Assembly (NCBI RefSeq): GCF_025147485.1
Contig: NZ_CP102263.1
Location: forward strand, 2,183,501-2,247,500
Source: Bacteroides uniformis
Lineage (GTDB): Bacteria > Bacteroidota > Bacteroidia > Bacteroidales > Bacteroidaceae
Length of the DNA stretch: 64,000 bases
Reading direction: 5' to 3'
Below, in pieces: positions 1 through 64,000 of the stretch (position 1 is the first letter of the stretch; each line of letters opens with the position of its first letter). The translations under genes were made by a program, and so were the position numbers. The notes beneath the pieces are model-generated. The model was given only the letters and a program-made list of their open reading frames with translations, made no database searches and was not told where the DNA came from.

Positions 1-4
1 TTTG

Positions 5-289
5 TCAAGTTGAGATATTATATAATCTCAGTACACAATCGAAAAGGATGGTAGGATTCATACTCTTGCCATCCTTTTTCATTGGAAAACTACTCTTGTC
101 ACATAAAAAAACTCCACCTGTACGGTTGAAGTTGATTAGGATTCTGTCAACAACCCCGATTGTCACTCCCCACATGCGCATTGCCTCGTAGCAATACCAA
201 TATACATTCATAATTGCGAGTATTATACTCACGGCACGGAGAAAATCCATTATTTTTCCCAATGCTCTCAAATCGTCTTCTTGTGCCAT
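5..289 (-). pseudogene. mobC: Truncated N-terminus of MobC/TraG-type coupling protein
   Basis: The first 60 or so residues match the start of the Bacteroides type IV coupling protein MobC: MAQEDDLRALGKIMDFLRAV, then a membrane segment and the typical VDRILINFNRT stretch. An intact protein continues with further membrane helices and a VirD4-type ATPase domain and is several hundred residues long. Here the reading frame leaves the family right after GGVF (near position 110) and stops at position 5, 94 residues in all, with no Walker motifs. It follows mobB with a 37-base gap in the usual mobA-mobB-mobC order. The tail residues are probably foreign sequence read by chance. Confidence 0.7.
27..75. 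repeat. Inverted repeat in the foreign tail of the mobC stub
   Basis: An AAAAGGATGG arm and its complement CCATCCTTTT are separated by 17 bases and followed by T-rich sequence on both strands. It lies left of the point where mobC similarity ends, so it belongs to whatever DNA joined the element there. It could act as a two-way terminator or be part of an insertion-sequence end. Nothing else in these 110 bases is recognisable. Confidence 0.4.
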
Positions 290-326
290 TGTTTTTCTGT
301 TTTGAAGTTATACCTTGATAATACGA

Positions 327-1580
327 TTAAAGGTTTCTCCCTTTTCGCTTCTTTTTCTTTCTGCGTAACTCTCTGTCAAATGCAGCTTCCTGTGCCTCGT
401 TGGAAGAACCATTCCCTGCCATAAGTCCAAGACCGCTGCCGTACTCATCGAACAAGCCAGAACCTTGAAGTTCCTGCTCCAAGCCAGAGCCTTCTTCTTT
501 TGGAATGGCAAGCGGTATCGGCTGTTCGTTCTCGTAAGGCAAGGTGAAGTGCTCCTGTAGGGCATTGGCAGAAAGATTCGTTCCAAGTCTTGAACCATTG
601 AAAACGCTTTGAGTGCGGTGGTCAATGAATGTTGCTCCGTAGATACGGCCGTCAGCTGTATGGCGGAAAACAACATCAATGCCCTTTGCTTTCAGCAGTT
701 CAACAAACTTATCCTTATGGTACGTCTGCTTCAAGACAGCTTCCACGCTATGACGGGTCATCTCGGAGAGTTTCTTGTCCTCCTTGAACTTCTTGGCAGA
801 ATAAGCGAACCGCTTTTCTATCGCCTCCGCACCGACAGACCTGTCAATCTTTGAAGCCTTGAAAGGATTTCCCACCTTGTTGCCCTGTCTGTCCGTGGCA
901 GAATAGACAAAACCATGATACTCACGACCGCCAACTTCGCCTCTGACCTCCTCCAAGGATATATTATATAAGGAAAGAAGTGCACGGTACTCGCCCAAGG
1001 ACTGGAACCTGTAGGTGGCGCAGAGAGATTTTACTGTGTTGGCAACCTGCTTCTTCACATTGCCTTGGCTTACATCCACCTTGCGGAGTGGATTGTCTGC
1101 CTGGCGTTGCTTGCGGTCTGCCTTGTGGAGACTGTACTTCTCCTCCAAGTCACGGGTGATAGCCTTGCTCCTATGGTAGTTGTATCGGCTATCCAAGCAC
1201 TTGCCGTTTTCAGCCACTCGGATGGTCACGATGTGCATGTGATGACGGTCGATGTCCTCATGCTTGTAAACCATGTATGGCTGGTTGCCATATCCCATGC
1301 GCTCCAAGTATTCACGGGCGATGTTCTCCATGTCCATATCCGTCAGCACATCATCTGGATGCGGATTCAAGGATATATGCACGACAGGCTTCTCTGTTCT
1401 GATGTGCGGAGAAAGGTATCGCTGGAAATCACGCAAGGCATTGGCGATGCTCGTCTTTCCCGAACAATCATCGAAGATCTTGTTTGTAGCCAAGAGTTTT
1501 CCTTCTTCCTTGTTAATCTTCTCACCATTGTATGCCAGTGCGCCATACAATGAACTTCCGAAACTTATCTTTGCGACCAT
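327..1580 (-). CDS. mobB: MobB relaxase (relaxase/mobilization nuclease, MOBP type)
   Basis: This is the DNA strand-nicking transesterase that starts conjugative transfer at oriT. The 417-residue protein begins MVAKISFGSSLYGALAYN, in which Tyr12 and Tyr17 are candidates for the nucleophile. It has VVHISLNPHPDD near residues 66-77 and the metal-binding histidine cluster HEDIDRHHMHI at residues 107-117, the three-motif layout of MOBP relaxases. The C-terminal 150 residues are charged, ending in a lysine/arginine-rich tail. It overlaps mobA by 16 bases, implying coupled translation, and is followed by the mobC stub. It looks intact, so the relaxase could still act with a coupling protein supplied in trans. 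Confidence 0.93.
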   Translation of the reverse strand: MVAKISFGSSLYGALAYNGEKINKEEGKLLATNKIFDDCSGKTSIANALRDFQRYLSPHIRTEKPVVHISLNPHPDDVLTDMDMENIAREYLERMGYGNQPYMVYKHEDIDRHHMHIVTIRVAENGKCLDSRYNYHRSKAITRDLEEKYSLHKADRKQRQADNPLRKVDVSQGNVKKQVANTVKSLCATYRFQSLGEYRALLSLYNISLEEVRGEVGGREYHGFVYSATDRQGNKVGNPFKASKIDRSVGAEAIEKRFAYSAKKFKEDKKLSEMTRHSVEAVLKQTYHKDKFVELLKAKGIDVVFRHTADGRIYGATFIDHRTQSVFNGSRLGTNLSANALQEHFTLPYENEQPIPLAIPKEEGSGLEQELQGSGLFDEYGSGLGLMAGNGSSNEAQEAAFDRELRRKKKKRKGRNL

Positions 1581-1984
1581 CTTTCCTCAAACTTACGGGT
1601 CAGTTCAACAATCTCACGGGTAAGAGAGACCAGTTCCCTGGTGCAGTTCTCCAGCTTATAGAGCAAAGCCATCGCCTTTTTCTCTGAGAAATGACAACGG
1701 AGTTCCTTGACAACCTGGTTGTAGTTGTTGCCAATCATTCGGTACTGCGAGTGAAAAGAAGAAAGCTTGGTGTAGTATTCCACCAATGTCTTGTCCTCGC
1801 GCAGCACCTTGAACGGCTCGCCGAAGATGCGTGCCTTGGCAAAGACAGCCTTTGCCTTCACATCAGTCTGCTCATACATGACGAGGAATTTCATCCACTC
1901 GTCATCGTCGAACCGAAGCATCACATGGTGCGACTTCGGGTTCAGCTTGGGGATTCGTCCCCCTCGTTTTCTTTCTGTGTTCAT
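1565..1984 (-). CDS. mobA: MobA mobilization accessory protein
   Basis: A 139-residue basic protein starting MNTERKRGGRIPKLNPKSHH, with LRFDDDEWMKFL and GNNYNQVVKELR, the pattern of MobA/MobC-type ribbon-helix-helix relaxosome accessory proteins that bind oriT beside the relaxase. The ATG at 1984 is preferred to the upstream in-frame ATG at 2029, because the extra residues (MQFHYCRMYHL) are not family-like. It is the first gene of the leftward mob operon and overlaps mobB by 16 bases. The candidate oriT hairpins lie directly upstream. Confidence 0.85.
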   Translation of the reverse strand: MNTERKRGGRIPKLNPKSHHVMLRFDDDEWMKFLVMYEQTDVKAKAVFAKARIFGEPFKVLREDKTLVEYYTKLSSFHSQYRMIGNNYNQVVKELRCHFSEKKAMALLYKLENCTRELVSLTREIVELTRKFEERWSQR

Positions 1985-2097
1985 ATTAATATGGATTAAG
2001 TGGTACATGCGGCAATAATGGAATTGCACAAACTATCGTCAGATTGGAACATGGGGAGCCCGACTTCGGAGAGGCTACCAACCCGGCAGGGCAAGGT

Positions 2098-2164
2098 CTT
2101 TGGAGAGTAACTCCAAAGGTTTTGAGTAACTCAAAACATACCTTGCTATGTCTTTGAGGACATA
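2098..2164. other. Candidate oriT: three tandem hairpins upstream of mobA
   Basis: Three short inverted repeats lie side by side about 115 bases from the mobA start. The first is CTTTGGAG/CTCCAAAG (2098-2118, 5-base loop), the second GTTTTGAG/CTCAAAAC (2119-2137, 3-base loop) and the third TATGTC/GACATA (2147-2164). Stacked inverted repeats between divergent mob and tra operons are what a relaxosome binding region looks like, and related elements carry oriT next to mobA. No nic site was identified. The rest of the 2030-2478 gap holds no convincing gene. Confidence 0.45.
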
Positions 2165-2437
2165 AAAATCCGCTTAGGGTGGATTGAAGTTAGCCTTCGT
2201 AAGAAGCTGTCCCCATCCCGAATGGAAGCTGTTCGGGAAATCCAGTCCTTTGCGGAACATCAAGCCTTAGTTCTTTTCGGAACGATATGGATGCGCCATC
2301 CATCGCTTTGCCTTTCGGGTGCAAAATTACGGCTATAATAGCACCCTTGGAACAGATGCACCCCAGACAACCACTGCAACTATCGGCAACATGCTGCCAC
2401 AGGATTTGAAAACCATTGTTTTTCGGAAAAAGCGTTG

Positions 2438-2446
2438 TTACTTTGC
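2438..2446 (+). promoter_or_regulatory. Possible -7 box for the traA operon
   Basis: TTACTTTGC resembles the Bacteroides -7 element (TAnnTTTG) but is one base short in spacing, and no clear TTTG -33 box sits 19-21 bases upstream. It is the best candidate promoter for the small ORF and traA operon that start downstream. Confidence 0.3.
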
Positions 2447-2478
2447 AGCCGTAAACATCGAACTAATGATTTGAAAAT

Positions 2479-2634
2479 ATGATGAAACAAGCATTTGTAG
2501 AAGTGAATAAATCTGTCATTATTGCAGTATCGCCTTGCATCAATGATGCGCTACTGACGTACAGACTTACTGATTCACTGTCGTACTGTCGTATGGAAAT
2601 GATGAAGCATTGCAATGGTTCAAGGTCTCCATAA
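2479..2634 (+). CDS. Possible 51-residue leader ORF upstream of traA
   Basis: Open frame MMKQAFVEVNKSVIIAVSPC... ending RSP, 100 bases ahead of traA/parA. I do not recognise it. It contains the octamer repeat array at 2547-2594, whose 8-base period is out of step with codons, so the DNA repeat rather than the peptide may be what is selected. Coding status is doubtful. It could be a leader peptide or a chance frame. Confidence 0.25.
   Translation: MMKQAFVEVNKSVIIAVSPCINDALLTYRLTDSLSYCRMEMMKHCNGSRSP
2547..2594 (+). repeat. Six tandem degenerate octamers (iteron-like) before parA
   Basis: Six back-to-back 8-base units with consensus TGNCNTAC run without gaps; the last two are TGTCGTAC and TGTCGTAT. 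The array lies 140 bases upstream of the ParA-type gene. Tandem short repeats next to a parA gene are typical of centromere-like (parS/parC) or operator arrays bound by a partition or autoregulatory partner; here the DUF3408 ribbon-helix-helix-like protein encoded by the next gene is a possible binder. Function is inferred from position and periodicity. Confidence 0.55.
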
Positions 2635-2734
2635 TGAAGCAATGAATTGTAGACATGGACTCTTATGTGTCCACATCGTTAAATTGGCAGAATATTATAG
2701 AAGTGAGTTATCAACAATTTAAAAAGTTAAAGAT

Positions 2735-3493
2735 ATGAGTAAAACAAGATTTGTTGCATTCGCGACACAGAAAGGTGGAATAGGAAAGTCCACCATCACG
2801 GCTCTTGTAGCCAACTACTTTCACAATGTCAAGGGCTTCAATGTGGCGGTCATAGATTGTGACGAGCCACAATACAACCTTGCAGACCTGCGAGACGAGG
2901 AACTGGAACTCATCAAAAGCAGCGACTATTTCAAGGCGCAAGCCTGTGAGCATTTCAAAAAACTGGGCAAGAAGTCCTTCAGCGTAACGAGAAGCAATGC
3001 TGTCAATGCGCTTGACGACGCAGAGACAGTGTTGAATGAAACAGAGGTTAAACTTGACTTCATCTTCTTTGACATGCCTGGGACTATCAAAAGTGAGGGC
3101 GTCATGAAGACCTTGTCTCAGATGGATTACATCTTTGTACCCGTCAGCGCAGACCGCTTTGTTGTAGAAAGCGCAATGAGCTTCATGCAGTTGTTCCACG
3201 ACAACTTTTTGACACAGGGTTGGTCGGTCACCAAGAAACTTGCTTTCTTTTGGACAATGGTTGACAAACGAGAACGCACGAGTTTGTATGATGTATATGA
3301 AGGTATGTTCAAGTCTCTCGACTATTCGGTTCTCAACACACGACTGCCAGACAGCAAACGTTTCAGAAGAGAGCTGTCGGAGAACAGAAAGGCAGTGTTC
3401 CGTTCCACCATCTTTCCATCAGACCCAAACCTGTTGCGAGGGAGTGGCATCAAGGAGTTGTCCGACGAGATTTGTGAAATCATAAAGACATGA
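2735..3493 (+). CDS. traA: TraA, ParA-family ATPase
   Basis: A 252-residue deviant-Walker ATPase of the ParA/Soj/MinD superfamily, the first gene of the tra operon in CTnDOT-like elements. The Walker A box KGGIGKST is at residues 13-20, with the signature lysine; a switch/Walker B-like LDFIFFDMPG lies near residue 110. Family members bind DNA in the ATP form and position plasmids or transfer complexes, or repress their own operon. It starts 140 bases after an octamer repeat array and is followed 4 bases later by traB, so the two are surely co-transcribed. It looks intact. Confidence 0.92.
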   Translation: MSKTRFVAFATQKGGIGKSTITALVANYFHNVKGFNVAVIDCDEPQYNLADLRDEELELIKSSDYFKAQACEHFKKLGKKSFSVTRSNAVNALDDAETVLNETEVKLDFIFFDMPGTIKSEGVMKTLSQMDYIFVPVSADRFVVESAMSFMQLFHDNFLTQGWSVTKKLAFFWTMVDKRERTSLYDVYEGMFKSLDYSVLNTRLPDSKRFRRELSENRKAVFRSTIFPSDPNLLRGSGIKELSDEICEIIKT

Positions 3494-3497
3494 GCCT

Positions 3498-3944
3498 ATG
3501 GTAAGCAGAAAAATCAACACTGACGCAATAGATGAAAATCTGCTCATTGCCTCTATTGGCAAGAGCAAGATTGGCACGACAACGGCATCCATTCTTGACG
3601 GAACTTCCCAAAACCCAGTGAAGGATACCGAAGAGAAAGAAGAGGGTGAAAAGAAAAATCCACGTTCACAGATGGATAAGCCTGCAGCCCCACGCAAGCC
3701 ATCCAAGGTTTCTTCTGAAAGTTATGATGCTGCATTTCTCAAACGAAACGAGATAAAGACTCGTCAATGCGTTTATATCAGTCGTGAGATACATAAGAGA
3801 ATTTCGAGGATTGTCAGTGTGCTCGCAAAACATGAGTTAACAGTTGGTGGTTATATCGACCTTATTCTTGAGAGACATCTTGAAGAGAACCAGGAAGAAA
3901 TCAACGGCTTGCTGAGAAAAGAGATAGATGACTGGAATGTATGA
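3498..3944 (+). CDS. traB: TraB-like DUF3408 protein
   Basis: A 148-residue protein whose N-terminal half is polar and low-complexity. The C-terminal 80 residues match DUF3408: RQCVYISREIHKRISRIVSVLAKHELTVGGYIDLILERHL, a ribbon-helix-helix-like arrangement (strand, helix, G-Y turn, helix). In conjugative transposons this gene follows the ParA gene, as here with a 4-base gap. By analogy with ParA/RHH partition pairs it may bind the upstream octamers, but that is inference. A second DUF3408 protein is encoded at 4884-5381. Confidence 0.8.
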   Translation: MVSRKINTDAIDENLLIASIGKSKIGTTTASILDGTSQNPVKDTEEKEEGEKKNPRSQMDKPAAPRKPSKVSSESYDAAFLKRNEIKTRQCVYISREIHKRISRIVSVLAKHELTVGGYIDLILERHLEENQEEINGLLRKEIDDWNV

Positions 3945-3963
3945 CAAATAAAAAGGAATAAGC

Positions 3964-4614
3964 ATGACAATGGAAAGTATATTCATGATAGTTTTGGTTG
4001 CATTCAATGTCTGGACTATCTATTTTTACAACAAGTTGCTCCTTGAAGTTGCGAACAATAAGGAAGAAGAGGAAAAACCGCCTATCGACCCGATGGCACT
4101 TGTAGGCAAAAGTCTTTTCAAATTGTCCCAACTGCGGAAGAAAGAAGAAACGGAACAAAAACAAACAGAATCCATGTCCGTATCGGATAATGACGTGACA
4201 TTTGACGATTCTCCAAAGAGTACGGCACGGATTTCTGACGAACAGCTTGATGACGTGTTTACGAATGTTCGCATAGAAGATATTGGTGTGAAATATTCTG
4301 ACAATAAGGAAGATGCCGATATGCCACAAGCCAAAGGGTCAAGTTTTGAGGACATTGACGCAGCTGTGAATACCGTCAAGGCACCGAAAGCAACGGACAA
4401 GGAGAAAAGACATGCAGGCAAGGTTTTCCATGAGATGGATGGCAACCAATTCTATGAGAAATTCATGGAGAACAGCGAGGAGTGCAAGAAGAACATCCAT
4501 GATTACGTCACCTTCTACTTGCAAACTCATAAGATTGTAGAGATTTCCAAGCCAAAGAAAGAGTTTAAGGTGCCAGACAGTATAGAGGACTTCAATATCC
4601 TCGACTTTGTATAA
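3964..4614 (+). CDS. Acidic tra-operon protein with N-terminal membrane helix
   Basis: A 216-residue protein of unknown function in the third place of the tra operon, where TraC/TraD-type genes sit. One hydrophobic helix (ESIFMIVLVAFNVWTIYFY, residues 3-21) would anchor it in the inner membrane, leaving a long acidic, Ser/Glu-rich cytoplasmic region. Near residues 140-180 it carries HAGKVFHEMDGNQFYEKF, a segment echoed in the next small protein (HVGKIFSEMD). The shared module suggests duplication inside this operon. No enzymatic motif is seen. Confidence 0.7.
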   Translation: MTMESIFMIVLVAFNVWTIYFYNKLLLEVANNKEEEEKPPIDPMALVGKSLFKLSQLRKKEETEQKQTESMSVSDNDVTFDDSPKSTARISDEQLDDVFTNVRIEDIGVKYSDNKEDADMPQAKGSSFEDIDAAVNTVKAPKATDKEKRHAGKVFHEMDGNQFYEKFMENSEECKKNIHDYVTFYLQTHKIVEISKPKKEFKVPDSIEDFNILDFV

Positions 4615-4633
4615 CAATTTAATAAGGAGAATT

Positions 4634-4801
4634 ATGGAAAGAACAGAAGAAAACAATGCAACAAAGGATAGATTTGCACATGTGGGCAAAATATTCTCGG
4701 AAATGGACAGCGAAAAGCTACAAGCTGAAATCGCAGAACGCTCAAAGATTATTAAACGCAAAATAGATGCGTTGATGGAATTGCATATGTCAGGTATCTG
4801 A
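4634..4801 (+). CDS. Small protein sharing the GKxFxEMD module
   Basis: A 55-residue protein, MERTEENNATKDRFAHVGKI..., ending HMSGI. The ATG at 4634 is chosen over the ATG at 4607 because AAGGAG at 4623-4628 is correctly spaced and the earlier start overlaps the previous gene. Residues 14-54 align with residues 140-185 of the upstream membrane protein, so this is a free-standing copy of that segment. Predicted to be helical and charged. Function unknown; it may compete with or partner the membrane-bound copy. Confidence 0.6.
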   Translation: MERTEENNATKDRFAHVGKIFSEMDSEKLQAEIAERSKIIKRKIDALMELHMSGI

Positions 4802-4883
4802 CAAAAACTGTTGAGGTTGGATTTTCAATAGTCAACAAGTATTTCAATAGCAGAGAATTTGTATAACAATTAAAAGAATGATT

Positions 4884-5381
4884 ATGGCAGACAAAACAAA
4901 AAACTGTGGTAAAGGACAACTCACTTCGACAGATGCCAAGGAGTTGTATGAGGCTTTCATGAGAAATTATGAAGAGACAATGGAGGAAGCTGGGAAACAG
5001 ATTGACGCTTGTCTTGAAGAGACATTTCAAGACCGTACATCGTCAACTATTTCCGACAAGGAGGAGTGTTTTGATGAAGATGCAGCATATGAGAATTATG
5101 ATGTGGGTGAATTTGAGCCAATCGACAGAATGGAGAAAGAGCGTACTGAGCAGTATGTCGGTAAGTTCATGGCAAATGCAGGTTTTACCGCAAGATATGG
5201 CAGACATGTTGGCATCAGCGAGGACATTCATGAGCGTGTGACTAAATTTGTCAGTATCGTAGGCAAGGGAAAGATTTCCATTGCAAGTTATGTGGATAAC
5301 ATCATCAACGAACACTTCAATGCCTATGCAGCCGAAATCAAGGCTGCATTCGATGAAGGTCTCAAGTCGTATCGCCTCTGA
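4884..5381 (+). CDS. DUF3408 protein (TraC-like)
   Basis: A 165-residue protein. Its N-terminal third has AKELYEAFMRNYEETMEEAGKQ, similar in pattern to the YEKFMENSEE segment of the membrane protein two genes upstream. The C-terminal part RHVGISEDIHERVTKFVSIVGKGKISIASYVDNIINEHF is the DUF3408 ribbon-helix-helix-like domain also found in the traB product. The second ATG (4884) is used because its context mirrors that of the preceding gene. Probably DNA-binding and part of the relaxosome or of operon control; that is inference. Confidence 0.75.
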   Translation: MADKTKNCGKGQLTSTDAKELYEAFMRNYEETMEEAGKQIDACLEETFQDRTSSTISDKEECFDEDAAYENYDVGEFEPIDRMEKERTEQYVGKFMANAGFTARYGRHVGISEDIHERVTKFVSIVGKGKISIASYVDNIINEHFNAYAAEIKAAFDEGLKSYRL

Positions 5382-5402
5382 CAATAAATTAAGAGTACGC
5401 CA

Positions 5403-5557
5403 ATGAAAAAGAAAGACTACGGCTAAAATCTCAGCTTGCCACTAAATCCACAGGACGGCATCATGCCGCATTAGTAAGCAAAAGTGTCAATCGCCAGATG
5501 GGACTATCTCCCAAGGAACAGAAAAAACGATTTATGAATAAAGGACAGTCCTTTTGA
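5403..5557 (+). pseudogene. Small gene broken by a one-base loss in an A tract
   Basis: From the ATG at 5403 translation stops after 7 codons, but the next frame, from 5414, is open to a TGA at 5557 and reads as a plausible basic peptide: RLRLKSQLATKSTGRHHAAL..., ending KKRFMNKGQSF. Adding a single A to the run at 5406-5410 joins ATG to this frame and gives a 53-residue protein starting MKKERLRLK. It is therefore either a frameshifted pseudogene or, less likely, a case of frameshifting on the A-rich stretch. I do not recognise the protein. Confidence 0.5.
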
Positions 5558-5572
5558 TTTGGGCTGTCCTTT
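5540..5572 (+). terminator. Hairpin ending the shortened tra operon
   Basis: AAAGGACAG (5540-5548) pairs with CTGTCCTTT (5564-5572), followed by GTTATTCT. The left arm can also fold on its own as AAAGGAC-A-GTCCTTT, so two alternative hairpins exist. It overlaps the 3' end of the frameshifted small gene and lies where traE-like genes would be expected. Confidence 0.6.
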
Positions 5573-5614
5573 GTTATTCTGCAAGTATCGCAGATAAGGA
5601 AAAAACGGTTCTTT

Positions 5615-5654
5615 GCCACTTTCTTTCCGCTCCTCGGCTCATGAAGAAAGTGGC
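5615..5654 (-). terminator. Hairpin downstream of pcfJ
   Basis: GCCACTTTCTT (5615-5625) and AAGAAAGTGGC (5644-5654) form a perfect 11-bp stem with an 18-base loop, 45 bases past the pcfJ stop. It converges with the tra-side hairpin at 5540-5572. There is no strong T tract, so it may serve as an mRNA 3' stabiliser instead. Confidence 0.5.
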
Positions 5655-5698
5655 GGAACGAATTTTCATCGCTCTGCCTAAATTATAATAATGTGGTG

Positions 5699-6976
5699 TT
5701 ATGTCGTTGCAACCATTCGTTGCTCTATAAGTCTTGCATTGCTGTTCACCAAGTTGATGATGTCGGCATGGTGCTCGGTGTCCTTGTTCTGTAGTCCGTG
5801 GCATTGTACGACTTTCATCTGTTCGAGTGAAAACTCCACTGTTTCAACTCTTTGTTCGGCTATTCTTGCATAGAAGATGATGCAGTCGGGATTGAGTGAA
5901 TAGTTTGTACCGCTGCCTACGCAATGGTGCATCGCCTTGCCCTCAAGAACGTGCTCCCTGACGCTTTCAAGCATTCTCACCACGATATTGCCGTCCGTGA
6001 ACATCAAACCGAAGAAACGGCTCTTCATTTCCTTGAATTTGTCCTCGTTCTTCAATGCCTTGCGTATCTCCTCCTCGGTACGCTCCTTTTCTTTCTTGGC
6101 TCTGATTTTCTCGGATATTCTGTCGTGCCCGGCTTCAAGGTTGTCGGGACAAATGTAATGTGGACTTCTGATGTCCTTGCCCATTTCCACCAACATACAG
6201 ATATAGTCCGCCCATTTGCCGATGTCTGTAATAAGGTAATGGTTGCGGTTGGCTATCTTGTAGGCATTCCAACAAGTTTCCAAGTGCCGTGGGTGGTCTA
6301 TGAAGTGGCGGACGTGTCCGTAACGACATTGTTTCATCATCGTTTCGATGCGGTGGTCTGTCAGCATCGCCTTGAACAATGTAAGCGGTTCGATGCCGTG
6401 AAACGCTCCGTCAAAGCCGTTGCGCCATATCTGAGGAATGATTTTCATATCGGGGCAGACCGGAAATGAAGCAATATGCTGATAGGTGGTGTTGTCCCTG
6501 CGCAGTTCAATGTCGGAGTCATAGCAGAACGTGTCCATATAGATACCCATTGTGCGCTTGCGTGCCATAACCTCCACCTTGCCTTTTTCGTTCATCCAAT
6601 AGCGTGCCACCTCCCAACAACAGATGTCTGCCTTTTGTCCCTTGCGGTAATAGGCTTTCATCTGATATGCTCGCATAAGTTGCAGTCCCTTACGTTCGGT
6701 GAGTACGCTGAAATAAGTAGAAGACATTGCCTTCTGTCGCTTGGTGCGCTGCACTTCCAACTTTGCCTTACACTTCGGGCAGACACATTTGTCCGCATCC
6801 TCGTCCGTAGTCCAAGTGTGTCCGCAGTCCATGCAGGTGGTCTGTCCGTGCTTCAACTGAAAGGCATAGTGGTCAAGACATTCACGGAATGCCCATTGCA
6901 TTTGCGCTCCCTTGATAGGTCGTAACCCCTTGTTTGAGGTTACGACTTGCTTCTGATATTTCGTTCTTGGTTTCAT
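5699..6976 (-). CDS. pcfJ: PcfJ domain protein
   Basis: A 425-residue PcfJ-like protein, a family encoded on conjugative plasmids and Bacteroides conjugative transposons with no settled biochemical role. Near residues 48-76 there is a zinc-ribbon-like CMDCGHTW...CVCPKCKAKL. The C-terminal half carries the conserved GKAMHHCVGSGTNY and IIFYARIAE segments of the PcfJ domain. It overlaps pcfK by 4 bases, so the two are translationally coupled. It appears full-length. Confidence 0.88.
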   Translation of the reverse strand: MKPRTKYQKQVVTSNKGLRPIKGAQMQWAFRECLDHYAFQLKHGQTTCMDCGHTWTTDEDADKCVCPKCKAKLEVQRTKRQKAMSSTYFSVLTERKGLQLMRAYQMKAYYRKGQKADICCWEVARYWMNEKGKVEVMARKRTMGIYMDTFCYDSDIELRRDNTTYQHIASFPVCPDMKIIPQIWRNGFDGAFHGIEPLTLFKAMLTDHRIETMMKQCRYGHVRHFIDHPRHLETCWNAYKIANRNHYLITDIGKWADYICMLVEMGKDIRSPHYICPDNLEAGHDRISEKIRAKKEKERTEEEIRKALKNEDKFKEMKSRFFGLMFTDGNIVVRMLESVREHVLEGKAMHHCVGSGTNYSLNPDCIIFYARIAEQRVETVEFSLEQMKVVQCHGLQNKDTEHHADIINLVNSNARLIEQRMVATT

Positions 6977-7398
6977 AACGTGTCGAATAATGATGGTTGG
7001 TGTACTTCTGTTTCCGTTCTCTGTGAGGTGCGCTTGGCGGTATCTCTGTTACGCATCTTGTTCATCTGCTCTTGCTGATATTGGCGGATGGCTTCCTGTC
7101 TTGCCTGTGCCTTCTCCTCCTCTGTGAGTTCGATGTGGTGGTTGACAGACACTTGGCAGTTCAATGGTTTTCCTACCTCGATGTCCTTCTCCTCGTAGTA
7201 GTGGATGGCTTGCCCATATATCTCGTCATCGCAAAAGCCGTTGCAACCGCTCTTCTGTACCCAATTAAGGATATAGGTGACGCAATCGTCTATGTTCTTG
7301 TCGGGGTTGTCATACTTGGCTGCAAAGAGTTCGTCCTCCATAGCACGCTCCTCCAAATAGGCTTGTATGGTTCTCTTGAAATATTCTGTAGTGTTCAT
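6973..7398 (-). CDS. pcfK: PcfK-like protein
   Basis: A 141-residue PcfK-like protein starting MNTTEYFKRTIQAYLEERA. The helical N-terminal part with DKNIDDCVTYILNWVQKSGCNGFCDDEIYGQAIHYY-type sequence is diagnostic, followed by a Gln/Glu-rich coiled-coil-like tail ending PSLFDTL. It sits directly upstream of pcfJ with a 4-base overlap, the usual pairing. Role in conjugation unknown. Confidence 0.85.
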   Translation of the reverse strand: MNTTEYFKRTIQAYLEERAMEDELFAAKYDNPDKNIDDCVTYILNWVQKSGCNGFCDDEIYGQAIHYYEEKDIEVGKPLNCQVSVNHHIELTEEEKAQARQEAIRQYQQEQMNKMRNRDTAKRTSQRTETEVHQPSLFDTL

Positions 7399-7421
7399 AT
7401 CTGATGTTGTTAAAGGGGTTG

Positions 7422-7661
7422 TTACTCGTGATAGATGATGTCGCAGTCCTCAACTTCTGTAGGCAGTCCGAAAAACGGATAACGGCTGAAGTAAGGTTCT
7501 GTGCACATGTCCTCGTTGTATCTTGGACTTACTATCTCAATATTGTTCTTGCGTATGGCTTCGTCCACCATACGGATTTCCTCGTCAGTCAGTCCGCTTG
7601 CATCGCCATTGATGATGTAGCAGAGTGCCCATGTAGGTATCGCTTCAATGCTTCTGTTCAT
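7422..7661 (-). CDS. Small conjugative-element protein (DUF6926-like)
   Basis: A 79-residue protein, MNRSIEAIPTWALCYIINGD..., with a short LTDEEIRMVDEAI helix and acidic C-terminus DCDIIYHE. Proteins of this type (TW-A-C-Y-NGD-GLTDEE) are common passengers next to pcfK in Bacteroides elements. No known activity. It is 23 bases upstream of pcfK and probably in its operon. Confidence 0.65.
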   Translation of the reverse strand: MNRSIEAIPTWALCYIINGDASGLTDEEIRMVDEAIRKNNIEIVSPRYNEDMCTEPYFSRYPFFGLPTEVEDCDIIYHE

Positions 7662-7673
7662 ATCGCTTGTACT

Positions 7674-7889
7674 TTAAAGTGTTAATAACCAAATGAATGT
7701 TCCAATCAGTACCACCATAGAAAGAATGGAAATGATGATGCCGAAGATGAACTTCACAATTCCCAATATGACTTCACCGACCATGCAGAGAGCCATATAT
7801 CCCAACCAAGCCACCAAAGTGATGAGGGTTGAGCCGACTGCGGAGAGTAATCTCCACCAAGTCTGTGTTATGTTGATGTTTGTTGTCAT
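7674..7889 (-). CDS. Small membrane protein
   Basis: A 71-residue, very hydrophobic protein with two predicted membrane helices (about residues 17-38 and 42-70) and a short polar N-terminus MTTNINITQTWW. It is the first gene of the leftward pcf operon, 12 bases before the DUF6926-like gene. Function unknown; the position suggests a membrane role in the element. Confidence 0.6.
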   Translation of the reverse strand: MTTNINITQTWWRLLSAVGSTLITLVAWLGYMALCMVGEVILGIVKFIFGIIISILSMVVLIGTFIWLLTL

Positions 7890-8139
7890 ATAGCCTTGAA
7901 TTAAATTTATTTGCGGTTCCAGGAACTGAAGGGAAGTTCTCGTTTCTTCACCTTTTTGTCGCTCCCTTTTCCGACATTTTTTTTTGCGTCTTCCTGTCGC
8001 ATCGGTCGTTTCGTTTCAGGTGCCTTTCAAGGGCGGCGAGGCTGGAAATACAAGGTTTTTCGGAAAAATACTACCCAACGGTGTGGAGATTTTTTCGAAA
8101 ACCGAAGGCTCGACCTTTTATTTCCAAAGCCCGCTGCCA

Positions 8140-8147
8140 TACCTTTG
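8140..8147 (+). promoter_or_regulatory. Promoter-like -7 box TACCTTTG
   Basis: Exact match to the Bacteroides -7 consensus TAnnTTTG, about 130 bases before the tiny ORF chain at 8279. No clear TTTG -33 box is present, so the strength is doubtful. It would drive the structured region and tiny ORFs rightward. Confidence 0.35.
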
Positions 8148-8278
8148 CACCTGCACGATAACGGTTGATGCCAAAAGGAAAGACCATGTGGAGGAAAGAA
8201 AATCAGAGCGGCAAATAAAAATAGAAACTTCACGGAAGTTTTTGGACTGCACGATTATCGCATACTCATTTCTGAGAA

Positions 8279-8527
8279 ATGGATACAATTACTGTCTTGC
8301 AAATGTTTTTAGGAAAATGGAAATCGCATACAAGAATGGCACAGCCTTCAGAGAAATTCCGATGAAAGAAGAGTATGGCTTGTCCATGCTTCTTGCATCG
8401 GGTTTTCTCCAAGGCTGTGCAGCCAAGCATGAAAGTGGTCGTTGAGGTTTACATCAAAGACTTCTTTCTTGCGGTGGAGTATGCAAACAAAATGGTACGG
8501 CAAATCAAGGAATGGTGTTCCTTTTGA
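8279..8527 (+). other. Chain of three tiny overlapping ORFs (27, 27 and 32 residues)
   Basis: ORF 1 (8279-8365, MDTITVLQMFLGKWKSH...) ends in ATGA, whose ATG starts ORF 2 (8362-8445, MKEEYGLSMLLASGFLQGC...). ORF 3 (8429-8527, MKVVVEVYIKDFFLAVEYA...) starts inside ORF 2. The stop/start overlaps resemble translational coupling, but all three peptides are unrecognised and the pattern could be chance. ORF 3 runs into the first large hairpin. Confidence 0.25.
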
Positions 8528-8575
8528 TCGGTTAGCCTGCAACCGACAAAAAGAAACACTTTTCCTCATGCCGTA
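8496..8575. repeat. Large imperfect hairpin 1
   Basis: Nested inverted repeats: TACGGCA (8496-8502) with TGCCGTA (8569-8575), GTGTTcCTTTT with AAAAGaAACAC, and an inner CGGTT/AACCG with a 7-base loop. Together they fold an 80-base segment into one branched-free rod with internal loops. It is the first of three such structures in 265 bases. Confidence 0.55.
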
Positions 8576-8582
8576 CTACTAA

Positions 8583-8616
8583 GACATGAAAGGGTGGCGT
8601 GCCACTGTTTCATGTC
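8583..8616. repeat. Hairpin 2
   Basis: GACATGAAA (8583-8591) pairs perfectly with TTTCATGTC (8608-8616), with an inner TGGC/GCCA pair around a 2-base loop. It is 7 bases from hairpin 1. There is no T tract on either side, which argues against a plain terminator. Confidence 0.55.
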
Positions 8617-8677
8617 GTTTGGATTGTGCGATAAAAATGGAACTGCGAGTTGTGGCTATAAAAATCAGCCGTTGTCA

Positions 8678-8759
8678 GCACGGCAAACAAAGAAAAGTCC
8701 TTGGCAGTATAGTCTTGAAGTATTTCAAGGCATACCGCCAAGGATTTTTCTTGCCGTGC
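8678..8759. repeat. Large imperfect palindrome (hairpin 3)
   Basis: The two halves are near-complements over about 40 bases: GCACGGCAA (8678-8686) with TTGCCGTGC (8751-8759), TCCTTGGC with GCCAAGGA, GTAT with ATAC, and CTTGAA with TTCAAG around a short centre. The only sizeable asymmetry is a 5-base bulge in the left arm. An 82-base cruciform or RNA rod of this quality is far beyond an ordinary terminator. Confidence 0.65.
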
Positions 8760-8975
8760 CATAGTCGGAGGAAGTTAGTCTGAGGTACGAGGACTGTCTT
8801 TCTTCGACGACGGCTGACTTTTATACAAAACACACGAAAGGATGAGAATATGCAAACGAAATAGACCATTCAAAAAACAGAAACCATTGCCACATAAGTT
8901 TGAATAGATTGAAATGGAAATAGCAAAGAATAGAGAAGAATATGGTTTAATAATAAAAACAGATTTATCCAAAAA

Positions 8976-9033
8976 ATCGAGGATAAAAAATCTTAAAACA
9001 TTCTTTATCCCCGATTAAATATCGTACCTTTGC
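8976..9033. other. Inverted repeat plus GTACCTTTGC site: candidate element end
   Basis: ATCGAGGATAAA (8976-8987) and TTTATCCCCGAT (9004-9015) are complementary with one mismatch. Nine bases further on, GTACCTTTGC (9024-9033) fits the GTANNTTTGC crossover core used by CTnDOT-type tyrosine recombinases. The same sequence also reads as a Bacteroides -7 box (TACCTTTG), so a promoter is the alternative. Downstream up to about 9180 there is no gene except a 17-codon frame at 9053. Confidence 0.4.
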
Positions 9034-9179
9034 AACCGAAAGAGTTCTTTGGATGGTTATGCAAATCACAGCAGGATGCTACATTCTGTTTATTTCTAAT
9101 TCGTAACCTCTTCTTTTTATGAGATAAAAACTTATCTCATTCTCAATCACTTATAAAAAATACGTACTTTCATATACAG

Positions 9180-10193
9180 AAAGAGGCATGGATGGGTACA
9201 AACTCCGTTGGTTTTGCCTTGATGAACACCCAATCCTACAATCTGGTGGAAGTGAAAGATGGGGAAGAACGGGGGGCAGCCAACGGGAGGATTATCTACC
9301 GTGCCTTGGAGGTTTGTGCCACGGTGGAGGATTTCTGCCATTTCCTCGATACCATTTCCAAGCCCAGCTTGATAGAGGCCAATTTTGGCGTAATCGACGC
9401 TCAAGGCGCTGCCGCCATGTTTGAGGTGGATTATTATAAATATACGATGTATGATGCCAATAATCCCAAAGATGCTCCTTACGGCTACATTGCCCGTACC
9501 AACTTCTCTTTTGCCGGTGAAGCAAATCGGGGGGCAGGTTATGTACGCTATATGGAGGCAGACAGGGTACTGATGAGGGCTTCTGCAACGGGAGGGATCA
9601 CACCGCAGGGTATATTCAATGATCTTTCACGTTCGTTTCGCAATGGCATGCTTGATATTGATTTGAAGAACGGGAAATTTAATCGCCCGCAAGGTTCCGG
9701 TTGGTTTGTCGACCAGGATTTTATTCCCCGTAACAGTACTTCTTGTTCCATTGTGGTGCAGGGCGTAAAACCGGGTGAGAAGGTGGAACTTACTACGATG
9801 TGGACAATGCTGGGATATCCTCCTACGGGTATTGCCGTGCCGCTTTGGGTGAAGGATGCGGATAGACTTCTGCCTCCGATGGTATGTTGGGACAAGGCGT
9901 GTGCCGCCGCTCCGCTCAGTGATTGGTCACTCCGGCTTTCCAACAATGTCTTTTGTTATAATCAGGGGATGGGAACCAATCGTTATCTGAATTGGGAAAA
10001 ACTGTACAATATGGAGAATAATGGCTATATGCAGCAGCTTGTTACGGTAGAGGCAGAGGTGTTTCGCCGTACATGCCTATTGTTGGACAGCTGGAGACAG
10101 CAAGGAAGCATTGATTCTCAAGAAATGCAGAAGCTTTATCAAGATGTGGAAGCACTTGTCCGAAAGGCTTATACGCCTTTGATGGAACAATGA
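9180..10193 (+). pseudogene. N-terminally truncated C45-type linear amide hydrolase
   Basis: The sequence from KEAWMGTNSVGFALMNT onward follows secreted Bacteroides proteins of the C45/acyl-CoA:6-APA acyltransferase-like Ntn-hydrolase group, including EVCATVEDFCHFLDT and EANFGVIDAQGAAAMFE. Family members carry a signal peptide and the nucleophile Cys in the first part, and both are missing: the match starts abruptly at about 9180, and upstream codons (TYFHIQ) are not clearly family-like. The ATG at 9192 is an internal methionine codon, so 333 residues could be made only as an inactive fragment. It ends inside the convergent miaA gene, overlapping it by 25 bases. The conjugative element remnant or a rearrangement at its edge removed the 5' part. 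Confidence 0.75.
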
Positions 10194-11074
10194 CAGTATT
10201 CCAGTATTTCCCCTTCCTGCTCCGGGTGGAACCAGTGGATTTCCTCGTCTCGTTTGAACCAGGTCATTTGCTTACGGGAATAGATGCGTGAGTTCTGCTT
10301 TATCTTTTCGATGGCAAAGGGTAATGTCCATTCACCATCCAGGTACTTGAATATTTCTTTGTAGCCTACTGTATTTAGGGAATTTAGACTTTTATGCGGG
10401 TAGACCATGCGCGCTTCTTCCACTAAACCCTCTTCCACCATTTGGTCCACCCGGCAGTTGATGCGTTCATAAAGCTCTTCCCGGTTACGTGTTAATCCTA
10501 TTTTGATGATACGGAAGGGGCGTTCTTTCTTTTGTTGAGTGCGGAAGGAAGTGTAGGCCTTTCCCGTCATGTAGCAGATTTCCAAAGCATGGACTACGCG
10601 TTTGGGATTCTTCAAATCTACTATTTTGTAATATTCCGGATCCAACAGCTTAAGTTCCGCACAAAGTCTTTCCAGACCTTCTGTTTCGTATTTGTGCAGC
10701 ATGAGCTGGCGTGTATCGGCATCTACGGTCGGAATGTCGTCAATTCCTTTACAGACTGCATCTACATACATCATTGAGCCTCCGGTCAGCAGTACGGTGT
10801 TATGCTTTGTAAACAGGTCTTCCAGCAGCTTCATCACTTCCGCTTCGTATTGGGCGGCACTGTAATAGTCTGTCAGCTTCAGGGTACCGACGAAGTGATG
10901 CTGTACCCGTTGCAGTTGCTCCGGTGTAGGGGCAGCCGTGCCTATCTTTAAATCTGCATAGAGTTGTCTCGAATCGGCCGAGACGATACAAGTATGGAAA
11001 TGTTCTGCCAATCGGAGGCTGAGCTCTGTTTTGCCTACTCCGGTGGGACCGATAAGTACGATTAGGGTGTGCAT
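10169..11074 (-). CDS. miaA: tRNA dimethylallyltransferase MiaA
   Basis: MiaA transfers an isopentenyl group to N6 of A37 in tRNAs that read UNN codons. The 301-residue protein starts [19 protein letters not shown] with a P-loop at residues 8-16, followed by [15 protein letters not shown] and HHFVG, and the tail has [15 protein letters not shown] and RQMTWF-type ([10 protein letters not shown]) sequence, all diagnostic. Length is normal. It is the last gene of the leftward lipid A block, 108 bases after the pRiA4b-like gene with a repeat hairpin in between. Bacteroides genomes often have a second miaA. Confidence 0.95.
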
Positions 11075-11089
11075 GCGGGTAAAAAAATA

Positions 11090-11156
11090 GGCACGGATTA
11101 CGCGGATTACACGGAATATTCAATAACAACCGTGTGTTTCCGTGTAATCCGTGCCT
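11090..11156. repeat. Dispersed repeat unit with long inverted arms
   Basis: TAGGCACGGATTAC and its complement GTAATCCGTGCCTA flank inner copies of GGATTAC and ACACGGA. Related sequence (ATCTGTGTAATCTGTGG type) appears near 35866-35895 and near 63925-63970. This is the REP/BOX-like family scattered between Bacteroides genes. Here it separates miaA from the gene upstream and may fold in the transcript. Confidence 0.6.
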
Positions 11157-11182
11157 AAAAGAAATCTGTATGGTATGTCTGT

Positions 11183-11737
11183 TTAATATTTCTCTTCTTC
11201 AAAGGAGTTTCCGGCTTCGTCCAAACCGCCGAAACCCTCTTTGTCGAAATCTTCCATATCGAAGTCCTGGTCGCCGTAAAAGTTTTCGTCCAAATCAAGG
11301 GAACCGCCAGCAGCTGCCATCTCTTCAAAATCAATGGTCTGCTTGGGAGCTTCACCTGCTTTCTTGGTGCATTTGGCTCCTTTCATTTCCTTTCCGGTAA
11401 TGATTTCAGAAAGCTCGATGAAGAAGCAGCGCTCAGTCATATAATCGAATACATAGAGAAGTTTCTGCTTCTCGTCTTCAACCAGTTCGCTCAGCTGGGT
11501 CTCTTTCATCACCCAACTGTCCATTTCCGGATTGTCATCCATTTCTTCCAGCGTAATTTCTTTCTCTTTCTCCCAGTCATCATCGCAAATGAAGAAAGAC
11601 GTCATTTGGTCGTTAGTGTAGCCTGCCGACTTTAGAATCGCTTCATGGAAGTCATAAAAGGTAGCTTCCGGGTCTATCTGTATTTCTCTGACAAAATCGT
11701 CCACCTCATCAGAGATGATTGTAAATCTGTAGATCAT
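11183..11737 (-). CDS. pRiA4b ORF-3-like protein
   Basis: A 184-residue acidic protein matching the plasmid pRiA4b ORF-3 / IS1096 passenger-like fold: MIYRFTIISDEVDDFVREIQ, FYDFHEAILKSAGYTNDQMTSFF, and DWEKEKEITLEEM. The C-terminus is an Asp/Glu/Gly-rich tail (DFDMEDFDKEGFGG). Biochemical function is unknown, and despite the name nothing here suggests a transposon. It is constantly found downstream of lpxA in Bacteroides and is probably in that operon. Confidence 0.8.
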   Translation of the reverse strand: MIYRFTIISDEVDDFVREIQIDPEATFYDFHEAILKSAGYTNDQMTSFFICDDDWEKEKEITLEEMDDNPEMDSWVMKETQLSELVEDEKQKLLYVFDYMTERCFFIELSEIITGKEMKGAKCTKKAGEAPKQTIDFEEMAAAGGSLDLDENFYGDQDFDMEDFDKEGFGGLDEAGNSFEEEKY

Positions 11738-11785
11738 GATGATTTATAATTTATGATTTCTGACTTTGTGTAAATCATACGTTTT

Positions 11786-12562
11786 TCATTTTCCTGCGGG
11801 GATAATGCCGCGGGCTGATTCACGTATAAAGTTTACGATATAGCTTATTTCCGGTGTCATTTCCATTTCATCCTCGATTTTCTTCAAGGCATCCGTATTG
11901 TTCAGACCGCCTTGATAGATAATACGATAGGCATCATGGATTTTCTCAATGGTCTCGTTGGAGAAGCCACGGCGGCGTAACCCTACCACATTGATTCCCG
12001 CATAGCAGATAGGCTCGCGTCCGGCAATGATGTACGGTGGGATGTCCTTGCTGAAACGGCAGCCGCCTTGTATCATTCCATAACCGCCCACATGGCAGAA
12101 TTGGTGCATCAGTACATTGGCGCTGATGATGGAATAATCGTCGATGACAATTTCACCCGCCATTTTTGTAGAGTTGCCAATGATACAGCTGTTGCCTATC
12201 AGAGCATCGTGGGCCACGTGTACACTTTCCATCAGGAGATTGTTGTTACCGACGATGGTTCTGCCTTTGGCAGCTGTACCGCGGTTGACAGTTACGTTTT
12301 CACGTATGATATTGTTGTCTCCGATTTCAGCAGTGCTTTCCTCCCCTCTGAACTTTAAATCCTGGGGAATAGCACCGATAACGGCTCCCGGGAAAATGGT
12401 GTTTCCATTGCCGATGCGTGCACCGTACAGAATGTTGACATTTGCCATAATCTTGTTGTTATCACCGATTACCACATTCTTGTCAATGAAAACAAAAGGA
12501 GCAATCTCTACGTTTTCCCCGATTTTGGCTTCGGGATGAATATACGCTAAGGGACTTATCAT
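11786..12562 (-). CDS. lpxA: UDP-N-acetylglucosamine O-acyltransferase LpxA
   Basis: LpxA performs the first step of lipid A synthesis, adding a 3-hydroxyacyl chain from acyl-ACP to UDP-GlcNAc in the cytoplasm. The 258-residue protein is a left-handed beta helix of hexapeptide repeats (IGENVEIAPFVFI, VVIGDNNKI) with the catalytic-histidine motif VHVAHDALIG and the C-terminal helical GLRRRGFS region. Length is normal. It is downstream of lpxC/fabZ in the classic lpxD-lpxC/fabZ-lpxA order, but separated from it by 137 AT-rich bases with a 19-bp inverted repeat. Confidence 0.96.
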   Translation of the reverse strand: MISPLAYIHPEAKIGENVEIAPFVFIDKNVVIGDNNKIMANVNILYGARIGNGNTIFPGAVIGAIPQDLKFRGEESTAEIGDNNIIRENVTVNRGTAAKGRTIVGNNNLLMESVHVAHDALIGNSCIIGNSTKMAGEIVIDDYSIISANVLMHQFCHVGGYGMIQGGCRFSKDIPPYIIAGREPICYAGINVVGLRRRGFSNETIEKIHDAYRIIYQGGLNNTDALKKIEDEMEMTPEISYIVNFIRESARGIIPAGK

Positions 12563-12578
12563 ATTATTTACGATTTAG

Positions 12579-12682
12579 CTATTTACGATTTACGATTGAG
12601 AATACTTGCGATTTACTGTATATACGATTTTATCCGAATGTGATAATTCTCACGAATAATTTGAATCGTAAATCGTAAATAG
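12579..12682. repeat. Perfect 19-bp inverted repeat inside the lpx operon
   Basis: CTATTTACGATTTACGATT (12579-12597) and its exact complement (12664-12682) are separated by 66 bases. The arms are themselves built from repeated TTTACGATT units, and further copies lie outside (12567, 12685). It fills almost the whole gap between lpxC/fabZ and lpxA, so the mRNA should fold here. This is either a small non-autonomous repeat or an expression-setting hairpin. Confidence 0.65.
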
Positions 12683-12699
12683 TCTAATCGTAAATTTTA

Positions 12700-14085
12700 T
12701 TATTTGTTCTTAACTATTTGCGCCATAAACTCTGCTTCGCAGACAACTTTTTCGCCTACAAACACATAGCCTTTCATGGTAGAGATGCCGCGGCGTATGG
12801 GGGCCATCAGCTCTACACGGAAGATGAGGGTATCTCCAGGTACCACTTTCTGGCGGAATTTCACACCGTCAATCTTCATGAAGTAGGTGGAGTAACGTTC
12901 CGGTTCATCCACTGAATTCAGAACAAGCAAACCTCCCGTCTGTGCCATTGCCTCTATCTGCAACACACCGGGCATTACGGGTTCCTGCGGGAAGTGTCCC
13001 TGAAAGAAAGGTTCGTTGGAAGTTACGTTCTTGACACCTACAATGTAGTTGGCACCTATTTCTATGACTTTGTCCACCAATTGCATCGGGTAACGGTGAG
13101 GCAGAAGTTCGCGGATGCGGTTTACATCCATAATCGGTTCGCGGTTGCAGTCGTAGGTAGGGGCTTGTATTTCGTGCAAACGGATTTCCTTGCGCATCTG
13201 GCGGGCGAACTTATTGTTGATAGTGTGTCCCGGGCGGGTAGCGATGATACGGCCCTTGATGGGCTTGCCTATCAAGGCCAGGTCACCGATGACATCAAGT
13301 AACTTGTGGCGGGCGCATTCATTGGGCCACACCAAAGGTTTGTGGTTGATATATCCCAATTGTTTGGCGTCCATATGAGGAACACCCATCACGTCGGCCA
13401 GCTTGTCATAGTTCTCCTGGGACATTTCGCGTTCGTAAATAACAATCGCATTGTCAAGGTCGCCGCCCTTGATAAGACCGGCTTGCAGCAACGGCTCAAT
13501 TTCGCGTACAAACACGAAAGTACGGCTTGCGGCGATTTCATCCTTGAACTTCGTCATGTCCTCCAGCGTTGCAAACTGGTTGGGGAGGATGTTGGAATCG
13601 TATGATACCAATACATTCAAGCTGAAGTTCTCGTCCGGCAACACGATGATGGAAGAGCCGGTTGTTTCGTCACGGAATTCAATTTTGGACTTGATGATAT
13701 AGAAATCTTTTACGGCATTTTGTTCTACAGTGCCTACGCGCTCTATTTCGTTGACATAATATTGGGCGCTTCCGTCCAGAATGGGAAATTCCGGTCCGTT
13801 TACCTGTATCAAGCAGTTATCGATACCCAATGCATAGAGGGCTGCCATACCATGCTCCACTGTGCTCACCTTTACTCCGTTTTTGGAGATTACAGTTCCA
13901 CGGGTAGTTTCGGATACGTTGTCTGCAACGGCATCGAAGGTAGGCTGTCCTTCCAAGTCGATACGTTGGATTTTGTATCCATGGTTATCCGGAGCAGGAT
14001 TGAAAGTAACGGTTAGGTCAAGTCCCGTATGAAGACCTTTTCCACTAAGCGAAAAGCTATCTTTTAGAGTCTTTTGTTTTAACAT
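12700..14085 (-). CDS. lpxC/fabZ: Bifunctional LpxC deacetylase / FabZ dehydratase
   Basis: The 461-residue fusion is standard in Bacteroidetes. Residues 1-300 are LpxC, the zinc deacetylase that commits UDP-acyl-GlcNAc to lipid A, with VEHGMAAL and HKLLDVIGD carrying zinc ligands. Residues 315-461 are FabZ, the 3-hydroxyacyl-ACP dehydratase, with the catalytic motif GHFPQEPVMPGVLQIEAMAQ. Fusing both lets one protein balance lipid A against fatty acid synthesis. It starts 3 bases after lpxD, so the two are translated together. Confidence 0.97.
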   Translation of the reverse strand: MLKQKTLKDSFSLSGKGLHTGLDLTVTFNPAPDNHGYKIQRIDLEGQPTFDAVADNVSETTRGTVISKNGVKVSTVEHGMAALYALGIDNCLIQVNGPEFPILDGSAQYYVNEIERVGTVEQNAVKDFYIIKSKIEFRDETTGSSIIVLPDENFSLNVLVSYDSNILPNQFATLEDMTKFKDEIAASRTFVFVREIEPLLQAGLIKGGDLDNAIVIYEREMSQENYDKLADVMGVPHMDAKQLGYINHKPLVWPNECARHKLLDVIGDLALIGKPIKGRIIATRPGHTINNKFARQMRKEIRLHEIQAPTYDCNREPIMDVNRIRELLPHRYPMQLVDKVIEIGANYIVGVKNVTSNEPFFQGHFPQEPVMPGVLQIEAMAQTGGLLVLNSVDEPERYSTYFMKIDGVKFRQKVVPGDTLIFRVELMAPIRRGISTMKGYVFVGEKVVCEAEFMAQIVKNK

Positions 14086-14088
14086 TGG

Positions 14089-15129
14089 TTACTTATTTAA
14101 TAGTTGTTTAAGTTCATTCAATTCTTTGCGGAGCTGGCGCAGTTCCACTTGCATTTCCGGCAAACTTCTTTGTGCGATGGATGCCTTGAAATATTGTTTC
14201 AGCTCCATAGGAGGGGTACCGATAAGTTGGCTACCGTCCTTTATGCTACTGGGAACACCAGACTGTGCGCCAAGGTTCACTTTGTTGCCAATATGAATAT
14301 GACCTGCAATGCCTACCTGCCCGCCGAACATGCACCATTCTCCTATCTTGGTAGAACCTGCTACACCTACTTGCGCCGCCATTACGGTGTGGGAGCCTAT
14401 TTCATCATTGTGTGCCACCTGAATCAAATTATCCAGTTTCACACCGCTATGTACGATGGTGGCTCCCATAGTAGCACGGTCCACACACGTGTTGGCACCG
14501 ATTTCCACATGGTCTTCCAGGATAGTGATACCTATTTGCGGTATTTTTTCATAGCCCTCGGAAGTGGGGGCGAAGCCGAAACCGTCTGCACCGATAACGC
14601 AACCGGAGTGCAGGATGCAGTGGTTTCCTACCCGGCAATCGTGGTAGATGGTGGAGTTAGCGTAAATAATACAGTCATTGCCCACTTTGGCACCGCTGCC
14701 AATCGTGACGTGCGGATGAATGACCGTATTGTCTCCCACCTCTGCGTATTCGCCAATGCAGGCAAAAGGCGCAATGTAAACATCCTTGCCAATTTTAGCT
14801 GTCTCGGCAACAAAGGCCAGAGAGTCAATTCCCACCCGCTTTGGCTTGCTTTGCTCATAAAGATTTAGCAATTTAGCAAGACTTTCATACGCATTGTCCA
14901 CTTTAATCAGGGTGGCTTTCACTTCTTGTTCCGGAACAAAGTCCTTGTTTACCAGAACAATGCTTGATTGGGTTTCGTATATGTAGGGGGTATATTTGGG
15001 GTTGGATAGAAAGGAGATGGCTCCCGGTATTCCCTCTTCGATTTTCGCAAAGGTGTGAACGGTAGCATTCTCGTCTCCAACAATTTCTCCTTGGATAAAT
15101 GTTGCAATTTGTTTAGCAGAGAACTCCAT
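14089..15129 (-). CDS. lpxD: UDP-3-O-acylglucosamine N-acyltransferase LpxD
   Basis: LpxD adds the N-linked hydroxyacyl chain in the third lipid A step. The 346-residue protein has an N-terminal uridine-binding domain ([15 protein letters not shown]), a hexapeptide-repeat beta helix, the catalytic-histidine motif QVAHNDEIG, and a C-terminal helix ([20 protein letters not shown]). It heads the lpx genes and lies 84 bases after the HD-domain gene. A TTATTTGC near its upstream gap could be a weak internal promoter. Confidence 0.96.
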
Positions 15130-15213
15130 GTCTTATTCTTGTTAGATGGTTTCAAAACGCAAATAACGGACTTTTTTTTTATATTTCCTTGTCCTGAGGT
15201 GAATATTTTATAC

Positions 15214-16440
15214 TTATCTATGCAAACGTTGGTAGCATAAGTAGTACTTTTTTACTTTCTTGGCCAGAAGAGAGATATTGAGCATATCCGATGCTTCGGC
15301 AATATTCTTGATGCTGCCGTCGTTGTAGAGGATGTCAATACTGTCATCTGCCTCGTCGTACATATTCTTCTCGATGCTGGGGGTAGAGATGAAATATCTC
15401 GCTTCGGAGAGAGGGATGTTCAGTTGTTCACTGATTTGCAAAGTTAGTTCTTTTTTCCGTTCCTCACTAATAGGTTCGGTAGAAATCTCGACTTTGAAGA
15501 TGTTTCGGTTAATCATGCCGGCGCTCAGGGTGGACAAAACCTTGTCCGAATGGCGGCTCCATACCTTGAGGGCAGTCCAGATGTCATTATCGTCCAACTG
15601 AATGAAATTCTCCAAACATTCGGGATTGTTGTAGAATGCCTCCCGGCTGATGTCGTTGTATAGAAAGAATTTCAAGGCGGGTGAGGCAAAGAGGTCTATG
15701 CCGCGGCTTGCCAGTTCCTTGGCGCGGAGCAGGGTGCTAATCAGCATTTTCTCGTAGGCAACGGAGGTTTTGTGCAGATAGACTTGCCAGTACATCAGGC
15801 GGCGGGCGGTGAGGAAGTTCTCAATAGAATAGATGCCTTTGGACTCTACTACCAGGTGGTCATCCTTTACATCCAGCATCTTGATAATGCGGGCGGAGCC
15901 AATGTTGCCTTCGGTCACTCCGGTATAGAAGCTGTCGCGGCGCAGGTAGTCCAGGCGGTCCATATCCAGTTGCCCGCTTACCAGTTGGTGCAGGAAGCGC
16001 TTGGGGTATTCATCCTTGAAAATTTGAATGGCGAGTGTCAACTGTCCGTTCATTTCCTTGTTGATACGTTCCATCAGCATCAAGGAGATGTCTTCGTGGG
16101 AGACGCCCTGCACGATGGTATTTTCCAGTACGTGGGAGAAGGGGCCGTGGCCGATGTCGTGCATCAGGATAGCGGCTTCCACAGCTTCGGCTTCGCTGTC
16201 GAAGATAAAGTTTCCTTTGGTGGCAAGTTGCTGGATGGCCTCACTCATCAGGTAGAAGGCTCCCAAAGAGTGTTGGAACCGTGTATGCTGCGCACCGGGA
16301 TATACGACAGAGGACAACCCCAGTTGCTTGATACGGTTTAGACGTTGCAAAAGAGGATGTCGTACAACATCGTACAACAACCCCTTTGGTATGTTGATGA
16401 ACCCGAAGACAGGGTCGTTGATAATCTTTCTTTCGAACAT
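15214..16440 (-). CDS. HD-domain phosphohydrolase
   Basis: A 408-residue protein of the HD superfamily (dGTPase/SAMHD-like branch). Metal ligands are seen in QHTRFQHSLGAF, then the HD pair LMHDIGHGPFSHVLE, then QLDMDRLDYLRRD. Such proteins hydrolyse phosphate esters, often deoxynucleoside triphosphates, but the substrate cannot be read from sequence. The C-terminal 120 residues form a conserved Bacteroidetes extension. It begins 6 bases after pyrF ends and is clearly in the same transcript as pyrF and prfA. Confidence 0.88.
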   Translation of the reverse strand: MFERKIINDPVFGFINIPKGLLYDVVRHPLLQRLNRIKQLGLSSVVYPGAQHTRFQHSLGAFYLMSEAIQQLATKGNFIFDSEAEAVEAAILMHDIGHGPFSHVLENTIVQGVSHEDISLMLMERINKEMNGQLTLAIQIFKDEYPKRFLHQLVSGQLDMDRLDYLRRDSFYTGVTEGNIGSARIIKMLDVKDDHLVVESKGIYSIENFLTARRLMYWQVYLHKTSVAYEKMLISTLLRAKELASRGIDLFASPALKFFLYNDISREAFYNNPECLENFIQLDDNDIWTALKVWSRHSDKVLSTLSAGMINRNIFKVEISTEPISEERKKELTLQISEQLNIPLSEARYFISTPSIEKNMYDEADDSIDILYNDGSIKNIAEASDMLNISLLAKKVKKYYLCYQRLHR

Positions 16441-16446
16441 TAAGCG

Positions 16447-17277
16447 TTAGTCGTTAATCACTTTTTTCAACTCTTCCGCCATCTGTGCCTGCACTTTTTG
16501 GGCTGCTTTTCGGCTGGCGGCGGCGAAGTTCTCTGTCTTGTCCACGTAGATGATGCCACGGCTGGAGTTGACAATCAGGCCGCAAGTCTTGTTCATGCCA
16601 TACTTGCAGACTTCTTCCAGGGAGCCGCCTTGTGCGCCTACGCCGGGAACCAATAGGAAGTGTTCGGGAACAATCTTGCGGATATCTTCGAAGGCGCGGC
16701 CTTGTGTGGCGCCTACTACGTACATCATCTGTTCGTCACTGGCCCACTCCTGGGATTTGCGGAGCACTTTTTCGAAGAGGCGTTCGCCGTTGGTGTCTTC
16801 CGTCAGCTGGAAGTCGTGCGAGCCTTTGTTGCTGGTCAACGCAAGCAGGATTACCCATTTGCCTTCGTACGTAAGGAACGGGGTCACACTGTCTTCGCCC
16901 ATGTAGGGAGCTACGGTTACGGAATCTATATCCAGCTCTTCGAAGAAGGTACGGGCATACATGGCAGAGGTGTTCCCGATGTCACCGCGTTTGGCGTCGG
17001 CGATGATGAATTGGTCGGGATAGTTCTGCTTGATGTAGTTTACGGTTTTCTCGAAAGCTATCCAGCCTTTCACGCCCATGCTCTCATAAAATGCCAGATT
17101 GGGCTTGTAGGCGATGCAGAGGTCGGCAGTAGCGTCGATGATGGCTTTGTTGAAAGCGAATATAGGGTCTTCCTCTTTCAGAAGATGTTCGGGTATTTTC
17201 TTGATGTCGGTGTCAAGACCTACGCAAAGGAATGACTTCTTGCGCTTGATGTTCTCGAATAATTGCTGTTTGTTCAT
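16447..17277 (-). CDS. pyrF: Orotidine 5'-phosphate decarboxylase PyrF
   Basis: Last step of UMP synthesis, decarboxylation of OMP. The 276-residue protein is the longer subfamily 2 form, with [13 protein letters not shown] at the start and the active-site cluster [15 protein letters not shown] carrying the Asp-Lys-Asp charges. [12 protein letters not shown] binds the phosphate. It lies between prfA and the HD gene with 34- and 6-base gaps. Confidence 0.96.
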
Positions 17278-17311
17278 ATTATTTTTTAGTTACGGGTTAC
17301 TTATCACTGCC

Positions 17312-18424
17312 TTACAGTTCGCTCTCTTTCAGTCTTTCTGCATTTTCCGCCACAATCAGGTGGTCGATGCAGTCTTGGATGTCTCCGTCCATGAAGGCGG
17401 CGAGATTGTAGATGGTGTAGTTGATGCGGTGGTCCGTGATGCGTCCTTGCGGATAGTTGTAGGTGCGTATCTTGGCGGAGCGGTCGCCAGTGCTGACCAT
17501 CGTCTTACGCTTGGAGGCGATGTCGTCGATGTACTTCTGGTGTTCCTTGTCGTAGATGAAGGTACGCAAGCGCGAGAGGGCGCGTTCCTTGTTCTTGGGC
17601 TGGTCGCGCGTCTCGGTACATTCGATGAGGATTTCTTCGACTATGCCTGTGTTGGGATTCTTCCAGTTGTAGCGCAGGCGCACGCCGGATTCCACCTTGT
17701 TCACGTTCTGACCGCCGGCACCACCGCTTCGGAAGGTGTCCCACTTGATTTCACCTTCGTTGATAACTACGTCGAACTCTTCGGCTTCGGGAAGCACGGC
17801 TACGCTGGCAGCTGAGGTGTGTACCCGTCCTTGCGTTTCTGTGGCCGGTACGCGCTGCACGCGGTGCACGCCCGATTCATATTTCAGTGTGCCGTATACA
17901 TTGTCGCCCGTCACGGAGCAGACAATTTCCTTGAAACCGCCGGCTGCACCTTCGTTGGCGCTGGATATCTCCATTCTCCATCCCTTGGATTCGCAGTACT
18001 TGGTGTACATGCGGAAGAGGTCGCCGGCAAAGATTGCCGCTTCGTCACCACCCGTGCCGCCACGAATTTCGAGGATGGCATTACGGCCATCCTGCGGGTC
18101 GGCGGGGACGAGCAGCAGCTTTATCTGCTCTTCCAGTTCCGGTTGGCGGGTTTGGCAGGCATCCAGCTCTTCGCGTGCCATTTCCCGCATTTCCTGGTCT
18201 GTTTCGTTGGCGATAATTTCTTTGGCTTCTTCTATGCCGCCCAGTACTTGCATGTACTCTTTGCGGGCATTCATCAGGTCGCCCAGTTCTTTATATTCTT
18301 TGGTGAGCTTGACGTAACGCTTCTGGTCCGCAATCACTGCCGGGTCTGTAATCAAGGTCGACACTTCTTCGAAGCGGGCGACAAGCCCTTCCAGCTTTTC
18401 GAGTATGGTATTGTTGTCTGCCAT
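17312..18424 (-). CDS. prfA: Peptide chain release factor 1
   Basis: RF1 ends translation at UAA and UAG. The 370-residue protein shows the GGQ peptidyl-hydrolysis motif in RSGGAGGQNVNKVES and the stop-codon-reading PAT tripeptide in HRVQRVPATETQGRVH, which marks RF1 rather than RF2. The N-terminal helical domain and C-terminal DHRINYTIYNL region are complete. It is separated from purM by 4 bases. Confidence 0.97.
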   Translation of the reverse strand: MADNNTILEKLEGLVARFEEVSTLITDPAVIADQKRYVKLTKEYKELGDLMNARKEYMQVLGGIEEAKEIIANETDQEMREMAREELDACQTRQPELEEQIKLLLVPADPQDGRNAILEIRGGTGGDEAAIFAGDLFRMYTKYCESKGWRMEISSANEGAAGGFKEIVCSVTGDNVYGTLKYESGVHRVQRVPATETQGRVHTSAASVAVLPEAEEFDVVINEGEIKWDTFRSGGAGGQNVNKVESGVRLRYNWKNPNTGIVEEILIECTETRDQPKNKERALSRLRTFIYDKEHQKYIDDIASKRKTMVSTGDRSAKIRTYNYPQGRITDHRINYTIYNLAAFMDGDIQDCIDHLIVAENAERLKESEL

Positions 18425-18428
18425 ATAT

Positions 18429-19598
18429 TTAATACTTGAACTCTCCGAATTCGCTCTTGATAATCAGTTCTTTCTTGTCGCTTTCTTCCACGCGGCCTAC
18501 AATCTGTGCATCGATGTTGAAACTCTTCGAAATAGCAATCACCTCTTCTGCATGTTCGGGAGAGAGGTACACTTCCAGGCGATGCCCCATATTGAACACC
18601 TTGTACATTTCGCTCCAGTCCGTATCGCTCTGCTCCTTGATGGTCTTGAACAACGGTGGAACGGGGAAGAGATTGTCTTTGATGACACGGCAGTTGTCTC
18701 CCACAAAGTGCAGTACCTTGGTTTGTGCGCCGCCCGAGCAGTGTACCATACCGTGGATTTGGGGACGGAGCGCATCGAGCAGTTTCTTAACTACCGGTGC
18801 GTAGGTGCGGGTGGGGGAAAGTACCAGCTTTCCTGCATCCAGCGGACTGTCTTCGACACTGTCTGTCAGTTTTAGCTTGCCACTGTATACCAGTTCTTCG
18901 GGTACAGCCTTGTCATAGCTTTCAGGGTATTTCTCTGCCAGGTATTTGGAGAATACATCGTGGCGTGCGCTGGTCAGTCCGTTACTGCCCATACCGCCAT
19001 TGTATTCTTTCTCATAAGTAGCCTTTCCGTAAGATGCCAGACCTACAATCACATCGCCCGGACGGATATTGGCATTGTCTATAACATCTGAGCGCTTCAT
19101 GCGGCAGGTCACTGTCGAGTCTACGATAATGGTACGTACAAGGTCGCCCACATCGGCTGTTTCGCCACCGGTGGCATAAACGCCTACTCCCATTTCGCGG
19201 AGTTCGGCAAGCAGTTCATCCGTACCGTTGATGATGGCTGAGATTACTTCGCCGGGGATGAGCAGTTTATTACGTCCGATGGTAGAGGATACCAGAATGT
19301 TGTCTACCGCACCCACACAAAGCAGGTCGTCGATGTTCATAATCAGTGCATCTTGTGCAATGCCTTTCCACACACCCAGGTCGCCGGTTTCCTTCCAGTA
19401 CATATAGGCAAGACTGGACTTGGTGCCTGCTCCATCGGCATGCATAATGTTGCAATACTCCGGGTCACCGCCCAAAATGTCGGGGATAATTTTGCAGAAA
19501 GCCTGCGGGAAAATACCTTTGTCGATATTCTTGATGGCGTTGTGCACATCTTCCTTTGATGCGCTGACGCCTCGCATCATGTATCGTTGATTACTCAT
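18429..19598 (-). CDS. purM: Phosphoribosylformylglycinamidine cyclo-ligase (AIR synthase) PurM
   Basis: PurM closes the imidazole ring in purine synthesis. The 389-residue protein begins MSNQRYMMRGVSASKEDVHN and has the ATP/substrate segments HADGAGTKSSLAYMYW, DALIMNIDDLLCVGA and GGETADVGDLVRT. It belongs to the somewhat longer Bacteroidetes branch. It is the first gene of the leftward purM-prfA-pyrF-HD-lpx block and has a consensus promoter just upstream. Confidence 0.92.
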   Translation of the reverse strand: MSNQRYMMRGVSASKEDVHNAIKNIDKGIFPQAFCKIIPDILGGDPEYCNIMHADGAGTKSSLAYMYWKETGDLGVWKGIAQDALIMNIDDLLCVGAVDNILVSSTIGRNKLLIPGEVISAIINGTDELLAELREMGVGVYATGGETADVGDLVRTIIVDSTVTCRMKRSDVIDNANIRPGDVIVGLASYGKATYEKEYNGGMGSNGLTSARHDVFSKYLAEKYPESYDKAVPEELVYSGKLKLTDSVEDSPLDAGKLVLSPTRTYAPVVKKLLDALRPQIHGMVHCSGGAQTKVLHFVGDNCRVIKDNLFPVPPLFKTIKEQSDTDWSEMYKVFNMGHRLEVYLSPEHAEEVIAISKSFNIDAQIVGRVEESDKKELIIKSEFGEFKY

Positions 19599-19627
19599 GA
19601 GATAATAGGTTTGTTCAATTGAATGTG

Positions 19628-19658
19628 CAAAGATACATCTAATCTTCTACAACACAAA
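19628..19658 (-). promoter_or_regulatory. Consensus Bacteroides promoter for purM
   Basis: On the minus strand a TTTG -33 box (19658-19655) is followed after 19 bases by TATCTTTG (19635-19628), a full match to the sigma-ABfr consensus. Transcription would begin about 20-25 bases before the purM ATG at 19598. The -33 box overlaps an arm of the lemA terminator. Confidence 0.75.
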
Positions 19659-19693
19659 GCGAGGCACAAAGTTTCTCGCCTTTGTGCCTCGCT
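19658..19693 (-). terminator. Perfect 14-bp hairpin between lemA and purM
   Basis: AGCGAGGCACAAAG (19658-19671) and CTTTGTGCCTCGCT (19680-19693) form a perfect stem with an 8-base loop, 18 bases past the lemA stop. On the minus strand the stem is followed by TTTGTGTTG. It should end the long obg-to-lemA transcript before the purM promoter. Confidence 0.75.
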
Positions 19694-19710
19694 ATAGAGT
19701 TGTGTATTTA

Positions 19711-20301
19711 TCAGAATTGTACCTGGGGAGCTTGTTCCGCTCCTTCTGCCGCTTCGAAATAAGCTCGTTTCTCAAAACCGAAGAGACCGGCAAGGATATT
19801 CTTGGGGAAACGGCGAATGGCTGTATTGAAGTTCTTGGCTGCATTGTTGAAGTTGGTACGTGCTACGTTGATACGGTTTTCCGTACCTTCCAGCTGTGCC
19901 TGCAGTTCCAGGAAATTCTGATTTGCTTTCAAGTCCGGATAGTTTTCTGTGATGGCAAGCAATTTACCGAGGGCGGAAGTCACCGCACCTTGTGCTTTCT
20001 GATATTCAGCCAGCTTTTCCGGAGTAAGGTCTGCCGCATCCACTTTGATTTGAGTGGCTTTGCTGCGGGCTTCTACTACACCTTCCAGTGTTTCCTTCTC
20101 GTGCGTGGCATATCCTTTCACGGTATTCACCAAGTTCGGAATCAGGTCGGCACGGCGTTGGTATTGGGTTTCTACGTTCGACCATTGTCCGCTGACATTT
20201 TCGTCCATGGTTACGAGTCCGTTATAGCCGGTTACACCCCAAATGGCGAGAAGAGCTATAACAACGATAATGATAATGGTTGATTTCTTCATACTTTTCA
20301 T
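19711..20301 (-). CDS. lemA: LemA family protein
   Basis: A 196-residue protein with one N-terminal membrane anchor (STIIIIVVIALLAIWGV) and a helical, coiled-coil-rich periplasmic body: MDENVSGQWSNVETQYQRRADLIPNLVNTV is the family signature. LemA proteins occur with TPM-domain proteins, as here with the neighbour upstream, and are linked to envelope stress or proteolysis, but no activity is proven. A start at 20292 (MKKSTIII) is equally possible. Confidence 0.9.
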   Translation of the reverse strand: MKSMKKSTIIIIVVIALLAIWGVTGYNGLVTMDENVSGQWSNVETQYQRRADLIPNLVNTVKGYATHEKETLEGVVEARSKATQIKVDAADLTPEKLAEYQKAQGAVTSALGKLLAITENYPDLKANQNFLELQAQLEGTENRINVARTNFNNAAKNFNTAIRRFPKNILAGLFGFEKRAYFEAAEGAEQAPQVQF

Positions 20302-20463
20302 TTTTAGGCCTCACCTCCGATTCCTCTCCGATAGAGAGAGGGGAGGAGGGGAAGGCAGTTATTAATCATTTAATTATATTCTATGTAAACGTTTTATTTT
20401 CTTCCAGTATCCTCGAAGGTGTGTCAAAACGGTTGATGGCACACAGATGACACATCCTCGGCG

Positions 20464-21372
20464 TTAGAACCGGGAACCGGCTCCACCGCCACCTCCCATA
20501 CCGCCTCCGAAGCTACCACCGCTGAAGCCTCCTCCGCCACTTCCGCCGAAGAGACCTCCACCACCGAAGATGACCGGACCACCTCCGCCTCCTCCCCGGT
20601 AATTTTCATCGTATGACTGCTGGCGGCGCACTACTTTATGTCCGCAATTGCGGCAGGTGTAGGTCACATCTTCCGTTTTCACTCCATTGCGGCGTGAGAT
20701 GAGTATGCTGCTGCTACGTTGCAATTTATGTTGTCCGCAGTTGGGGCATTTGTTGGCAGCGCGTTGGGCAAGGATGCCTATAATAGATGCCACTGCGAGG
20801 AAACCGATAAGCCCCAGTAGGATACCTCCTACGGAGAGGTCATCCTCCTCTTCCGTGTCATTCACCATAGTGCCGTCAAGACGTGAACAGACTGCCTTTA
20901 CACCCGCTACCATTCCAGCATCCCAATTACCGTCTTTCAGATAGGGAATCATGTATTTGGTCTGTATACGTTTGCAGATGGCATCAGGAAGGTCCCCTTC
21001 TAAACCGTATCCCGTATAAAACTGGATGCAGCGTTGGTCGGTTACCAGCAGAATGACCAAACCGTTGTTTTTTTCTTTTTTCCCTACTCCCCATTCATTG
21101 AGCAGCTGGTGTGAGAAATCAAAACAGTCTTCTTGTCCGATGGACGGGACAACGGCAACTACCGTTTCAATGCCAGTTTGCTGCTCCAATGCATAGAGCA
21201 TACGGTCTATATTGTCACATGCCTCCGTGGATAGGATTCCGGCTGGGTTGCACACATAGCGTGTCTTGTCCTGAAGGTGTACTTTAGGAATATTCTTAGT
21301 GGTGTAGACTTCTTGTGCCTGCAAGGATAAGAGCAGGCATAAGAAGAATGTTATGGAAATAAATCGTCTCAT
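20464..21372 (-). CDS. TPM-domain protein (YgcG family)
   Basis: A 302-residue envelope protein. The start at 21372 gives a clean signal peptide (MRRFISITFFLCLLLSLQAQ); the in-frame ATG at 21411 adds unlikely residues. Next come the TPM domain (about residues 35-165, LVTDQRCIQFYTGYGLEGDLPD), a membrane helix, a four-cysteine zinc ribbon (CPNCGQHKL...CRNCGHKV) and a glycine-rich tail ending GGAGSRF. Pairing with lemA is conserved. Function is probably envelope maintenance; not established. Confidence 0.85.
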   Translation of the reverse strand: MRRFISITFFLCLLLSLQAQEVYTTKNIPKVHLQDKTRYVCNPAGILSTEACDNIDRMLYALEQQTGIETVVAVVPSIGQEDCFDFSHQLLNEWGVGKKEKNNGLVILLVTDQRCIQFYTGYGLEGDLPDAICKRIQTKYMIPYLKDGNWDAGMVAGVKAVCSRLDGTMVNDTEEEDDLSVGGILLGLIGFLAVASIIGILAQRAANKCPNCGQHKLQRSSSILISRRNGVKTEDVTYTCRNCGHKVVRRQQSYDENYRGGGGGGPVIFGGGGLFGGSGGGGFSGGSFGGGMGGGGGAGSRF

Positions 21373-21412
21373 ACTACCAATATTTGTTGCGGCGAAGATA
21401 GGTAAAATCACA

Positions 21413-22408
21413 TCAATGTATGTATTTTCCTACGAATTTCTTTACATGTTCGGTGTATTCCTGCGGATAATCCTTGTAAGACATAGCATGCGTGGCACCG
21501 GGCACAATCCATAATTCTTTGGGTTCGGGCTTGGCTTCGTAGAGGGGATAGACCATCCACGTCGGCACAAAGGTGTCGGCATCGCCGTGGATGAAGAGCA
21601 TCGGCAAAGTACATTTCTTTACTTGCTCCAAAGCAGAGGCTTCCAGGAAGTCCCATCCGTACTCTTGCCGGCAGAGCCAGTTTGCTGTATGCAGAAGAGG
21701 GAAGGCGGGCAGGTTGAACTGTGCTTTCAGTTCTCCGCGAAACTCGTCCCATACGCTTGTGTAGCCGCAGTCTTCTACGAAACACTTGATGAAAGGCTGT
21801 TGGTATTGACCATGCTCCACTTCGCCGGATACCATCATGGTGGTGGCGGCTCCCATGGAGATACCGTGCACTACCATCTCTGTGCTGCGGGATGCTACGC
21901 TGTCTGTATGGCGGCGCCCGAAGAGTTCGTCGGCGGTTTCGGTCCATTGCAGTACGTCAAGCCGGTCTTTCCAGCCCATCTGTGCATGGTTTCCCTCGCT
22001 CATCCCGTGCCCGTAGAGGTCGGGCAGCAAGATGTTGAAGTCCATCTCCTTGTTGTACAGATAGCCTATCATCAGCATGCGCACGGCATTATCTGTATAT
22101 CCGTGTACGATGACTGCTGTTTTTGGGGTGGGGTGGGTGGCGGCAACGTAGAGTGCGTGTAGCGTCTCTCCATGGTCGTTCTCAATGTAGAAGTCCTTCA
22201 ATGCTCCTACGGTCACCAAACTGTCTACCCACGGTTGCAGTTCGGGATATTGCTCGAACATGAAGTTGTAGGATTCGGCAATGTTGCGACTGCGTGTGAT
22301 AAGGCCTTCGGGTTTCAGAGCATGCCCCAGCATATAGTACCCTCCGCACAGTACTACGGTGCAGAGGGCAGCCAGACCGAGAATCGAATATTTTATGGTT
22401 TTCTTCAT
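21413..22408 (-). CDS. Alpha/beta hydrolase
   Basis: A 331-residue serine hydrolase with an N-terminal membrane anchor or uncleaved signal (YSILGLAALCTVVLCGGYYML). The nucleophile elbow is GISMGAATTM, the acid is likely in HGDADTFVP and the histidine in GATHAMSY; AVIVHGYTDN supplies the oxyanion region. It resembles BAAT/peptidase S9-type Bacteroides hydrolases of unknown substrate. Its start overlaps the aroE stop by 1 base. Confidence 0.85.
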   Translation of the reverse strand: MKKTIKYSILGLAALCTVVLCGGYYMLGHALKPEGLITRSRNIAESYNFMFEQYPELQPWVDSLVTVGALKDFYIENDHGETLHALYVAATHPTPKTAVIVHGYTDNAVRMLMIGYLYNKEMDFNILLPDLYGHGMSEGNHAQMGWKDRLDVLQWTETADELFGRRHTDSVASRSTEMVVHGISMGAATTMMVSGEVEHGQYQQPFIKCFVEDCGYTSVWDEFRGELKAQFNLPAFPLLHTANWLCRQEYGWDFLEASALEQVKKCTLPMLFIHGDADTFVPTWMVYPLYEAKPEPKELWIVPGATHAMSYKDYPQEYTEHVKKFVGKYIH

Positions 22409-23154
22409 TATTTATTCCAAATTTCCCATGCAGCAAAGGCTTGCAGCAGTAACATTTCCAGACCGTTCTTAGTGACGGCTCCTTGTGCCTGGCCTTTCTT
22501 CATGAAAAGGGTTTCGTTTGGATTATATAACAAATCATAGAGCAAATGGTTGGGAGTCAGTAGTTCGTAAGGAATATTGGGACAGAAATCCACTTTGGGA
22601 TACATGCCTACTGGGGTACAGTTGACAATCACTGTGTACTCTTGCATGATTTCCGGTGTCAGTTCTTCGTATGTGAGGTATTTATCCTCTTTCTTGGCGC
22701 GTGATACGAAGGAACTTTTTATACCCAGGTTCTCCAGCCCGCGATATACGGCTTTCGATGCACCGCCGGTACCCAAAATCAGGGCTTTCTTGTGTTGTGG
22801 TTGCAAAAGTGGTTCTATGGATTGTGTAAATCCTATGATGTCGGAGTTGTAGCCAACCAGTTTCACTTTGCCTTTGGAAAGGCGGATAATCTTAATGACA
22901 TTGACGGCGCCTATCTTGGCTGTGTCTTTGTCCAGTTCGTCCAGGTAGGGGATGACTTGCTCCTTGTAAGGGATAGTCACATTCAGTCCACAGAGGTTGG
23001 GATTTTCCTCGATAACTTCCATGAAATCCTCGATACGTGGAATTTCGAAATTTACATATTCTGCATCAATATTTTCTGCCTTGAATTTCTCATTGAAATA
23101 TCCGATAGAAAAGGAATGTTTCAACGGGTAACCTATTAAACCGTATTTCTGCAT
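22408..23154 (-). CDS. aroE: Shikimate dehydrogenase AroE
   Basis: NADPH-dependent reduction of 3-dehydroshikimate in chorismate synthesis. The 248-residue protein starts MQKYGLIGYPLKHSFSIGYFN with the substrate-binding serines, NVTIPYKEQVIP carries the catalytic lysine, LGTGGASKAVYRGL is the nucleotide loop, and NCTPVGMYP follows. Length fits the short Bacteroidetes form. Confidence 0.95.
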   Translation of the reverse strand: MQKYGLIGYPLKHSFSIGYFNEKFKAENIDAEYVNFEIPRIEDFMEVIEENPNLCGLNVTIPYKEQVIPYLDELDKDTAKIGAVNVIKIIRLSKGKVKLVGYNSDIIGFTQSIEPLLQPQHKKALILGTGGASKAVYRGLENLGIKSSFVSRAKKEDKYLTYEELTPEIMQEYTVIVNCTPVGMYPKVDFCPNIPYELLTPNHLLYDLLYNPNETLFMKKGQAQGAVTKNGLEMLLLQAFAAWEIWNK

Positions 23155-23202
23155 AATATTTTAGTTATTGATTGAACTATATTCGTTTGTTTATGGAGTA
23201 CA

Positions 23203-23757
23203 TTATTGGTCGGAAGTAGTTGAGGAGGTGATTACCGGTTCTTTGATGATAACAAAACCTCCGAATTGCAATCCGTTATCTTTTCCGTTCAAACAGAACT
23301 TTCTGTCGAATACGGGTTTATTTTTTGATTTCCAGATCAGTTTGCTAGAGAAGGTGATGACGTCTTGAGTACCATCGTTCCAGTCTATTATCACTTTTTC
23401 GTTATCGAATGTATCGTCGCCATTGAATTCTCCAAAAGTGAGAAAGTATTTGCCAGTTTCAAATTTCATTGTTTGCAGACCGTTGAAGTGTGCAAGGTAA
23501 GCTTTGGTTTGGCTTATTGGAACGTCCTTTTCATATATTTTTCCATTATAGATTGCCTTGATTCCTTGCTTGGCAATGTTGCCGGGAGTTTCAGGATTCA
23601 ACAAATCATTACCTTGAGCATCTTGTACTGCGATATGCAGTTCGATAGGAGCAAAATCCCATATCATATCATCACTTCCCGAATCATCGCAAGCTGTGAA
23701 ACCGGCAACGCAAAGGAGGGTAATAAATAATAAATAGAGGGTGTGTGTAGCTTTCAT
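23203..23757 (-). CDS. Lipoprotein of unknown function
   Basis: A 184-residue protein with a lipoprotein signal (LLFITLLCVAGFTAC, acylated Cys at residue 23) followed by an acidic DDSGSDD stretch of the kind that directs Bacteroides lipoproteins to the cell surface. The remainder is beta-rich (IWDFAPIELHIAVQDAQG) and ends ITSSTTSDQ. I do not recognise a characterised family. It sits between aroE and ubiE in the same direction. Confidence 0.75.
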   Translation of the reverse strand: MKATHTLYLLFITLLCVAGFTACDDSGSDDMIWDFAPIELHIAVQDAQGNDLLNPETPGNIAKQGIKAIYNGKIYEKDVPISQTKAYLAHFNGLQTMKFETGKYFLTFGEFNGDDTFDNEKVIIDWNDGTQDVITFSSKLIWKSKNKPVFDRKFCLNGKDNGLQFGGFVIIKEPVITSSTTSDQ

Positions 23758-23788
23758 AAGGTCTCTTTTTTATATAAGTTTCTTCTTT

Positions 23789-24526
23789 TTATTTAGTTGC
23801 CACATAAAGTGTACATATCCCGAAAGTCAGCCGCTTGAAGTGCACTTCGCTGAAGCCTGCCTTGCGGATTACCTCCTGCATCACTTCTCCCTGCGGGAAG
23901 GCGCGAATACTTTCCGGTAGATAGGTGTAGGCGCTGTTGTCTTTCGAAATACATTTACCGAGCAGGGGGATGACAACTTTGGAGTAGATGGTGAACAACT
24001 GTTTCATCGGGAAGCGGTCTGGTGTGGAGAGCTCCAGTATGACGAGATGTCCGCCGGTCTTTAGTACGCGGCACATCTCGGACAGTCCCTTGTCCAGCCC
24101 TTCGAAGTTGCGGATGCCGAACGCTACGGTCACGGCGTCGAAGCTTTCGTCGGCAAACGAGAGGGAGGTGCAGTCCTCCCGGACAAATGAAATCTTGTTC
24201 GAGAGGTGCGCCTGCTTTACTTTTTCACGTCCCACGTTCATCATGCCTTCCGAGATGTCGGTGCCAATCAGGCTATCGGGTTGCAGTTCGCGGCATGCAA
24301 GGATGGCGAAATCGCCGGTGCCGGTAGCTACGTCCATAATACGCCGGGGGCGGAAAGGACGTAGGTACTTGATTGCTTTCCTACGCCAGCTGCGGTCGAT
24401 GCCCATGGATAGGGTGTGATTCAGCTTGTCGTAGGCAGGAGCGATGTTGTCGAACATTTCTTCCACTTGTTCGCTCTTCTTGCCGTCATTACCGTAGGGC
24501 TTGATGTGTTCTTGGGGATAGTCCAT
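23789..24526 (-). CDS. ubiE: Demethylmenaquinone methyltransferase
   Basis: C-methylation in the last step of menaquinone synthesis (MenG/UbiE). The 245-residue protein has the family start [21 protein letters not shown], the SAM-binding [13 protein letters not shown], and [21 protein letters not shown]. Its start abuts the purC stop directly. Confidence 0.96.
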
Positions 24527-25468
24527 TTACTTTAAATATTCGGTTACATTCTTTTCAATGCGTTCGGCAATGTTGCTGGTATCTTCCTTTACAAACTTCT
24601 CGCCGGTGATGTGTTCGTACAGTTCGATGTAACGTTCGCTGATTGAAGTAACGATTTCGTCGGTCATTTCCGGTACTTGCTGTCCTTCCTTGCCTTGGAA
24701 GCCGTTGTCCATCAGCCATTCTCGTACAAACTCCTTGGAGAGTTGCTTTTGCGGTTCGCCGTTGGCAAAACGTTCTTCGTAGCCTTCGGAGTAGAAGTAG
24801 CGGCTGGAGTCGGGCGTATGGATTTCGTCCATCAGGTAAATCTTGCCGTCGTGCTTGCCGAATTCGTATTTGGTGTCTACCAGAATCAATCCGCGTTCCG
24901 CTGCAATCTCGGTACCGCGTTTGAAGAGGGCCATGGTGTATTGCTCCAATACGGCATATTCTTCGGGTGTGGCAAGACCTTGTGCCAGGATTTCTTCTTT
25001 GGAGATGTCGGCATCGTGTTCGCCAATCTCGGCTTTAGTGGTCGGGGTGATGATGGGTTCAGGGAATTTCTGGTTTTCCTTCATCCCTTCGGGCAACTTC
25101 ACGCCGCAGATTTCACGTACACCGCTCTTGTAGGCACGCCATGCGCTGCCACAGAGGTAACCGCGTACAATCATTTCTACGGGGAATCCTTCACACATCA
25201 CACCTACCGTCACCATCGGATCGGGTGTAGCCATTTTCCAGTTGGGGCAGATGTCGGTTGTGGCATCCAGGAATTTTGCTGCAATCTGGTTCAACATTTG
25301 TCCTTTGAAGGGAATACCTTTCGGCAATACTACGTCAAAGGCTGAGATGCGGTCGGTAGCTACCATGACCAACTTTTCACCATTGATGTTGTACACATCA
25401 CGAACTTTTCCGTGGTACACGCTTTTCTGTCCGGGAAAGTTAAATTCAGTTGCTGTTAATGCTTTCAT
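24527..25468 (-). CDS. purC: SAICAR synthase PurC
   Basis: ATP-dependent joining of aspartate to CAIR in purine synthesis. The 313-residue protein shows [29 protein letters not shown] sequence at the start ([18 protein letters not shown]), [14 protein letters not shown], and [18 protein letters not shown]. It is the longer form found in Bacteroidetes and eukaryotes. It lies between phoH (27-base gap) and ubiE (no gap). Confidence 0.96.
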
Positions 25469-25495
25469 CTTTGTAATATTTACGATTTTGAGAAT

Positions 25496-26497
25496 TTACT
25501 GTTTCTGTTCAATCTTACTATCGGCTTGTTCGGCTTTGCGTCGTTCACGTTCCGCTTTCGCTTCCTTGTCGAACTTCTCGTAGGCCTCCACAATCTGAGT
25601 TACCAACTTATGGCGTACGATGTCTTTCTTGTTCAGCTCCACGAAACTGATGCCTTTTACGCCTTTCAGAATCTTCAGTGCCTGCACCAGACCGGAAGTC
25701 TGGGAAGAAGGCAAGTCAATCTGCGTCATGTCTCCCGTGACAATCATCTTGGTGTTCATTCCCATGCGGGTGAGGAACATCTTGATTTGCTGGGTGGTCG
25801 TGTTCTGCGCTTCATCCAGAATGACGACGGCATCGTTCAGTGTGCGTCCGCGCATAAAGGCGAGGGGGGCAATCTGGATGATGTTCAGCTCCATATACTC
25901 TTTCAGCTTGGCGGCAGGTATCATGTCCTGCAGGGCGTCATAGAGTGGTTGCAGATACGGGTCTATCTTGTCCTTCATGTCGCCGGGCAGGAAACCGAGC
26001 TTTTCTCCGGCTTCTACGGCAGGGCGGCTGAGGATGATTTTCTTTATCTCCTTATTCTTTAGTGCCCGCACGGCAAGCGCGATGGCTGTATAGGTCTTTC
26101 CTGAACCGGCGGGACCGATGGCAAACAGCATGTCATTCTTGGCAAATGCCTCTACCAGCTTCAGCTGGTTCTCGCTGCGCGGGATAATCGGCTTTCCGGT
26201 TACGCTGAATACAATGACATTGCCCGATTTTTCCGCTTGCGGGGCATTGCCTTTGATGATGTCTATAATGACCTCTTCTTTCAAAGAGTTGTATTCGGCA
26301 CAGTATTTCTCCAGCTTGGTAATGTTCTCCTCGAATGCACACATTTCCTCCTCATCACCCAATACTTTGATGACATTGCCGCGGGCAACGATGCGAAGCT
26401 TGGGATACAAGGCCTTTATCAGCTGCATGTTGGCGTTGTTTACGCCATAAAATATTACCGGGTCAATATCTTCAAGAACAATCAGTTTTTCTATCAT
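25496..26497 (-). CDS. phoH: PhoH family ATPase
   Basis: A 333-residue PhoH-like protein: an N-terminal KH-like segment (residues 1-100) then a RecA-like ATPase with Walker A AIGPAGSGKTYTA, VILDEAQNTT as Walker B, and IVTGDMTQIDLP. PhoH proteins are presumed RNA helicase-like factors linked to RNA decay or ribosome maturation. The C-terminus is a charged helix ending DSKIEQKQ. Confidence 0.93.
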   Translation of the reverse strand: MIEKLIVLEDIDPVIFYGVNNANMQLIKALYPKLRIVARGNVIKVLGDEEEMCAFEENITKLEKYCAEYNSLKEEVIIDIIKGNAPQAEKSGNVIVFSVTGKPIIPRSENQLKLVEAFAKNDMLFAIGPAGSGKTYTAIALAVRALKNKEIKKIILSRPAVEAGEKLGFLPGDMKDKIDPYLQPLYDALQDMIPAAKLKEYMELNIIQIAPLAFMRGRTLNDAVVILDEAQNTTTQQIKMFLTRMGMNTKMIVTGDMTQIDLPSSQTSGLVQALKILKGVKGISFVELNKKDIVRHKLVTQIVEAYEKFDKEAKAERERRKAEQADSKIEQKQ

Positions 26498-26506
26498 TGA
26501 TATGTT

Positions 26507-27226
26507 TTAAAGTTCAATTCGTTCTTTTAGTGAAACGTTCTGCAAATGTAGTGAAACGTTTGGATACTTAAACAGTTCCATTGGGTATTTTTTTTGCAGT
26601 GGCTTCGGGTAGATTGTCGGTAATTGTTGCACGACGATGCCGTTTCCTTTTTTTGAGCATCCGATACGTTGTCGGTTCAGCGTCTGTTCCTTCATGTTGA
26701 AGATAATATTGGGGTCGAAGTGCTGCCCGTTGACGCGTGTCTCGAAGTGCAGATGCTCAGTAGAGGCGCGTCCGGTGCGTCCGGTCAGTGCGATGGGCTG
26801 TCCGGCTTTGACTGTGTCGCCACAATGTACAAGGTTTTTGAAGTTGTGGCTGTATATCGTTTCCAGTCCGAAGTCATGGCGTACGACGACGACATTGCCG
26901 TAGGCGCTATAAGGCTTGGACATCCGTACTACGCCGTTGAAGGCACTCCGTATGGTGTCTTTGGCGTAGGTCTTGATGTCTATGCCACTGTGGCGTCCCC
27001 GCCCCCGTCCGTAAGGGGAGATGACTTTTCCTCCAGGCAGGGGAAAGGAGTATTCCGTGTCCGGAATGTCCTCCAAAGGTAGCTCTATCAGTTCTCTTTG
27101 CGAAAACAGTCCCGGAGTGGCAACGCGGATATGGTTGGTTTCCATGGTGGAAAAGACCGTTTTCTTCCCTTGTGCCGTGGCACCAAGGGCTATGAGCAGG
27201 AGAGGGACAAGAATACGGATTCTCAT
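26507..27226 (-). CDS. M23 family metallopeptidase (LytM-type)
   Basis: A 239-residue secreted peptidoglycan endopeptidase candidate. It has a signal peptide (MRIRILVPLLLIALGATAQG), then the zinc site HSGIDIKTYAKDTIRSAFNG and HLHFETRVNG, so the H-x3-D and HxH ligands are both present and activity is likely. The C-terminal 40 residues are a short extension. It is directly adjacent to the B3/4 gene (no gap). Confidence 0.92.
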   Translation of the reverse strand: MRIRILVPLLLIALGATAQGKKTVFSTMETNHIRVATPGLFSQRELIELPLEDIPDTEYSFPLPGGKVISPYGRGRGRHSGIDIKTYAKDTIRSAFNGVVRMSKPYSAYGNVVVVRHDFGLETIYSHNFKNLVHCGDTVKAGQPIALTGRTGRASTEHLHFETRVNGQHFDPNIIFNMKEQTLNRQRIGCSKKGNGIVVQQLPTIYPKPLQKKYPMELFKYPNVSLHLQNVSLKERIEL

Positions 27227-27892
27227 TTATTCAAAATATTGTATAGTCCCACTGGTAGAGGAAGCATATTTCTCCAACAGTTCCAATATCATTTCGGCTG
27301 CTTCTTTCAGACCTTCCTGCCCGTTGTAGCCGTTGACAATGGCAAGGATATGGCGGGTTTCAAGTTTCATCTTGGTGCGTTCGTGGTCGCTGGTCGGGGT
27401 ACCGATACCGCCTATACGGTCGCGGTAGACGGGCAGCCCTTCTATGTTCAGCATGCCGCGGCCTATACCCTCGAACAATTCCTCGGCACGTCCTATGCCC
27501 AGCTCAAGGTCGGTCCCTTGTATCTCGTCGGCATCAAATCCGCCGATAGAGTGGCCCGTACGTAGGGAGACAAGGTTGATAAGGTCTACCAACGTATCTA
27601 TCTGATAGAGTTCCAATCCGCGCAGCAGTCGCCGTCTCAGTGCTTCGGCCGAGGGACGGTAGCGGCTGGGGTCCTTGCCGCAACGTTTATAGGCTTCGCG
27701 GGTGGCGGCAATGACGGGTTGGTACTTGATGCTGTCCGTGGTTTCACGGGCTCTTAGCTCTTGGGTGAAAGTTGCGATTTCTTGCCACAACCCTTCGCAA
27801 TATGGGGTATTTGTCACTTCGGCAAATACGGCTGCACCGCGGAATTCGGGGCAATTCTGCTTGATTTCTTTAGAAAGTGTGATATGATACAT
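27227..27892 (-). CDS. B3/B4 tRNA-binding-domain protein
   Basis: A 221-residue protein made of the B3/B4 domain otherwise found as the editing/RNA-binding part of the phenylalanyl-tRNA synthetase beta chain: DPSRYRPSAEALRRRLLRG, DLINLVSLRTGHSIGGFD, and AEELFEGIGRG. Stand-alone versions may clear mischarged tRNA or bind tRNA, which is unproven. Its ATG overlaps the pgeF stop by 1 base. Confidence 0.88.
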   Translation of the reverse strand: MYHITLSKEIKQNCPEFRGAAVFAEVTNTPYCEGLWQEIATFTQELRARETTDSIKYQPVIAATREAYKRCGKDPSRYRPSAEALRRRLLRGLELYQIDTLVDLINLVSLRTGHSIGGFDADEIQGTDLELGIGRAEELFEGIGRGMLNIEGLPVYRDRIGGIGTPTSDHERTKMKLETRHILAIVNGYNGQEGLKEAAEMILELLEKYASSTSGTIQYFE

Positions 27893-28719
27893 TAATGCAA
27901 TCCGTTTGAATGGGTTAACATGATTCCCGACAATATCCTTCCGGATTTGATACCCATCCGGCGTGCCGAGAAAAACTCTTCATATTGGGTAAAAGTACAT
28001 ATATTGGCTGTCTCCACTTGTGCGGAAGGTACTCCGAAGTCCAGTAGTTGCAGTCGGTTGGCAGCCCATAGGTCGATATGGTATTTGTGGGTGGCGGGTT
28101 TCCATTCGGAGATGTAATCCATCTGGAAACCGTTCTTGCGGAATGCTTCATAGACTTCGTCGCCTACCTCGAAGGCGGAAAGGGAGATGCCGGGGCCGAT
28201 GCAGGCTATCACTTCTTTGCCCTCTGTGCCATAGCGGGCACGCATCTTGTCGAGTGTGTGGCCGAGGATGTAATTCACAGTGCCGCGCCATCCGGCATGA
28301 ACAGCGGCTATCACGGCATTCTTCCGGTCGTAGAGCAGGATGGGAATGCAGTCTGCCGTAGAGATGCAGATGCAGCAGCCCGGTTCACGGGTTATCAGTG
28401 CATCAATGCCCTGCAACATGGAGTGGCGTTCTTCTGCTGTTGCATGCAGATAAGTTCCGTTAATGACAAGTGCCTTTGTCCCGTGGGTCTGAAACGGGAT
28501 GACCAGTTCTTGGGGGCGTTGGGGCAGGGAAGAACATACTATTTCCTGGTTGCGGCGTACAGCTTCGGCTTCGTCTCCCGTGTAAGGTGTACAGTTGAGG
28601 GAGGCATAGTTACCTTGGCTGCATCCACCGTGGCGGGTGGTTACAAAACAAGAAATGCCGGGATATGAGGCAAGCAGCTCATATCCCAACATTTTCCTAT
28701 CTTCTGTAAGAGGAATCAT
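27892..28719 (-). CDS. pgeF: Peptidoglycan-editing/purine nucleoside enzyme PgeF (YfiH)
   Basis: A 275-residue multicopper-oxidase-like laccase domain protein. Conserved blocks are [48 protein letters not shown] and CIGPGIS; the Cys and His residues form the zinc site. Homologues act on purine nucleosides and, in E. coli, remove wrongly inserted serine from peptidoglycan precursors. It overlaps obg by 4 bases (ATGA). Confidence 0.9.
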
Positions 28720-29897
28720 TTTTTATCTTCCTCCCAATCTTCTTCGTATTCAAAGTCCTCGAGGTCCTCTATGTCCTCGTCGTCATTGACGTATTCATAG
28801 CTGAGGTCCTCGTCCTCACCCTCTTCTTTCAATTCTTCCTGCAGGTGGCTGAGGTCTTTGGCGCGATGGGCAATGCTGTCCACTTTGCCTTCTATCTTAT
28901 TACTTTCCTTGTTCAGCTCTTCCCAAAGGATGTCTTTCAGCGTAGAGATGCCCATGCCGGAGACAGCAGAGATGAATATATGCGGAATCCCTTCGGGCAG
29001 TGTCGGCTCTATCTCGTCCATCAGTTCCTGGTCGAGCATGTCGCATTTGGTGACGGCAAGCACTCTCTGTTTGTCCAGCATTTCGGGGTTGAAAGTGCGA
29101 AGCTCGTTCAACAGGATTTCGTATTCCTTACGGATGTCGTCACTGTCGGCAGGCACCATGAACAGCAACAATGAGTTGCGCTCGATGTGGCGCAGGAAAC
29201 GCAATCCTAAGCCTTTGCCGGCACTGGCTCCTTCGATGATGCCGGGAATGTCCGCCATCACAAACGATTTGCTGTCGCGATAGGACACGATGCCCAGATT
29301 GGGTTCCAGCGTTGTAAACGGATAATTGGCGATTTTGGGCTTCGCCGCAGAAACGGATGCCAGTAAAGTGGATTTTCCTGCATTGGGGAAACCTACCAGA
29401 CCGACGTCTGCCAGCAGCTTCAGTTCCATGATTACCGTCAACTCCTGCATCGGTTCGCCCGGTTGTGCAAAGCGGGGAGCCTGGCGTGTGGCGGTTTTGA
29501 AGTGCCAGTTACCCAGACCTCCGCGTCCGCCTTTCAGCAAGATGACTTCTTGTTCGTGCTCGGTGACGTCGCAGATATATTCACCCGTTTCGGCGTTGTA
29601 CACCACCGTGCCGCAGGGCACTTCAATCACCTTGTCCGCTCCGTCTTTTCCGAAACTGCGGTTTTTGGAACCGGATTCTCCGTGACCTGCCAGGATGTGG
29701 CGATCGTACTTCAGATGGAGTAGCGTCCAGTAGTTGCGGTTACCCCGCAGGATGACATGGCCTCCTCGTCCTCCGTCACCTCCGTCGGGGCCTCCGTTGG
29801 GTATGTATTTCTCACGCCGCATATGCGTAGAACCTCGTCCGCCCTTTCCGGAGCGGCAATATATTTTTACGTAGTCAACAAAATTCGATTCAGCCAT
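28716..29897 (-). CDS. obgE: GTPase Obg
   Basis: An essential GTPase for 50S ribosome assembly and stress signalling. The 393-residue protein has the glycine-rich Obg fold (residues 1-158, [18 protein letters not shown]), the G domain with G1 [21 protein letters not shown] as G3 and TKCD as G4, and a strongly acidic tail ([20 protein letters not shown]) typical of Bacteroidetes. It follows adk by 14 bases. Confidence 0.97.
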
Positions 29898-29911
29898 ATT
29901 CTGTTTTATTG

Positions 29912-30484
29912 TTATTTCACTGCGTCAATAGCCTTGCAAACATCGGCAAAGATTTCTTCCAATACGCCGAAGCCCTGGATGTGTTGGTATTTGCCGTCCT
30001 GCTTGTACCAGTCAATCAGCGGAGCTGTCTGTGAGTGGTAAACCACCAGACGCTTCTTGATTGTCTCTTCATTGTCGTCTGCACGTCCTGATTCTTGTCC
30101 GCGCTTGATGAGGCGCTTCATCAGTTCTTCTTCGGGCACGTCGAGGTCGAGCATCACGCTGACTTCCTGTCCGCGTTCGGCGAGCATCTTCTTTAATGCT
30201 TCAGCCTGGGCGATTGTTCTGGGGAAGCCGTCGAAAATCACGCCTTTGCTATCCTTGAAGCTGTCGAATACGCTTGCCAGAATATCAATCATCAACTCAT
30301 CGGGGATCAACTGGCCCTGGTCGATATAACCTTTAGCAGTCTTGCCCAGTTCTGTACCGTTTTTCATTTCAGCACGGAGCACGTCTCCGGTAGAGATGTG
30401 GTTGATGCCATACTTTTCTACAATCTTTTCACTTTGTGTTCCCTTACCTGAACCGGGAGCACCAAAAATTACAATGTTCAACAT
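29912..30484 (-). CDS. adk: Adenylate kinase
   Basis: AMP + ATP interconversion with 2 ADP. The 190-residue protein is the short form lacking the zinc LID insert, with P-loop [15 protein letters not shown] at residues 6-20, the AMP-binding [11 protein letters not shown] and [13 protein letters not shown] as lid residues. It is between hpt (42-base gap) and obg. Confidence 0.97.
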
Positions 30485-30526
30485 TTGCTTAGTTATTATT
30501 TAATGATTTACTATATTATGTCTGTA

Positions 30527-31063
30527 TCAGTCTACTACAGTATAAATGTCGGGATAGTTGCGCCCGAAGCCGTCATAATCCAACCCGTAGCCCACGATGA
30601 AGTCGTTCGGAATATTCATGGCCACATATTCTATGTTTAAATCAACTTTCAGCTTATCAGGTTTCACCAGTAGGGAGGCAATATGAATCTCCCTGGGACC
30701 GCGAGTGCCGAGGGTGTCCAGTAAGCGTTGCATGGTGAGTCCCGTATCTACTATGTCCTCTACAATGACCACTGTACGGTCTGTGAGGTCTTCATTGATG
30801 CCTATTACTTCCTTAATTACCCCGGTAGAGGATACTCCTTGATAAGATGCCAATTTGACAAACGAAATTTCGCAGGGAATCGTGATTCGTTTCAGCAAAT
30901 CGGCGGTAAACATGAACGAACCGTTCAGTACGCTGAGGAATAGAGGATTCTTTCCTGCCAGGTCGCGGTTGATTTCGTTCGCTACACGGGTTACTTCTTT
31001 CAGTATGTCCTGCTCCTTGATGGAGACTGTGAACATCTTGTCTTTTATTTGTATGGTATCCAT
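30527..31063 (-). CDS. hpt: Hypoxanthine phosphoribosyltransferase
   Basis: Salvage of hypoxanthine and guanine to IMP and GMP. The 178-residue protein shows the PRPP loop VVIVEDIVDTGLTMQ, LNGSFMFTADLLKRI and the base-binding FIVGYGLDYDGFGRNYPDI. The ATG at 31063 (MDTIQIKDKMF) is preferred; the frame opens at 31093 but the ten extra residues are not family-like. The gene is followed by adk and obg. Confidence 0.95.
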   Translation of the reverse strand: MDTIQIKDKMFTVSIKEQDILKEVTRVANEINRDLAGKNPLFLSVLNGSFMFTADLLKRITIPCEISFVKLASYQGVSSTGVIKEVIGINEDLTDRTVVIVEDIVDTGLTMQRLLDTLGTRGPREIHIASLLVKPDKLKVDLNIEYVAMNIPNDFIVGYGLDYDGFGRNYPDIYTVVD

Positions 31064-31104
31064 AGATGGGATGTTTTTAGAAAGTTGCCGCAAAAATACG
31101 ATTT

Positions 31105-32643
31105 TTATTCCACTCCATGCATCATCTTCTGTAATTTCTTTGAAAGCAGGAAGAGGATAAGCGATGCCGTGGCAGACATGACGACGAACACCATGAAGAA
31201 ATCGTACATCGTCTCAATGCGATAGCCCAGTAGCGTCTTTACCTTTCCGGCTTCGGGGTAGAGCCCGCTCAGCGTGCCTGCAAACTTATTGGCAGTGGCG
31301 GTGGAGAGGTACCATATCCCCATCATCAGCGAGGCGAAGCGGATGGGCGTGAGCTTGTTCACCATGGAGAGTCCGATGGGCGAGAGGCAGATTTCGCCCA
31401 TGGTATGGATGAAGTAGAGCCCCGTCAGCCAAATGAGACTCACCTTGATGCCCGGCTGAACATCTTTCACCCCAAAGCAGATGACGAGATAGCCCAGTGA
31501 AAGCAGTAGCAGGCCGATGGCTTGCTTGGTGGGCGAGGCGGGCTCCATGCCCCGCTTGCCCAGGGCGCCCCATACGCCCGGCATGATGGCGGCAAGTATC
31601 ACCACAAAGAAGGGGTTGAAGGACTGAATCCAGGAGGCGGGCATTTCCCACCCCAGGATGACGCGGTCGGTCTGCTCGGAGGCGAAAAGCGTGAGCGAGG
31701 CGCCTGCCTGCTCGTAGGCCGCCCAGAAGAAAATGACGAAGAAGGCGATGATGTAGATGACGAAGATGCGGTCGCGCTCCGTCTTGGTGAGTGAGCCTTC
31801 CAGCAGGATGCTGACGGGAAACACGATGCAGGCGGTGAAGATGCCGATGCTTATCCAATCGTCCCCGAAGCACCAGTAGAAGAAACCGGCAAGCGCGATG
31901 GCGAGCAGGGCGAGCAGCAGGTAGTTGCGCATGGTCCGTCCGTTGGCATGGGCACTCTTCCGGGCGGTGTTGTCTGCCTGGGGCCGTTCCTTGCGGGCGT
32001 CGGGGATGATGCCGAGGGGCTTGCCGTCGGGGCCGATGAGGTACTTGTTCTTCTGGGTTTCGAAGAGGACGACCGTCAGCACGGTGACGATGGCGGCAAT
32101 GAGGAAGCCCCATCGGAAGTCGTGAGGGTTGCCCGTCTCGCCAAAATAGCCGCAGACCAGCGGGGCGAGGAAGGAACCCACGTTGACACCCATATAGAAG
32201 ATGGTGTAGGCGGAATCCAGCCGTTTGTCACCCGGCTCGTAGAGCTGCCCCACCAGGGAGGAGACGGTGGGCTTGAAGCAGCCGTTGCCCAATATAAGGA
32301 AAGTCAGTCCGCCGTACATCAGCCAATGCGAAAGCTCACGCGCCTCCAGCATCGAGGCACTGGCAAACATCAGGAACTGGCCGACTGCCATCATCATGGC
32401 CCCCCAGAAGACGGAACGGCGGATGCCCCAGTATTTGTCGGCGATGTAGCCGCCGATTAAGGGTGTCAGGTACACCAGTCCGGTGTAGCTGCCGTAGATG
32501 GAGGCGGCGTGCTCCTTGTCGAAAAGGAGTGCCTGGGTGAGGAACAGAATGAAGATGGCACGCATGCCGTAGTAGCTGAAACGCTCTGCCGTGCTGGTGG
32601 CGAAGATAAGGTAAAGACCTTTCGGGTGTCGGGATGTACTCAT
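31105..32643 (-). CDS. POT family peptide MFS transporter
   Basis: A 512-residue proton-coupled oligopeptide transporter. The start at 32643 (MSTSRHPKGLYLIFATSTAE) leads straight into the first membrane segment with the ER-SYYGMRAI motif (ERFSYYGM), then GGYIADKYWGIRR, and FYMGVNVGSFLAP in helix 5 region. There are about 14 hydrophobic segments, as in bacterial POT proteins with two extra helices. The gene is visibly GC-rich compared with its surroundings. A TAATTTTG box at 32696-32689 (minus strand) may be its -7 element. Confidence 0.92.
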   Translation of the reverse strand: MSTSRHPKGLYLIFATSTAERFSYYGMRAIFILFLTQALLFDKEHAASIYGSYTGLVYLTPLIGGYIADKYWGIRRSVFWGAMMMAVGQFLMFASASMLEARELSHWLMYGGLTFLILGNGCFKPTVSSLVGQLYEPGDKRLDSAYTIFYMGVNVGSFLAPLVCGYFGETGNPHDFRWGFLIAAIVTVLTVVLFETQKNKYLIGPDGKPLGIIPDARKERPQADNTARKSAHANGRTMRNYLLLALLAIALAGFFYWCFGDDWISIGIFTACIVFPVSILLEGSLTKTERDRIFVIYIIAFFVIFFWAAYEQAGASLTLFASEQTDRVILGWEMPASWIQSFNPFFVVILAAIMPGVWGALGKRGMEPASPTKQAIGLLLLSLGYLVICFGVKDVQPGIKVSLIWLTGLYFIHTMGEICLSPIGLSMVNKLTPIRFASLMMGIWYLSTATANKFAGTLSGLYPEAGKVKTLLGYRIETMYDFFMVFVVMSATASLILFLLSKKLQKMMHGVE

Positions 32644-32732
32644 TGAATATGCTTTTATTGTTTTGGCTTTTATTATATGTTGAGGGTACAAAATTAGTCA
32701 TTATTTTGCGTAAGTTAATGGGTATAATTAGA

Positions 32733-32798
32733 AACTTGCCGACAAGCCTGCGGGAACTTGCCGACAAGCTTGTGCAAACTTATCCGTAAGCCTACGCA
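32733..32798. repeat. Three tandem 22-bp repeats
   Basis: Units at 32733-32754, 32755-32776 and 32777-32798 each begin AACTT and contain CCGACAAGCnTG or its diverged form CCGTAAGCCTACGCA. Each unit has a small internal inverted repeat (CTTG...CAAG). The period is exactly 22 bases. It lies in the divergent gap between the POT gene and nnr. Confidence 0.7.
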
Positions 32799-32809
32799 AA
32801 CTTAAAACA

Positions 32810-32893
32810 GAATTTCTGTTTCTGTAAATAAAGCTTTTGTTTATAGAAATAGAGCTTTTGTTTCTAAGAATAAAGGCTTTGTTCTAAGAATCC
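32810..32893. repeat. Second 22-bp-period degenerate array
   Basis: About four units of 21-22 bases with consensus AGCTTTTGTTTCTAAGAATA follow the first array: at 32810-32831 (diverged), 32832-32852, 32853-32874 and 32875-32893. Its sequence is unrelated to the first array, but it keeps the same period, so the pair occupies nearly half of the 390-base gap. Confidence 0.6.
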
Positions 32894-32974
32894 TTTGCAT
32901 TGAAGACAACTTTTCCTTACGGAGCAGATATTTTTTCCCGGGGGGCAAAGCAACTTGATAAAAAACGTCTTCTC

Positions 32975-33006
32975 TTTGTACAGTTGAAATCAAAGCCCTA
33001 TCTTTG
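32975..33006 (+). promoter_or_regulatory. Consensus promoter for nnr
   Basis: A TTTG -33 box (32975-32978) and TATCTTTG -7 box (32999-33006) are 20 bases apart, a full match to the Bacteroides consensus. Transcription would start around 33012, about 20 bases before the ATG of the NAD(P)H-hydrate repair gene. Confidence 0.75.
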
Positions 33007-33032
33007 CTCTACGATTTTAAGATAATCCTATT

Positions 33033-34544
33033 ATGAAGATATTTCCTACTACAAGCATCAAGCAACTGGATGCAGATACCATAGAGAATGAACCGATTGC
33101 CTCCATCGACTTGATGGAACGTGCCTCACGCGCATTGGCCCGTGCCATTGCCGAGCGTTGGGAGCCGGACACGCCGCTCACCGTTTTTGCCGGACCGGGG
33201 AACAACGGTGGCGATGCGCTTGCCCTGGCGCGACTGCTGGCCGGGAAGGGCTACCGGCTCGAGGTGTATCTCTTCAATACGAAAGGGACGCTTTCGCCGG
33301 ACTGCGAGACGAACAAGGAGCGGCTGGCCGACGTGCCGGGTGTGGACTTCCACGAAGTGACCACCCAGTTTGTACCTCCCGTGCTGACGGCAGACCATGT
33401 GGTGATAGACGGTCTCTTCGGCAGCGGTTTGAACAAGGCTCTGAGCGGCGGTTTTGCAGCCGTAGTGAAGTACATCAACGCTTCGCCCGCCACGGTGGTG
33501 TCCATCGATATCCCATCGGGACTGATGGGTGAGGACAATACCTACAACGTACATACGAATATCGTCCGTGCCCATCTGACGCTGAGCCTGCAATTGCCGA
33601 AACTGGCATTTCTCTTTGCCGAGAACGAGCCGTATGTGGGCGAATGGCAGTTACTGGACATCGGACTCAGCGAGGATGTCATCCATGACATGGAAACGGA
33701 CTTCTGCCTGCTGGAGCATGAAGATGTGTCTGCCCTGCTGAAGCCGCGCAGCCGGTTTGCCCATAAGGGGAACTTCGGCCGTGCACTGCTGATAGCCGGT
33801 TCGCAGGGAATGGCGGGAGCTTCGGTGCTGGCTGCGCGTGCTTGTCTGCGTTCGGGGGTGGGGCTGCTGACGGTGCATGTGCCGTTCTGCAACAACTTCA
33901 TTGTGCAGACTTCCGTGCCCGAAGCCATGACGGAGCTGGACATCAGCGACACCTGCTTTGCCGCCGCTACTGATACGGACGATTACCAGGCCGTGGCGAT
34001 AGGTCCGGGACTGGGAAAGGCGGCAGAGACCGAGGCGGCTCTGCTGGAGCAGATAGAGATATGCCAGACTCCGATGGTGGTGGATGCTGATGCCCTGAAC
34101 TTGCTGGGCGAGAAGCGTAACTATATAGGGCGTCTGCCCAAAGGGAGTATTCTGACTCCGCACCCCAAGGAACTGGAGCGTCTTGTAGGCAAATGCCAGA
34201 ATTCGTACGAACGCCTGATGAAGGCTCGCGAGCTGGCGAAGAGCGCCGGAGTGCATATCATCTTGAAAGGCGCTTATTCTGCCATTGTCACTCCTGCCGG
34301 GAAATGTTTTTTCAACCCTACCGGCAATCCGGGTATGGCAACGGGAGGCAGCGGTGATGTGCTGACGGGAGTGGTGCTTGCCTTGCTTGCCCAAGGCTAT
34401 GAGCCGGAGAAGGCTGCCTGCCTGGCCACGTATGTGCACGGACTGGCGGGAGATGTTGCCTGCAAGAAGCAGGGGGCAGTGGGGATGACGGTGGGGGATA
34501 TAGTTGCCTGCCTGCCGCTAGCGTGGAAGATGCTGGAAGAATAA
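33033..34544 (+). CDS. nnr: Bifunctional NAD(P)H-hydrate epimerase / ADP-dependent dehydratase
   Basis: Repairs hydrated NADH and NADPH. The 503-residue fusion has the YjeF N-terminal epimerase domain (residues 1-215, FAGPGNNGGDALALARLL, SIDIPSGLMGE) and the ribokinase-like dehydratase (residues 225-503, AIGPGLGKAAETE, PMVVDADALNLL, TPHPKELERLVG, and the nucleotide loop MATGGSGDVLTGVV). Both active sites look intact. It has its own consensus promoter and a 29-base gap to the next gene. Confidence 0.96.
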   Translation: MKIFPTTSIKQLDADTIENEPIASIDLMERASRALARAIAERWEPDTPLTVFAGPGNNGGDALALARLLAGKGYRLEVYLFNTKGTLSPDCETNKERLADVPGVDFHEVTTQFVPPVLTADHVVIDGLFGSGLNKALSGGFAAVVKYINASPATVVSIDIPSGLMGEDNTYNVHTNIVRAHLTLSLQLPKLAFLFAENEPYVGEWQLLDIGLSEDVIHDMETDFCLLEHEDVSALLKPRSRFAHKGNFGRALLIAGSQGMAGASVLAARACLRSGVGLLTVHVPFCNNFIVQTSVPEAMTELDISDTCFAAATDTDDYQAVAIGPGLGKAAETEAALLEQIEICQTPMVVDADALNLLGEKRNYIGRLPKGSILTPHPKELERLVGKCQNSYERLMKARELAKSAGVHIILKGAYSAIVTPAGKCFFNPTGNPGMATGGSGDVLTGVVLALLAQGYEPEKAACLATYVHGLAGDVACKKQGAVGMTVGDIVACLPLAWKMLEE

Positions 34545-34573
34545 GGAGAGAAGTGTAATTTGGATGGCTTGTC

Positions 34574-35137
34574 ATGTCAACAGAAATAAGATATTTTGAA
34601 AACAGAAAAGATTGGCGGAAGTGGCTGGCTGACAATTTTGATACTGCCGATGGAGTCTGGTTTGTGTTTCCTACTAAATCTTCAAGCGAGAAAAGTATTG
34701 TATATAATGACGCTGTTGAAGAGGCCCTTTGTTTCGGGTGGATTGACAGCACGATAAAGTCACTTGACAAAGAACATAAAATTCAGCGTTTCACGCCCAG
34801 GAATCCTAAAAGTACCTATTCGCAAGCCAACAAAGAAAGGTTGAAATGGTTGCTGGAGCATAAAATGATACATCTTGAATTTGAGGATAAAATACGAACT
34901 GTCTTGTCGGTTCCTTTTGTTTTTCCAAATGATATAATCGACAGATTGAAAGAGGATGAAAGAATATGGAAGAATTATCAGAGTTTCTCTGACCCCTATA
35001 AACGTATCCGAATCGCATACATTGAAGCGGCGAGGAAACGACCGGAAGAATTTGAAAGGCGATTAAATAACTTTATCTGTAAAACGAAAGAGAACAAAAT
35101 AATAATAGGGTTTGGCGGGATTGAAAAATACTATTAA
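34574..35137 (+). CDS. YdeI/OmpD-associated family protein
   Basis: A 187-residue protein with the family blocks WRKWLADNFDTADGVWFVF, VYNDAVEEALCFGWIDST and RFTPRNPKSTYSQANKER. The C-terminal region is helical. Function unknown, though homologues are implicated in stress or antimicrobial peptide tolerance. It is probably co-transcribed with nnr. Its base composition is clearly more AT-rich than nnr, hinting at later arrival. Confidence 0.85.
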   Translation: MSTEIRYFENRKDWRKWLADNFDTADGVWFVFPTKSSSEKSIVYNDAVEEALCFGWIDSTIKSLDKEHKIQRFTPRNPKSTYSQANKERLKWLLEHKMIHLEFEDKIRTVLSVPFVFPNDIIDRLKEDERIWKNYQSFSDPYKRIRIAYIEAARKRPEEFERRLNNFICKTKENKIIIGFGGIEKYY

Positions 35138-35154
35138 CGCTAATTCTTTTCCGC

Positions 35155-35838
35155 TTATTTCTCTCTTGTCGTAATGTGGAAGCATCCTTGCTTCAACTCG
35201 TACTTGATGTAGCATTTATCGGCTTTCCGCAGGTCACGGAGCACTTCCGAAAGAACCAGTTTTAAGGTATCTGCGCTGACATCCTGCAAAGGACGTCCAT
35301 CCTCGTCTTCTATTTTCTGAAAGCGCTTCCAACTGACATCGAATGTCGTTCCGTAAAAATGTGCCGAGTTTGGAGAAGCATTGCCGTTACGGCGGCGCAG
35401 GCGTTTTACGTCGTCTTGGGTGCGGAGTACGGAAGTCACAATTATCTTGTTTGGATTCAGCCCCTTGGCGGTCAGTGAATCAAGGAAGTTGTGTCCGATG
35501 GTGTCCAGCAGGCTGGCGGCGCCCGGAATGAGATAAGGGATGGAATGCGTCAGTGAATCCACGGCATAGAGCTCGTTTGTCGTGATAGGTTGCAGTTGCT
35601 CTCTCATCTTTTCTGCTTCCTCGCGGGATGAAAGTACACGTATGCCGATGGCTTGGGCTACATTGAGATGTTTCTCATTCAAGTCTCCGAACGAGCGCTT
35701 GTAGCTGACAACACCCCGAATGTTGCGCGGTTCGTTCAACTTGAGCGACATGTCCTTCTTCTTACAGCCGGCAAAGGTGAATGTTGCGGCAGCTGCGACA
35801 ATTATCAGTATAGGTAGGATTCTGGAAGAATATCTCAT
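35155..35838 (-). CDS. DUF5715 lipoprotein, possible M15-like peptidase
   Basis: A 227-residue protein with a signal peptide and lipobox (AAAATFTFAGC, Cys at residue 25). The C-terminal part has SVLRTQDDVKRLRRRNGNAS, SAHFYGTTFDVSW and YELKQGCFHITTR, which resembles the H-x6-D...H zinc pattern of D-Ala-D-Ala carboxypeptidases (M15/VanY). The family is annotated as DUF5715; peptidase activity is my inference. It is monocistronic and convergent with the YdeI-like gene. Confidence 0.8.
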   Translation of the reverse strand: MRYSSRILPILIIVAAAATFTFAGCKKKDMSLKLNEPRNIRGVVSYKRSFGDLNEKHLNVAQAIGIRVLSSREEAEKMREQLQPITTNELYAVDSLTHSIPYLIPGAASLLDTIGHNFLDSLTAKGLNPNKIIVTSVLRTQDDVKRLRRRNGNASPNSAHFYGTTFDVSWKRFQKIEDEDGRPLQDVSADTLKLVLSEVLRDLRKADKCYIKYELKQGCFHITTREK

Positions 35839-35865
35839 CTTATAAATGTACTATGTCTGTGAAAA

Positions 35866-35895
35866 ATCTGCGTTAATCTGTGTAATCTGTGGTGA
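35866..35895. repeat. Dispersed ATCTGTGTAATCTGTGG-type repeat
   Basis: Repeated ATCTG(T/C)G(T)(T/A)AAT units lie in the gap between the DUF5715 gene and truA. They resemble the outer arms of the repeat at 11090-11156 and the sequence near 63925. Probably one degenerate copy of a genome-wide intergenic family. Confidence 0.45.
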
Positions 35896-35935
35896 AAACC
35901 TTGCAAAGATAATTCAAACCTTCTTAAGTTTGCAC

Positions 35936-35943
35936 TATCTTTG
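35936..35943 (+). promoter_or_regulatory. -7 box TATCTTTG immediately before truA
   Basis: Exact TAnnTTTG match. It ends only 15 bases before the GTG at 35959, so the mRNA leader would be about ten bases. An in-frame TTG at 35941 lies inside this box and so cannot be the translated start if this promoter is used. No good -33 box is visible. Confidence 0.5.
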
Positions 35944-35958
35944 CACACAAAAAAGACC

Positions 35959-36711
35959 GTGCAACGATATTTTATATACCTGGCTTATGATGGCACCGCT
36001 TATCACGGCTGGCAAATCCAGCCGAATGGAGCGAGTGTGCAGGAGTGTTTGATGAAGGCGCTGAGTACCTTGCTGCGTCGCGAGGTGGAAGTCGTGGGAG
36101 CGGGGCGTACCGATGCCGGGGTGCATGCCTCACTGATGGTAGCTCACTTTGACAGTGATTCTCCTCTGGACACTGTTTTTATGACGGATAAGCTGAATCG
36201 TCTGCTTCCTCCCGATATTTCCGTATACCGCTTGCGGGCCGTGAAGCCCGATGCACATGCCCGCTTTGATGCTACGGCGCGGATGTATAAGTATTACGTC
36301 ACTACTGCCAAGATGCCTTTCAATCGTCAATACCGTTGCCGTCTGTTCCAAACACCGGACTTTGAACGGATGAATGAGGCTGCCCAAACCTTGTTTGACT
36401 ATACGGACTTTACCAGCTTCAGCAAACTTCATACGGATGTCAAAACCAATAATTGCAAGATTATGCATGCCGCCTGGACCCGGGTAGACGATGTGACCTG
36501 GGTGTTCACCATCCAGGCCGACCGGTTCCTGCGGAACATGGTACGCGCCATTGTCGGTACTTTGCTCGAAGTGGGTCGCGGAAAACTTTCTGTTGAGAGT
36601 TTCCGACGCGTCATCGAACAGAAGGACCGTTGTCAGGCAGGAACCTCCGTTCCCGGAAATGCATTGTTTCTAGTGGATGTAGCCTATCCGGAAACTACTT
36701 TTTTAGAATAA
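35959..36711 (+). CDS. truA: tRNA pseudouridine(38-40) synthase TruA
   Basis: TruA modifies the anticodon stem-loop of tRNAs. The 250-residue protein starts with the typical [21 protein letters not shown] when the GTG at 35959 is used; the catalytic aspartate is in [19 protein letters not shown] and [18 protein letters not shown] are the other signatures. No ATG is available near the conserved N-terminus, so an alternative start must be used. It is followed by an AT-rich gap and the DMT gene. Confidence 0.93.
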
Positions 36712-36780
36712 AAGAGGGATGCACTACAAAAACGTACCCCCCTCCTTTTAATTTTTAATTCTTAATTTTTAATTAACTCT

Positions 36781-37680
36781 ATGTGGTTATTGCTTGCTTT
36801 CCTCTCTGCTGCCTTATTGGGATTTTACGATGTCTTCAAGAAGAAGTCGCTTCGTGACAATGCCGTACTGCCGGTACTTTTCCTGAACACGCTGTTCTCG
36901 AGCCTGATATTTCTTCCTTTCATTCTGGTATCTGCCTTTGCGCCGTCGGTGTTGGGAGGTACGATGTTTGATGTTCCCGTGGTGGGGTGGGAGGTGCATA
37001 AGTTTATTGTTGTCAAGTCGTTTATCGTGCTCTCTTCCTGGATATTCGGTTATTTCGGGATGAAGCATCTGCCGCTGACCATCGTGGGACCGATTAATGC
37101 GACGCGCCCCGTGATGGTGCTTGTAGGTGCCATGCTTGTGTTTGGCGAACGCTTGAACCTTTATCAATGGATTGGCGTGATGCTTGCCATAGTATCCTTT
37201 TTCATGCTGAGCCGTTCGGGCAAGAAGGAGGGAATCGACTTCAAGCATAACAAATGGATTCTTTTCATCGTGCTGGCTGCCGTTGCTGGAGCTGTCAGTG
37301 GGCTGTATGACAAATATCTGATGAAGCAGCTCAATCCGATGCTGGTGCAGTCGTGGTATAATGTCTACCAAGTCTTTATCATGTGCCCCATTATCTTGCT
37401 GTTGTGGTACCCCAAGCGAAAAGAAAGTACCCCGTTTCGTTGGGACTGGACCATTATCTGTATCTCCATTTTCCTTTGTGCGGCAGACTTTGTCTATTTT
37501 TATGCCCTGAGCTATGAGGACTCCATGATTTCCATCGTTTCGATGGTGCGTCGTGGAAGCGTTGTTGTTTCCTTCCTTTTCGGTGCGCTTTTCTTCCGTG
37601 AAAAGAATTTAAAAAGCAAGGCTGTCGACCTCATTTTGGTGTTGATTGGAATGTTCTTCCTATATTTGGGGAGTAAATAA
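36781..37680 (+). CDS. DMT superfamily transporter (EamA-like)
   Basis: A 299-residue inner-membrane protein with ten hydrophobic segments in two EamA-like halves. It starts MWLLLAFLSAALLGFYDVFKKKSLRD; the first half ends near ARPVMVLVGAMLVFGERLN-type sequence (TRPVMVLVGAMLVFGE), repeated near the end as VSFLFGALFFREKNLKSKA. Substrate unknown; the family exports metabolites. It is 11 bases from the GAF gene and probably co-transcribed with it. Confidence 0.88.
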   Translation: MWLLLAFLSAALLGFYDVFKKKSLRDNAVLPVLFLNTLFSSLIFLPFILVSAFAPSVLGGTMFDVPVVGWEVHKFIVVKSFIVLSSWIFGYFGMKHLPLTIVGPINATRPVMVLVGAMLVFGERLNLYQWIGVMLAIVSFFMLSRSGKKEGIDFKHNKWILFIVLAAVAGAVSGLYDKYLMKQLNPMLVQSWYNVYQVFIMCPIILLLWYPKRKESTPFRWDWTIICISIFLCAADFVYFYALSYEDSMISIVSMVRRGSVVVSFLFGALFFREKNLKSKAVDLILVLIGMFFLYLGSK

Positions 37681-37691
37681 ACAAGAGATAT

Positions 37692-38162
37692 ATGGCAGAA
37701 GACCTATATATAAATGCTGGTAGCAAGACAGAGAAATATCGCGCTTTGCTTCCTCAACTGAAAAATCTGCTGGCAGGTGAAGATGACTTGATAGCCAATC
37801 TGGCGAATGTTTCGGCGGCGCTGAAAGAGACTTTCCATTTCTTTTGGGTAGGCTTCTATTTGGTGAAGGGTGAAGAATTGGTGTTAGGACCTTTCCAGGG
37901 ACCGATAGCTTGTACGCGCATCAGGAAAGGCCGTGGTGTTTGCGGCACGGCATGGGATAGAGCCGAGACGTTGGTTGTGCCCGATGTGGATGCATTTCCC
38001 GGACATATAGCCTGCAGCTCGCTGTCGCGTTCGGAGATCGTGGTTCCGCTGAAGCGTGAGGACGGTGAAGTGTGGGGAGTATTGGATATTGACAGTGACG
38101 ATTTGGGCGGTTTTGATGAAACAGATGCCCGTTTCCTTGAAGAAATGATTAAAATGTTATGA
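37692..38162 (+). CDS. msrC: Free methionine-(R)-sulfoxide reductase (GAF domain)
   Basis: A 156-residue single GAF domain protein with the fRMsr pattern: FHFFWVGFYLV, then ACTRIRKGRGVCGTAWDRAE and DVDAFPGHIACSSLSRSEIVVPL, giving the three cysteines used in catalysis. It reduces free methionine sulfoxide. It overlaps the DUF3256 gene by 4 bases (ATGA). Confidence 0.9.
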   Translation: MAEDLYINAGSKTEKYRALLPQLKNLLAGEDDLIANLANVSAALKETFHFFWVGFYLVKGEELVLGPFQGPIACTRIRKGRGVCGTAWDRAETLVVPDVDAFPGHIACSSLSRSEIVVPLKREDGEVWGVLDIDSDDLGGFDETDARFLEEMIKML

Positions 38163-38818
38163 TAAGAAAACTGAGTGCTTTTTTGATTTTGGCTTTCATC
38201 GGATGGGGGTATTTGCAGGCCCAGGAAGCCAAGACGTGTTTTAAGAATATGCCGGATTCTATATGTCCGTTGCTTAGCGCCGTGAACCGTGCGGATTTTA
38301 TAGACTTTCTGGAAAGTAAGATGAAAGCTGAGGTGACCAACAGCTTTGGTGGTAAATCGGAAATGACGGAACTTTCTCCAGACTATATACATGTGAAGAT
38401 GACGCCCCAGAGTTCATGGCAGATGAAGCTCTTGTCTATTAACGACAGTACGAAGGTGATTTGTGTGGTTGCTACGGTTTGTGCTCCGGCTTGCGACAGC
38501 CATGTCAAGTTCTATACGACAGACTGGAAGGAGCTGGTTGCTTCGTCCTACCTGCCGGCATTGCCCGTTCTGGATGATTTTATCGCTGAGGCCGCGGATA
38601 CGGTGGATGTCTATGAGTATCAGGATGCCCGTCGCCAGGCCGACATGCTGCTGATGAAAGCGGACCTTTCTGCGAAGGATGCCACGTTGGCATTCACTTT
38701 TACCACGACCGATTACATGGGTAAAGAAGCGGCGGAGAAACTGAAACCGTTTGTCCGCCGTCCTATTGTTTATACTTGGAATCAAGGGAAGTTCGAGAAA
38801 TCCTCTACTTCACTTTGA
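38159..38818 (+). CDS. DUF3256 family secreted protein
   Basis: A 219-residue protein with signal peptide (FLILAFIGWGYLQAQ) and the DUF3256 pattern: FKNMPDSICPLLSAVNRAD, DYIHVKMTPQSSWQMKLL, and CVVATVCAPACDSHVKFY with two cysteines that could form a disulfide. Periplasmic, function unknown. It overlaps the GAF gene by 4 bases and the convergent YitT gene by 14 bases at its 3' end. Confidence 0.85.
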   Translation: MIRKLSAFLILAFIGWGYLQAQEAKTCFKNMPDSICPLLSAVNRADFIDFLESKMKAEVTNSFGGKSEMTELSPDYIHVKMTPQSSWQMKLLSINDSTKVICVVATVCAPACDSHVKFYTTDWKELVASSYLPALPVLDDFIAEAADTVDVYEYQDARRQADMLLMKADLSAKDATLAFTFTTTDYMGKEAAEKLKPFVRRPIVYTWNQGKFEKSSTSL

Positions 38819-39695
38819 TTCTGTCGAATCCCTCTCCATAGACTCCGATGACTGCACTTTGTGATACAAAGGCATTGGGGTCTATGTCTTTTATGAGCCG
38901 GAAAATGATGGTGGACTCCCGCTTCTTGGCCAGCACGAACAGCATTTTTATCTCTTTTCCCGTATAGAAGCCCGAGGCGTTGATGACCGTTGCACCTCTG
39001 TGAGGATATACCTGGATGTGCTTGGCTATCTCCTCATATTTATCGCTGATAATAAAGAATTGTACGGACTGGCGGGCACTGTTCACCACTTGGTCGAGCA
39101 CGAAGCTGCATATGTATAGAGTAACGTAGCCATACACCACCTTTTCCCAATCTTTTAGAACAAAGTAACTGGACGAGATGATGATAAGGTCACATATCAA
39201 CATGACTCTGCCCAGCGTGATGTCGCGGTACTTGTTGATTACGGCGGCAATGATGTCCGTGCCGCCAGTACTGCCGTTGTTGGAAAAGGCGATGCCGATG
39301 CCGCTACCGCAGAAGGAGGCACCGATGACACAAGCCATGAAAGGCTGGTCGTGCAGGAGGACAACACCCTCGGTCAGTTTCTGGATAATGGAAAGGAAAA
39401 AGGTCAGGGTGAATACGGCAAAGATTGTCTTTACGCTGAACTTCCATCCCAACACACGTAGGGCAAGCAATAGAAGCAGAAAATTGATGGCGAAGTACGT
39501 ATATTGGACGGGAAATCCAGTGGCAAAATATACGATGGATGCAATGCCCGGTACGCCACCGGTAGTAATATCGTTGGGAAGCAGGAAGACTGTCCAGCCG
39601 ATACCATATAAGACCATACCCAGGGCAATCATCAGATAATCCCGCAGTTCGCGCATGGTGTTCTGTCGGGAGGGAACATTTACTATTGTTTTCAT
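38805..39695 (-). CDS. YitT family membrane protein (DUF2179)
   Basis: A 296-residue protein with five to six N-terminal membrane helices (GMVLYGIGWTVFLLPNDITTGG, ASFCGSGIGIAFSNNGSTGGTD) and a C-terminal cytoplasmic DUF2179 domain (GATVINASGFYTGKEIKMLFVLAKKRE, DPNAFVSQSAVIGVYGEGF). A transporter-like role is assumed, substrate unknown. A minus-strand TATCTTTG (39735-39728) upstream is a likely -7 box. It marks the last core gene before the AT-rich locus. Confidence 0.9.
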   Translation of the reverse strand: MKTIVNVPSRQNTMRELRDYLMIALGMVLYGIGWTVFLLPNDITTGGVPGIASIVYFATGFPVQYTYFAINFLLLLLALRVLGWKFSVKTIFAVFTLTFFLSIIQKLTEGVVLLHDQPFMACVIGASFCGSGIGIAFSNNGSTGGTDIIAAVINKYRDITLGRVMLICDLIIISSSYFVLKDWEKVVYGYVTLYICSFVLDQVVNSARQSVQFFIISDKYEEIAKHIQVYPHRGATVINASGFYTGKEIKMLFVLAKKRESTIIFRLIKDIDPNAFVSQSAVIGVYGEGFDRIKVK

Positions 39696-39876
39696 TATAA
39701 TTTTATGTGGTTGTGAAAATGCGGGGACAAAGATACAAAAGATATCATTTGTTTGTTTGAGTATAAGATTGATATTTATATTTTGATGTTACTATGAGTT
39801 TTAACATACAATAGCTTGCTTTGATAAAATAATTATCTATATTCGCTTTTATAATTAACGGTGATTATTGACTTAG

Positions 39877-40767
39877 ATGACTATGAAACCACTTTACCAA
39901 GATCTGCCATTCCCAATAGACAGTCATATACATTATTATATAGAAGACTTGCCGCACTTCATTGTACCTTGGCATTATCATCCGGCCATAGAGATAATGT
40001 ATATAACTAGAGGTATAGGAACCCGTTTTGTTGGGGATTGCATAGAACAGTATGAGGAGGGGGATGTATGTATGATTGGCCCTAATCTCCCTCATGAATG
40101 GCGTAATGATGATGCTTATTTTGATAAGGAGTCTGGTTTGCGTGCTACGTGTATCTGTCTGTTCTTTAAACGTGAGATATTTGATCCGAATTTTATCAGA
40201 TTACCAGAAATGAATAATATTCGTGATTTGATAGAGAGATCACGGCGTGGACTGAAGTTTACCGGAAAATCGAAATTAGAGATAACCCGGTTTATAAGGA
40301 GTTCGGTGAATGATGTAGGGGTTCGGAAGGTAACGAATCTTTTAACACTTCTTGAGCTGATGGCCACATCGACTGAGTATGAGTTACTGGCCTCAGTGGG
40401 ATTTACGAATTCTGTAAATTCAGAAGATTTTGAGAGATTTAATAAGGTATACAAGTTTCTCGTCAAGAACTTTGCGACTTCCATTAGGTTGGAAGAAGTT
40501 TCGACTTTGGTTGGATTGACCCCGACAGCTTTTTGCCGTTATTTCAAGGAGAGGACCAAGAAAACCTTTGTAGAATATCTGAACGAAATGCGTATCGGTT
40601 ATTCGAAAAAACTATTACTGGAAAACAAAATGAAGATTTCTACTATCAGTGGGGAAGTCGGATTCCCTAACTTATCTAATTTTATATCCCAATTTAAAAA
40701 AGTGACAGGAATGTCCCCGTCGCAGTTCCAAAAGCAGTTTGGAGTAAAGGCTAAACAAGCCATTTGA
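39877..40767 (+). CDS. AraC family transcriptional regulator
   Basis: A 296-residue regulator. The N-terminal cupin-like sensing domain (HFIVPWHYHPAIEIMYITRG, EEGDVCMIGPNLPHEW) is followed by the two helix-turn-helix AraC DNA-binding domain over the last 100 residues (EEVSTLVGLTPTAFCRYFKE; ISTISGEVGFPNLSNFISQF; MSPSQFQKQF). It lies directly upstream and in the same direction as the sugar-phosphate/PUL operon and is the only regulator near it; there is no SusR, hybrid two-component or sigma/anti-sigma gene. It probably senses a sugar or sugar phosphate and activates the 40913 promoter. Confidence 0.92.
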   Translation: MTMKPLYQDLPFPIDSHIHYYIEDLPHFIVPWHYHPAIEIMYITRGIGTRFVGDCIEQYEEGDVCMIGPNLPHEWRNDDAYFDKESGLRATCICLFFKREIFDPNFIRLPEMNNIRDLIERSRRGLKFTGKSKLEITRFIRSSVNDVGVRKVTNLLTLLELMATSTEYELLASVGFTNSVNSEDFERFNKVYKFLVKNFATSIRLEEVSTLVGLTPTAFCRYFKERTKKTFVEYLNEMRIGYSKKLLLENKMKISTISGEVGFPNLSNFISQFKKVTGMSPSQFQKQFGVKAKQAI

Positions 40768-40853
40768 TTCTACTATTTTATCATTGAATATTTGGTGGTT
40801 AGAGCCTTGGTTTTCTACTTTTTTTGCAAGGTTTTATCCATTTGCTGCGAATA

Positions 40854-40868
40854 ATGGTAAAATACCAT
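40854..40868. promoter_or_regulatory. Possible operator palindrome ATGGTA-AAA-TACCAT
   Basis: A perfect 6-bp inverted repeat around three A bases, 45 bases upstream of the -7 box of the locus. Nearby TTTGC repeats (40830, 40842) may be further half-sites. Position fits an activator site for the adjacent AraC protein, though AraC sites are more often direct repeats. Confidence 0.35.
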
Positions 40869-40912
40869 AATTATCGGAAAATATAGAGGAAAGAGCGAGT
40901 TCCATATCAGCG

Positions 40913-40920
40913 TACTTTTG
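40913..40920 (+). promoter_or_regulatory. -7 box TACTTTTG of the PUL operon
   Basis: Exact TAnnTTTG match 21 bases before the first ATG of the operon, with no TTTG -33 box at the right distance. A weak upstream element fits a promoter that needs an activator. Transcription would start about 40926. Confidence 0.55.
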
Positions 40921-40940
40921 CAATATAAGATTTTAAAAGT

Positions 40941-41513
40941 ATGATGCTGATGAATGATAAGAGAACAAATGAGTCGCCTTTGCTCTTTATAAAGGATTCT
41001 TTGATCGGTGAAAATGTGAAGAGGAGTTTGAAGACTTTGGCTGATTTACGAGGTGTTTTTCATAATTGTGAGGCTTATGAACAGATGTCTCCTGATACTT
41101 TATTGTATGAGGTGACTTGTCATCTGCCGGTTGAAGAAGGAACGCCAGGGGGACTCTATTTCGGAATCACGAGAATTTATCCAGGTAAGGTTGGTGATGA
41201 GTATTTCATGACCAAAGGACATTTTCATGCCAATATGAATCGTGGGGAGTACTATTGGGGAGTGGAAGGTGAAGGCAGATTGATTATGATGGATCAGAAC
41301 CGAAGGGTTTGGAGTGAGCGGATGTTTCCGGGTAGTCTTCATTATATACCTGGAGGGGTGGCCCATCGTGTGGCAAATATAGGATATTCTGTTCTGTCAT
41401 TCGCTGCTTGTTGGCCTTCGGACGCAGGACATGATTATCAGGTGATTTTGGAGAACGGGTTTTCTGCATCTTTACAGTGTGTGAATGGCAATCCCCAATT
41501 GATAGAAATATGA
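40941..41513 (+). CDS. Cupin-type glucose-6-phosphate isomerase (first copy)
   Basis: A 190-residue archaeal-type phosphoglucose isomerase: a metal-dependent cupin with the ligand set H94-x-H96 in TKGHFHANMNRGEYYWGVEGEG, the Glu of GEYY and a later His in HYIPGGVAHRVAN. It interconverts glucose 6-phosphate and fructose 6-phosphate. First gene of the operon. Its TGA overlaps the ATG of the ROK gene. Unusual beside a second cupin isomerase three genes on; the two share the fold but little sequence, so they may differ in substrate. Confidence 0.85.
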   Translation: MMLMNDKRTNESPLLFIKDSLIGENVKRSLKTLADLRGVFHNCEAYEQMSPDTLLYEVTCHLPVEEGTPGGLYFGITRIYPGKVGDEYFMTKGHFHANMNRGEYYWGVEGEGRLIMMDQNRRVWSERMFPGSLHYIPGGVAHRVANIGYSVLSFAACWPSDAGHDYQVILENGFSASLQCVNGNPQLIEI

Positions 41514-42469
41514 ATATGAAGTATATCATAGCTGTAGATTTGGGAGGAACCATTACAAAAGTCGGTCTCTTACGCAATGGAGAACTGGTAGACTATGTAA
41601 AAATGCCTTCTCGTCAAGATTTGGATATGACAGCAAGTTTGCCGGAGATTGAAAATGCAATTGATTTCCTGCTAAATTCAAATGGTGTGAAGCGCCTCTT
41701 TGGAGTGGGTATAGCTTTTCCAGGGCTAGTAAATAATAAAAAAAGCATTATTATATCTACGAATGAAAAATATGATGATGGAGTGGAGCTTGATTTGGAT
41801 AGATGGGCGGATGAACATTGGGGAGCCCCCTTTTACATTGATAATGACGCACGGCTTGCAGCAATTGGAGAATGGCAATATGGGAGCGGCAGAGGATATG
41901 ATAGCGTTGTTATGATGACTATTGGTACGGGCATAGGATCGGGAGTCATTATGAATGGTGAGGTAATGTATGGAAAGCACTTTCAAGCAGGTTCGTTGGG
42001 TGGCCATTTTGTAGTAGACTACAAAGGAAGGTTATGCTCTTGTGGAAACAAGGGGTGTGTGGAGGCTTTGTCCTCTTCATTCTTCCTTCATAAAATTATA
42101 AAGGATCATGCTTGCCTGTCTCCTTCGTTTAAAATGTCATCTCAGAATTATGATTTTAAAGAAATCTTCCAATTGGCGGAACAAGGAAATAGAGACGCGT
42201 TATTGGTACGAAATGAATGCATTGAAATATGGGGAGCTGCTGTTATAAATTTTATTCATGCTTATGATCCTGAAGTGGTGATACTTGGAGGGGGAATCAT
42301 GAATAGCCATAAAGTGATAGTGCCTTATATCGAGGAACGGGTGTCAAAGTTTGCCTGGACTCCGAGTGCAAAAGTATCTGTGGTAGTTTCTAGCTTGGGA
42401 GATTATGCAGCTTTGTATGGTTTGGAATATTGTTTAAGAAAAAAGATAAAAGATGAAGTATTCTGCTAA
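41510..42469 (+). CDS. ROK family sugar kinase
   Basis: A 319-residue ROK protein without a DNA-binding domain, hence a kinase rather than a repressor. MKYIIAVDLGGTITKVG holds the phosphate loop, DNDARLAAIGEWQYG the catalytic aspartate, TIGTGIGSGVI the second loop, and CSCGNKGCVEAL the structural zinc cysteines. Likely substrates are glucose, mannose, GlcNAc or ManNAc. The ATG at 41510 forms an ATGA overlap with the preceding stop; 41516 is also possible. It overlaps the next gene by 17 bases. Confidence 0.88.
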   Translation: MNMKYIIAVDLGGTITKVGLLRNGELVDYVKMPSRQDLDMTASLPEIENAIDFLLNSNGVKRLFGVGIAFPGLVNNKKSIIISTNEKYDDGVELDLDRWADEHWGAPFYIDNDARLAAIGEWQYGSGRGYDSVVMMTIGTGIGSGVIMNGEVMYGKHFQAGSLGGHFVVDYKGRLCSCGNKGCVEALSSSFFLHKIIKDHACLSPSFKMSSQNYDFKEIFQLAEQGNRDALLVRNECIEIWGAAVINFIHAYDPEVVILGGGIMNSHKVIVPYIEERVSKFAWTPSAKVSVVVSSLGDYAALYGLEYCLRKKIKDEVFC

Positions 42470-44216
42470 TTACGATAAATATCCTTTTGTGCAGGTGTCC
42501 TATAATTCGGATGACTGTATTTCCGGTTGGTTTGCCATTACCGATAGTATCAGTGAACGTTTGAAGGTACTGGAGAAGCCGTTGAAAGTGGTTGTGATTG
42601 AGTGCTATCAAGGAGTGTTTGAGAATGATATACGTAATGCTTTTGCCGGTAGGTTCAATAATGCTTTATTTGTTCATACAGATAGTGCGATGTTGCCGGA
42701 AGAGAAAATCAATGATTTTTTCTATCCTGATATTACCGATGATGAATTATTCGGCTATCTGACCCGGTATACAATGGAATGTTTTTTTGATTTCGATAAA
42801 GTTACTGGTATCCGGCAACAGATAGAAGATTTGCAGTCTGGTATTGTAATAGTCTATGGGGTTGGTGCGGCCTATCTTTGTGAACATCCTGATTTGTTGA
42901 TTTATGCCGATATGGCAAGATGGGAGATACAGTCCAGATTCCGTAAAAATGAAATATCAAATATAGGTGTCAACAATAAAGAAGAACGAACCTCCTTGCA
43001 GTATAAAAGAGCTTTTTTCGTAGATTGGAGAATATGCGATAGGCACAAAAAGATGCTGATGGCAAAGGTGGATTATGTTTTGGATACGAACCGGCGCAAT
43101 CATCCTAAGATGATTACAGGCAAAGCGATGTTTGAGGGATTGGAGAAAGCGGTAAATGGTCCGTTTCGTGTAGTTCCCTTTTTTGATCCGGGGCCTTGGG
43201 GAGGACAGTGGATGAAAGATGTTTGCGATTTAGAACGGACGATGCCTAATTATGCTTGGTGTTTTGACTGTGTACCTGAAGAAAACAGTCTGTTGTTGGC
43301 CTTTGGGGATGAGAAAGTGGAAATACCGTCAATTGATTTGATTTTTGCTTATCCCCGACAGTTATTGGGTGATGCTGTGTATGGCAGGTTTGGTGATGAG
43401 TTTCCAATACGGTTTGACTTTCTTGATACGATAGAAGGCGGCAATCTAAGCTTACAAGTTCATCCTTTGACTGAATATATACAACAGAAATTTGGGATGC
43501 ATTATACGCAGGATGAGAGCTACTATATTTTGGATGCTAAGGAGGGGGCAACTGTATATTTGGGTTTGAAGGATAATATTAAACCGGAGGAGATGCTTGA
43601 TGAATTGGAAAAATCGCAAAGGACTGGTGAATTTGAAGTGGAGAAGTATGTAGGTATTTATCCGGCAAAGAAGCATGATCATTTTTTAATTCCGGCTGGT
43701 ACGGTACATTGTTCGGGAAGGAATAGCATGGTACTTGAGATTAGTGCAACCCCATACATCTTTACATTTAAGTTGTGGGATTGGGGACGGATGGGACTGG
43801 ATGGCAGACCGCGTCCGATTAATATAGCTCATGGGGCTAATGTGATACAATGGAATAGAACGGAGTCTTGGGTGAAAGAAGAACTGATAAACAAGGTCTC
43901 TGTTATTGGTGAAGGAGATTCTTGGCGTGAAGAAAAGACGGGACTTCATGAATGGGAATTTATAGAAACAAGAAGACATTGGTTCACGGACAAAGTTTTG
44001 CATAAGAATGAGTCGGGTGTTAATGTTCTGAATCTGATTGAGGGACGTTCGGTGATAGTGGAAAGTCCTATAGGACAATTTTCTCCGTTTGTTGTCCATT
44101 ATGCGGAAACTTTTATTATTCCTGCTGCCATAAAGGAATATACAATAAAACCTTATGGGGAGTCTGAAGGAATGGAATGTGGAACAATTAAAGCTTTTGT
44201 AAGACATCATGCATAA
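42453..44216 (+). CDS. Two-domain class I mannose-6-phosphate isomerase
   Basis: A 587-residue protein. The C-terminal 350 residues are a class I phosphomannose isomerase cupin: NLSLQVHP near residues 331-338 and DESYYILDA and IPAGTVHCSGRNSMVLEIS supply the zinc ligands and active site. The N-terminal 215 residues form a separate domain with VVVIECYQGVFENDIRNAF, GIVIVYGVGAAYL and IYADMARWEIQSRF; it resembles nucleoside/NMP-kinase folds in layout but lacks a GKS/T P-loop. Ordinary phosphomannose isomerases are 300-400 residues. It overlaps its neighbours by 17 and 8 bases. The enzyme converts mannose 6-phosphate to fructose 6-phosphate; the extra domain may bind a sugar phosphate or nucleotide. 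Confidence 0.8.
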   Translation: MKYSANYDKYPFVQVSYNSDDCISGWFAITDSISERLKVLEKPLKVVVIECYQGVFENDIRNAFAGRFNNALFVHTDSAMLPEEKINDFFYPDITDDELFGYLTRYTMECFFDFDKVTGIRQQIEDLQSGIVIVYGVGAAYLCEHPDLLIYADMARWEIQSRFRKNEISNIGVNNKEERTSLQYKRAFFVDWRICDRHKKMLMAKVDYVLDTNRRNHPKMITGKAMFEGLEKAVNGPFRVVPFFDPGPWGGQWMKDVCDLERTMPNYAWCFDCVPEENSLLLAFGDEKVEIPSIDLIFAYPRQLLGDAVYGRFGDEFPIRFDFLDTIEGGNLSLQVHPLTEYIQQKFGMHYTQDESYYILDAKEGATVYLGLKDNIKPEEMLDELEKSQRTGEFEVEKYVGIYPAKKHDHFLIPAGTVHCSGRNSMVLEISATPYIFTFKLWDWGRMGLDGRPRPINIAHGANVIQWNRTESWVKEELINKVSVIGEGDSWREEKTGLHEWEFIETRRHWFTDKVLHKNESGVNVLNLIEGRSVIVESPIGQFSPFVVHYAETFIIPAAIKEYTIKPYGESEGMECGTIKAFVRHHA

Positions 44217-44994
44217 AGATAATTTTGATAAGGGGATTGATATAGGGATAACAGAAAATCCGTTAGGTTTTATTTATGGTAAGGACGTTTTTGGCCCGAC
44301 AGTAGAAAACCGGTGGTTGGATGATATCCGGTCTAGTTTGTTGGATCCGAAATGTGAAGGACCGGATATTGTCTATTCTATAGCTATGGATGTGGGTAAG
44401 ACTGTTCATAAAGCGCTTTTGCAAAAACAGCATTTGCTTTTTGGAGTAGTGGCTTATGCCAAAGGAAGTTTGGGAATGGAACCCATTCGCAGTCAGGGAC
44501 ATATTCATAAGGTCTCACCTTTTAGTCAATGGTCCACTCCAGAGGTTTATGAGATATGGAATGGAGAGGCGGTCATTTACATGCAAGAGTCGGCTACAGA
44601 TGAACCGGGGAGGTGTTATGCTGTTTATGCACAGCCTGGCGATGTGGTGGTGGTCCCTCCATATTGGGTACATGCTACCATTAGTACGAATGCAGATGAA
44701 TCTCTTGTGTTTGGTGCATGGTGTGACCGTGAATATGGTTTTGAATATGCTGAGATTCGTCGTCATAAAGGTATTGCATGGTATCCTGTTTTTGAGGGTG
44801 ATGGATTGAAGTGGATCAGAAATACAAACTATCATTTTTCGGAACTGGTAAGAAAGGCTCCAAGAGAGTATCATGATTTAGGTATTGGGAAAGGTAAATC
44901 CATTTATAAAATTTTTGAAGATGCTCCGGATACTTTCTTATATGTTCCGAATCCGTCAGTGAAAAAGGAAGTTTGGATAAGTTTTGAACCCTAA
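44209..44994 (+). CDS. Cupin-type glucose-6-phosphate isomerase (second copy)
   Basis: A 261-residue cupin isomerase related to archaeal phosphoglucose isomerase, with ligands H98-x-H100 in SQGHIHKVSPFSQWSTPEVYEI and a later His in VVVPPYWVHATIST. It is 70 residues longer than the first copy, with extra N- and C-terminal segments. The start overlaps the phosphomannose isomerase stop by 8 bases, so the three isomerases and the kinase are made from one tightly coupled message. Exact sugar-phosphate specificity is open. Confidence 0.8.
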   Translation: MHKDNFDKGIDIGITENPLGFIYGKDVFGPTVENRWLDDIRSSLLDPKCEGPDIVYSIAMDVGKTVHKALLQKQHLLFGVVAYAKGSLGMEPIRSQGHIHKVSPFSQWSTPEVYEIWNGEAVIYMQESATDEPGRCYAVYAQPGDVVVVPPYWVHATISTNADESLVFGAWCDREYGFEYAEIRRHKGIAWYPVFEGDGLKWIRNTNYHFSELVRKAPREYHDLGIGKGKSIYKIFEDAPDTFLYVPNPSVKKEVWISFEP

Positions 44995-45008
44995 AATATA
45001 AGTTTAAT

Positions 45009-46418
45009 ATGAAAAACAGACATATAATATTTTTAATAGCTACAGTTGTAGCAACAGGAGGATTGCTTTTCGGCTTTGATACTGGGGTAATTTCAGGAGC
45101 GATTCCATTTCTTCAGTCAGATTGGGGAATAGATAATAATGATGTTGAATGGATTACGGCGGCTGGTTTGTTGGGAGCTATGTTGGGGGCTGTATGTTGT
45201 GGGCGTTTATCTGATATATTTGGAAGAAGAAAAATCATATTGGTTTCTGCTGTGATATTTGCAGTGGGAGCGTTATGGTCAGGACTGGCAACGGATTTGA
45301 AGAGCTTGGTTTTTTCTCGTCTGTTTCTTGGTATAGCTATAGGTGTGGCATCATTTACTGTTCCATTGTATATAGCAGAAATTGCTCCAGCTAAATCCAG
45401 GGGACGTCTGGTTTCAATGTTTCAGTTAATGGTTACAATAGGTATTTTACTTTCATACATGTCAGATACCTTTTGGGCTGATGAAAACAAGTTGGATTGT
45501 TGGAGATGGATGTTTTGGGCAGGTGTCGTACCGGCTTTGGTATTACTGGTAGGTATGTGTTTTGTGCCTGAAACACCTCGGTGGCTGTTGAGTAAAGGAC
45601 GGTTGAAAGAATGTAGGAAAGTGTTGCAGAAAATAGAACCGGAAAATACAGTAAATGATTTAATTGGACAAATGGAGGTGGAAATAGAGAAAGATAGGAA
45701 TAGTGCGGTAGGATGGCGATATTTGATGCAGCCTTGGTTGAGAACTCCTCTAATGATTGCTGTTTGTATTATGTTTTTTCAACAGTTTGTAGGTATTAAC
45801 ACAGTTATTTATTATAGTCCGAAGATTTTCCTGATGGCAGGATTTGAAAGTACACTCTCTGCTATTTGGGCTTCTGTAGGTATTGGAATTGTAAATGTTG
45901 TATTTACAGTGATTTCTCTTTATTTAGTGGATAGAATCGGACGACGAAAGTTGTATTTTATTGGTCTGTCAGGAATTGCCTTTTCTGTTTTGTGCCTTAG
46001 TGCTTGTTTTATTTATGCTAATCAGTTGGGCGAAATCGGAAGGTGGTTAATGGTCATTTTTATGTTTGGATATGTTGCATTTTTTGCAATTAGTATTGGA
46101 CCTTTGGGATGGTTGGTCATTTCCGAGATATTTCCGCAGAAAGTACGGGGATTGGGGACTTCGATAGGTTCATTGGCTGTATGGATATTTAATTGCATTG
46201 TCTCCTTTACTTTCTTTAAGATTATAGATTTTTTTTCTATACCAGGTACCGAAATTGTTGTTGGACAAACGACTTCTGAGAATCCGGCAGGTGCATTTTT
46301 TCTTTATGGATTTATTGCCGTGTTGGGTTTGGTATGGGGGTATTTATTCTTGCCGGAGACAAAAGGGTTATCATTGGAGGAGATTGAACAGAAATGGAGA
46401 AAAAATAGAGAATGTTGA
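45009..46418 (+). CDS. Sugar porter MFS transporter (XylE/AraE-like)
   Basis: A 469-residue inner-membrane proton symporter with 12 hydrophobic segments and sugar-porter signatures: GGLLFGFDTGVISGAIPFL, GRLSDIFGRRK, PETPRWLLSKGR, QQFVGINTVIYYSP, DRIGRRKLY and LPETKGLSLEEIE. It should import a monosaccharide released in the periplasm by the glycosidases encoded downstream, supplying the ROK kinase. It follows the isomerase by 14 bases. Confidence 0.93.
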   Translation: MKNRHIIFLIATVVATGGLLFGFDTGVISGAIPFLQSDWGIDNNDVEWITAAGLLGAMLGAVCCGRLSDIFGRRKIILVSAVIFAVGALWSGLATDLKSLVFSRLFLGIAIGVASFTVPLYIAEIAPAKSRGRLVSMFQLMVTIGILLSYMSDTFWADENKLDCWRWMFWAGVVPALVLLVGMCFVPETPRWLLSKGRLKECRKVLQKIEPENTVNDLIGQMEVEIEKDRNSAVGWRYLMQPWLRTPLMIAVCIMFFQQFVGINTVIYYSPKIFLMAGFESTLSAIWASVGIGIVNVVFTVISLYLVDRIGRRKLYFIGLSGIAFSVLCLSACFIYANQLGEIGRWLMVIFMFGYVAFFAISIGPLGWLVISEIFPQKVRGLGTSIGSLAVWIFNCIVSFTFFKIIDFFSIPGTEIVVGQTTSENPAGAFFLYGFIAVLGLVWGYLFLPETKGLSLEEIEQKWRKNREC

Positions 46419-46445
46419 AGGAATAAATCATTAAAAAAATGATAT

Positions 46446-49007
46446 ATGAAAAATGGATTTTATTTTTTAGGTCTATGTATCTGCTTGTGTTTATGGGCTT
46501 CTTGCTCCAGTATGGAAGAAGTACGTGATTATAATGAAAAATATACGGGAGAGTATACGAGCAGGATTGCTTTCCCTATTGGGGGATTGGGGACGGGAAT
46601 GTTTTGTGTAGAAGGTAGTGGTGCAATTTCTAATATGAATATTAGGCATAAAACTGAGATGTTGAATGAACCGACAATGTTTGCCGGATTATATTTGAAA
46701 GGGGTAGATAATGGTAGTATTGTTGTGGAAGGACAAGTACCGGATTGGAAAAAATTTGGCCAACCACAGTCAACAAAAGGATACGGCGGCACGTGGGGAT
46801 TACCTCGATTTAAAGATTGTGATTTTGAAGTAAAATTCCCTTTTGCCAAATTGAGAATGAGTGACGATGAACTGAAGATGGACGTGACAATGAAGGTTTG
46901 GAATCCATTTATTCCTACAGATGAAAATAACTCAGGGCTTCCAGTTGCTGGTTTTGAATATACGTTTAAAAATAAATATGCTAAAGAAGTAGAAGCCATA
47001 TTTTCTTATAATTCAAAGAACTTTGTAGATATTCGTAATGGAGGAGCATCTATTAGGCCAATTGAAAATGGTTTTATAATATCACAGAAAGGAACAGAAA
47101 CGCAGCCGTTTCATCAGGCTGATTTTGCAATCTTTACAGATGAACCGGAAACTAAGGTTAATTATTGTTGGTTTAGAGGATGGTCTTTTGACTCATTCAC
47201 GATGTGCTGGAATGAGATGAGCAGTGGGGTAATTAAAGAAAATCCTGCTAATATGGCGGATGCTCCCGGAGCTTCCTTGTATGTACCGTTTAGATTGCAA
47301 CCGGGAGAGTCAAAGACAATCCGTTTATATATGGCATGGTACGTTCCTTTCTCATTAGTTCGTGAGGGATTGGAACCGATTGATGATGTAGATGTACCTA
47401 TCGTACCTGTAGTTAATGAAAGAGGAGAGCCCGCAGGCTATATTGATACTTCCATTCAGTTGTCCGATAAATACCGTCCCTGGTATAGCAGTAGATTTGC
47501 AAATATAGAGGAAGTCGCAGACTATTGGATGAAAAATTATAATACGTTGAAAGAAAAAACAGAGCTGTTTACTGATGCATTTTATGCTACAACTTTGCCT
47601 GCTGAAGTTGTTGAAGCTGTTGCTGCTAATCTTACTATATTAAAATCACCTACGATTTTTCGGCAATACGATGGTCGGATGTGGAATTGGGAAGGTTGCG
47701 GTAATGAATATGGCTCTTGCTATGGTTCTTGTACACATGTTTGGAATTATGCTCAAGCTATACCTCATTTGTTTCCTAAAATGGAAAGAACACTGAGGGA
47801 AACGGAATTTTTTGTTAGTCAAGCTAAGAATGGGCACCAAGCATTTCGCTCTGCACTTCCTATCCGACCCATCAGACATAATTTTCATGCAGCAGCTGAT
47901 GGGCAGTTAGGTGGTATTATGAAAGTATACCGTGATTGGCATATATATGGTAATGACGAATGGTTGAAGTTGATTTATTCATACGTACAGAATAGTCTTG
48001 ATTATTGCATTAATACGTGGGATCCTAAAAGGAAAGGTGTTATAGAGGAACCTCATCATAATACTTATGACATTGAATTTTGGGGGCCTAGTGGTATGAT
48101 TAATAGTTACTATACTGGCGCATTACAAGCATTTGTTGCTATGGGTGAACATTTGGAGAAAGATATGACAGAATATAGAGAGTTGCTAGATAAGAGTATT
48201 GACTACATGGAAAATCAATTGTACGACGGTGAATATTTTATTCAAAATATTCGTTGGAAGGAGTTGCAGGCTTCTGATCCGACGAAAGTACAGTCTGTCA
48301 ATTCTAATTATTCGAAAGAGGGTTTGGATTTATTGGAAAAGGAAGGGCCGAAATATCAATACGGAAAAGGCTGTTTATCTGATGGAGTAGTAGGAGCATG
48401 GCTTTCTTTGGTCTGTGGACTGGACGAGGCTATAGATAGAAAGAAAATATTAAGTCATTTATTGTCTGTTCATAAATATAATTTAAAGAGGAATCTCAGA
48501 AAACATGTAAATCCTCAGCGCTCGACTTTTGCTTTAGGTGATGAAGGAGGCTTATTATTATGTTCATGGCCCAAAGGAGGAAAGTTACAACTTCCTTTTG
48601 TTTACTCCAATGAGGTATGGACAGGTATTGAATATCAAGTGGCTTCTCATTTGATGTTTGAAGGTGAGGTTGAGAAAGGACTTGATATTGTCCGTACTTG
48701 TCGTGATCGGTATGATGGAAGAGTACGTAACCCATTTAATGAATATGAATGTGGGGCATGGTATGCCCGTGCAATGTCTAGTTATGCTATGCTCCAAGCT
48801 TTGACTGGAATACAGTATGATGCAGTGGATTCTACTTTATATATTGATTCAAGGATAGGTGATGATTTTACGTCTTTTTTGTCGACGGAAACAGGTTTTG
48901 GTAATGTTGGTCTAAAAGATGGTAAACCTTTCATTGAGGTGAAATATGGGAAGATTGATGTGAAAAAGTGCTTTGTTTCTGACATAGAAACAGATTTTGT
49001 TAATTGA
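46446..49007 (+). CDS. GH116 family glycoside hydrolase, lipoprotein (first copy)
   Basis: An 853-residue protein with lipoprotein signal (LCLWASC, acylated Cys20). It has the GBA2-type N-terminal beta domain (FPIGGLGTGMFCVEGSGAISN) and a C-terminal (alpha/alpha)6 barrel with YDGRMWNWEG, SCTHVWNYAQAIPHLFP and HNTYDIEFWGPSGM; Asp542 in the last motif corresponds to the family acid/base. GH116 enzymes are retaining beta-glucosidases, beta-xylosidases or beta-N-acetylglucosaminidases. A close paralogue ends the operon at 60820. Probably periplasmic or surface-anchored. Confidence 0.87.
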   Translation: MKNGFYFLGLCICLCLWASCSSMEEVRDYNEKYTGEYTSRIAFPIGGLGTGMFCVEGSGAISNMNIRHKTEMLNEPTMFAGLYLKGVDNGSIVVEGQVPDWKKFGQPQSTKGYGGTWGLPRFKDCDFEVKFPFAKLRMSDDELKMDVTMKVWNPFIPTDENNSGLPVAGFEYTFKNKYAKEVEAIFSYNSKNFVDIRNGGASIRPIENGFIISQKGTETQPFHQADFAIFTDEPETKVNYCWFRGWSFDSFTMCWNEMSSGVIKENPANMADAPGASLYVPFRLQPGESKTIRLYMAWYVPFSLVREGLEPIDDVDVPIVPVVNERGEPAGYIDTSIQLSDKYRPWYSSRFANIEEVADYWMKNYNTLKEKTELFTDAFYATTLPAEVVEAVAANLTILKSPTIFRQYDGRMWNWEGCGNEYGSCYGSCTHVWNYAQAIPHLFPKMERTLRETEFFVSQAKNGHQAFRSALPIRPIRHNFHAAADGQLGGIMKVYRDWHIYGNDEWLKLIYSYVQNSLDYCINTWDPKRKGVIEEPHHNTYDIEFWGPSGMINSYYTGALQAFVAMGEHLEKDMTEYRELLDKSIDYMENQLYDGEYFIQNIRWKELQASDPTKVQSVNSNYSKEGLDLLEKEGPKYQYGKGCLSDGVVGAWLSLVCGLDEAIDRKKILSHLLSVHKYNLKRNLRKHVNPQRSTFALGDEGGLLLCSWPKGGKLQLPFVYSNEVWTGIEYQVASHLMFEGEVEKGLDIVRTCRDRYDGRVRNPFNEYECGAWYARAMSSYAMLQALTGIQYDAVDSTLYIDSRIGDDFTSFLSTETGFGNVGLKDGKPFIEVKYGKIDVKKCFVSDIETDFVN

Positions 49008-49096
49008 TAGAGAAAGGAGGAATAATGGAAATAAGAAGAAAGTAATTATACAGTGGTGAATCTAATAATAGTTTGAAACACAAATAATCAAAAAAA

Positions 49097-52000
49097 ATGA
49101 AAACAATAGACATTAAATCTAATAGCAGGATATTACATTGGGCATTTTATATTTTCCTTTTTACTGTTTTGAGTGTGGGAAGTGTATATGCATCGGAAGA
49201 TACTCCGTCTGTATTATCCACTAATCAATCAGAAAAGAAAACAGTAAAAGGAAATGTGATGGATGAATATGGACAACCATTGGTGGGGGTAGCTGTACAA
49301 GTTAAAGGAACTTCATTAGGTGTTGTTACTGATTTGGATGGAAATTTTAGTTTTAGTATTCCAGTTGATAGTCGTGCCTTGTTATTTTCTTATTTGGGAA
49401 TGAAAACTCAAGAGGTATCTGCCAATAAGAGTAACTATAAAATAGTGATGGTAGAGGATGCCACCCAAATGGAGGAAGTTGTAGTCATTGGGTATGGTTC
49501 TCAGTCTCGTGAGAAGATTACGACATCTGTGACCAAGCTTGATAAAGAGGCTTTGAAGAATGTACCCTATGCAAATGCAGCTTCAGCCTTACAAGGTACA
49601 GTGTCTGGTGTACGTGTGCAAAGTATTTCAGGGCAACCAGGTGCAGAACCTCGTATTATAGTCCGTGGTGGTACTTCCATTAATAATCCTAATGGTGCTA
49701 CTCCACTATATATTATTGATGGTGTTATGAGGGCGAATATGGTTCATATAGCTTCGGAAGATATTGAATCTATCCAAATTCTGAAAGATGCTGCTGCTAC
49801 TTCTATTTATGGAGCCCAAGGTTCAAATGGTGTTGTAATTGTTACTACTAAAAAGGGGAAGGCCGGTAAAACCAGAGTTGAATATAGATATAATCTGACA
49901 ATTTCTGATATTGGTAAAAAATATGAATTTGCCAATGCTGAAGAATTTTTGACCCTTATGAGGAAAGGTATGATTTCACCAGCGAAATTTGGAAAAGCTA
50001 CCGAACAAAGATTGATAGGACATTTAGGTTATGGAACAGGAAATGATCTGACTAATAATACTGCCTTCTCTACTCAATACTTGACTGATGAGAATCGCTA
50101 TAAATTAGATCAAGGGTGGAAATCAATGCCAGATCCAGTAGATCCGAGTAAGACATTGTTATACTCAGATACTGATTTTCAGGATAAAATTTATCGTACT
50201 GGTTTTTCTCATAATCACCATATTGAAGTTTCAGGTGGAACGGAAAAGGCTACCTTTAATATGGGATTAGGGTATATGACTAATGAAGGAACTGTTATTA
50301 CAACTTCATATAAACGGTATAATTTTAGTTTGAATGGTTCTTTGCAAGCACGGGATAATTTGAAAATTTCAGCTAGAACTACTTATTCAAACTCGTTTAC
50401 GTATGGTTCTCCATTAGCTGCAGATGCAACATTCTATCGTTCACCGGCTGCCTCACCTACCACTAAATTCAGATTTGAAGATGGTAGTCTGGCTCCAGGA
50501 GCTGCCCAGTATCTGGGAAATGCTGTATATCATATGAACAAGGCACAAAGAGAGTATGACTATCAGAATTTATCAATAGGAGTAGATGCAGATTGGACTA
50601 TATTGCCAGGATTGTCTTTCAAACCAGCTCTTTCTTTATTTGAAGTGAACAGTAATAACTATACTTTTTGGGATGCTTTTTGGAATGGACCGAGAGATTA
50701 TATAACTACAAGAAATGCAAATGCTGATACTTACAAATGGCGGCAATATCAGGCAGATGCTGTATTCAACTATGTTAAATCTTTCAATGAAAAACACAAT
50801 TTGAATGTAACAGCTGGTTATGCTTATTATTTTAGGAAAGAGGCCCGTTTAGCAGCTGCTGGTAGAGGTGCTTCTACTGATTTGATTCCTACTTTGAATG
50901 CCTCAAGTGTTCCTGTAAGTGTGAGTAGTTCTATTACAGAGCGATCTATGCAAGGTATTTTTGCTCGTATAGGGTATGATTATAAGGATAAATATTTGAT
51001 TTCTGTATCTGCAAGATATGACGGTGCTTCCAATTTGGGTACGAACAACAAATGGGGATTTTTTCCTGGCGTGTCATTAGGGTGGCATGTGGATAAAGAA
51101 AAGTTCTGGTCATTTATGCCTGAGAATCTAATGCGTCTGAAATTGCGTGCCAGCTATGGAGTAAATGGTAATATTTCAGGCTTGGGGGATTATACGGCTC
51201 AAGGTAGTTATAGTGTAGGATCTAAATATTTAGGTAATGCAGGTATCACTATGGGAACTATGGCAAATCAAGACTTGAGTTGGGAGGAGTCTAAGACATT
51301 TGATATCGGTACTGATATTTCCTTTTTTAATAATCGGTTAAACTTTATCTTTGATTATTTCAATCGTACCACAGATAATTTGCTGACAAATCGCACTTTA
51401 CCTCATTCTACAGGCTTTGGCTCTATTTTCACTAATTTAGGGCGTTTACAAAATAGAGGTATTGAGTTGGAAATGAATGCAAGAATATTACCGGTATCCA
51501 GTTCTATTCAATGGTCATTAGGTTTTAATGCCTCGAAGGTGACCAATAAAATATTGAAGCTGCCAGATAATGGGGTTGAAAATAATCGGATTGGTGGTGA
51601 GTACATTTGGGATGCTAAACTGGGTAAACATACTTGGCAAGGTGGTTTACAGGAAGGAGGACGAATTGGAGATTTGTTTGCCTATAAGATGATAGGTGTA
51701 TATTCTACTGATGAGGAAGCACAGAATGCTAATGAGCCGATAGATAATGTTATTACAGTCCCTGATAAAACCAAATATGGTGGTGATGCAAAGTGGCAAG
51801 ATACTGATGGTAATGGTGTGATTGACAGTAAAGACCGTGTATATGTTGGTAATATTTATCCGGATTGGACTGGGGGTATTAATACTTCTCTATCTTATAA
51901 AGGGTTCGATTTGTATTGCAGACTTGATTTTACATTGGGTCATACCATATATAATTTTGCCAAAGGCTTTTTGGATTATAATTGGCAGGGTGATAATAAT

Positions 52001-52348
52001 ATGACGAAAGATGTCGTAAATCGCTCCTGGAAAGAACAAGGTGACAAAGCGGACATGCCGAGATTCTATTGGCATGGTGATCGTGGACAGCAGAATGCTA
52101 TCCGAGGTAGCTCTTTGTATCATGAATCAGGAGATTTTCTAGCCATTAGAGAAGTTTCTTTAAGTTATACAGTTCCTGCAAATATCATACAAAAGATTCG
52201 TTTAAGCGGACTTCGGTTTACGGTTACGGGAAATAATCTGCACTATTTTACTAAATATTCTGGTCTTAATCCAGAAGAAGGTGGACAGGATAATGGTAGA
52301 TATGCTATGCCGAGAAATATTATTTTTAGTGCAAATGTATCATTTTAA
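49097..52348 (+). CDS. SusC-like TonB-dependent outer membrane transporter
   Basis: A 1083-residue transporter that imports oligosaccharides through the outer membrane with the SusD lid. Signal peptide (about 1-31), carboxypeptidase-regulatory-like domain (KGNVMDEYGQPLVGVAVQVKG, about 50-125), SusC/RagA motif EEVVVIGYGSQ near 130, plug domain (LKDAAATSIYGAQGSNGVV) and a beta barrel ending in Phe (FSANVSF). There is no N-terminal secretin/anti-sigma signalling domain, which agrees with the lack of a sigma/anti-sigma pair. It is 12 bases before susD. Confidence 0.97.
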   Translation: MKTIDIKSNSRILHWAFYIFLFTVLSVGSVYASEDTPSVLSTNQSEKKTVKGNVMDEYGQPLVGVAVQVKGTSLGVVTDLDGNFSFSIPVDSRALLFSYLGMKTQEVSANKSNYKIVMVEDATQMEEVVVIGYGSQSREKITTSVTKLDKEALKNVPYANAASALQGTVSGVRVQSISGQPGAEPRIIVRGGTSINNPNGATPLYIIDGVMRANMVHIASEDIESIQILKDAAATSIYGAQGSNGVVIVTTKKGKAGKTRVEYRYNLTISDIGKKYEFANAEEFLTLMRKGMISPAKFGKATEQRLIGHLGYGTGNDLTNNTAFSTQYLTDENRYKLDQGWKSMPDPVDPSKTLLYSDTDFQDKIYRTGFSHNHHIEVSGGTEKATFNMGLGYMTNEGTVITTSYKRYNFSLNGSLQARDNLKISARTTYSNSFTYGSPLAADATFYRSPAASPTTKFRFEDGSLAPGAAQYLGNAVYHMNKAQREYDYQNLSIGVDADWTILPGLSFKPALSLFEVNSNNYTFWDAFWNGPRDYITTRNANADTYKWRQYQADAVFNYVKSFNEKHNLNVTAGYAYYFRKEARLAAAGRGASTDLIPTLNASSVPVSVSSSITERSMQGIFARIGYDYKDKYLISVSARYDGASNLGTNNKWGFFPGVSLGWHVDKEKFWSFMPENLMRLKLRASYGVNGNISGLGDYTAQGSYSVGSKYLGNAGITMGTMANQDLSWEESKTFDIGTDISFFNNRLNFIFDYFNRTTDNLLTNRTLPHSTGFGSIFTNLGRLQNRGIELEMNARILPVSSSIQWSLGFNASKVTNKILKLPDNGVENNRIGGEYIWDAKLGKHTWQGGLQEGGRIGDLFAYKMIGVYSTDEEAQNANEPIDNVITVPDKTKYGGDAKWQDTDGNGVIDSKDRVYVGNIYPDWTGGINTSLSYKGFDLYCRLDFTLGHTIYNFAKGFLDYNWQGDNNMTKDVVNRSWKEQGDKADMPRFYWHGDRGQQNAIRGSSLYHESGDFLAIREVSLSYTVPANIIQKIRLSGLRFTVTGNNLHYFTKYSGLNPEEGGQDNGRYAMPRNIIFSANVSF

Positions 52349-52360
52349 TAAAGTAAAGTT

Positions 52361-53851
52361 ATGAAAATTAGAAATATAATAAATAGTACAATAGCTTTGT
52401 TTATGGTCCTGACATTTGCTTCTTGTGATGCACTAGACCTTAAGCCAATAAGCTTTATAACGAATGAATCTTTCTGGCAGACAGAAGATGACGTGAAGGG
52501 TGCGTTAAATGGTATTTATGTCCAGTTACGAGGAGCTGCTGAACATGATTTGTATATATTGGGGGAAGCGCGTAGCGAAATACTGACTGTAGGTATCGGT
52601 GGATATGGCGGATATGATATTTATTATTATAATACGTTGACACAAGCTAATATGCCTATATCCTGGATACGTTATTATCAGATAGTCAATTCATGCAATC
52701 TTCTTTTAAAGTATGCTCCCAATGTGACTTTTAATAACGAGACTTCCCGCAATAAAATGTTGGCTCAAGCTTATACAATGAGGGCTTTCATGTATTTTGT
52801 GATGACTCGTACATGGGGGGATTTGATAATCCATACAGATCCTATTGAAAACACAAATTCAGAAGTCCTTTATAAAGAAAGAAGACCCCAAACGGAAGTT
52901 TTCCAACTGATAAAAGATGATTTGGAGAAAGCTTTGTCTTTATATCCGGATGACAATTTCGGTGATCAAAGAGCTATGTGGTCAAAACCGGCAACATTGG
53001 CTTTGAAAGCTGAAGTATATCTTTGGAGTGGAAAAAAAATGAATGGTGGAAGCAGTGATATTGAAACTGCATTAAATGCTTTGAATTCAATTAAAACGGA
53101 TAAGCTTCGTTTACAGCCGGATTTTGCTGATGTATTTGCTTATGATAATAAGGGTAATGATGAAATCTTGATGAGTGTTAGATTTCAGGATTTGGAATCT
53201 GGTATTAACTATTTCAGATATATGTGGATACATGCGAGTGCTGTTCCTGGAGATGCTCCTCAAGAGGTAAAGGATATAGTTTATCCGATAGGGCCGGGAC
53301 AAGGTATTATAGTAGCTTCGGACGAGTATAGAAAGCAATATACAGAAGATGATACTCGAAAAAATGCTTCTTTTCTTGAGATTTATTCTAAAGATCAGGA
53401 AACTGGAGAAAATAAATTTTATGTTAGTGTAGTATTAAAAGGTAAAGGCTTGGTGCGAGATGGTGATCGTATTTTTGCAGATGATATCATATTGTACCGT
53501 TATGCTGATATTTTATTAATGAAGGCTGAGGCTAAAAATGCTTTGGGACAAGATCCTTCTGCAGAAATTAATGAGGTCAGGAAACGTGCATATAAAGACA
53601 AGTATGAAGAGCATATTTATGTGAATAGCACAAAAGAGGCGAATGATGCAGCTATCTTGAAAGAAAGACTTTTAGAATTGGCTTTTGAAGGTAAAAGGTG
53701 GTGGGATTTGGTACGTTTTGACAAAGCCTTTGATTTGGTTCCTTCTTTGAGAGAGCATAAGGGGGAAGATTATATGATGCTGTTCCCCATTCCTTTGTCA
53801 ACAATAAGCGTGGAGCCGAAAGTTACTCAAAATCCTGGTTGGGATAAATAA
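52361..53851 (+). CDS. SusD-like glycan-binding lipoprotein
   Basis: A 496-residue surface lipoprotein (LTFASC, acylated Cys22) forming the lid of the SusC pore. Family marks are the RagB/SusD N-terminal region with FWQTEDDVKGALNGIY, TPR-like helices (AQAYTMRAFMYFVMTRTWGD) and the C-terminal LKERLLELAFEGKRWWDLVRF. Ligand specificity cannot be read from sequence. It is followed by a strong hairpin before the next gene. Confidence 0.97.
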   Translation: MKIRNIINSTIALFMVLTFASCDALDLKPISFITNESFWQTEDDVKGALNGIYVQLRGAAEHDLYILGEARSEILTVGIGGYGGYDIYYYNTLTQANMPISWIRYYQIVNSCNLLLKYAPNVTFNNETSRNKMLAQAYTMRAFMYFVMTRTWGDLIIHTDPIENTNSEVLYKERRPQTEVFQLIKDDLEKALSLYPDDNFGDQRAMWSKPATLALKAEVYLWSGKKMNGGSSDIETALNALNSIKTDKLRLQPDFADVFAYDNKGNDEILMSVRFQDLESGINYFRYMWIHASAVPGDAPQEVKDIVYPIGPGQGIIVASDEYRKQYTEDDTRKNASFLEIYSKDQETGENKFYVSVVLKGKGLVRDGDRIFADDIILYRYADILLMKAEAKNALGQDPSAEINEVRKRAYKDKYEEHIYVNSTKEANDAAILKERLLELAFEGKRWWDLVRFDKAFDLVPSLREHKGEDYMMLFPIPLSTISVEPKVTQNPGWDK

Positions 53852-53864
53852 AGTATATTATTGA

Positions 53865-53908
53865 AATCTTTCCAATATGTTGTAACTTTACAGCATATTG
53901 GAAAGATT
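53865..53908 (+). terminator. Perfect 15-bp hairpin after susD
   Basis: AATCTTTCCAATATG (53865-53879) and CATATTGGAAAGATT (53894-53908) pair fully around a 14-base loop, 13 bases after the susD stop and 26 before the next ATG. No T tract follows, so partial termination or protection of the susCD message from 3' decay is more likely than full termination. Confidence 0.6.
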
Positions 53909-53934
53909 GATAAACGAACATAATAAAATTATAT

Positions 53935-55131
53935 ATGAAAAAGTCTATATTTCTCTTTTATTGTCTGCTTGTCCACTTGTGTTCTGCGACAACATTATTT
54001 GCTCAACAGAATGACGTTTTGATACCAGGTGTCAAGAAAATAAAGGATGTAATAATATATAAGGATACCATGTTTTACTCCGCTTTTCCTTCAGCTGTAA
54101 AATTATCGAATGGAGAGATACTGGTATCGTTCAGAAGAGCTCCAGACCGTAAAGTCTTTAAGGAGAAGAAGAATAATCATTTGGACCCGAATAGTTATCT
54201 GGTAGTAGTGAGATCCAAAGATGGCGAACATTGGACCAAGGAACCGGAACTGCTTTATGCCCATCCGTTTGGAGGCTCACAAGATCCATGTTTGTTGAAG
54301 TTGAAAGATGGAACACTGCTATGTGCTAGTTATTTGTGGACATTTATTCGTCCGGATGGTTTAGCTGTTCTTAAGAAACCGTTCGTACAGAATACAGACG
54401 CTGTTTTTGCAGGAGGATATTTGCTCCGTTCTTATGATGATGGTAGAACTTGGAATGATTTGATTATACCTTGTAGCGTTCCGTCTGAAATAAATTATAG
54501 TGGATTGGGAGGTAAATTGCCGGCTTATAATCGTGGCGCTTTGTATGAAGGAAAAGATGGACGTATTTTTTGGGCAGTAGTAGCTTCTGATACAGAAGCT
54601 TTAAGAAATACGTCGGTCTATTTGCTTATATCCAAAGATAAAGGAAAAACATGGGAATACGGTACGAAAATTGCTAAAGATAAAAAGGTCTCGTTTAATG
54701 AGACTTCCATGTATGAAACGCCTAATGGGGATTTGATTGCTTTTATGCGTTCGGAAGCGTTTGGTGACCAAGCTTGTATTGCACGGTCCATAGATGGTGG
54801 GAAAACATTTGGTGAATGGAAAAGTATGGGGTTCAAAGGACATCCTCTCCAGGCAATGAGGCTGCCAGACAATAGAGTTTTGTTGACATATGGTTATCGT
54901 CATGAACCTTGTGGAGTTAGAGCCAGAATTCTTAATGCAGAATGTACAGATTTTGCCACGGCTCCTGAGATTATCATAAGAGATGATGCGGATGATGGAG
55001 ATGTCGGATATACATGGGCTGTACAGCTGGATGAGAAGAGGGTATTGGTGGTATACTATATAAACTTTGACAGAGCCAAAGGTACTAGACATATACAAGG
55101 CTCTATTTTAGAGATTGAACCGCAAGGATAA
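53935..55131 (+). CDS. Secreted BNR-repeat (sialidase-fold) glycosidase candidate
   Basis: A 398-residue protein with signal peptide (FLFYCLLVHLCSATTLFAQ) and a six-bladed sialidase-like propeller. Asp-box copies are SKDGEHWTKE, SYDDGRTWNDL, SKDKGKTWEYG and SIDGGKTFGEWK. FRRAP near residue 65 sits where sialidases have RIP. It is often labelled exo-alpha-sialidase, but the locus has no sialic acid catabolic genes and the full arginine triad was not confirmed, so another exo-activity on the same fold is possible. Confidence 0.75.
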   Translation: MKKSIFLFYCLLVHLCSATTLFAQQNDVLIPGVKKIKDVIIYKDTMFYSAFPSAVKLSNGEILVSFRRAPDRKVFKEKKNNHLDPNSYLVVVRSKDGEHWTKEPELLYAHPFGGSQDPCLLKLKDGTLLCASYLWTFIRPDGLAVLKKPFVQNTDAVFAGGYLLRSYDDGRTWNDLIIPCSVPSEINYSGLGGKLPAYNRGALYEGKDGRIFWAVVASDTEALRNTSVYLLISKDKGKTWEYGTKIAKDKKVSFNETSMYETPNGDLIAFMRSEAFGDQACIARSIDGGKTFGEWKSMGFKGHPLQAMRLPDNRVLLTYGYRHEPCGVRARILNAECTDFATAPEIIIRDDADDGDVGYTWAVQLDEKRVLVVYYINFDRAKGTRHIQGSILEIEPQG

Positions 55132-55146
55132 TTGTTAATACATAAT

Positions 55147-56337
55147 ATGATGAAGAGAAAACAAATTCCGGGCAATATGGATTCCAGCCCTCAAAAGATG
55201 TCTCGTCGTAAAGCATTGGCTACTATGGCAGGTGCCGTAGGATTGGCAGCATTACCTGGTGTAGGGCATGCATTGAATCCCATCAAGAAAGAACGGAGAG
55301 ACATTCAAACCTCTGCTTTTACATCTATCCATACTATGCGTAACGCTGTATCTCGTCAGTTTACGACTTTTGACTTGAATACTAAGATTAAAGCCCATTT
55401 GGTTGGACCGGGTGAGAAATCTGTACTGGTAGATCACACTTCTCCTGGTGTAATTACCCGTATGTGGTTTACTATTAATGGTTGGTTTTGGGAAAATTGG
55501 GATTTAAGTAAGGAGCGGTGGCCTGATCCTACTATTTTGAAAATGCTGATTTTGCGTATTTATTGGGATGGTGAGGACTATCCTTCTGTAGAATGTCCGA
55601 TTGGTGACTTCTTTGGTATAGGGCATTGTGAATATAAGCATTATATGTCCAAATATATAGGTATGTCCAGTGGAGGTTTCTATTGTTATTTTCCGATGCC
55701 ATTTAAAAAGGTAAGGATAGAAGTGGAAAATCTTCATCACCGTTTGACTACAAGCGTTTTCTTAAATGCCAATTATGATCAATTGGAGAGTTTACCTGAG
55801 GGTATGGGACGATTCCATTGTTTATATAATGCTGGTACCAATCCTGGTTATGAACCATTAACCATATTGCAGACTAAAGGACATGGACATTTTATTGGCT
55901 GTTCCTTGTCCATGCAGAGTTGGCTTCCAAACTACTTGGGATATTTGGAAGCACCCGAGTTTATTTATATCGATACGGAAGACAAAAGTGTACCGACTAT
56001 AGTTGGTTCTGGACTTGAAGATTATTTTAATGGTGGCTGGTATTTTAGGGAAGGTGAATTCTGTGGAGAGTTGCATGGAGTTCCTATAAAGGATCCGCTC
56101 CGTTCGATGGTGAGTATGTATCGTTATCATGAGCAAGATGCAATCTGTTTCAATGAAAGTTTTATTTTTGATTTTATAAATCCCCGTAAACCGGAGCAGA
56201 CCCGGCCCTTTAAATTCTCTTCGGCGGCTTTCTGGTATCAAGACAAAGCTGTACCTCTGGCGTTCAAATTACCAGAGAAAGAAAAGTTGGTTGATTGGTA
56301 TAGAATGCGTGATACAGACCATCAAGCTATACCATAA
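55147..56337 (+). CDS. GH172 (DUF2961) family glycoside hydrolase
   Basis: A 396-residue protein of the DUF2961/GH172 family: TMRNAVSRQFTTFDLNTKIKA, GPGEKSVLVDHTSPGVITRMW, YWDGEDYPSVECPIGDFFG and GLEDYFNGGWYF are the conserved blocks with acidic catalytic candidates. Characterised GH172 enzymes act on fructofuranosyl or arabinofuranosyl linkages. The N-terminus carries MSRRKALATMAGAVGLAALPG, a twin-arginine-like signal. ATG 55147 is used; the frame extends to a TTG at 55132 just after the previous stop. Confidence 0.88.
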   Translation: MMKRKQIPGNMDSSPQKMSRRKALATMAGAVGLAALPGVGHALNPIKKERRDIQTSAFTSIHTMRNAVSRQFTTFDLNTKIKAHLVGPGEKSVLVDHTSPGVITRMWFTINGWFWENWDLSKERWPDPTILKMLILRIYWDGEDYPSVECPIGDFFGIGHCEYKHYMSKYIGMSSGGFYCYFPMPFKKVRIEVENLHHRLTTSVFLNANYDQLESLPEGMGRFHCLYNAGTNPGYEPLTILQTKGHGHFIGCSLSMQSWLPNYLGYLEAPEFIYIDTEDKSVPTIVGSGLEDYFNGGWYFREGEFCGELHGVPIKDPLRSMVSMYRYHEQDAICFNESFIFDFINPRKPEQTRPFKFSSAAFWYQDKAVPLAFKLPEKEKLVDWYRMRDTDHQAIP

Positions 56338-56374
56338 GATTGATATTTATATTTACTTTTTGAATTACTGAAAT

Positions 56375-58984
56375 ATGTTACTTGAAGATAGGATTTTGAA
56401 AAAATGGTTATTACCTTTTATATTGTCGGTTCTTATTGCCGTAGATTCCATGGCTCAATGCATTCCGGTGTACAAGGATTCTAGTATGTCTGTTGAACGA
56501 CGGGTTACAGATTTATTGGGCAGAATGACATTACGAGAAAAAATAGCACAATTAAGTCATTTGCATGGTTATCAATTATACAATGGTCAAGAGGTGGATT
56601 ACCAAAAATTAAGAGATGCAGCTGGTGATATTAGTTACGGCTGTATTGAGGGATTCAATCTTACTGGTGAAAATGTGCGGAAAGCATTTCATGCAATTCA
56701 GAAATATATGGTTGAAGAGACACGCTTGGGAATCCCAGTTTTTACAGTAACTGAGTCTTTACATGGCTCGGTACATGATGGTTCTACCATTTTTCCTCAA
56801 TCTGTAGCCGTTGGTAGTACTTTTAATTTAGATTTGGCTTATCAGATGACTAAAGCAATTGCTACAGAATTAAGGTCCCAAGGGGTAATTCAGACTCTTT
56901 CACCAGGATTGGATGTTGTTCGGGATTTGCGATGGGGGCGTGTTGAGGAATCGTTTGGTGAAGATCCTTGGCTAGTGGGACAGATGGGGATTGCACAAGT
57001 GAAAGGTTATATTGACGGAGGAATATCTCCAATGTTGAAACCTTTTGGACCGGGAGGAGCTCCTTTGGGAGGGCTGAACTTGGCTTCAGTTGAGAGTGGA
57101 GAACGGGATATACGTAATATCCATATCAAGCCGTATGAGATGGCTGTTCGGAATACGGAAGTGAAGGCGGTGATGACCTCCTATAATTCTTGGAATGGCA
57201 TCCCTAATTCTGCTTCTTCTTATTTACTGACGAATATTTTACGCAATGAATGGGGATTCAAAGGATATGTATATTCCGATTGGGGGGCAGTGGCTATGTT
57301 GAAGGATTTTCAGCATACAGCTAAGGATGATAGTGAAGCGGCTATCCAAGCCTTGACTGCGGGGGTGGACTTGGAAGCTTCCAGTAATTGCTATTGGGCT
57401 TTGGAGCAATTGATAGAGCAAGGCAGGTTTGATGAAAAATATGTGGATTTGGCTGTTGGACGTATCTTACGTGTTAAATTTGAATTAGGATTGTTCGAGA
57501 ATCCATATCAGGGCGCTGACATGCCGGGAGTAGCCATGCGTACTAAAGAAGCGGTGGAGCTATCGCGCAGAGTGGCTGATGAATCGATTGTTTTATTGAA
57601 GAATGAAAATACTCTTTTACCCTTAAATTTGAATAAAATAAAATCATTAGCAGTGATTGGGCCGAATGCTAATCAAGTACAGTTCGGGGATTATACATGG
57701 AGCCGGAGTAATAAAGATGGGGTTACTCCACTTGAAGGCCTAAAGAAACGGGTTGGAAATAAGATAAAAATAAATTATGCGGCAGGATGTGATCTTATTA
57801 CAGATAATAAATCCGGATTTGATGAAGCTGTAGCTGCTGTAAAAGCGAGTGACATGGCTGTTGTATTTGTTGGTTCTTCTAGTGCTTCACTGGCACGTGA
57901 CTATTCAGATGCTACATGTGGGGAGGGGTTTGACCTCTCTTCTCTGGATCTGACAGGTGTACAAGAAGAATTGGTGGAAGAAATCTATGCAATAGGAAAA
58001 CCTGTTATAGTTGTATTGGTTACAGGTAAGCCTTTTTCTATTTCTTGGATAAAAGAACATATTCCAGCCATAGTTGTACAATGGTACGGTGGTGAGAAAG
58101 CTGGAGATGCAATAGCTGATATGTTATTGGGAAATATTAATCCTTCAGCCAAACTTCCATTCTCGTTTCCGCAGAGCGTAGGACATTTACCGGTTTTTTA
58201 TAATCATTTGCCAACGGACAAAGGATTCTATCGTCGTCCTGGTAGACCAAATGAACCTGGACGTGATTATGTTTTTTCTTCACCAGCTCCGTTATGGTCT
58301 TTTGGGCATGGATTGAGTTATACTACATTTGAGTATTTGAATGCTCATTATTCTGCAGAGTTATTACATCCATCTGATACCTTGATTGTCAGTGTATCTT
58401 TGAAGAATACGGGTAGTGTAGCGGGAAAGGAGGTAGTACAGCTTTATGTTCGAGATGTGGTCAGTTCGGTTGTGACTCCGGTCAAGCAACTGAAGGCATT
58501 CTCAAAACCATTCTTACAACCAGGCGAAATGCAGACAGTTGTTTTGAAGCTACCAATACAAGAATTGGCCTTATATGATTTGAGCATGAAAAAAGTAGTA
58601 GAAGAAGGGGAGTATGAAATACAGATAGGAACAGCCTCAGATGATATCAGATTACGAAGGACAATCTTTGTTGGCAGACAGCCGGTGACTAGTAATAGTC
58701 TTGGTCATAACGACTTCTGCATGGATGAAATTGTGAAGAATCCAGGAAGAAAGATAAAGGTTGCTGGTTGTGTCAGAGATGTACAAGCAACCCCTATAAG
58801 TGGAATTGAAATCAAATCTAATTATTCTGGTAGAACGGTTATAAGTAAGGAAGGCGGAAGATATTCCATTCTGACTGTAGAAAACGATGTGCTAACGGTT
58901 TCTGCCAAAGGATTCGAGACAGTAAATATCAAGGTGAATAAACAAAAGGATATAGATATAAAATTGAATTACAGTCATGATTAA
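56375..58984 (+). CDS. GH3 glycoside hydrolase with C-terminal regulatory-like domain
   Basis: An 869-residue exo-beta-glycosidase with signal peptide ending SMAQC. The GH3 barrel has TESLHGSVHDGSTIFPQ and the nucleophile Asp302 in YVYSDWGAVAM; the second domain has ESIVLLKNENTLLPL and VVFVGSS, followed by a fibronectin III-like domain (SLKNTGSVAGKEVVQLYV). An unusual extra domain of about 80 residues (790-869, KVAGCVRDVQATPISGIEI, GGRYSI) is carboxypeptidase-regulatory-like, as at the start of SusC. Likely beta-glucosidase, beta-xylosidase or beta-N-acetylhexosaminidase. Overlaps the GH20 gene by 8 bases. Confidence 0.92.
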   Translation: MLLEDRILKKWLLPFILSVLIAVDSMAQCIPVYKDSSMSVERRVTDLLGRMTLREKIAQLSHLHGYQLYNGQEVDYQKLRDAAGDISYGCIEGFNLTGENVRKAFHAIQKYMVEETRLGIPVFTVTESLHGSVHDGSTIFPQSVAVGSTFNLDLAYQMTKAIATELRSQGVIQTLSPGLDVVRDLRWGRVEESFGEDPWLVGQMGIAQVKGYIDGGISPMLKPFGPGGAPLGGLNLASVESGERDIRNIHIKPYEMAVRNTEVKAVMTSYNSWNGIPNSASSYLLTNILRNEWGFKGYVYSDWGAVAMLKDFQHTAKDDSEAAIQALTAGVDLEASSNCYWALEQLIEQGRFDEKYVDLAVGRILRVKFELGLFENPYQGADMPGVAMRTKEAVELSRRVADESIVLLKNENTLLPLNLNKIKSLAVIGPNANQVQFGDYTWSRSNKDGVTPLEGLKKRVGNKIKINYAAGCDLITDNKSGFDEAVAAVKASDMAVVFVGSSSASLARDYSDATCGEGFDLSSLDLTGVQEELVEEIYAIGKPVIVVLVTGKPFSISWIKEHIPAIVVQWYGGEKAGDAIADMLLGNINPSAKLPFSFPQSVGHLPVFYNHLPTDKGFYRRPGRPNEPGRDYVFSSPAPLWSFGHGLSYTTFEYLNAHYSAELLHPSDTLIVSVSLKNTGSVAGKEVVQLYVRDVVSSVVTPVKQLKAFSKPFLQPGEMQTVVLKLPIQELALYDLSMKKVVEEGEYEIQIGTASDDIRLRRTIFVGRQPVTSNSLGHNDFCMDEIVKNPGRKIKVAGCVRDVQATPISGIEIKSNYSGRTVISKEGGRYSILTVENDVLTVSAKGFETVNIKVNKQKDIDIKLNYSHD

Positions 58985-60794
58985 ACACGAAATCAGATGG
59001 GAATACATATTGGTAATATGTATTATTCTCGGTACGTTACCTTGTAATGCACAGTCAGTAATTCCTATGCCAAAAGAAATGGTGATGGGAGAAGGTTCTT
59101 GGGATGTATCTGCCGATACACGTATAAATTACAGTAATGATGCGCTTACCAAAACAGTCAGTCTCTTTAATAATTATTTAGATGGACGGTTTGGGGTGAC
59201 TTTGAAGAAAGGATCGAAAGGAAAGAATGCCATTCATTTGCAGATAGACAAGAAAATGCCTTTAGAGGCATATTCATTAGTTGTGGATGATAAGGGAGTA
59301 ACAATCAAGGGAAGTGAAGCTGGAATATTTTATGGAATTCAGACATTGCAGCAGTTACTTGTTGATAAGGGAAATGGATGCATACAGCTTCCGTATATTA
59401 TGATAAATGATGAACCCCGTTTTGGTTATCGTGGTTTGATGTTGGATGTTGCACGTTATTTTTACTCAGTGGAATATGTAAAAGAGTATATAGATTTAAT
59501 GGCTCGTTATAAAATAAATAGATTCCATTGGCATTTGACAGAAGATGCCGGGTGGCGTATTGAAATAAAAAAGTATCCAGAATTGACCAAAATTGGGGCA
59601 TGGCGTAATAGTACTCAGTGGGGGCATAATCCGACAGAACAAGATCGTATTCCACATGGAGGATTCTATACTCAGGAGCAGATTAAGGAGATTATCCAAT
59701 ATGCGGCAGATAGGTACATCACTATTGTTCCGGAGATCGATTTACCAGGACATACAATGTCTGTTTTAGCTACATATCCGGAGCTGTCTTGCACGGGCGG
59801 ACCATTTCGGATACCGGAAACTTGGGGTATTAAGGAGGAAGTTCTTTGTCTCGGTAATGATAAAACCTATCGGTTTGTAGAAGATGTTTTATCTGAGGTG
59901 ATAGATTTGTTTCCCGGTGAGTATATTCATATAGGCGGTGATGAGGCACCTAAAAGACGTTGGAAAGAATGTCCGAAGTGTCAACGACGCATTAAGGAAA
60001 ATAAATTGAAAGATGAACATGAATTGCAAAGTTACTTCATCCATCATTTGGATGAATTTGTAACGGGGAAGGGGCGAAAAATCATTGGTTGGGATGAAAT
60101 CTTAGAAGGTGGTCTGGCACCGAATGCTGCTGTAATGAGCTGGAGAGGAGAAAACGGTGGAATTGCTGCAGCGGGAATGGGGCATAAAGTGGTGATGGCT
60201 CCCAATAACTATATGTATATTGATTATTATCAGAGTGAGGATTATACTAATGAGCCTTTAAATATAGGAGGACTGGTTACGTTGGAACATATCTACAGCT
60301 ATGAACCTTATACGCCTAAGCTTACAAAAGAGCAATGCGGTTATATAATGGGGGTACAAGCTAATGTTTGGGGAGAATTTATACATCATCCTGATAAAGT
60401 GAACTATATGGCATATCCTCGGGCTATGGCCCTTTCAGAAATAGGTTGGTCACCTGCGGAAAAGAAGAATTATGCAGATTTCCGTGAAAGATTAGCGGGA
60501 TGTTTGGCTGAACTGGATAGACAAGGGGTTACTTTCCGTATTCCCGAACCGATTGGTTGGGATAAAGCTATTGTTAGAGGCGGTAACGCGATAGTGGATT
60601 TGAAGCCGTCAGTAGAGGGTGCTGATATATATTATACCACAGATGGTACCGATCCTCGTTTATATGGAAAACTCTATACGGATACATTGCAGTTACCTTT
60701 ATCTTTCAGTGGAGTAAATATAAAATGTTATCTCCGCCTTTCTTCCGGTAGAAGTAGTGCTGTTTATACAGTTGTAGCTCCTGATACAAAATAA
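58977..60794 (+). CDS. GH20 beta-N-acetylhexosaminidase
   Basis: A 605-residue secreted enzyme removing terminal beta-linked GlcNAc or GalNAc. It has a signal peptide (ILVICIILGTLPCNAQ), the GH20b domain, the GH20 barrel with GLMLDVARYFYSVEYVKEYI, NRFHWHLTEDAGWRIEI and the catalytic pair Asp322-Glu323 in HIGGDEAPKRRW, followed by a small beta-sandwich (ADIYYTTDGTDPR) of the chitobiase C-terminal type. The substrate-assisted mechanism is specific for 2-acetamido sugars, so the target glycan must contain HexNAc. Confidence 0.95.
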   Translation: MIKHEIRWEYILVICIILGTLPCNAQSVIPMPKEMVMGEGSWDVSADTRINYSNDALTKTVSLFNNYLDGRFGVTLKKGSKGKNAIHLQIDKKMPLEAYSLVVDDKGVTIKGSEAGIFYGIQTLQQLLVDKGNGCIQLPYIMINDEPRFGYRGLMLDVARYFYSVEYVKEYIDLMARYKINRFHWHLTEDAGWRIEIKKYPELTKIGAWRNSTQWGHNPTEQDRIPHGGFYTQEQIKEIIQYAADRYITIVPEIDLPGHTMSVLATYPELSCTGGPFRIPETWGIKEEVLCLGNDKTYRFVEDVLSEVIDLFPGEYIHIGGDEAPKRRWKECPKCQRRIKENKLKDEHELQSYFIHHLDEFVTGKGRKIIGWDEILEGGLAPNAAVMSWRGENGGIAAAGMGHKVVMAPNNYMYIDYYQSEDYTNEPLNIGGLVTLEHIYSYEPYTPKLTKEQCGYIMGVQANVWGEFIHHPDKVNYMAYPRAMALSEIGWSPAEKKNYADFRERLAGCLAELDRQGVTFRIPEPIGWDKAIVRGGNAIVDLKPSVEGADIYYTTDGTDPRLYGKLYTDTLQLPLSFSGVNIKCYLRLSSGRSSAVYTVVAPDTK

Positions 60795-60819
60795 AAAAAT
60801 GATAATAAATACAGTATTT

Positions 60820-63375
60820 ATGACGAAATATTTATTAATATGTCTGGTAGTTTGTGCACTGATTTTTCAAGGGTGCTGGCATCATGAGAGTGCGGTTGAA
60901 CGTGGCTATAATGAGAAGTATATAGGTGAATATACGCGTAAAATAGCTTTCCCTATAGGAGGTATAGGCACGGGCATGTTCTGTATTGAAGGAACAGGAG
61001 CATTGAGTAATATGTCTATACGTCATAGACCGAATGTTTTCAATGAACCAACGATGTTTGCTGCAATTCATGTGAAAGGTTATGAGTATGGTACACGCAT
61101 TCTGGAAGGGCCGGTTCCAGAATGGAAAAAATTTGGTGCTCCTAATTCCAGCCGTGGAGACGGCGGCTCATGGGGAATGCCCCGGTTTAAGGAGTATAGT
61201 TTCCAGTCACGTTTCCCTTTTGCGGAGGTAGAGTTGGCAGATCAGAATGTCCCTATAGATGTGAAACTGGTTGCCTGGAATCCATTTATACCAACGGATG
61301 AAGATAATTCAAGTCTACCGGTTGCTGGGTTTGAATATGAGTTTCATAATACCAGTAATGAGGAAGTACAAGCCGTCTTTTCATATAATAGTATGAATTT
61401 TATGCAAACTCCGGGTAGAGGTAAAGCGTATATAGATGCAGCAAAGAATGGATTCATTCTAAGACAGACAGGCACAGAGAATGAACCTTTCTGTCAAGGT
61501 GATTTTATGATTTATACTGACAATCCCCAGACGGTAGTTAATCATAACTGGTTTCGTGGAGGTTGGTTCGACCCATTGAGCATTTGTTGGGATAACTTGG
61601 AAGAGGGCAGAATGGAAGAGAATCCAGCAGGCTTGGAAGGAGCAGTGGGAGCTTCGTTATATGTGCCGTTTACTTTAGCACCTGGTGAGACTCGTAATAT
61701 AAGGTTGTACATGGCTTGGCATGTCCCTTATTCACAAGAACGAATAGGTGGAATCCCACGTACAGATACTGATATCCCTGATGCACCAGTTTGTCCAGAT
61801 GAATTGAGTAACTGTTATACTTATGAGAATAATTTTGAAGGGAATTACCGCCCTTGGTATAGCAGTAGGTTTGGCAGTATACAAGATGTTGCAAACTACT
61901 GGTTGGATAATTATGATGCATTGAAAAAGAATACTCAGTTGTTCACTGATGCTTTCTATGATTCTACTCTTCCACCTGAAGTTAAGGAGGCTGTTGCTGC
62001 TAATTTGAGTATATTGAAATCTACTACAGTACTTCGCCAATACGATGGGCGTATGTGGAATTGGGAGGGAAGTCATGATAATTGGGGCTCTTGTCATGGT
62101 TCATGCACGCATGTTTGGAATTATGCGCAAGCTGTATCTCATCTTTTCCCAAAATTAGAACGTACATTACGTGAAACAGAATTTTTTGTGAGCCAGGATA
62201 AAAGGGGACATCAAGTGTTCCGTACGAATCTGCCTATCAGTCCTACTGTCCATGATTTTCATTCGGCGGCAGATGGGCAATTAGGAGGTATAATGAAGGT
62301 ATATCGTGAATGGAGAATTATGGGTGATATAAATTGGCTGAAGATGATGTATCCAGCTGTGAAGAAAAGTATGGATTATTGTATCCGTACTTGGGATCCG
62401 AGAGAGGTTGGAGCTGTTGAAGAACCTCACCATAATACGTATGATATAGAGTTTTGGGGCGCGAATGGGATGATTACCAGTTTTTATGTAGGAGCATTAC
62501 AAGCTATTTGCTTGATGGGTAAAACGGTAGGCGATGATATTTCCCGTTATGAAGAATTGATGAATAAAAGTAAAGCATATTTGGAGAGCAAACTTTTTGA
62601 TGGAGAGTATTTTATTCAGAACATTCAATGGACTGGATTGGACGCTCCAGACCCAGTTGATGCCCAATCGTTTGTGACCCATTATACGCCAGAAGCTTTA
62701 AAAATCCTACAAGAAGAAGGTCCGAAATATCAGTATGGTAAAGGTTGTTTGTCTGACGGAATATTGGGCTCTTGGATGACATTGGTATGTGGAATGCCGG
62801 AGGTGGTCGATCGTCTGAAAGTAAAAAGTCATTTGATTTCTGTCCATAAGTATAACTTTAAAAAGAGCTTAAGTAACCATGTCAACCCTCAACGTTCCAC
62901 CTTTGCATTGGGAGAGGATGGGGGATTATTACTTTGTACCTGGCCGAAAGGTGGTAAGCTAAAATTGCCTTTTGTATACAGTAACGAAGTGTGGACTGGA
63001 ATTGAATATCAAGTGGCTGCTCATCTTATGTTTGAAGGAGAAGTGGAAAAAGGGCTTGAAATAGTGAGAACTTGCCGTGATCGTTATAATGGTCGTGTTC
63101 GTAATCCGTTTAATGAATATGAGTGTGGAGCATGGTATGCTCGTGCAATGGCCAGTTATGCTATGCTAGAAGGCCTTACGGGAATACGCTATGATGCAGT
63201 AGACAAAATTTTGTATATAGATTCGCGGATTGGAGATGATTTCACTTCATTCTTGTCTACGGAAACGGGTTTTGGTAATGTTGGACTTAAGGAAGGAAAG
63301 CCGTTTATAGATGTGAAATATGGGGTAATAGATGTACAGAAATGTATCGTTTCCGGTAAGGAAATTCAATTATAG
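60820..63375 (+). CDS. GH116 family glycoside hydrolase, lipoprotein (second copy)
   Basis: An 851-residue paralogue of the protein encoded at 46446, strongly similar along its whole length (for example YNEKYIGEYTRKIAFPIGG and the C-terminal DSRIGDDFTSFLSTETGFGN). The ATG at 60820 gives a tidy lipoprotein signal (MTKYLLICLVVCALIFQGC, Cys19) and puts the acid/base at Asp542, the same number as in the first copy; an ATG at 60799 is in frame. The region around residues 315-345 differs most, suggesting different substrate fit. Last gene before the terminator. Confidence 0.86.
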   Translation: MTKYLLICLVVCALIFQGCWHHESAVERGYNEKYIGEYTRKIAFPIGGIGTGMFCIEGTGALSNMSIRHRPNVFNEPTMFAAIHVKGYEYGTRILEGPVPEWKKFGAPNSSRGDGGSWGMPRFKEYSFQSRFPFAEVELADQNVPIDVKLVAWNPFIPTDEDNSSLPVAGFEYEFHNTSNEEVQAVFSYNSMNFMQTPGRGKAYIDAAKNGFILRQTGTENEPFCQGDFMIYTDNPQTVVNHNWFRGGWFDPLSICWDNLEEGRMEENPAGLEGAVGASLYVPFTLAPGETRNIRLYMAWHVPYSQERIGGIPRTDTDIPDAPVCPDELSNCYTYENNFEGNYRPWYSSRFGSIQDVANYWLDNYDALKKNTQLFTDAFYDSTLPPEVKEAVAANLSILKSTTVLRQYDGRMWNWEGSHDNWGSCHGSCTHVWNYAQAVSHLFPKLERTLRETEFFVSQDKRGHQVFRTNLPISPTVHDFHSAADGQLGGIMKVYREWRIMGDINWLKMMYPAVKKSMDYCIRTWDPREVGAVEEPHHNTYDIEFWGANGMITSFYVGALQAICLMGKTVGDDISRYEELMNKSKAYLESKLFDGEYFIQNIQWTGLDAPDPVDAQSFVTHYTPEALKILQEEGPKYQYGKGCLSDGILGSWMTLVCGMPEVVDRLKVKSHLISVHKYNFKKSLSNHVNPQRSTFALGEDGGLLLCTWPKGGKLKLPFVYSNEVWTGIEYQVAAHLMFEGEVEKGLEIVRTCRDRYNGRVRNPFNEYECGAWYARAMASYAMLEGLTGIRYDAVDKILYIDSRIGDDFTSFLSTETGFGNVGLKEGKPFIDVKYGVIDVQKCIVSGKEIQL

Positions 63376-63460
63376 TTTGGATAAGGTTCTTGATTATATA
63401 CAAATTGTGAAATTTGTAGTATTGTAAGATTTACATGTATAGATTAGATGGTTTTATGAG

Positions 63461-63501
63461 AGTTCTGTGGGGCTGTGATTGTTCCACAGAACTATTTTTA
63501 T
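63461..63501 (+). terminator. Rho-independent terminator of the PUL operon
   Basis: AGTTCTGTGG (63461-63470) and CCACAGAACT (63484-63493) form a perfect 10-bp stem with a 13-base loop followed by ATTTTTAT. It lies 85 bases after the last GH116 stop and closes the 22-kb operon. Confidence 0.85.
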
Positions 63502-63566
63502 GTTATTTGCAGATTTTTGCAACCAAACTTCATCTTTCTGCGTCTAATAAATAAAAAGAGGAGATT

Positions 63567-63932
63567 ATGAATATGAAAATGAATTTTTCTATGGACGAGA
63601 TTCGTCTTAAAGTAGAGGAGTATATAAAGAAAGGTAGTCGGGCAGCTGGTCGTCCCGTACTGACAGCTTATTATGTCCTGACTGCTGATTCTACTCCAGA
63701 GAGTGAAAGGACAAATATCATGATTGCTTTGGTGGCCATTGTGTTTCCTGCCGGTATAGAAGACCTCTTGGGACAAGTCTTTATGGTAGGGAAGGGATTT
63801 GCTGCAATCTATGCTTATAAGAAAATGAAGAAATACATCACTCCACAGATAAAGGATAAGGTAGAGGCAAAATTGGATGAGTGGTTCCATGAGAATGTGA
63901 TGGAAGTAGTGGAACCGCTTTATCTGGAATAA
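63567..63932 (+). CDS. Small membrane-associated protein, DUF1232/YkvA-like
   Basis: A 121-residue protein with a good ribosome binding site (AGAGGAG). It has an amphipathic N-terminus, a hydrophobic middle (IMIALVAIVFPAGIEDLLGQVFMVGKG) and a charged C-terminal helix. The spacing TAYYVLTADSTPESERTNIMI...P-IEDLL recalls the DUF1232 (YkvA) domain, but the match is weak. It follows the PUL terminator and is a separate unit. Confidence 0.6.
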   Translation: MNMKMNFSMDEIRLKVEEYIKKGSRAAGRPVLTAYYVLTADSTPESERTNIMIALVAIVFPAGIEDLLGQVFMVGKGFAAIYAYKKMKKYITPQIKDKVEAKLDEWFHENVMEVVEPLYLE

Positions 63933-63999
63933 CAGTTCGCCACAAAGATCATACTGATTTGCGCAGATTGAATTTATATCGGGAATTTGTATCTGTGCG
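63925..63999. repeat. Degenerate dispersed intergenic repeat at the window end
   Basis: CGCCACAAAG, TTGCGCAGATTG and ATCTGTGCG segments form loose inverted copies of the CACAGATTACACAGATT-type sequence seen at 35866 and 11090. The window ends inside it, so its full extent is unknown. Confidence 0.35.
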
Positions 64000-64000
64000 A

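Follow-up and report, generated by a model that had tools for sequence, protein, structure and literature searches.

Descriptions of PULs usually centre on the glycan hydrolases, and the cytoplasmic fate of the freed sugar is left to central metabolism. The PUL considered here, which lies in a window (the whole stretch of DNA analysed) of 64,000 nucleotides from Bacteroides uniformis, raises the question of what a sugar kinase, a porter and three proteins of isomerase families are doing at the head of a SusCD operon. Five genes at 40941–46418, all on the forward strand, encode in this order a cupin-type phosphoglucose isomerase (GPI1), a ROK-family kinase (ROK), a phosphomannose-isomerase-like protein (PMI), a second cupin of the phosphoglucose isomerase (PGI) family (GPI2) and a sugar porter (MFS), and are followed by a GH116, SusC and SusD. 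A first-pass annotation had called these five open reading frames and described them as near-contiguous or overlapping genes leading the SusCD operon. We find all five at the coordinates it gave and in that arrangement, with one GH116 gene (GH116a) standing between MFS and SusC. The junctions from GPI1 through ROK and PMI to GPI2 overlap by 4, 17 and 8 bp, and 14 bp separate GPI2 from MFS.

The head of the cassette is a gene for an AraC-type regulator with a cupin domain (39877..40767, forward strand; PF12833 and PF07883). The gap between it and GPI1 (40768–40940) holds a single match to TAnnTTTG, which we take to be the Bacteroides −7 consensus, namely TACTTTTG at 40913..40920 on the forward strand, 20 bp upstream of the GPI1 start; the pattern has 69 matches on both strands of the whole window against 49.1 expected, and is weak evidence for TACTTTTG as such an element. 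Housekeeping isomerases had been predicted to lie elsewhere in the genome, and indeed there is a PGI at 4607284, while a frame of 326 aa at 2854045 matches PMI. GPI1 and GPI2 are the only two PF06560 proteins of this genome, and the family is rare among its relatives: in the family sample (201 genomes) it scored above cut-off in one, the B. uniformis genome itself, and in the phylum sample (395 genomes) in 21, where six of the 21 (this genome included) had matches at E < 1e-17 and the others weak partial ones.

The two cupins differ in what they have kept of the PGI active site. GPI1 (40941..41513, forward strand; 190 aa) scores 80.5 bits to PF06560 (cut-off 20.7), and its nearest PDB relative is the Thermococcus PGI 1j3p (E 6.4e-35). 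The metal ligands of cupin PGI are His88, His90, Glu97 and His136 (according to an excerpt of PMC6627849), and in GPI1 the ligands H94, H96, E103 and H142 are kept in 62 of 62 aligned rows, the His158 equivalent in 60, while Trp replaces Tyr152 in 61. Such counts were made first on chosen rows (42 for GPI2, 37 for GPI1, 49 for PMI) and then, as given here, on all rows that were long enough (85, 62 and 107). GPI2 (44209..44994, forward strand; 261 aa; PF06560 70.1 bits), with 2081 relatives at E 1e-3, matches the PDB cupin PGIs at E 6e-8 and keeps all four metal ligands in 85 of 85 rows, with Phe (Phe178) at the place of His158 in all 85 and Cys (Cys172) at that of Tyr152 in 84. The remaining row has Tyr, and surfaced with the larger row set (85 as against 42). 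As Tyr152 and His158, the proton-transfer residues of PGI, are thus replaced, we place GPI2 by its sequence as a PF06560 relative and do not assign it as a PGI.

PMI (42453..44216, forward strand; 587 aa) resembles class I phosphomannose isomerases in residues 236–587, preceded by an N-terminal domain of about residues 1–235. Residues 235–481 match the mannose-6-phosphate isomerase 1qwr (E 4.9e-13), and hhalign of the PMI part against 19 housekeeping PMIs gave 100%. The full 587 aa had no Pfam match at 1e-3 and none above cut-off (PF21621, 14.8 bits against a cut-off of 27), and because the curated Pfam PMI model stays below its cut-off we file the protein as a divergent relative of class I PMI. 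Q335 is kept in 106 of 107 rows and H337, E355, H419 and R446 in all 107; from their places in the alignment we take these to be the metal ligands and the active-site Arg. A search with the N-terminal domain alone gave 268 matches, and those named among the 120 listed were mostly partial PMIs, with no functional lead. Motifs seen by eye had raised the suspicion that this domain is a degenerate P-loop kinase resembling uridine kinase, a candidate we rejected at 0.5% by hhalign against 18 Bacteroidota uridine kinases, which are much alike and make this a weak test. Three PMIs of 885–894 aa are fusions carrying some 330–360 extra N-terminal residues whose opening resembles the phosphate motif of ROK proteins; used as a query, the window ROK matched one of the three (L094, 5e-10) and neither of the others. 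At least 8000 relatives of the N-domain PMI were scored, which may include ordinary PMIs.

The kinase (41510..42469, forward strand; PF00480, 188.8 bits) likely starts at ATG 41510, overlapping the GPI1 stop, the listed frame beginning at GTG 41477. It keeps DxGxT (as DLGGT) and CxCGxxGCxE (as CSCGNKGCVE), and among the 65 ROK rows scoring above 150 bits to it the catalytic Asp at the NDAR site is present in 64, these being the rows with the motif listed. The ExGH glutamate is found in none of the 65, which have xLGGH or close variants instead (SLGGH in the window), whereas three other ROKs of the same genome in which the motif was found have GExGH; in two more the pattern had no match. Since E. 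coli NanK also lacks this Glu, with His153 in its place (excerpt of PMC5458393), the loss is no proof of an unusual sugar. With GPI2 lacking the PGI proton-transfer residues and ROK the ExGH glutamate, both proteins are probably specialised. The porter (45009..46418, forward strand) is a sugar-porter MFS transporter (TIGR00879, 389.1 bits against a cut-off of 237.8; PF00083).

From named genomes we took the 80 best GPI2 loci, seeking partners on the same strand from seven genes before GPI2 to six after it. PMI accompanies GPI2 in 72 loci, GPI1 in 59, ROK in 59 and MFS in 57, which leaves 21 loci without GPI1 and 21 without ROK; all five genes are contiguous in 17 loci and the first four in 25. 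In the well-flanked loci (over 6 kb of sequence upstream of GPI2 and over 4 kb downstream; n=42) the counts are 39 for PMI, 38 for GPI1, 36 for ROK, 33 for MFS and 24 for all five, and four lack GPI1 and six ROK. Where the first-pass annotation had counted an order unique to this strain against a shared module, we find the same set, often in the same order, across many bacteria. Another Bacteroides (G687) has AraC–GPI1–ROK–PMI–GPI2–MFS–GH116a–SusC–SusD–BNR–GH3–GH20 and thus shares most of the PUL, its AraC homologue upstream of GPI1 scoring 602 bits; GH172 and GH116b were not found in this sister PUL (for GH172, no phmmer match at 1e-5 in L279/L280). Among the 80 loci an AraC homologue (459–532 bits) stands immediately upstream of GPI1 in six.

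Firmicutes loci point to the class of substrate. In Clostridium gasigenes the EIIB, C and D genes of a mannose/sorbose-family PTS stand ahead of GPI2–GPI1–PMI, and in Longibaculum muris a cellobiose-type EIIC and a GH1 lie beside the same three genes on a contig that ends just past PMI, with no ROK in view at either locus. As PTS genes thus take the place of ROK in two Firmicutes, hexose-6-phosphates are the most likely substrates of the isomerases. The first-pass proposal of a self-contained sugar-phosphate module was thereby strengthened as to its substrates, and it stands as to a conserved unit with its own kinase and porter; its two archaeal-type cupin PGIs of different length hold for the family and the lengths (190 and 261 aa), and not for the PGI label on both, GPI2 having lost the proton-transfer residues. 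The route had also been called undescribed, with which our literature search of open-licence papers, finding no description, is consistent. The cassette is real, widespread, uncharacterised and made of known families.

On balance we favor the reading that AraC and the five genes form a portable cytoplasmic cassette funnelling one or more hexoses to glycolysis; from the content, order, recurrence and motifs seen in the sequences we infer the reactions, their directions, their location in the cell and the sugar. The set probably imports and phosphorylates a sugar and feeds glycolysis. A monosaccharide freed by the periplasmic hydrolases of the host PUL, whichever PUL that is, would be brought into the cell by the MFS porter and converted by ROK to a hexose-6-phosphate. 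PMI would then turn mannose-6-phosphate, and GPI1 glucose-6-phosphate, into fructose-6-phosphate, both as metal-dependent cupin isomerases, and GPI2 would carry out a third hexose-phosphate conversion by a chemistry unlike that of PGI. Because the same PMI without GPI2 is often near alpha-mannosidases, mannose is our best single guess for the ROK–PMI part. Besides recurrence and the conserved residues of PMI and GPI1, the PTS genes in place of ROK and the PMI fusions favor this reading; the loci that lack GPI1 or ROK, the Trp of GPI1 at Tyr152, the two fusions unmatched by ROK and the varied hydrolases of GPI2 loci count against it. If found across PULs of differing specificity, such a kinase–isomerase–porter cassette would constitute a second, sugar-defined layer of the PUL, and it offers a function for two families named by analogy alone, GPI2 and the N-domain PMI.

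The hydrolases around these loci bear on the sugar. PMI loci without a GPI have GH92, GH76 or GH38 in 23 of 36 cases, and none of the 19 control loci with a housekeeping PMI does (Fisher p 1.4e-6, ignoring kinship among the 36); where such a GPI-free PMI has a ROK beside it, this is mostly a different and distant one (20–48 bits). The same three families occur at 11 of the 80 GPI2 loci, and at four of 40 when the count is confined to loci above 18 kb. GPI2 loci carry GH2, GH38, GH66, GH127, GH95, GH42, GH13, GH31 and sulfatases, with GH92 in two, a variety so wide that no common sugar is apparent. A single hydrolase common to the GPI2 loci was sought and rejected, the commonest being a GH2 cluster (D5) in 20 of 80; for one D5 member no PDB relative came up at 1e-20, and for two no NCBIfam model above cut-off. 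Pfam likewise gave no match at 1e-6 for one member each of clusters D10 and D16, and none at 1e-3 for another member of D10. When 46 of the 138 listed neighbour proteins were scanned with Pfam, 96 families appeared, and the commonest among the 25 families listed has three members. DUF4185-like neighbours of PMI (cluster C7) were considered as endo-D-arabinanases and rejected at 52 bits, against 275–317 for the DUF4185 proteins of the B. uniformis genome.

Of the alternatives, the one that survives best is a new sugar-phosphate pathway, which we hold as a tentative possibility. Here a mobile cassette would have ROK phosphorylate a hexose that is neither glucose nor mannose, GPI2 would be a novel type of cupin that epimerises or keto-isomerises a sugar phosphate, and PMI and GPI1 would complete the path to fructose-6-phosphate. 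The probable specialisation of ROK in its pocket and of GPI2 in its active site suits it, as does the lower share of GPI2 loci with alpha-mannosidases compared with GPI-free PMI loci. In Cohnella, GPI2–GPI1 are accompanied by genes for an FGGY kinase, a Zn-alcohol dehydrogenase and a mannitol-dehydrogenase-like protein, with neither PMI nor ROK in view, a set that fits a polyol or ketose route better than the funnelling reading favored above, and a Salipaludibacillus GPI2 locus has an aldo/keto reductase. Against this, the nearby hydrolases are too varied to suggest a sugar, and the example of NanK weakens the argument from ROK. If true, the pathway would serve many different Bacteroidota PULs and also Firmicutes, where PTS or ABC systems would do the import.

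Plain redundancy seems unlikely. Inducible duplicate glucose and mannose isozymes could raise flux when the PUL delivers both sugars in excess, with GPI2 as a diverged second PGI, and the key residues retained by GPI1 and PMI, the glucan-type enzymes at some loci (GH66, GH13, GH31, trehalase-like) and the mannose/sorbose family of the C. gasigenes PTS would all agree. The replaced proton-transfer residues of GPI2 and the altered motif of the cassette ROK, compared with GExGH in three other ROKs of the same genome, speak against mere duplicates, and PMI as the commonest partner of GPI2 would be odd for a spare copy. It is quite improbable, in turn, that GPI2 and the PMI N-terminal domain are non-catalytic and bind a hexose-phosphate so as to regulate or scaffold the kinase and isomerases; the proton-transfer residues missing from GPI2 and the N-terminal domain without a known match would allow this, but a scaffold has no need of four metal ligands kept throughout.

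For the PUL at hand, the first-pass annotation had suggested glucose or mannose as the sugar released by the local hydrolases, and to neither do these enzymes give a plain pointer. GH116a (46446..49007, forward strand), predicted to be of the exo-beta-D-arabinofuranosidase type, matches ExoMA2 (PDB 8ic6, E 6.9e-98; second-best 9wiz, a glucosylceramidase, 4.2e-6), as does GH116b (60799..63375, forward strand; E 4.5e-112), and the two are 63.5% identical. The four ExoMA2 residues compared are Glu431, His446, Arg483 and Asp557 (excerpt of PMC10509167); GH116b keeps their equivalents, located by residue counting in the alignment (offset 4), and in GH116a all four are present as the sequence is read by eye. 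SusC (49097..52348; PF00593, PF07715, PF13715), SusD (52361..53851; PF07980, PF14322), a BNR-repeat protein like Dfer_1899 (53935..55131; PF13088; PDB 5hx0, E 6e-169) and a GH172, or DUF2961 (55132..56337; PF11175, 212 bits; PDB 4kq7, 8ah3, 7v1v, 8ic8), lie between them, together with a GH3 (56375..58984; PF00933, PF01915), which could release glucose or xylose, its best PDB match being the beta-xylosidase 7zb3 with beta-glucosidases among the others, and a GH20 beta-hexosaminidase-like protein (58977..60794; PF00728, 408.6 bits), all on the forward strand. The GH116/GH172 pair raised D-arabinose as the cassette sugar, with ROK giving D-arabinose-5-phosphate and a cupin ribulose-5-phosphate, but we set this aside as very improbable, since a probable D-arabinan PUL lies apart from it in the same genome, at 1.24–1.30 Mb (three DUF4185, a fucose-isomerase-family gene and a kinase that is FGGY-like by eye), the 80 other GPI2 loci have neither GH116 nor GH172, and hexoses are what the PTS loci suggest; moreover, the carbohydrate-active enzyme that Dysgonomonas gadei makes in greatest abundance on D-arabinan is a predicted fucose isomerase (excerpt of PMC10115798).

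The funnelling cassette that we favor can be set beside several known systems. With the Pyrococcus/Thermococcus cupin PGI, GPI1 shares family, length, metal ligands, the T-x-G-H-x-H motif and the His158 equivalent, and differs in Trp for Tyr152; GPI2 shares family and metal ligands, but is about 70 aa longer and has Cys and Phe for Tyr152 and His158. Class I mannose-6-phosphate isomerase of the 1qwr type has the C-terminal domain of the cassette PMI, with Q-x-H-P, Glu, His and Arg, and lacks its N-terminal domain of about 235 aa, which has conserved residues of its own and no Pfam family. The ROK glucokinase/ManNAc kinase family has PF00480, DxGxT, the catalytic Asp and CxCGxxGC in common with the window ROK, and ExGH where the cassette ROK has xLGGH-type variants plus NDAR and NxKYxD signatures. 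Alpha-mannan PULs contain the same N-domain PMI family, often with ROK and MFS, but they are without GPI1 and GPI2, have GH92, GH76 or GH38 in the proportion given above, and their ROK is mostly distant from that of the cassette. Finally, D-arabinan PULs (D. gadei PUL42 and a Microbacterium cluster) share the ExoMA2-type GH116 and the GH172 with the window PUL, and they have DUF4185 and fucose isomerase, whereas all genome matches to DUF4185 and Fucose_iso_C lie outside the window, whose PUL has the hexose-phosphate cassette instead.

All five genes that the first-pass annotation had recognised (window 40941..46418, forward strand) are present, and Pfam assigns both cupins to PF06560 (80.5 bits for the 190-aa GPI1, 70.1 bits for the 261-aa GPI2), the kinase to ROK (PF00480) and the MFS porter to PF00083. 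The 587-aa PMI matches no Pfam family over cut-off; its residues 235-481 match mannose-6-phosphate isomerase 1qwr (4.9e-13, PDB search). The near-contiguous or overlapping gene ends reported earlier are borne out, with overlaps of 4, 17 and 8 bp and a 14-bp gap ahead of the porter. An AraC regulator gene lies upstream, and 20 bp before the first start is a TACTTTTG element, possibly of promoter type, a motif common in the window. Downstream follow, by Pfam, genes for GH116 (GH116a, 46446..49007), SusC, SusD, a BNR-repeat protein, GH172, GH3, GH20 and a second GH116 (GH116b, 60799..63375). The BNR-repeat protein (53935-55131) very closely resembles Dfer_1899 (5hx0, E 6e-169), a protein of solved structure but without a named function, and possibly represents an uncharacterised hydrolase family.

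The proposed search for this gene order in other genomes shows that it is not confined to the strain. Among named genomes, 220 relatives of GPI2 turned up in a scan. At the best 80 of these, with same-strand neighbours counted over the seven genes ahead of GPI2 and the six behind it, a PMI was present in 72, GPI1 and ROK in 59 each and the porter in 57; all five genes occur at 33 of the 80, contiguous in the window's order at 17 (the first four at 25). Short contigs are frequent among these loci, and in the 42 that extend over 6 kb upstream of GPI2 and over 4 kb downstream the counts are 39 for PMI, 38 for GPI1, 36 for ROK, 33 for the porter and 24 for all five. Hosts include Parabacteroides, Dysgonomonas, Bacteroides salyersiae, B. 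nordii, B. clarus, Prolixibacteraceae and Mucilaginibacter and, outside the phylum, Cohnella, Salipaludibacillus, Clostridium and Longibaculum. An AraC homologue (459-532 bits) stands immediately upstream of GPI1 in 6/80 loci. In another Bacteroides genome, whose GPI2 is 77% identical to that of the window, the order from AraC to GH20 is as in the window minus GH172 and GH116b (its BNR gene is split by the border between two fetched stretches), and thus the cassette and the GH116a-SusCD-BNR-GH3-GH20 genes belong together there.

The distribution is patchy: GPI2 occurs in 6/158 genomes of the genus, our own included, and PF06560 is over cut-off in 1/201 genomes of a family sample. GPI1 and GPI2 are the only PF06560 genes in the genome, and the housekeeping isomerases expected elsewhere were located, namely a PGI-family gene at 4607284 and a PMI match (326-aa frame) at 2854045. 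In a quick PMI tree (short search, 71 PMIs, no outgroup) the PMIs of the window, Parabacteroides sp. PH5-46 and Proteiniphilum cluster together (SH-aLRT 98), inside a group of 13 rows that all have GPI2 (support 100); 17 GPI2-free rows, all from the window's own family, form a separate set (support 98). Within the limits of such a tree, this suggests transfer.

Substitutions at related loci bear on the role of the kinase. In C. gasigenes, mannose/sorbose-family PTS EIIB, EIIC and EIID (by profile; all below NCBIfam cut-offs, EIIB and EIIC over those of Pfam) and, by eye only, a 141-aa EIIA-like gene accompany GPI2-GPI1-PMI, the EII genes lying upstream, with no ROK in view. In Longibaculum muris, on a contig that stops right after PMI, the PTS position beside GPI2-GPI1-PMI holds a cellobiose-type EIIC (TIGR00410 over cut-off) and a GH1 that scores best as 6-phospho-beta-galactosidase, below that cut-off and near its beta-glucosidase score. 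PTS import delivers sugar already as phosphate, and so, most simply, ROK elsewhere would make a hexose-6-phosphate for the isomerases to act on. In three genomes the PMI is 885-894 aa long with a ROK-like N-terminus by eye, which the window ROK finds in one of the three (5e-10, phmmer); the two that were aligned, this one among them, lack the ROK zinc-motif cysteines. Cohnella speaks against one uniform picture, as an FGGY kinase gene and genes for a Zn-alcohol dehydrogenase and a mannitol-dehydrogenase-like protein flank its GPI2-GPI1, with neither ROK nor PMI in view.

According to PMC6627849, cupin PGI binds Mn by His88, His90, Glu97 and His136, and His158 and Tyr152 transfer the proton. 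Counting all rows of sufficient length, with positions placed from PDB alignments, GPI1 keeps the four metal ligands in 62/62 and His158 in 60/62, with Trp replacing Tyr152 in 61/62; GPI2 keeps the ligands in 85/85, with Cys at the place of Tyr152 in 84 (Tyr in one) and Phe at that of His158 in all 85. In PMI, H337, E355, H419 and R446 are conserved in 107/107 and Q335 in 106/107. The PMI N-terminal domain (window 42453-43157, about 235 aa) matches no Pfam family and no uridine kinase; its D153, E158, Q160, R162, K185, K199 and D211 are near-invariant (46-49/49). In the window ROK the ExGH motif is altered to SLGGH, and none of 65 rows scoring over 150 bits to this ROK has the glutamate. Three other ROKs of the genome read GELGH, GEFGH and GEVGH, and a motif pattern search gave nothing in two further ones. 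As E. coli NanK has His at the ExGH-glutamate position (PMC5458393), the change in the window ROK is alone no proof of an unusual sugar.

For PMI, mannose is supported as the likely sugar by its surroundings where GPI1 and GPI2 are absent, since GH92, GH76 or GH38 lies within stretches of up to 20 kb in 23/36 such loci and in 0/19 controls around housekeeping PMIs (p 1.4e-6, a value flattered by close kin among the 36). The case is weaker for ROK, because most ROK-bearing loci of this set have another, distant ROK; just four have the xLGGH type, with GH92 in one (L088) and GH38 in another (L099), L086 and L100 being the remaining two. GPI2 loci, a different collection from a different query, have these families in 11/80 (4/40 among those over 18 kb). 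Their partners are mixed: a GH2 cluster, D5 (20 of 80), GH38 (9), clusters D10 (8) and D16 (7), GH127 (7) and sulfatase (6), with GH66, GH95, GH42, GH13, trehalase-like and GH31 genes at one or few loci each; window-type GH116, GH172, GH3 and BNR occur at none and GH20 at one, and no sugar common to the 80 loci can be named from neighbouring hydrolases. D10 (L168:4572-6701) and D16 (L168:12223-14898) are large protein families, glycosidase-like by eye, whose scanned members have no Pfam match at 1e-6. In a Spirochaetes MAG (L209:1447-5525) two tandem D10 genes, with no obvious signal peptide, adjoin an ABC-permease-like gene, ROK, PMI and GPI2.

We found no description of the cassette in the open-licence literature. 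Its parts are known families, and bacterial cupin-PGIs were reportedly described by Hansen et al. in 2005; we came across no characterisation of the gene combination, the ROK subfamily, GPI2 or the PMI N-domain.

Of the two PDB relatives found for the local GH116 enzymes, the exo-beta-D-arabinofuranosidase ExoMA2 (8ic6) is by far the better match (GH116a 6.9e-98, GH116b 4.5e-112); the other, a glucosylceramidase, reaches 4.2e-6 and 1.5e-9. Both retain the nucleophile, the acid/base and the two residues separating Araf from glucose, as given for ExoMA2 in PMC10509167 (GH116a was read by eye). The window PUL may thus act on a glycan from which it removes beta-D-Araf, the hexoses then being used by the cassette. 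Arabinomannan would, as conjecture, be one candidate, but no alpha-mannosidase was seen in the window's PUL. Besides three SusC/D pairs, a second PUL of the genome (G000:C1, about 1243932-1297514, L265-L267) contains three DUF4185, five GH172-like and one GH116 gene, one gene of the fucose-isomerase family and a kinase judged FGGY-like by eye. Over the best-aligned segment its GH116 is 64.5% identical to GH116a (524 residues) and 68.9% identical to GH116b (514 residues); in a second segment the identity is 46-47%. By comparison with PMC10115798 and PMC10509167, this second PUL is probably a utilisation locus for D-arabinan of the mycobacterial type.
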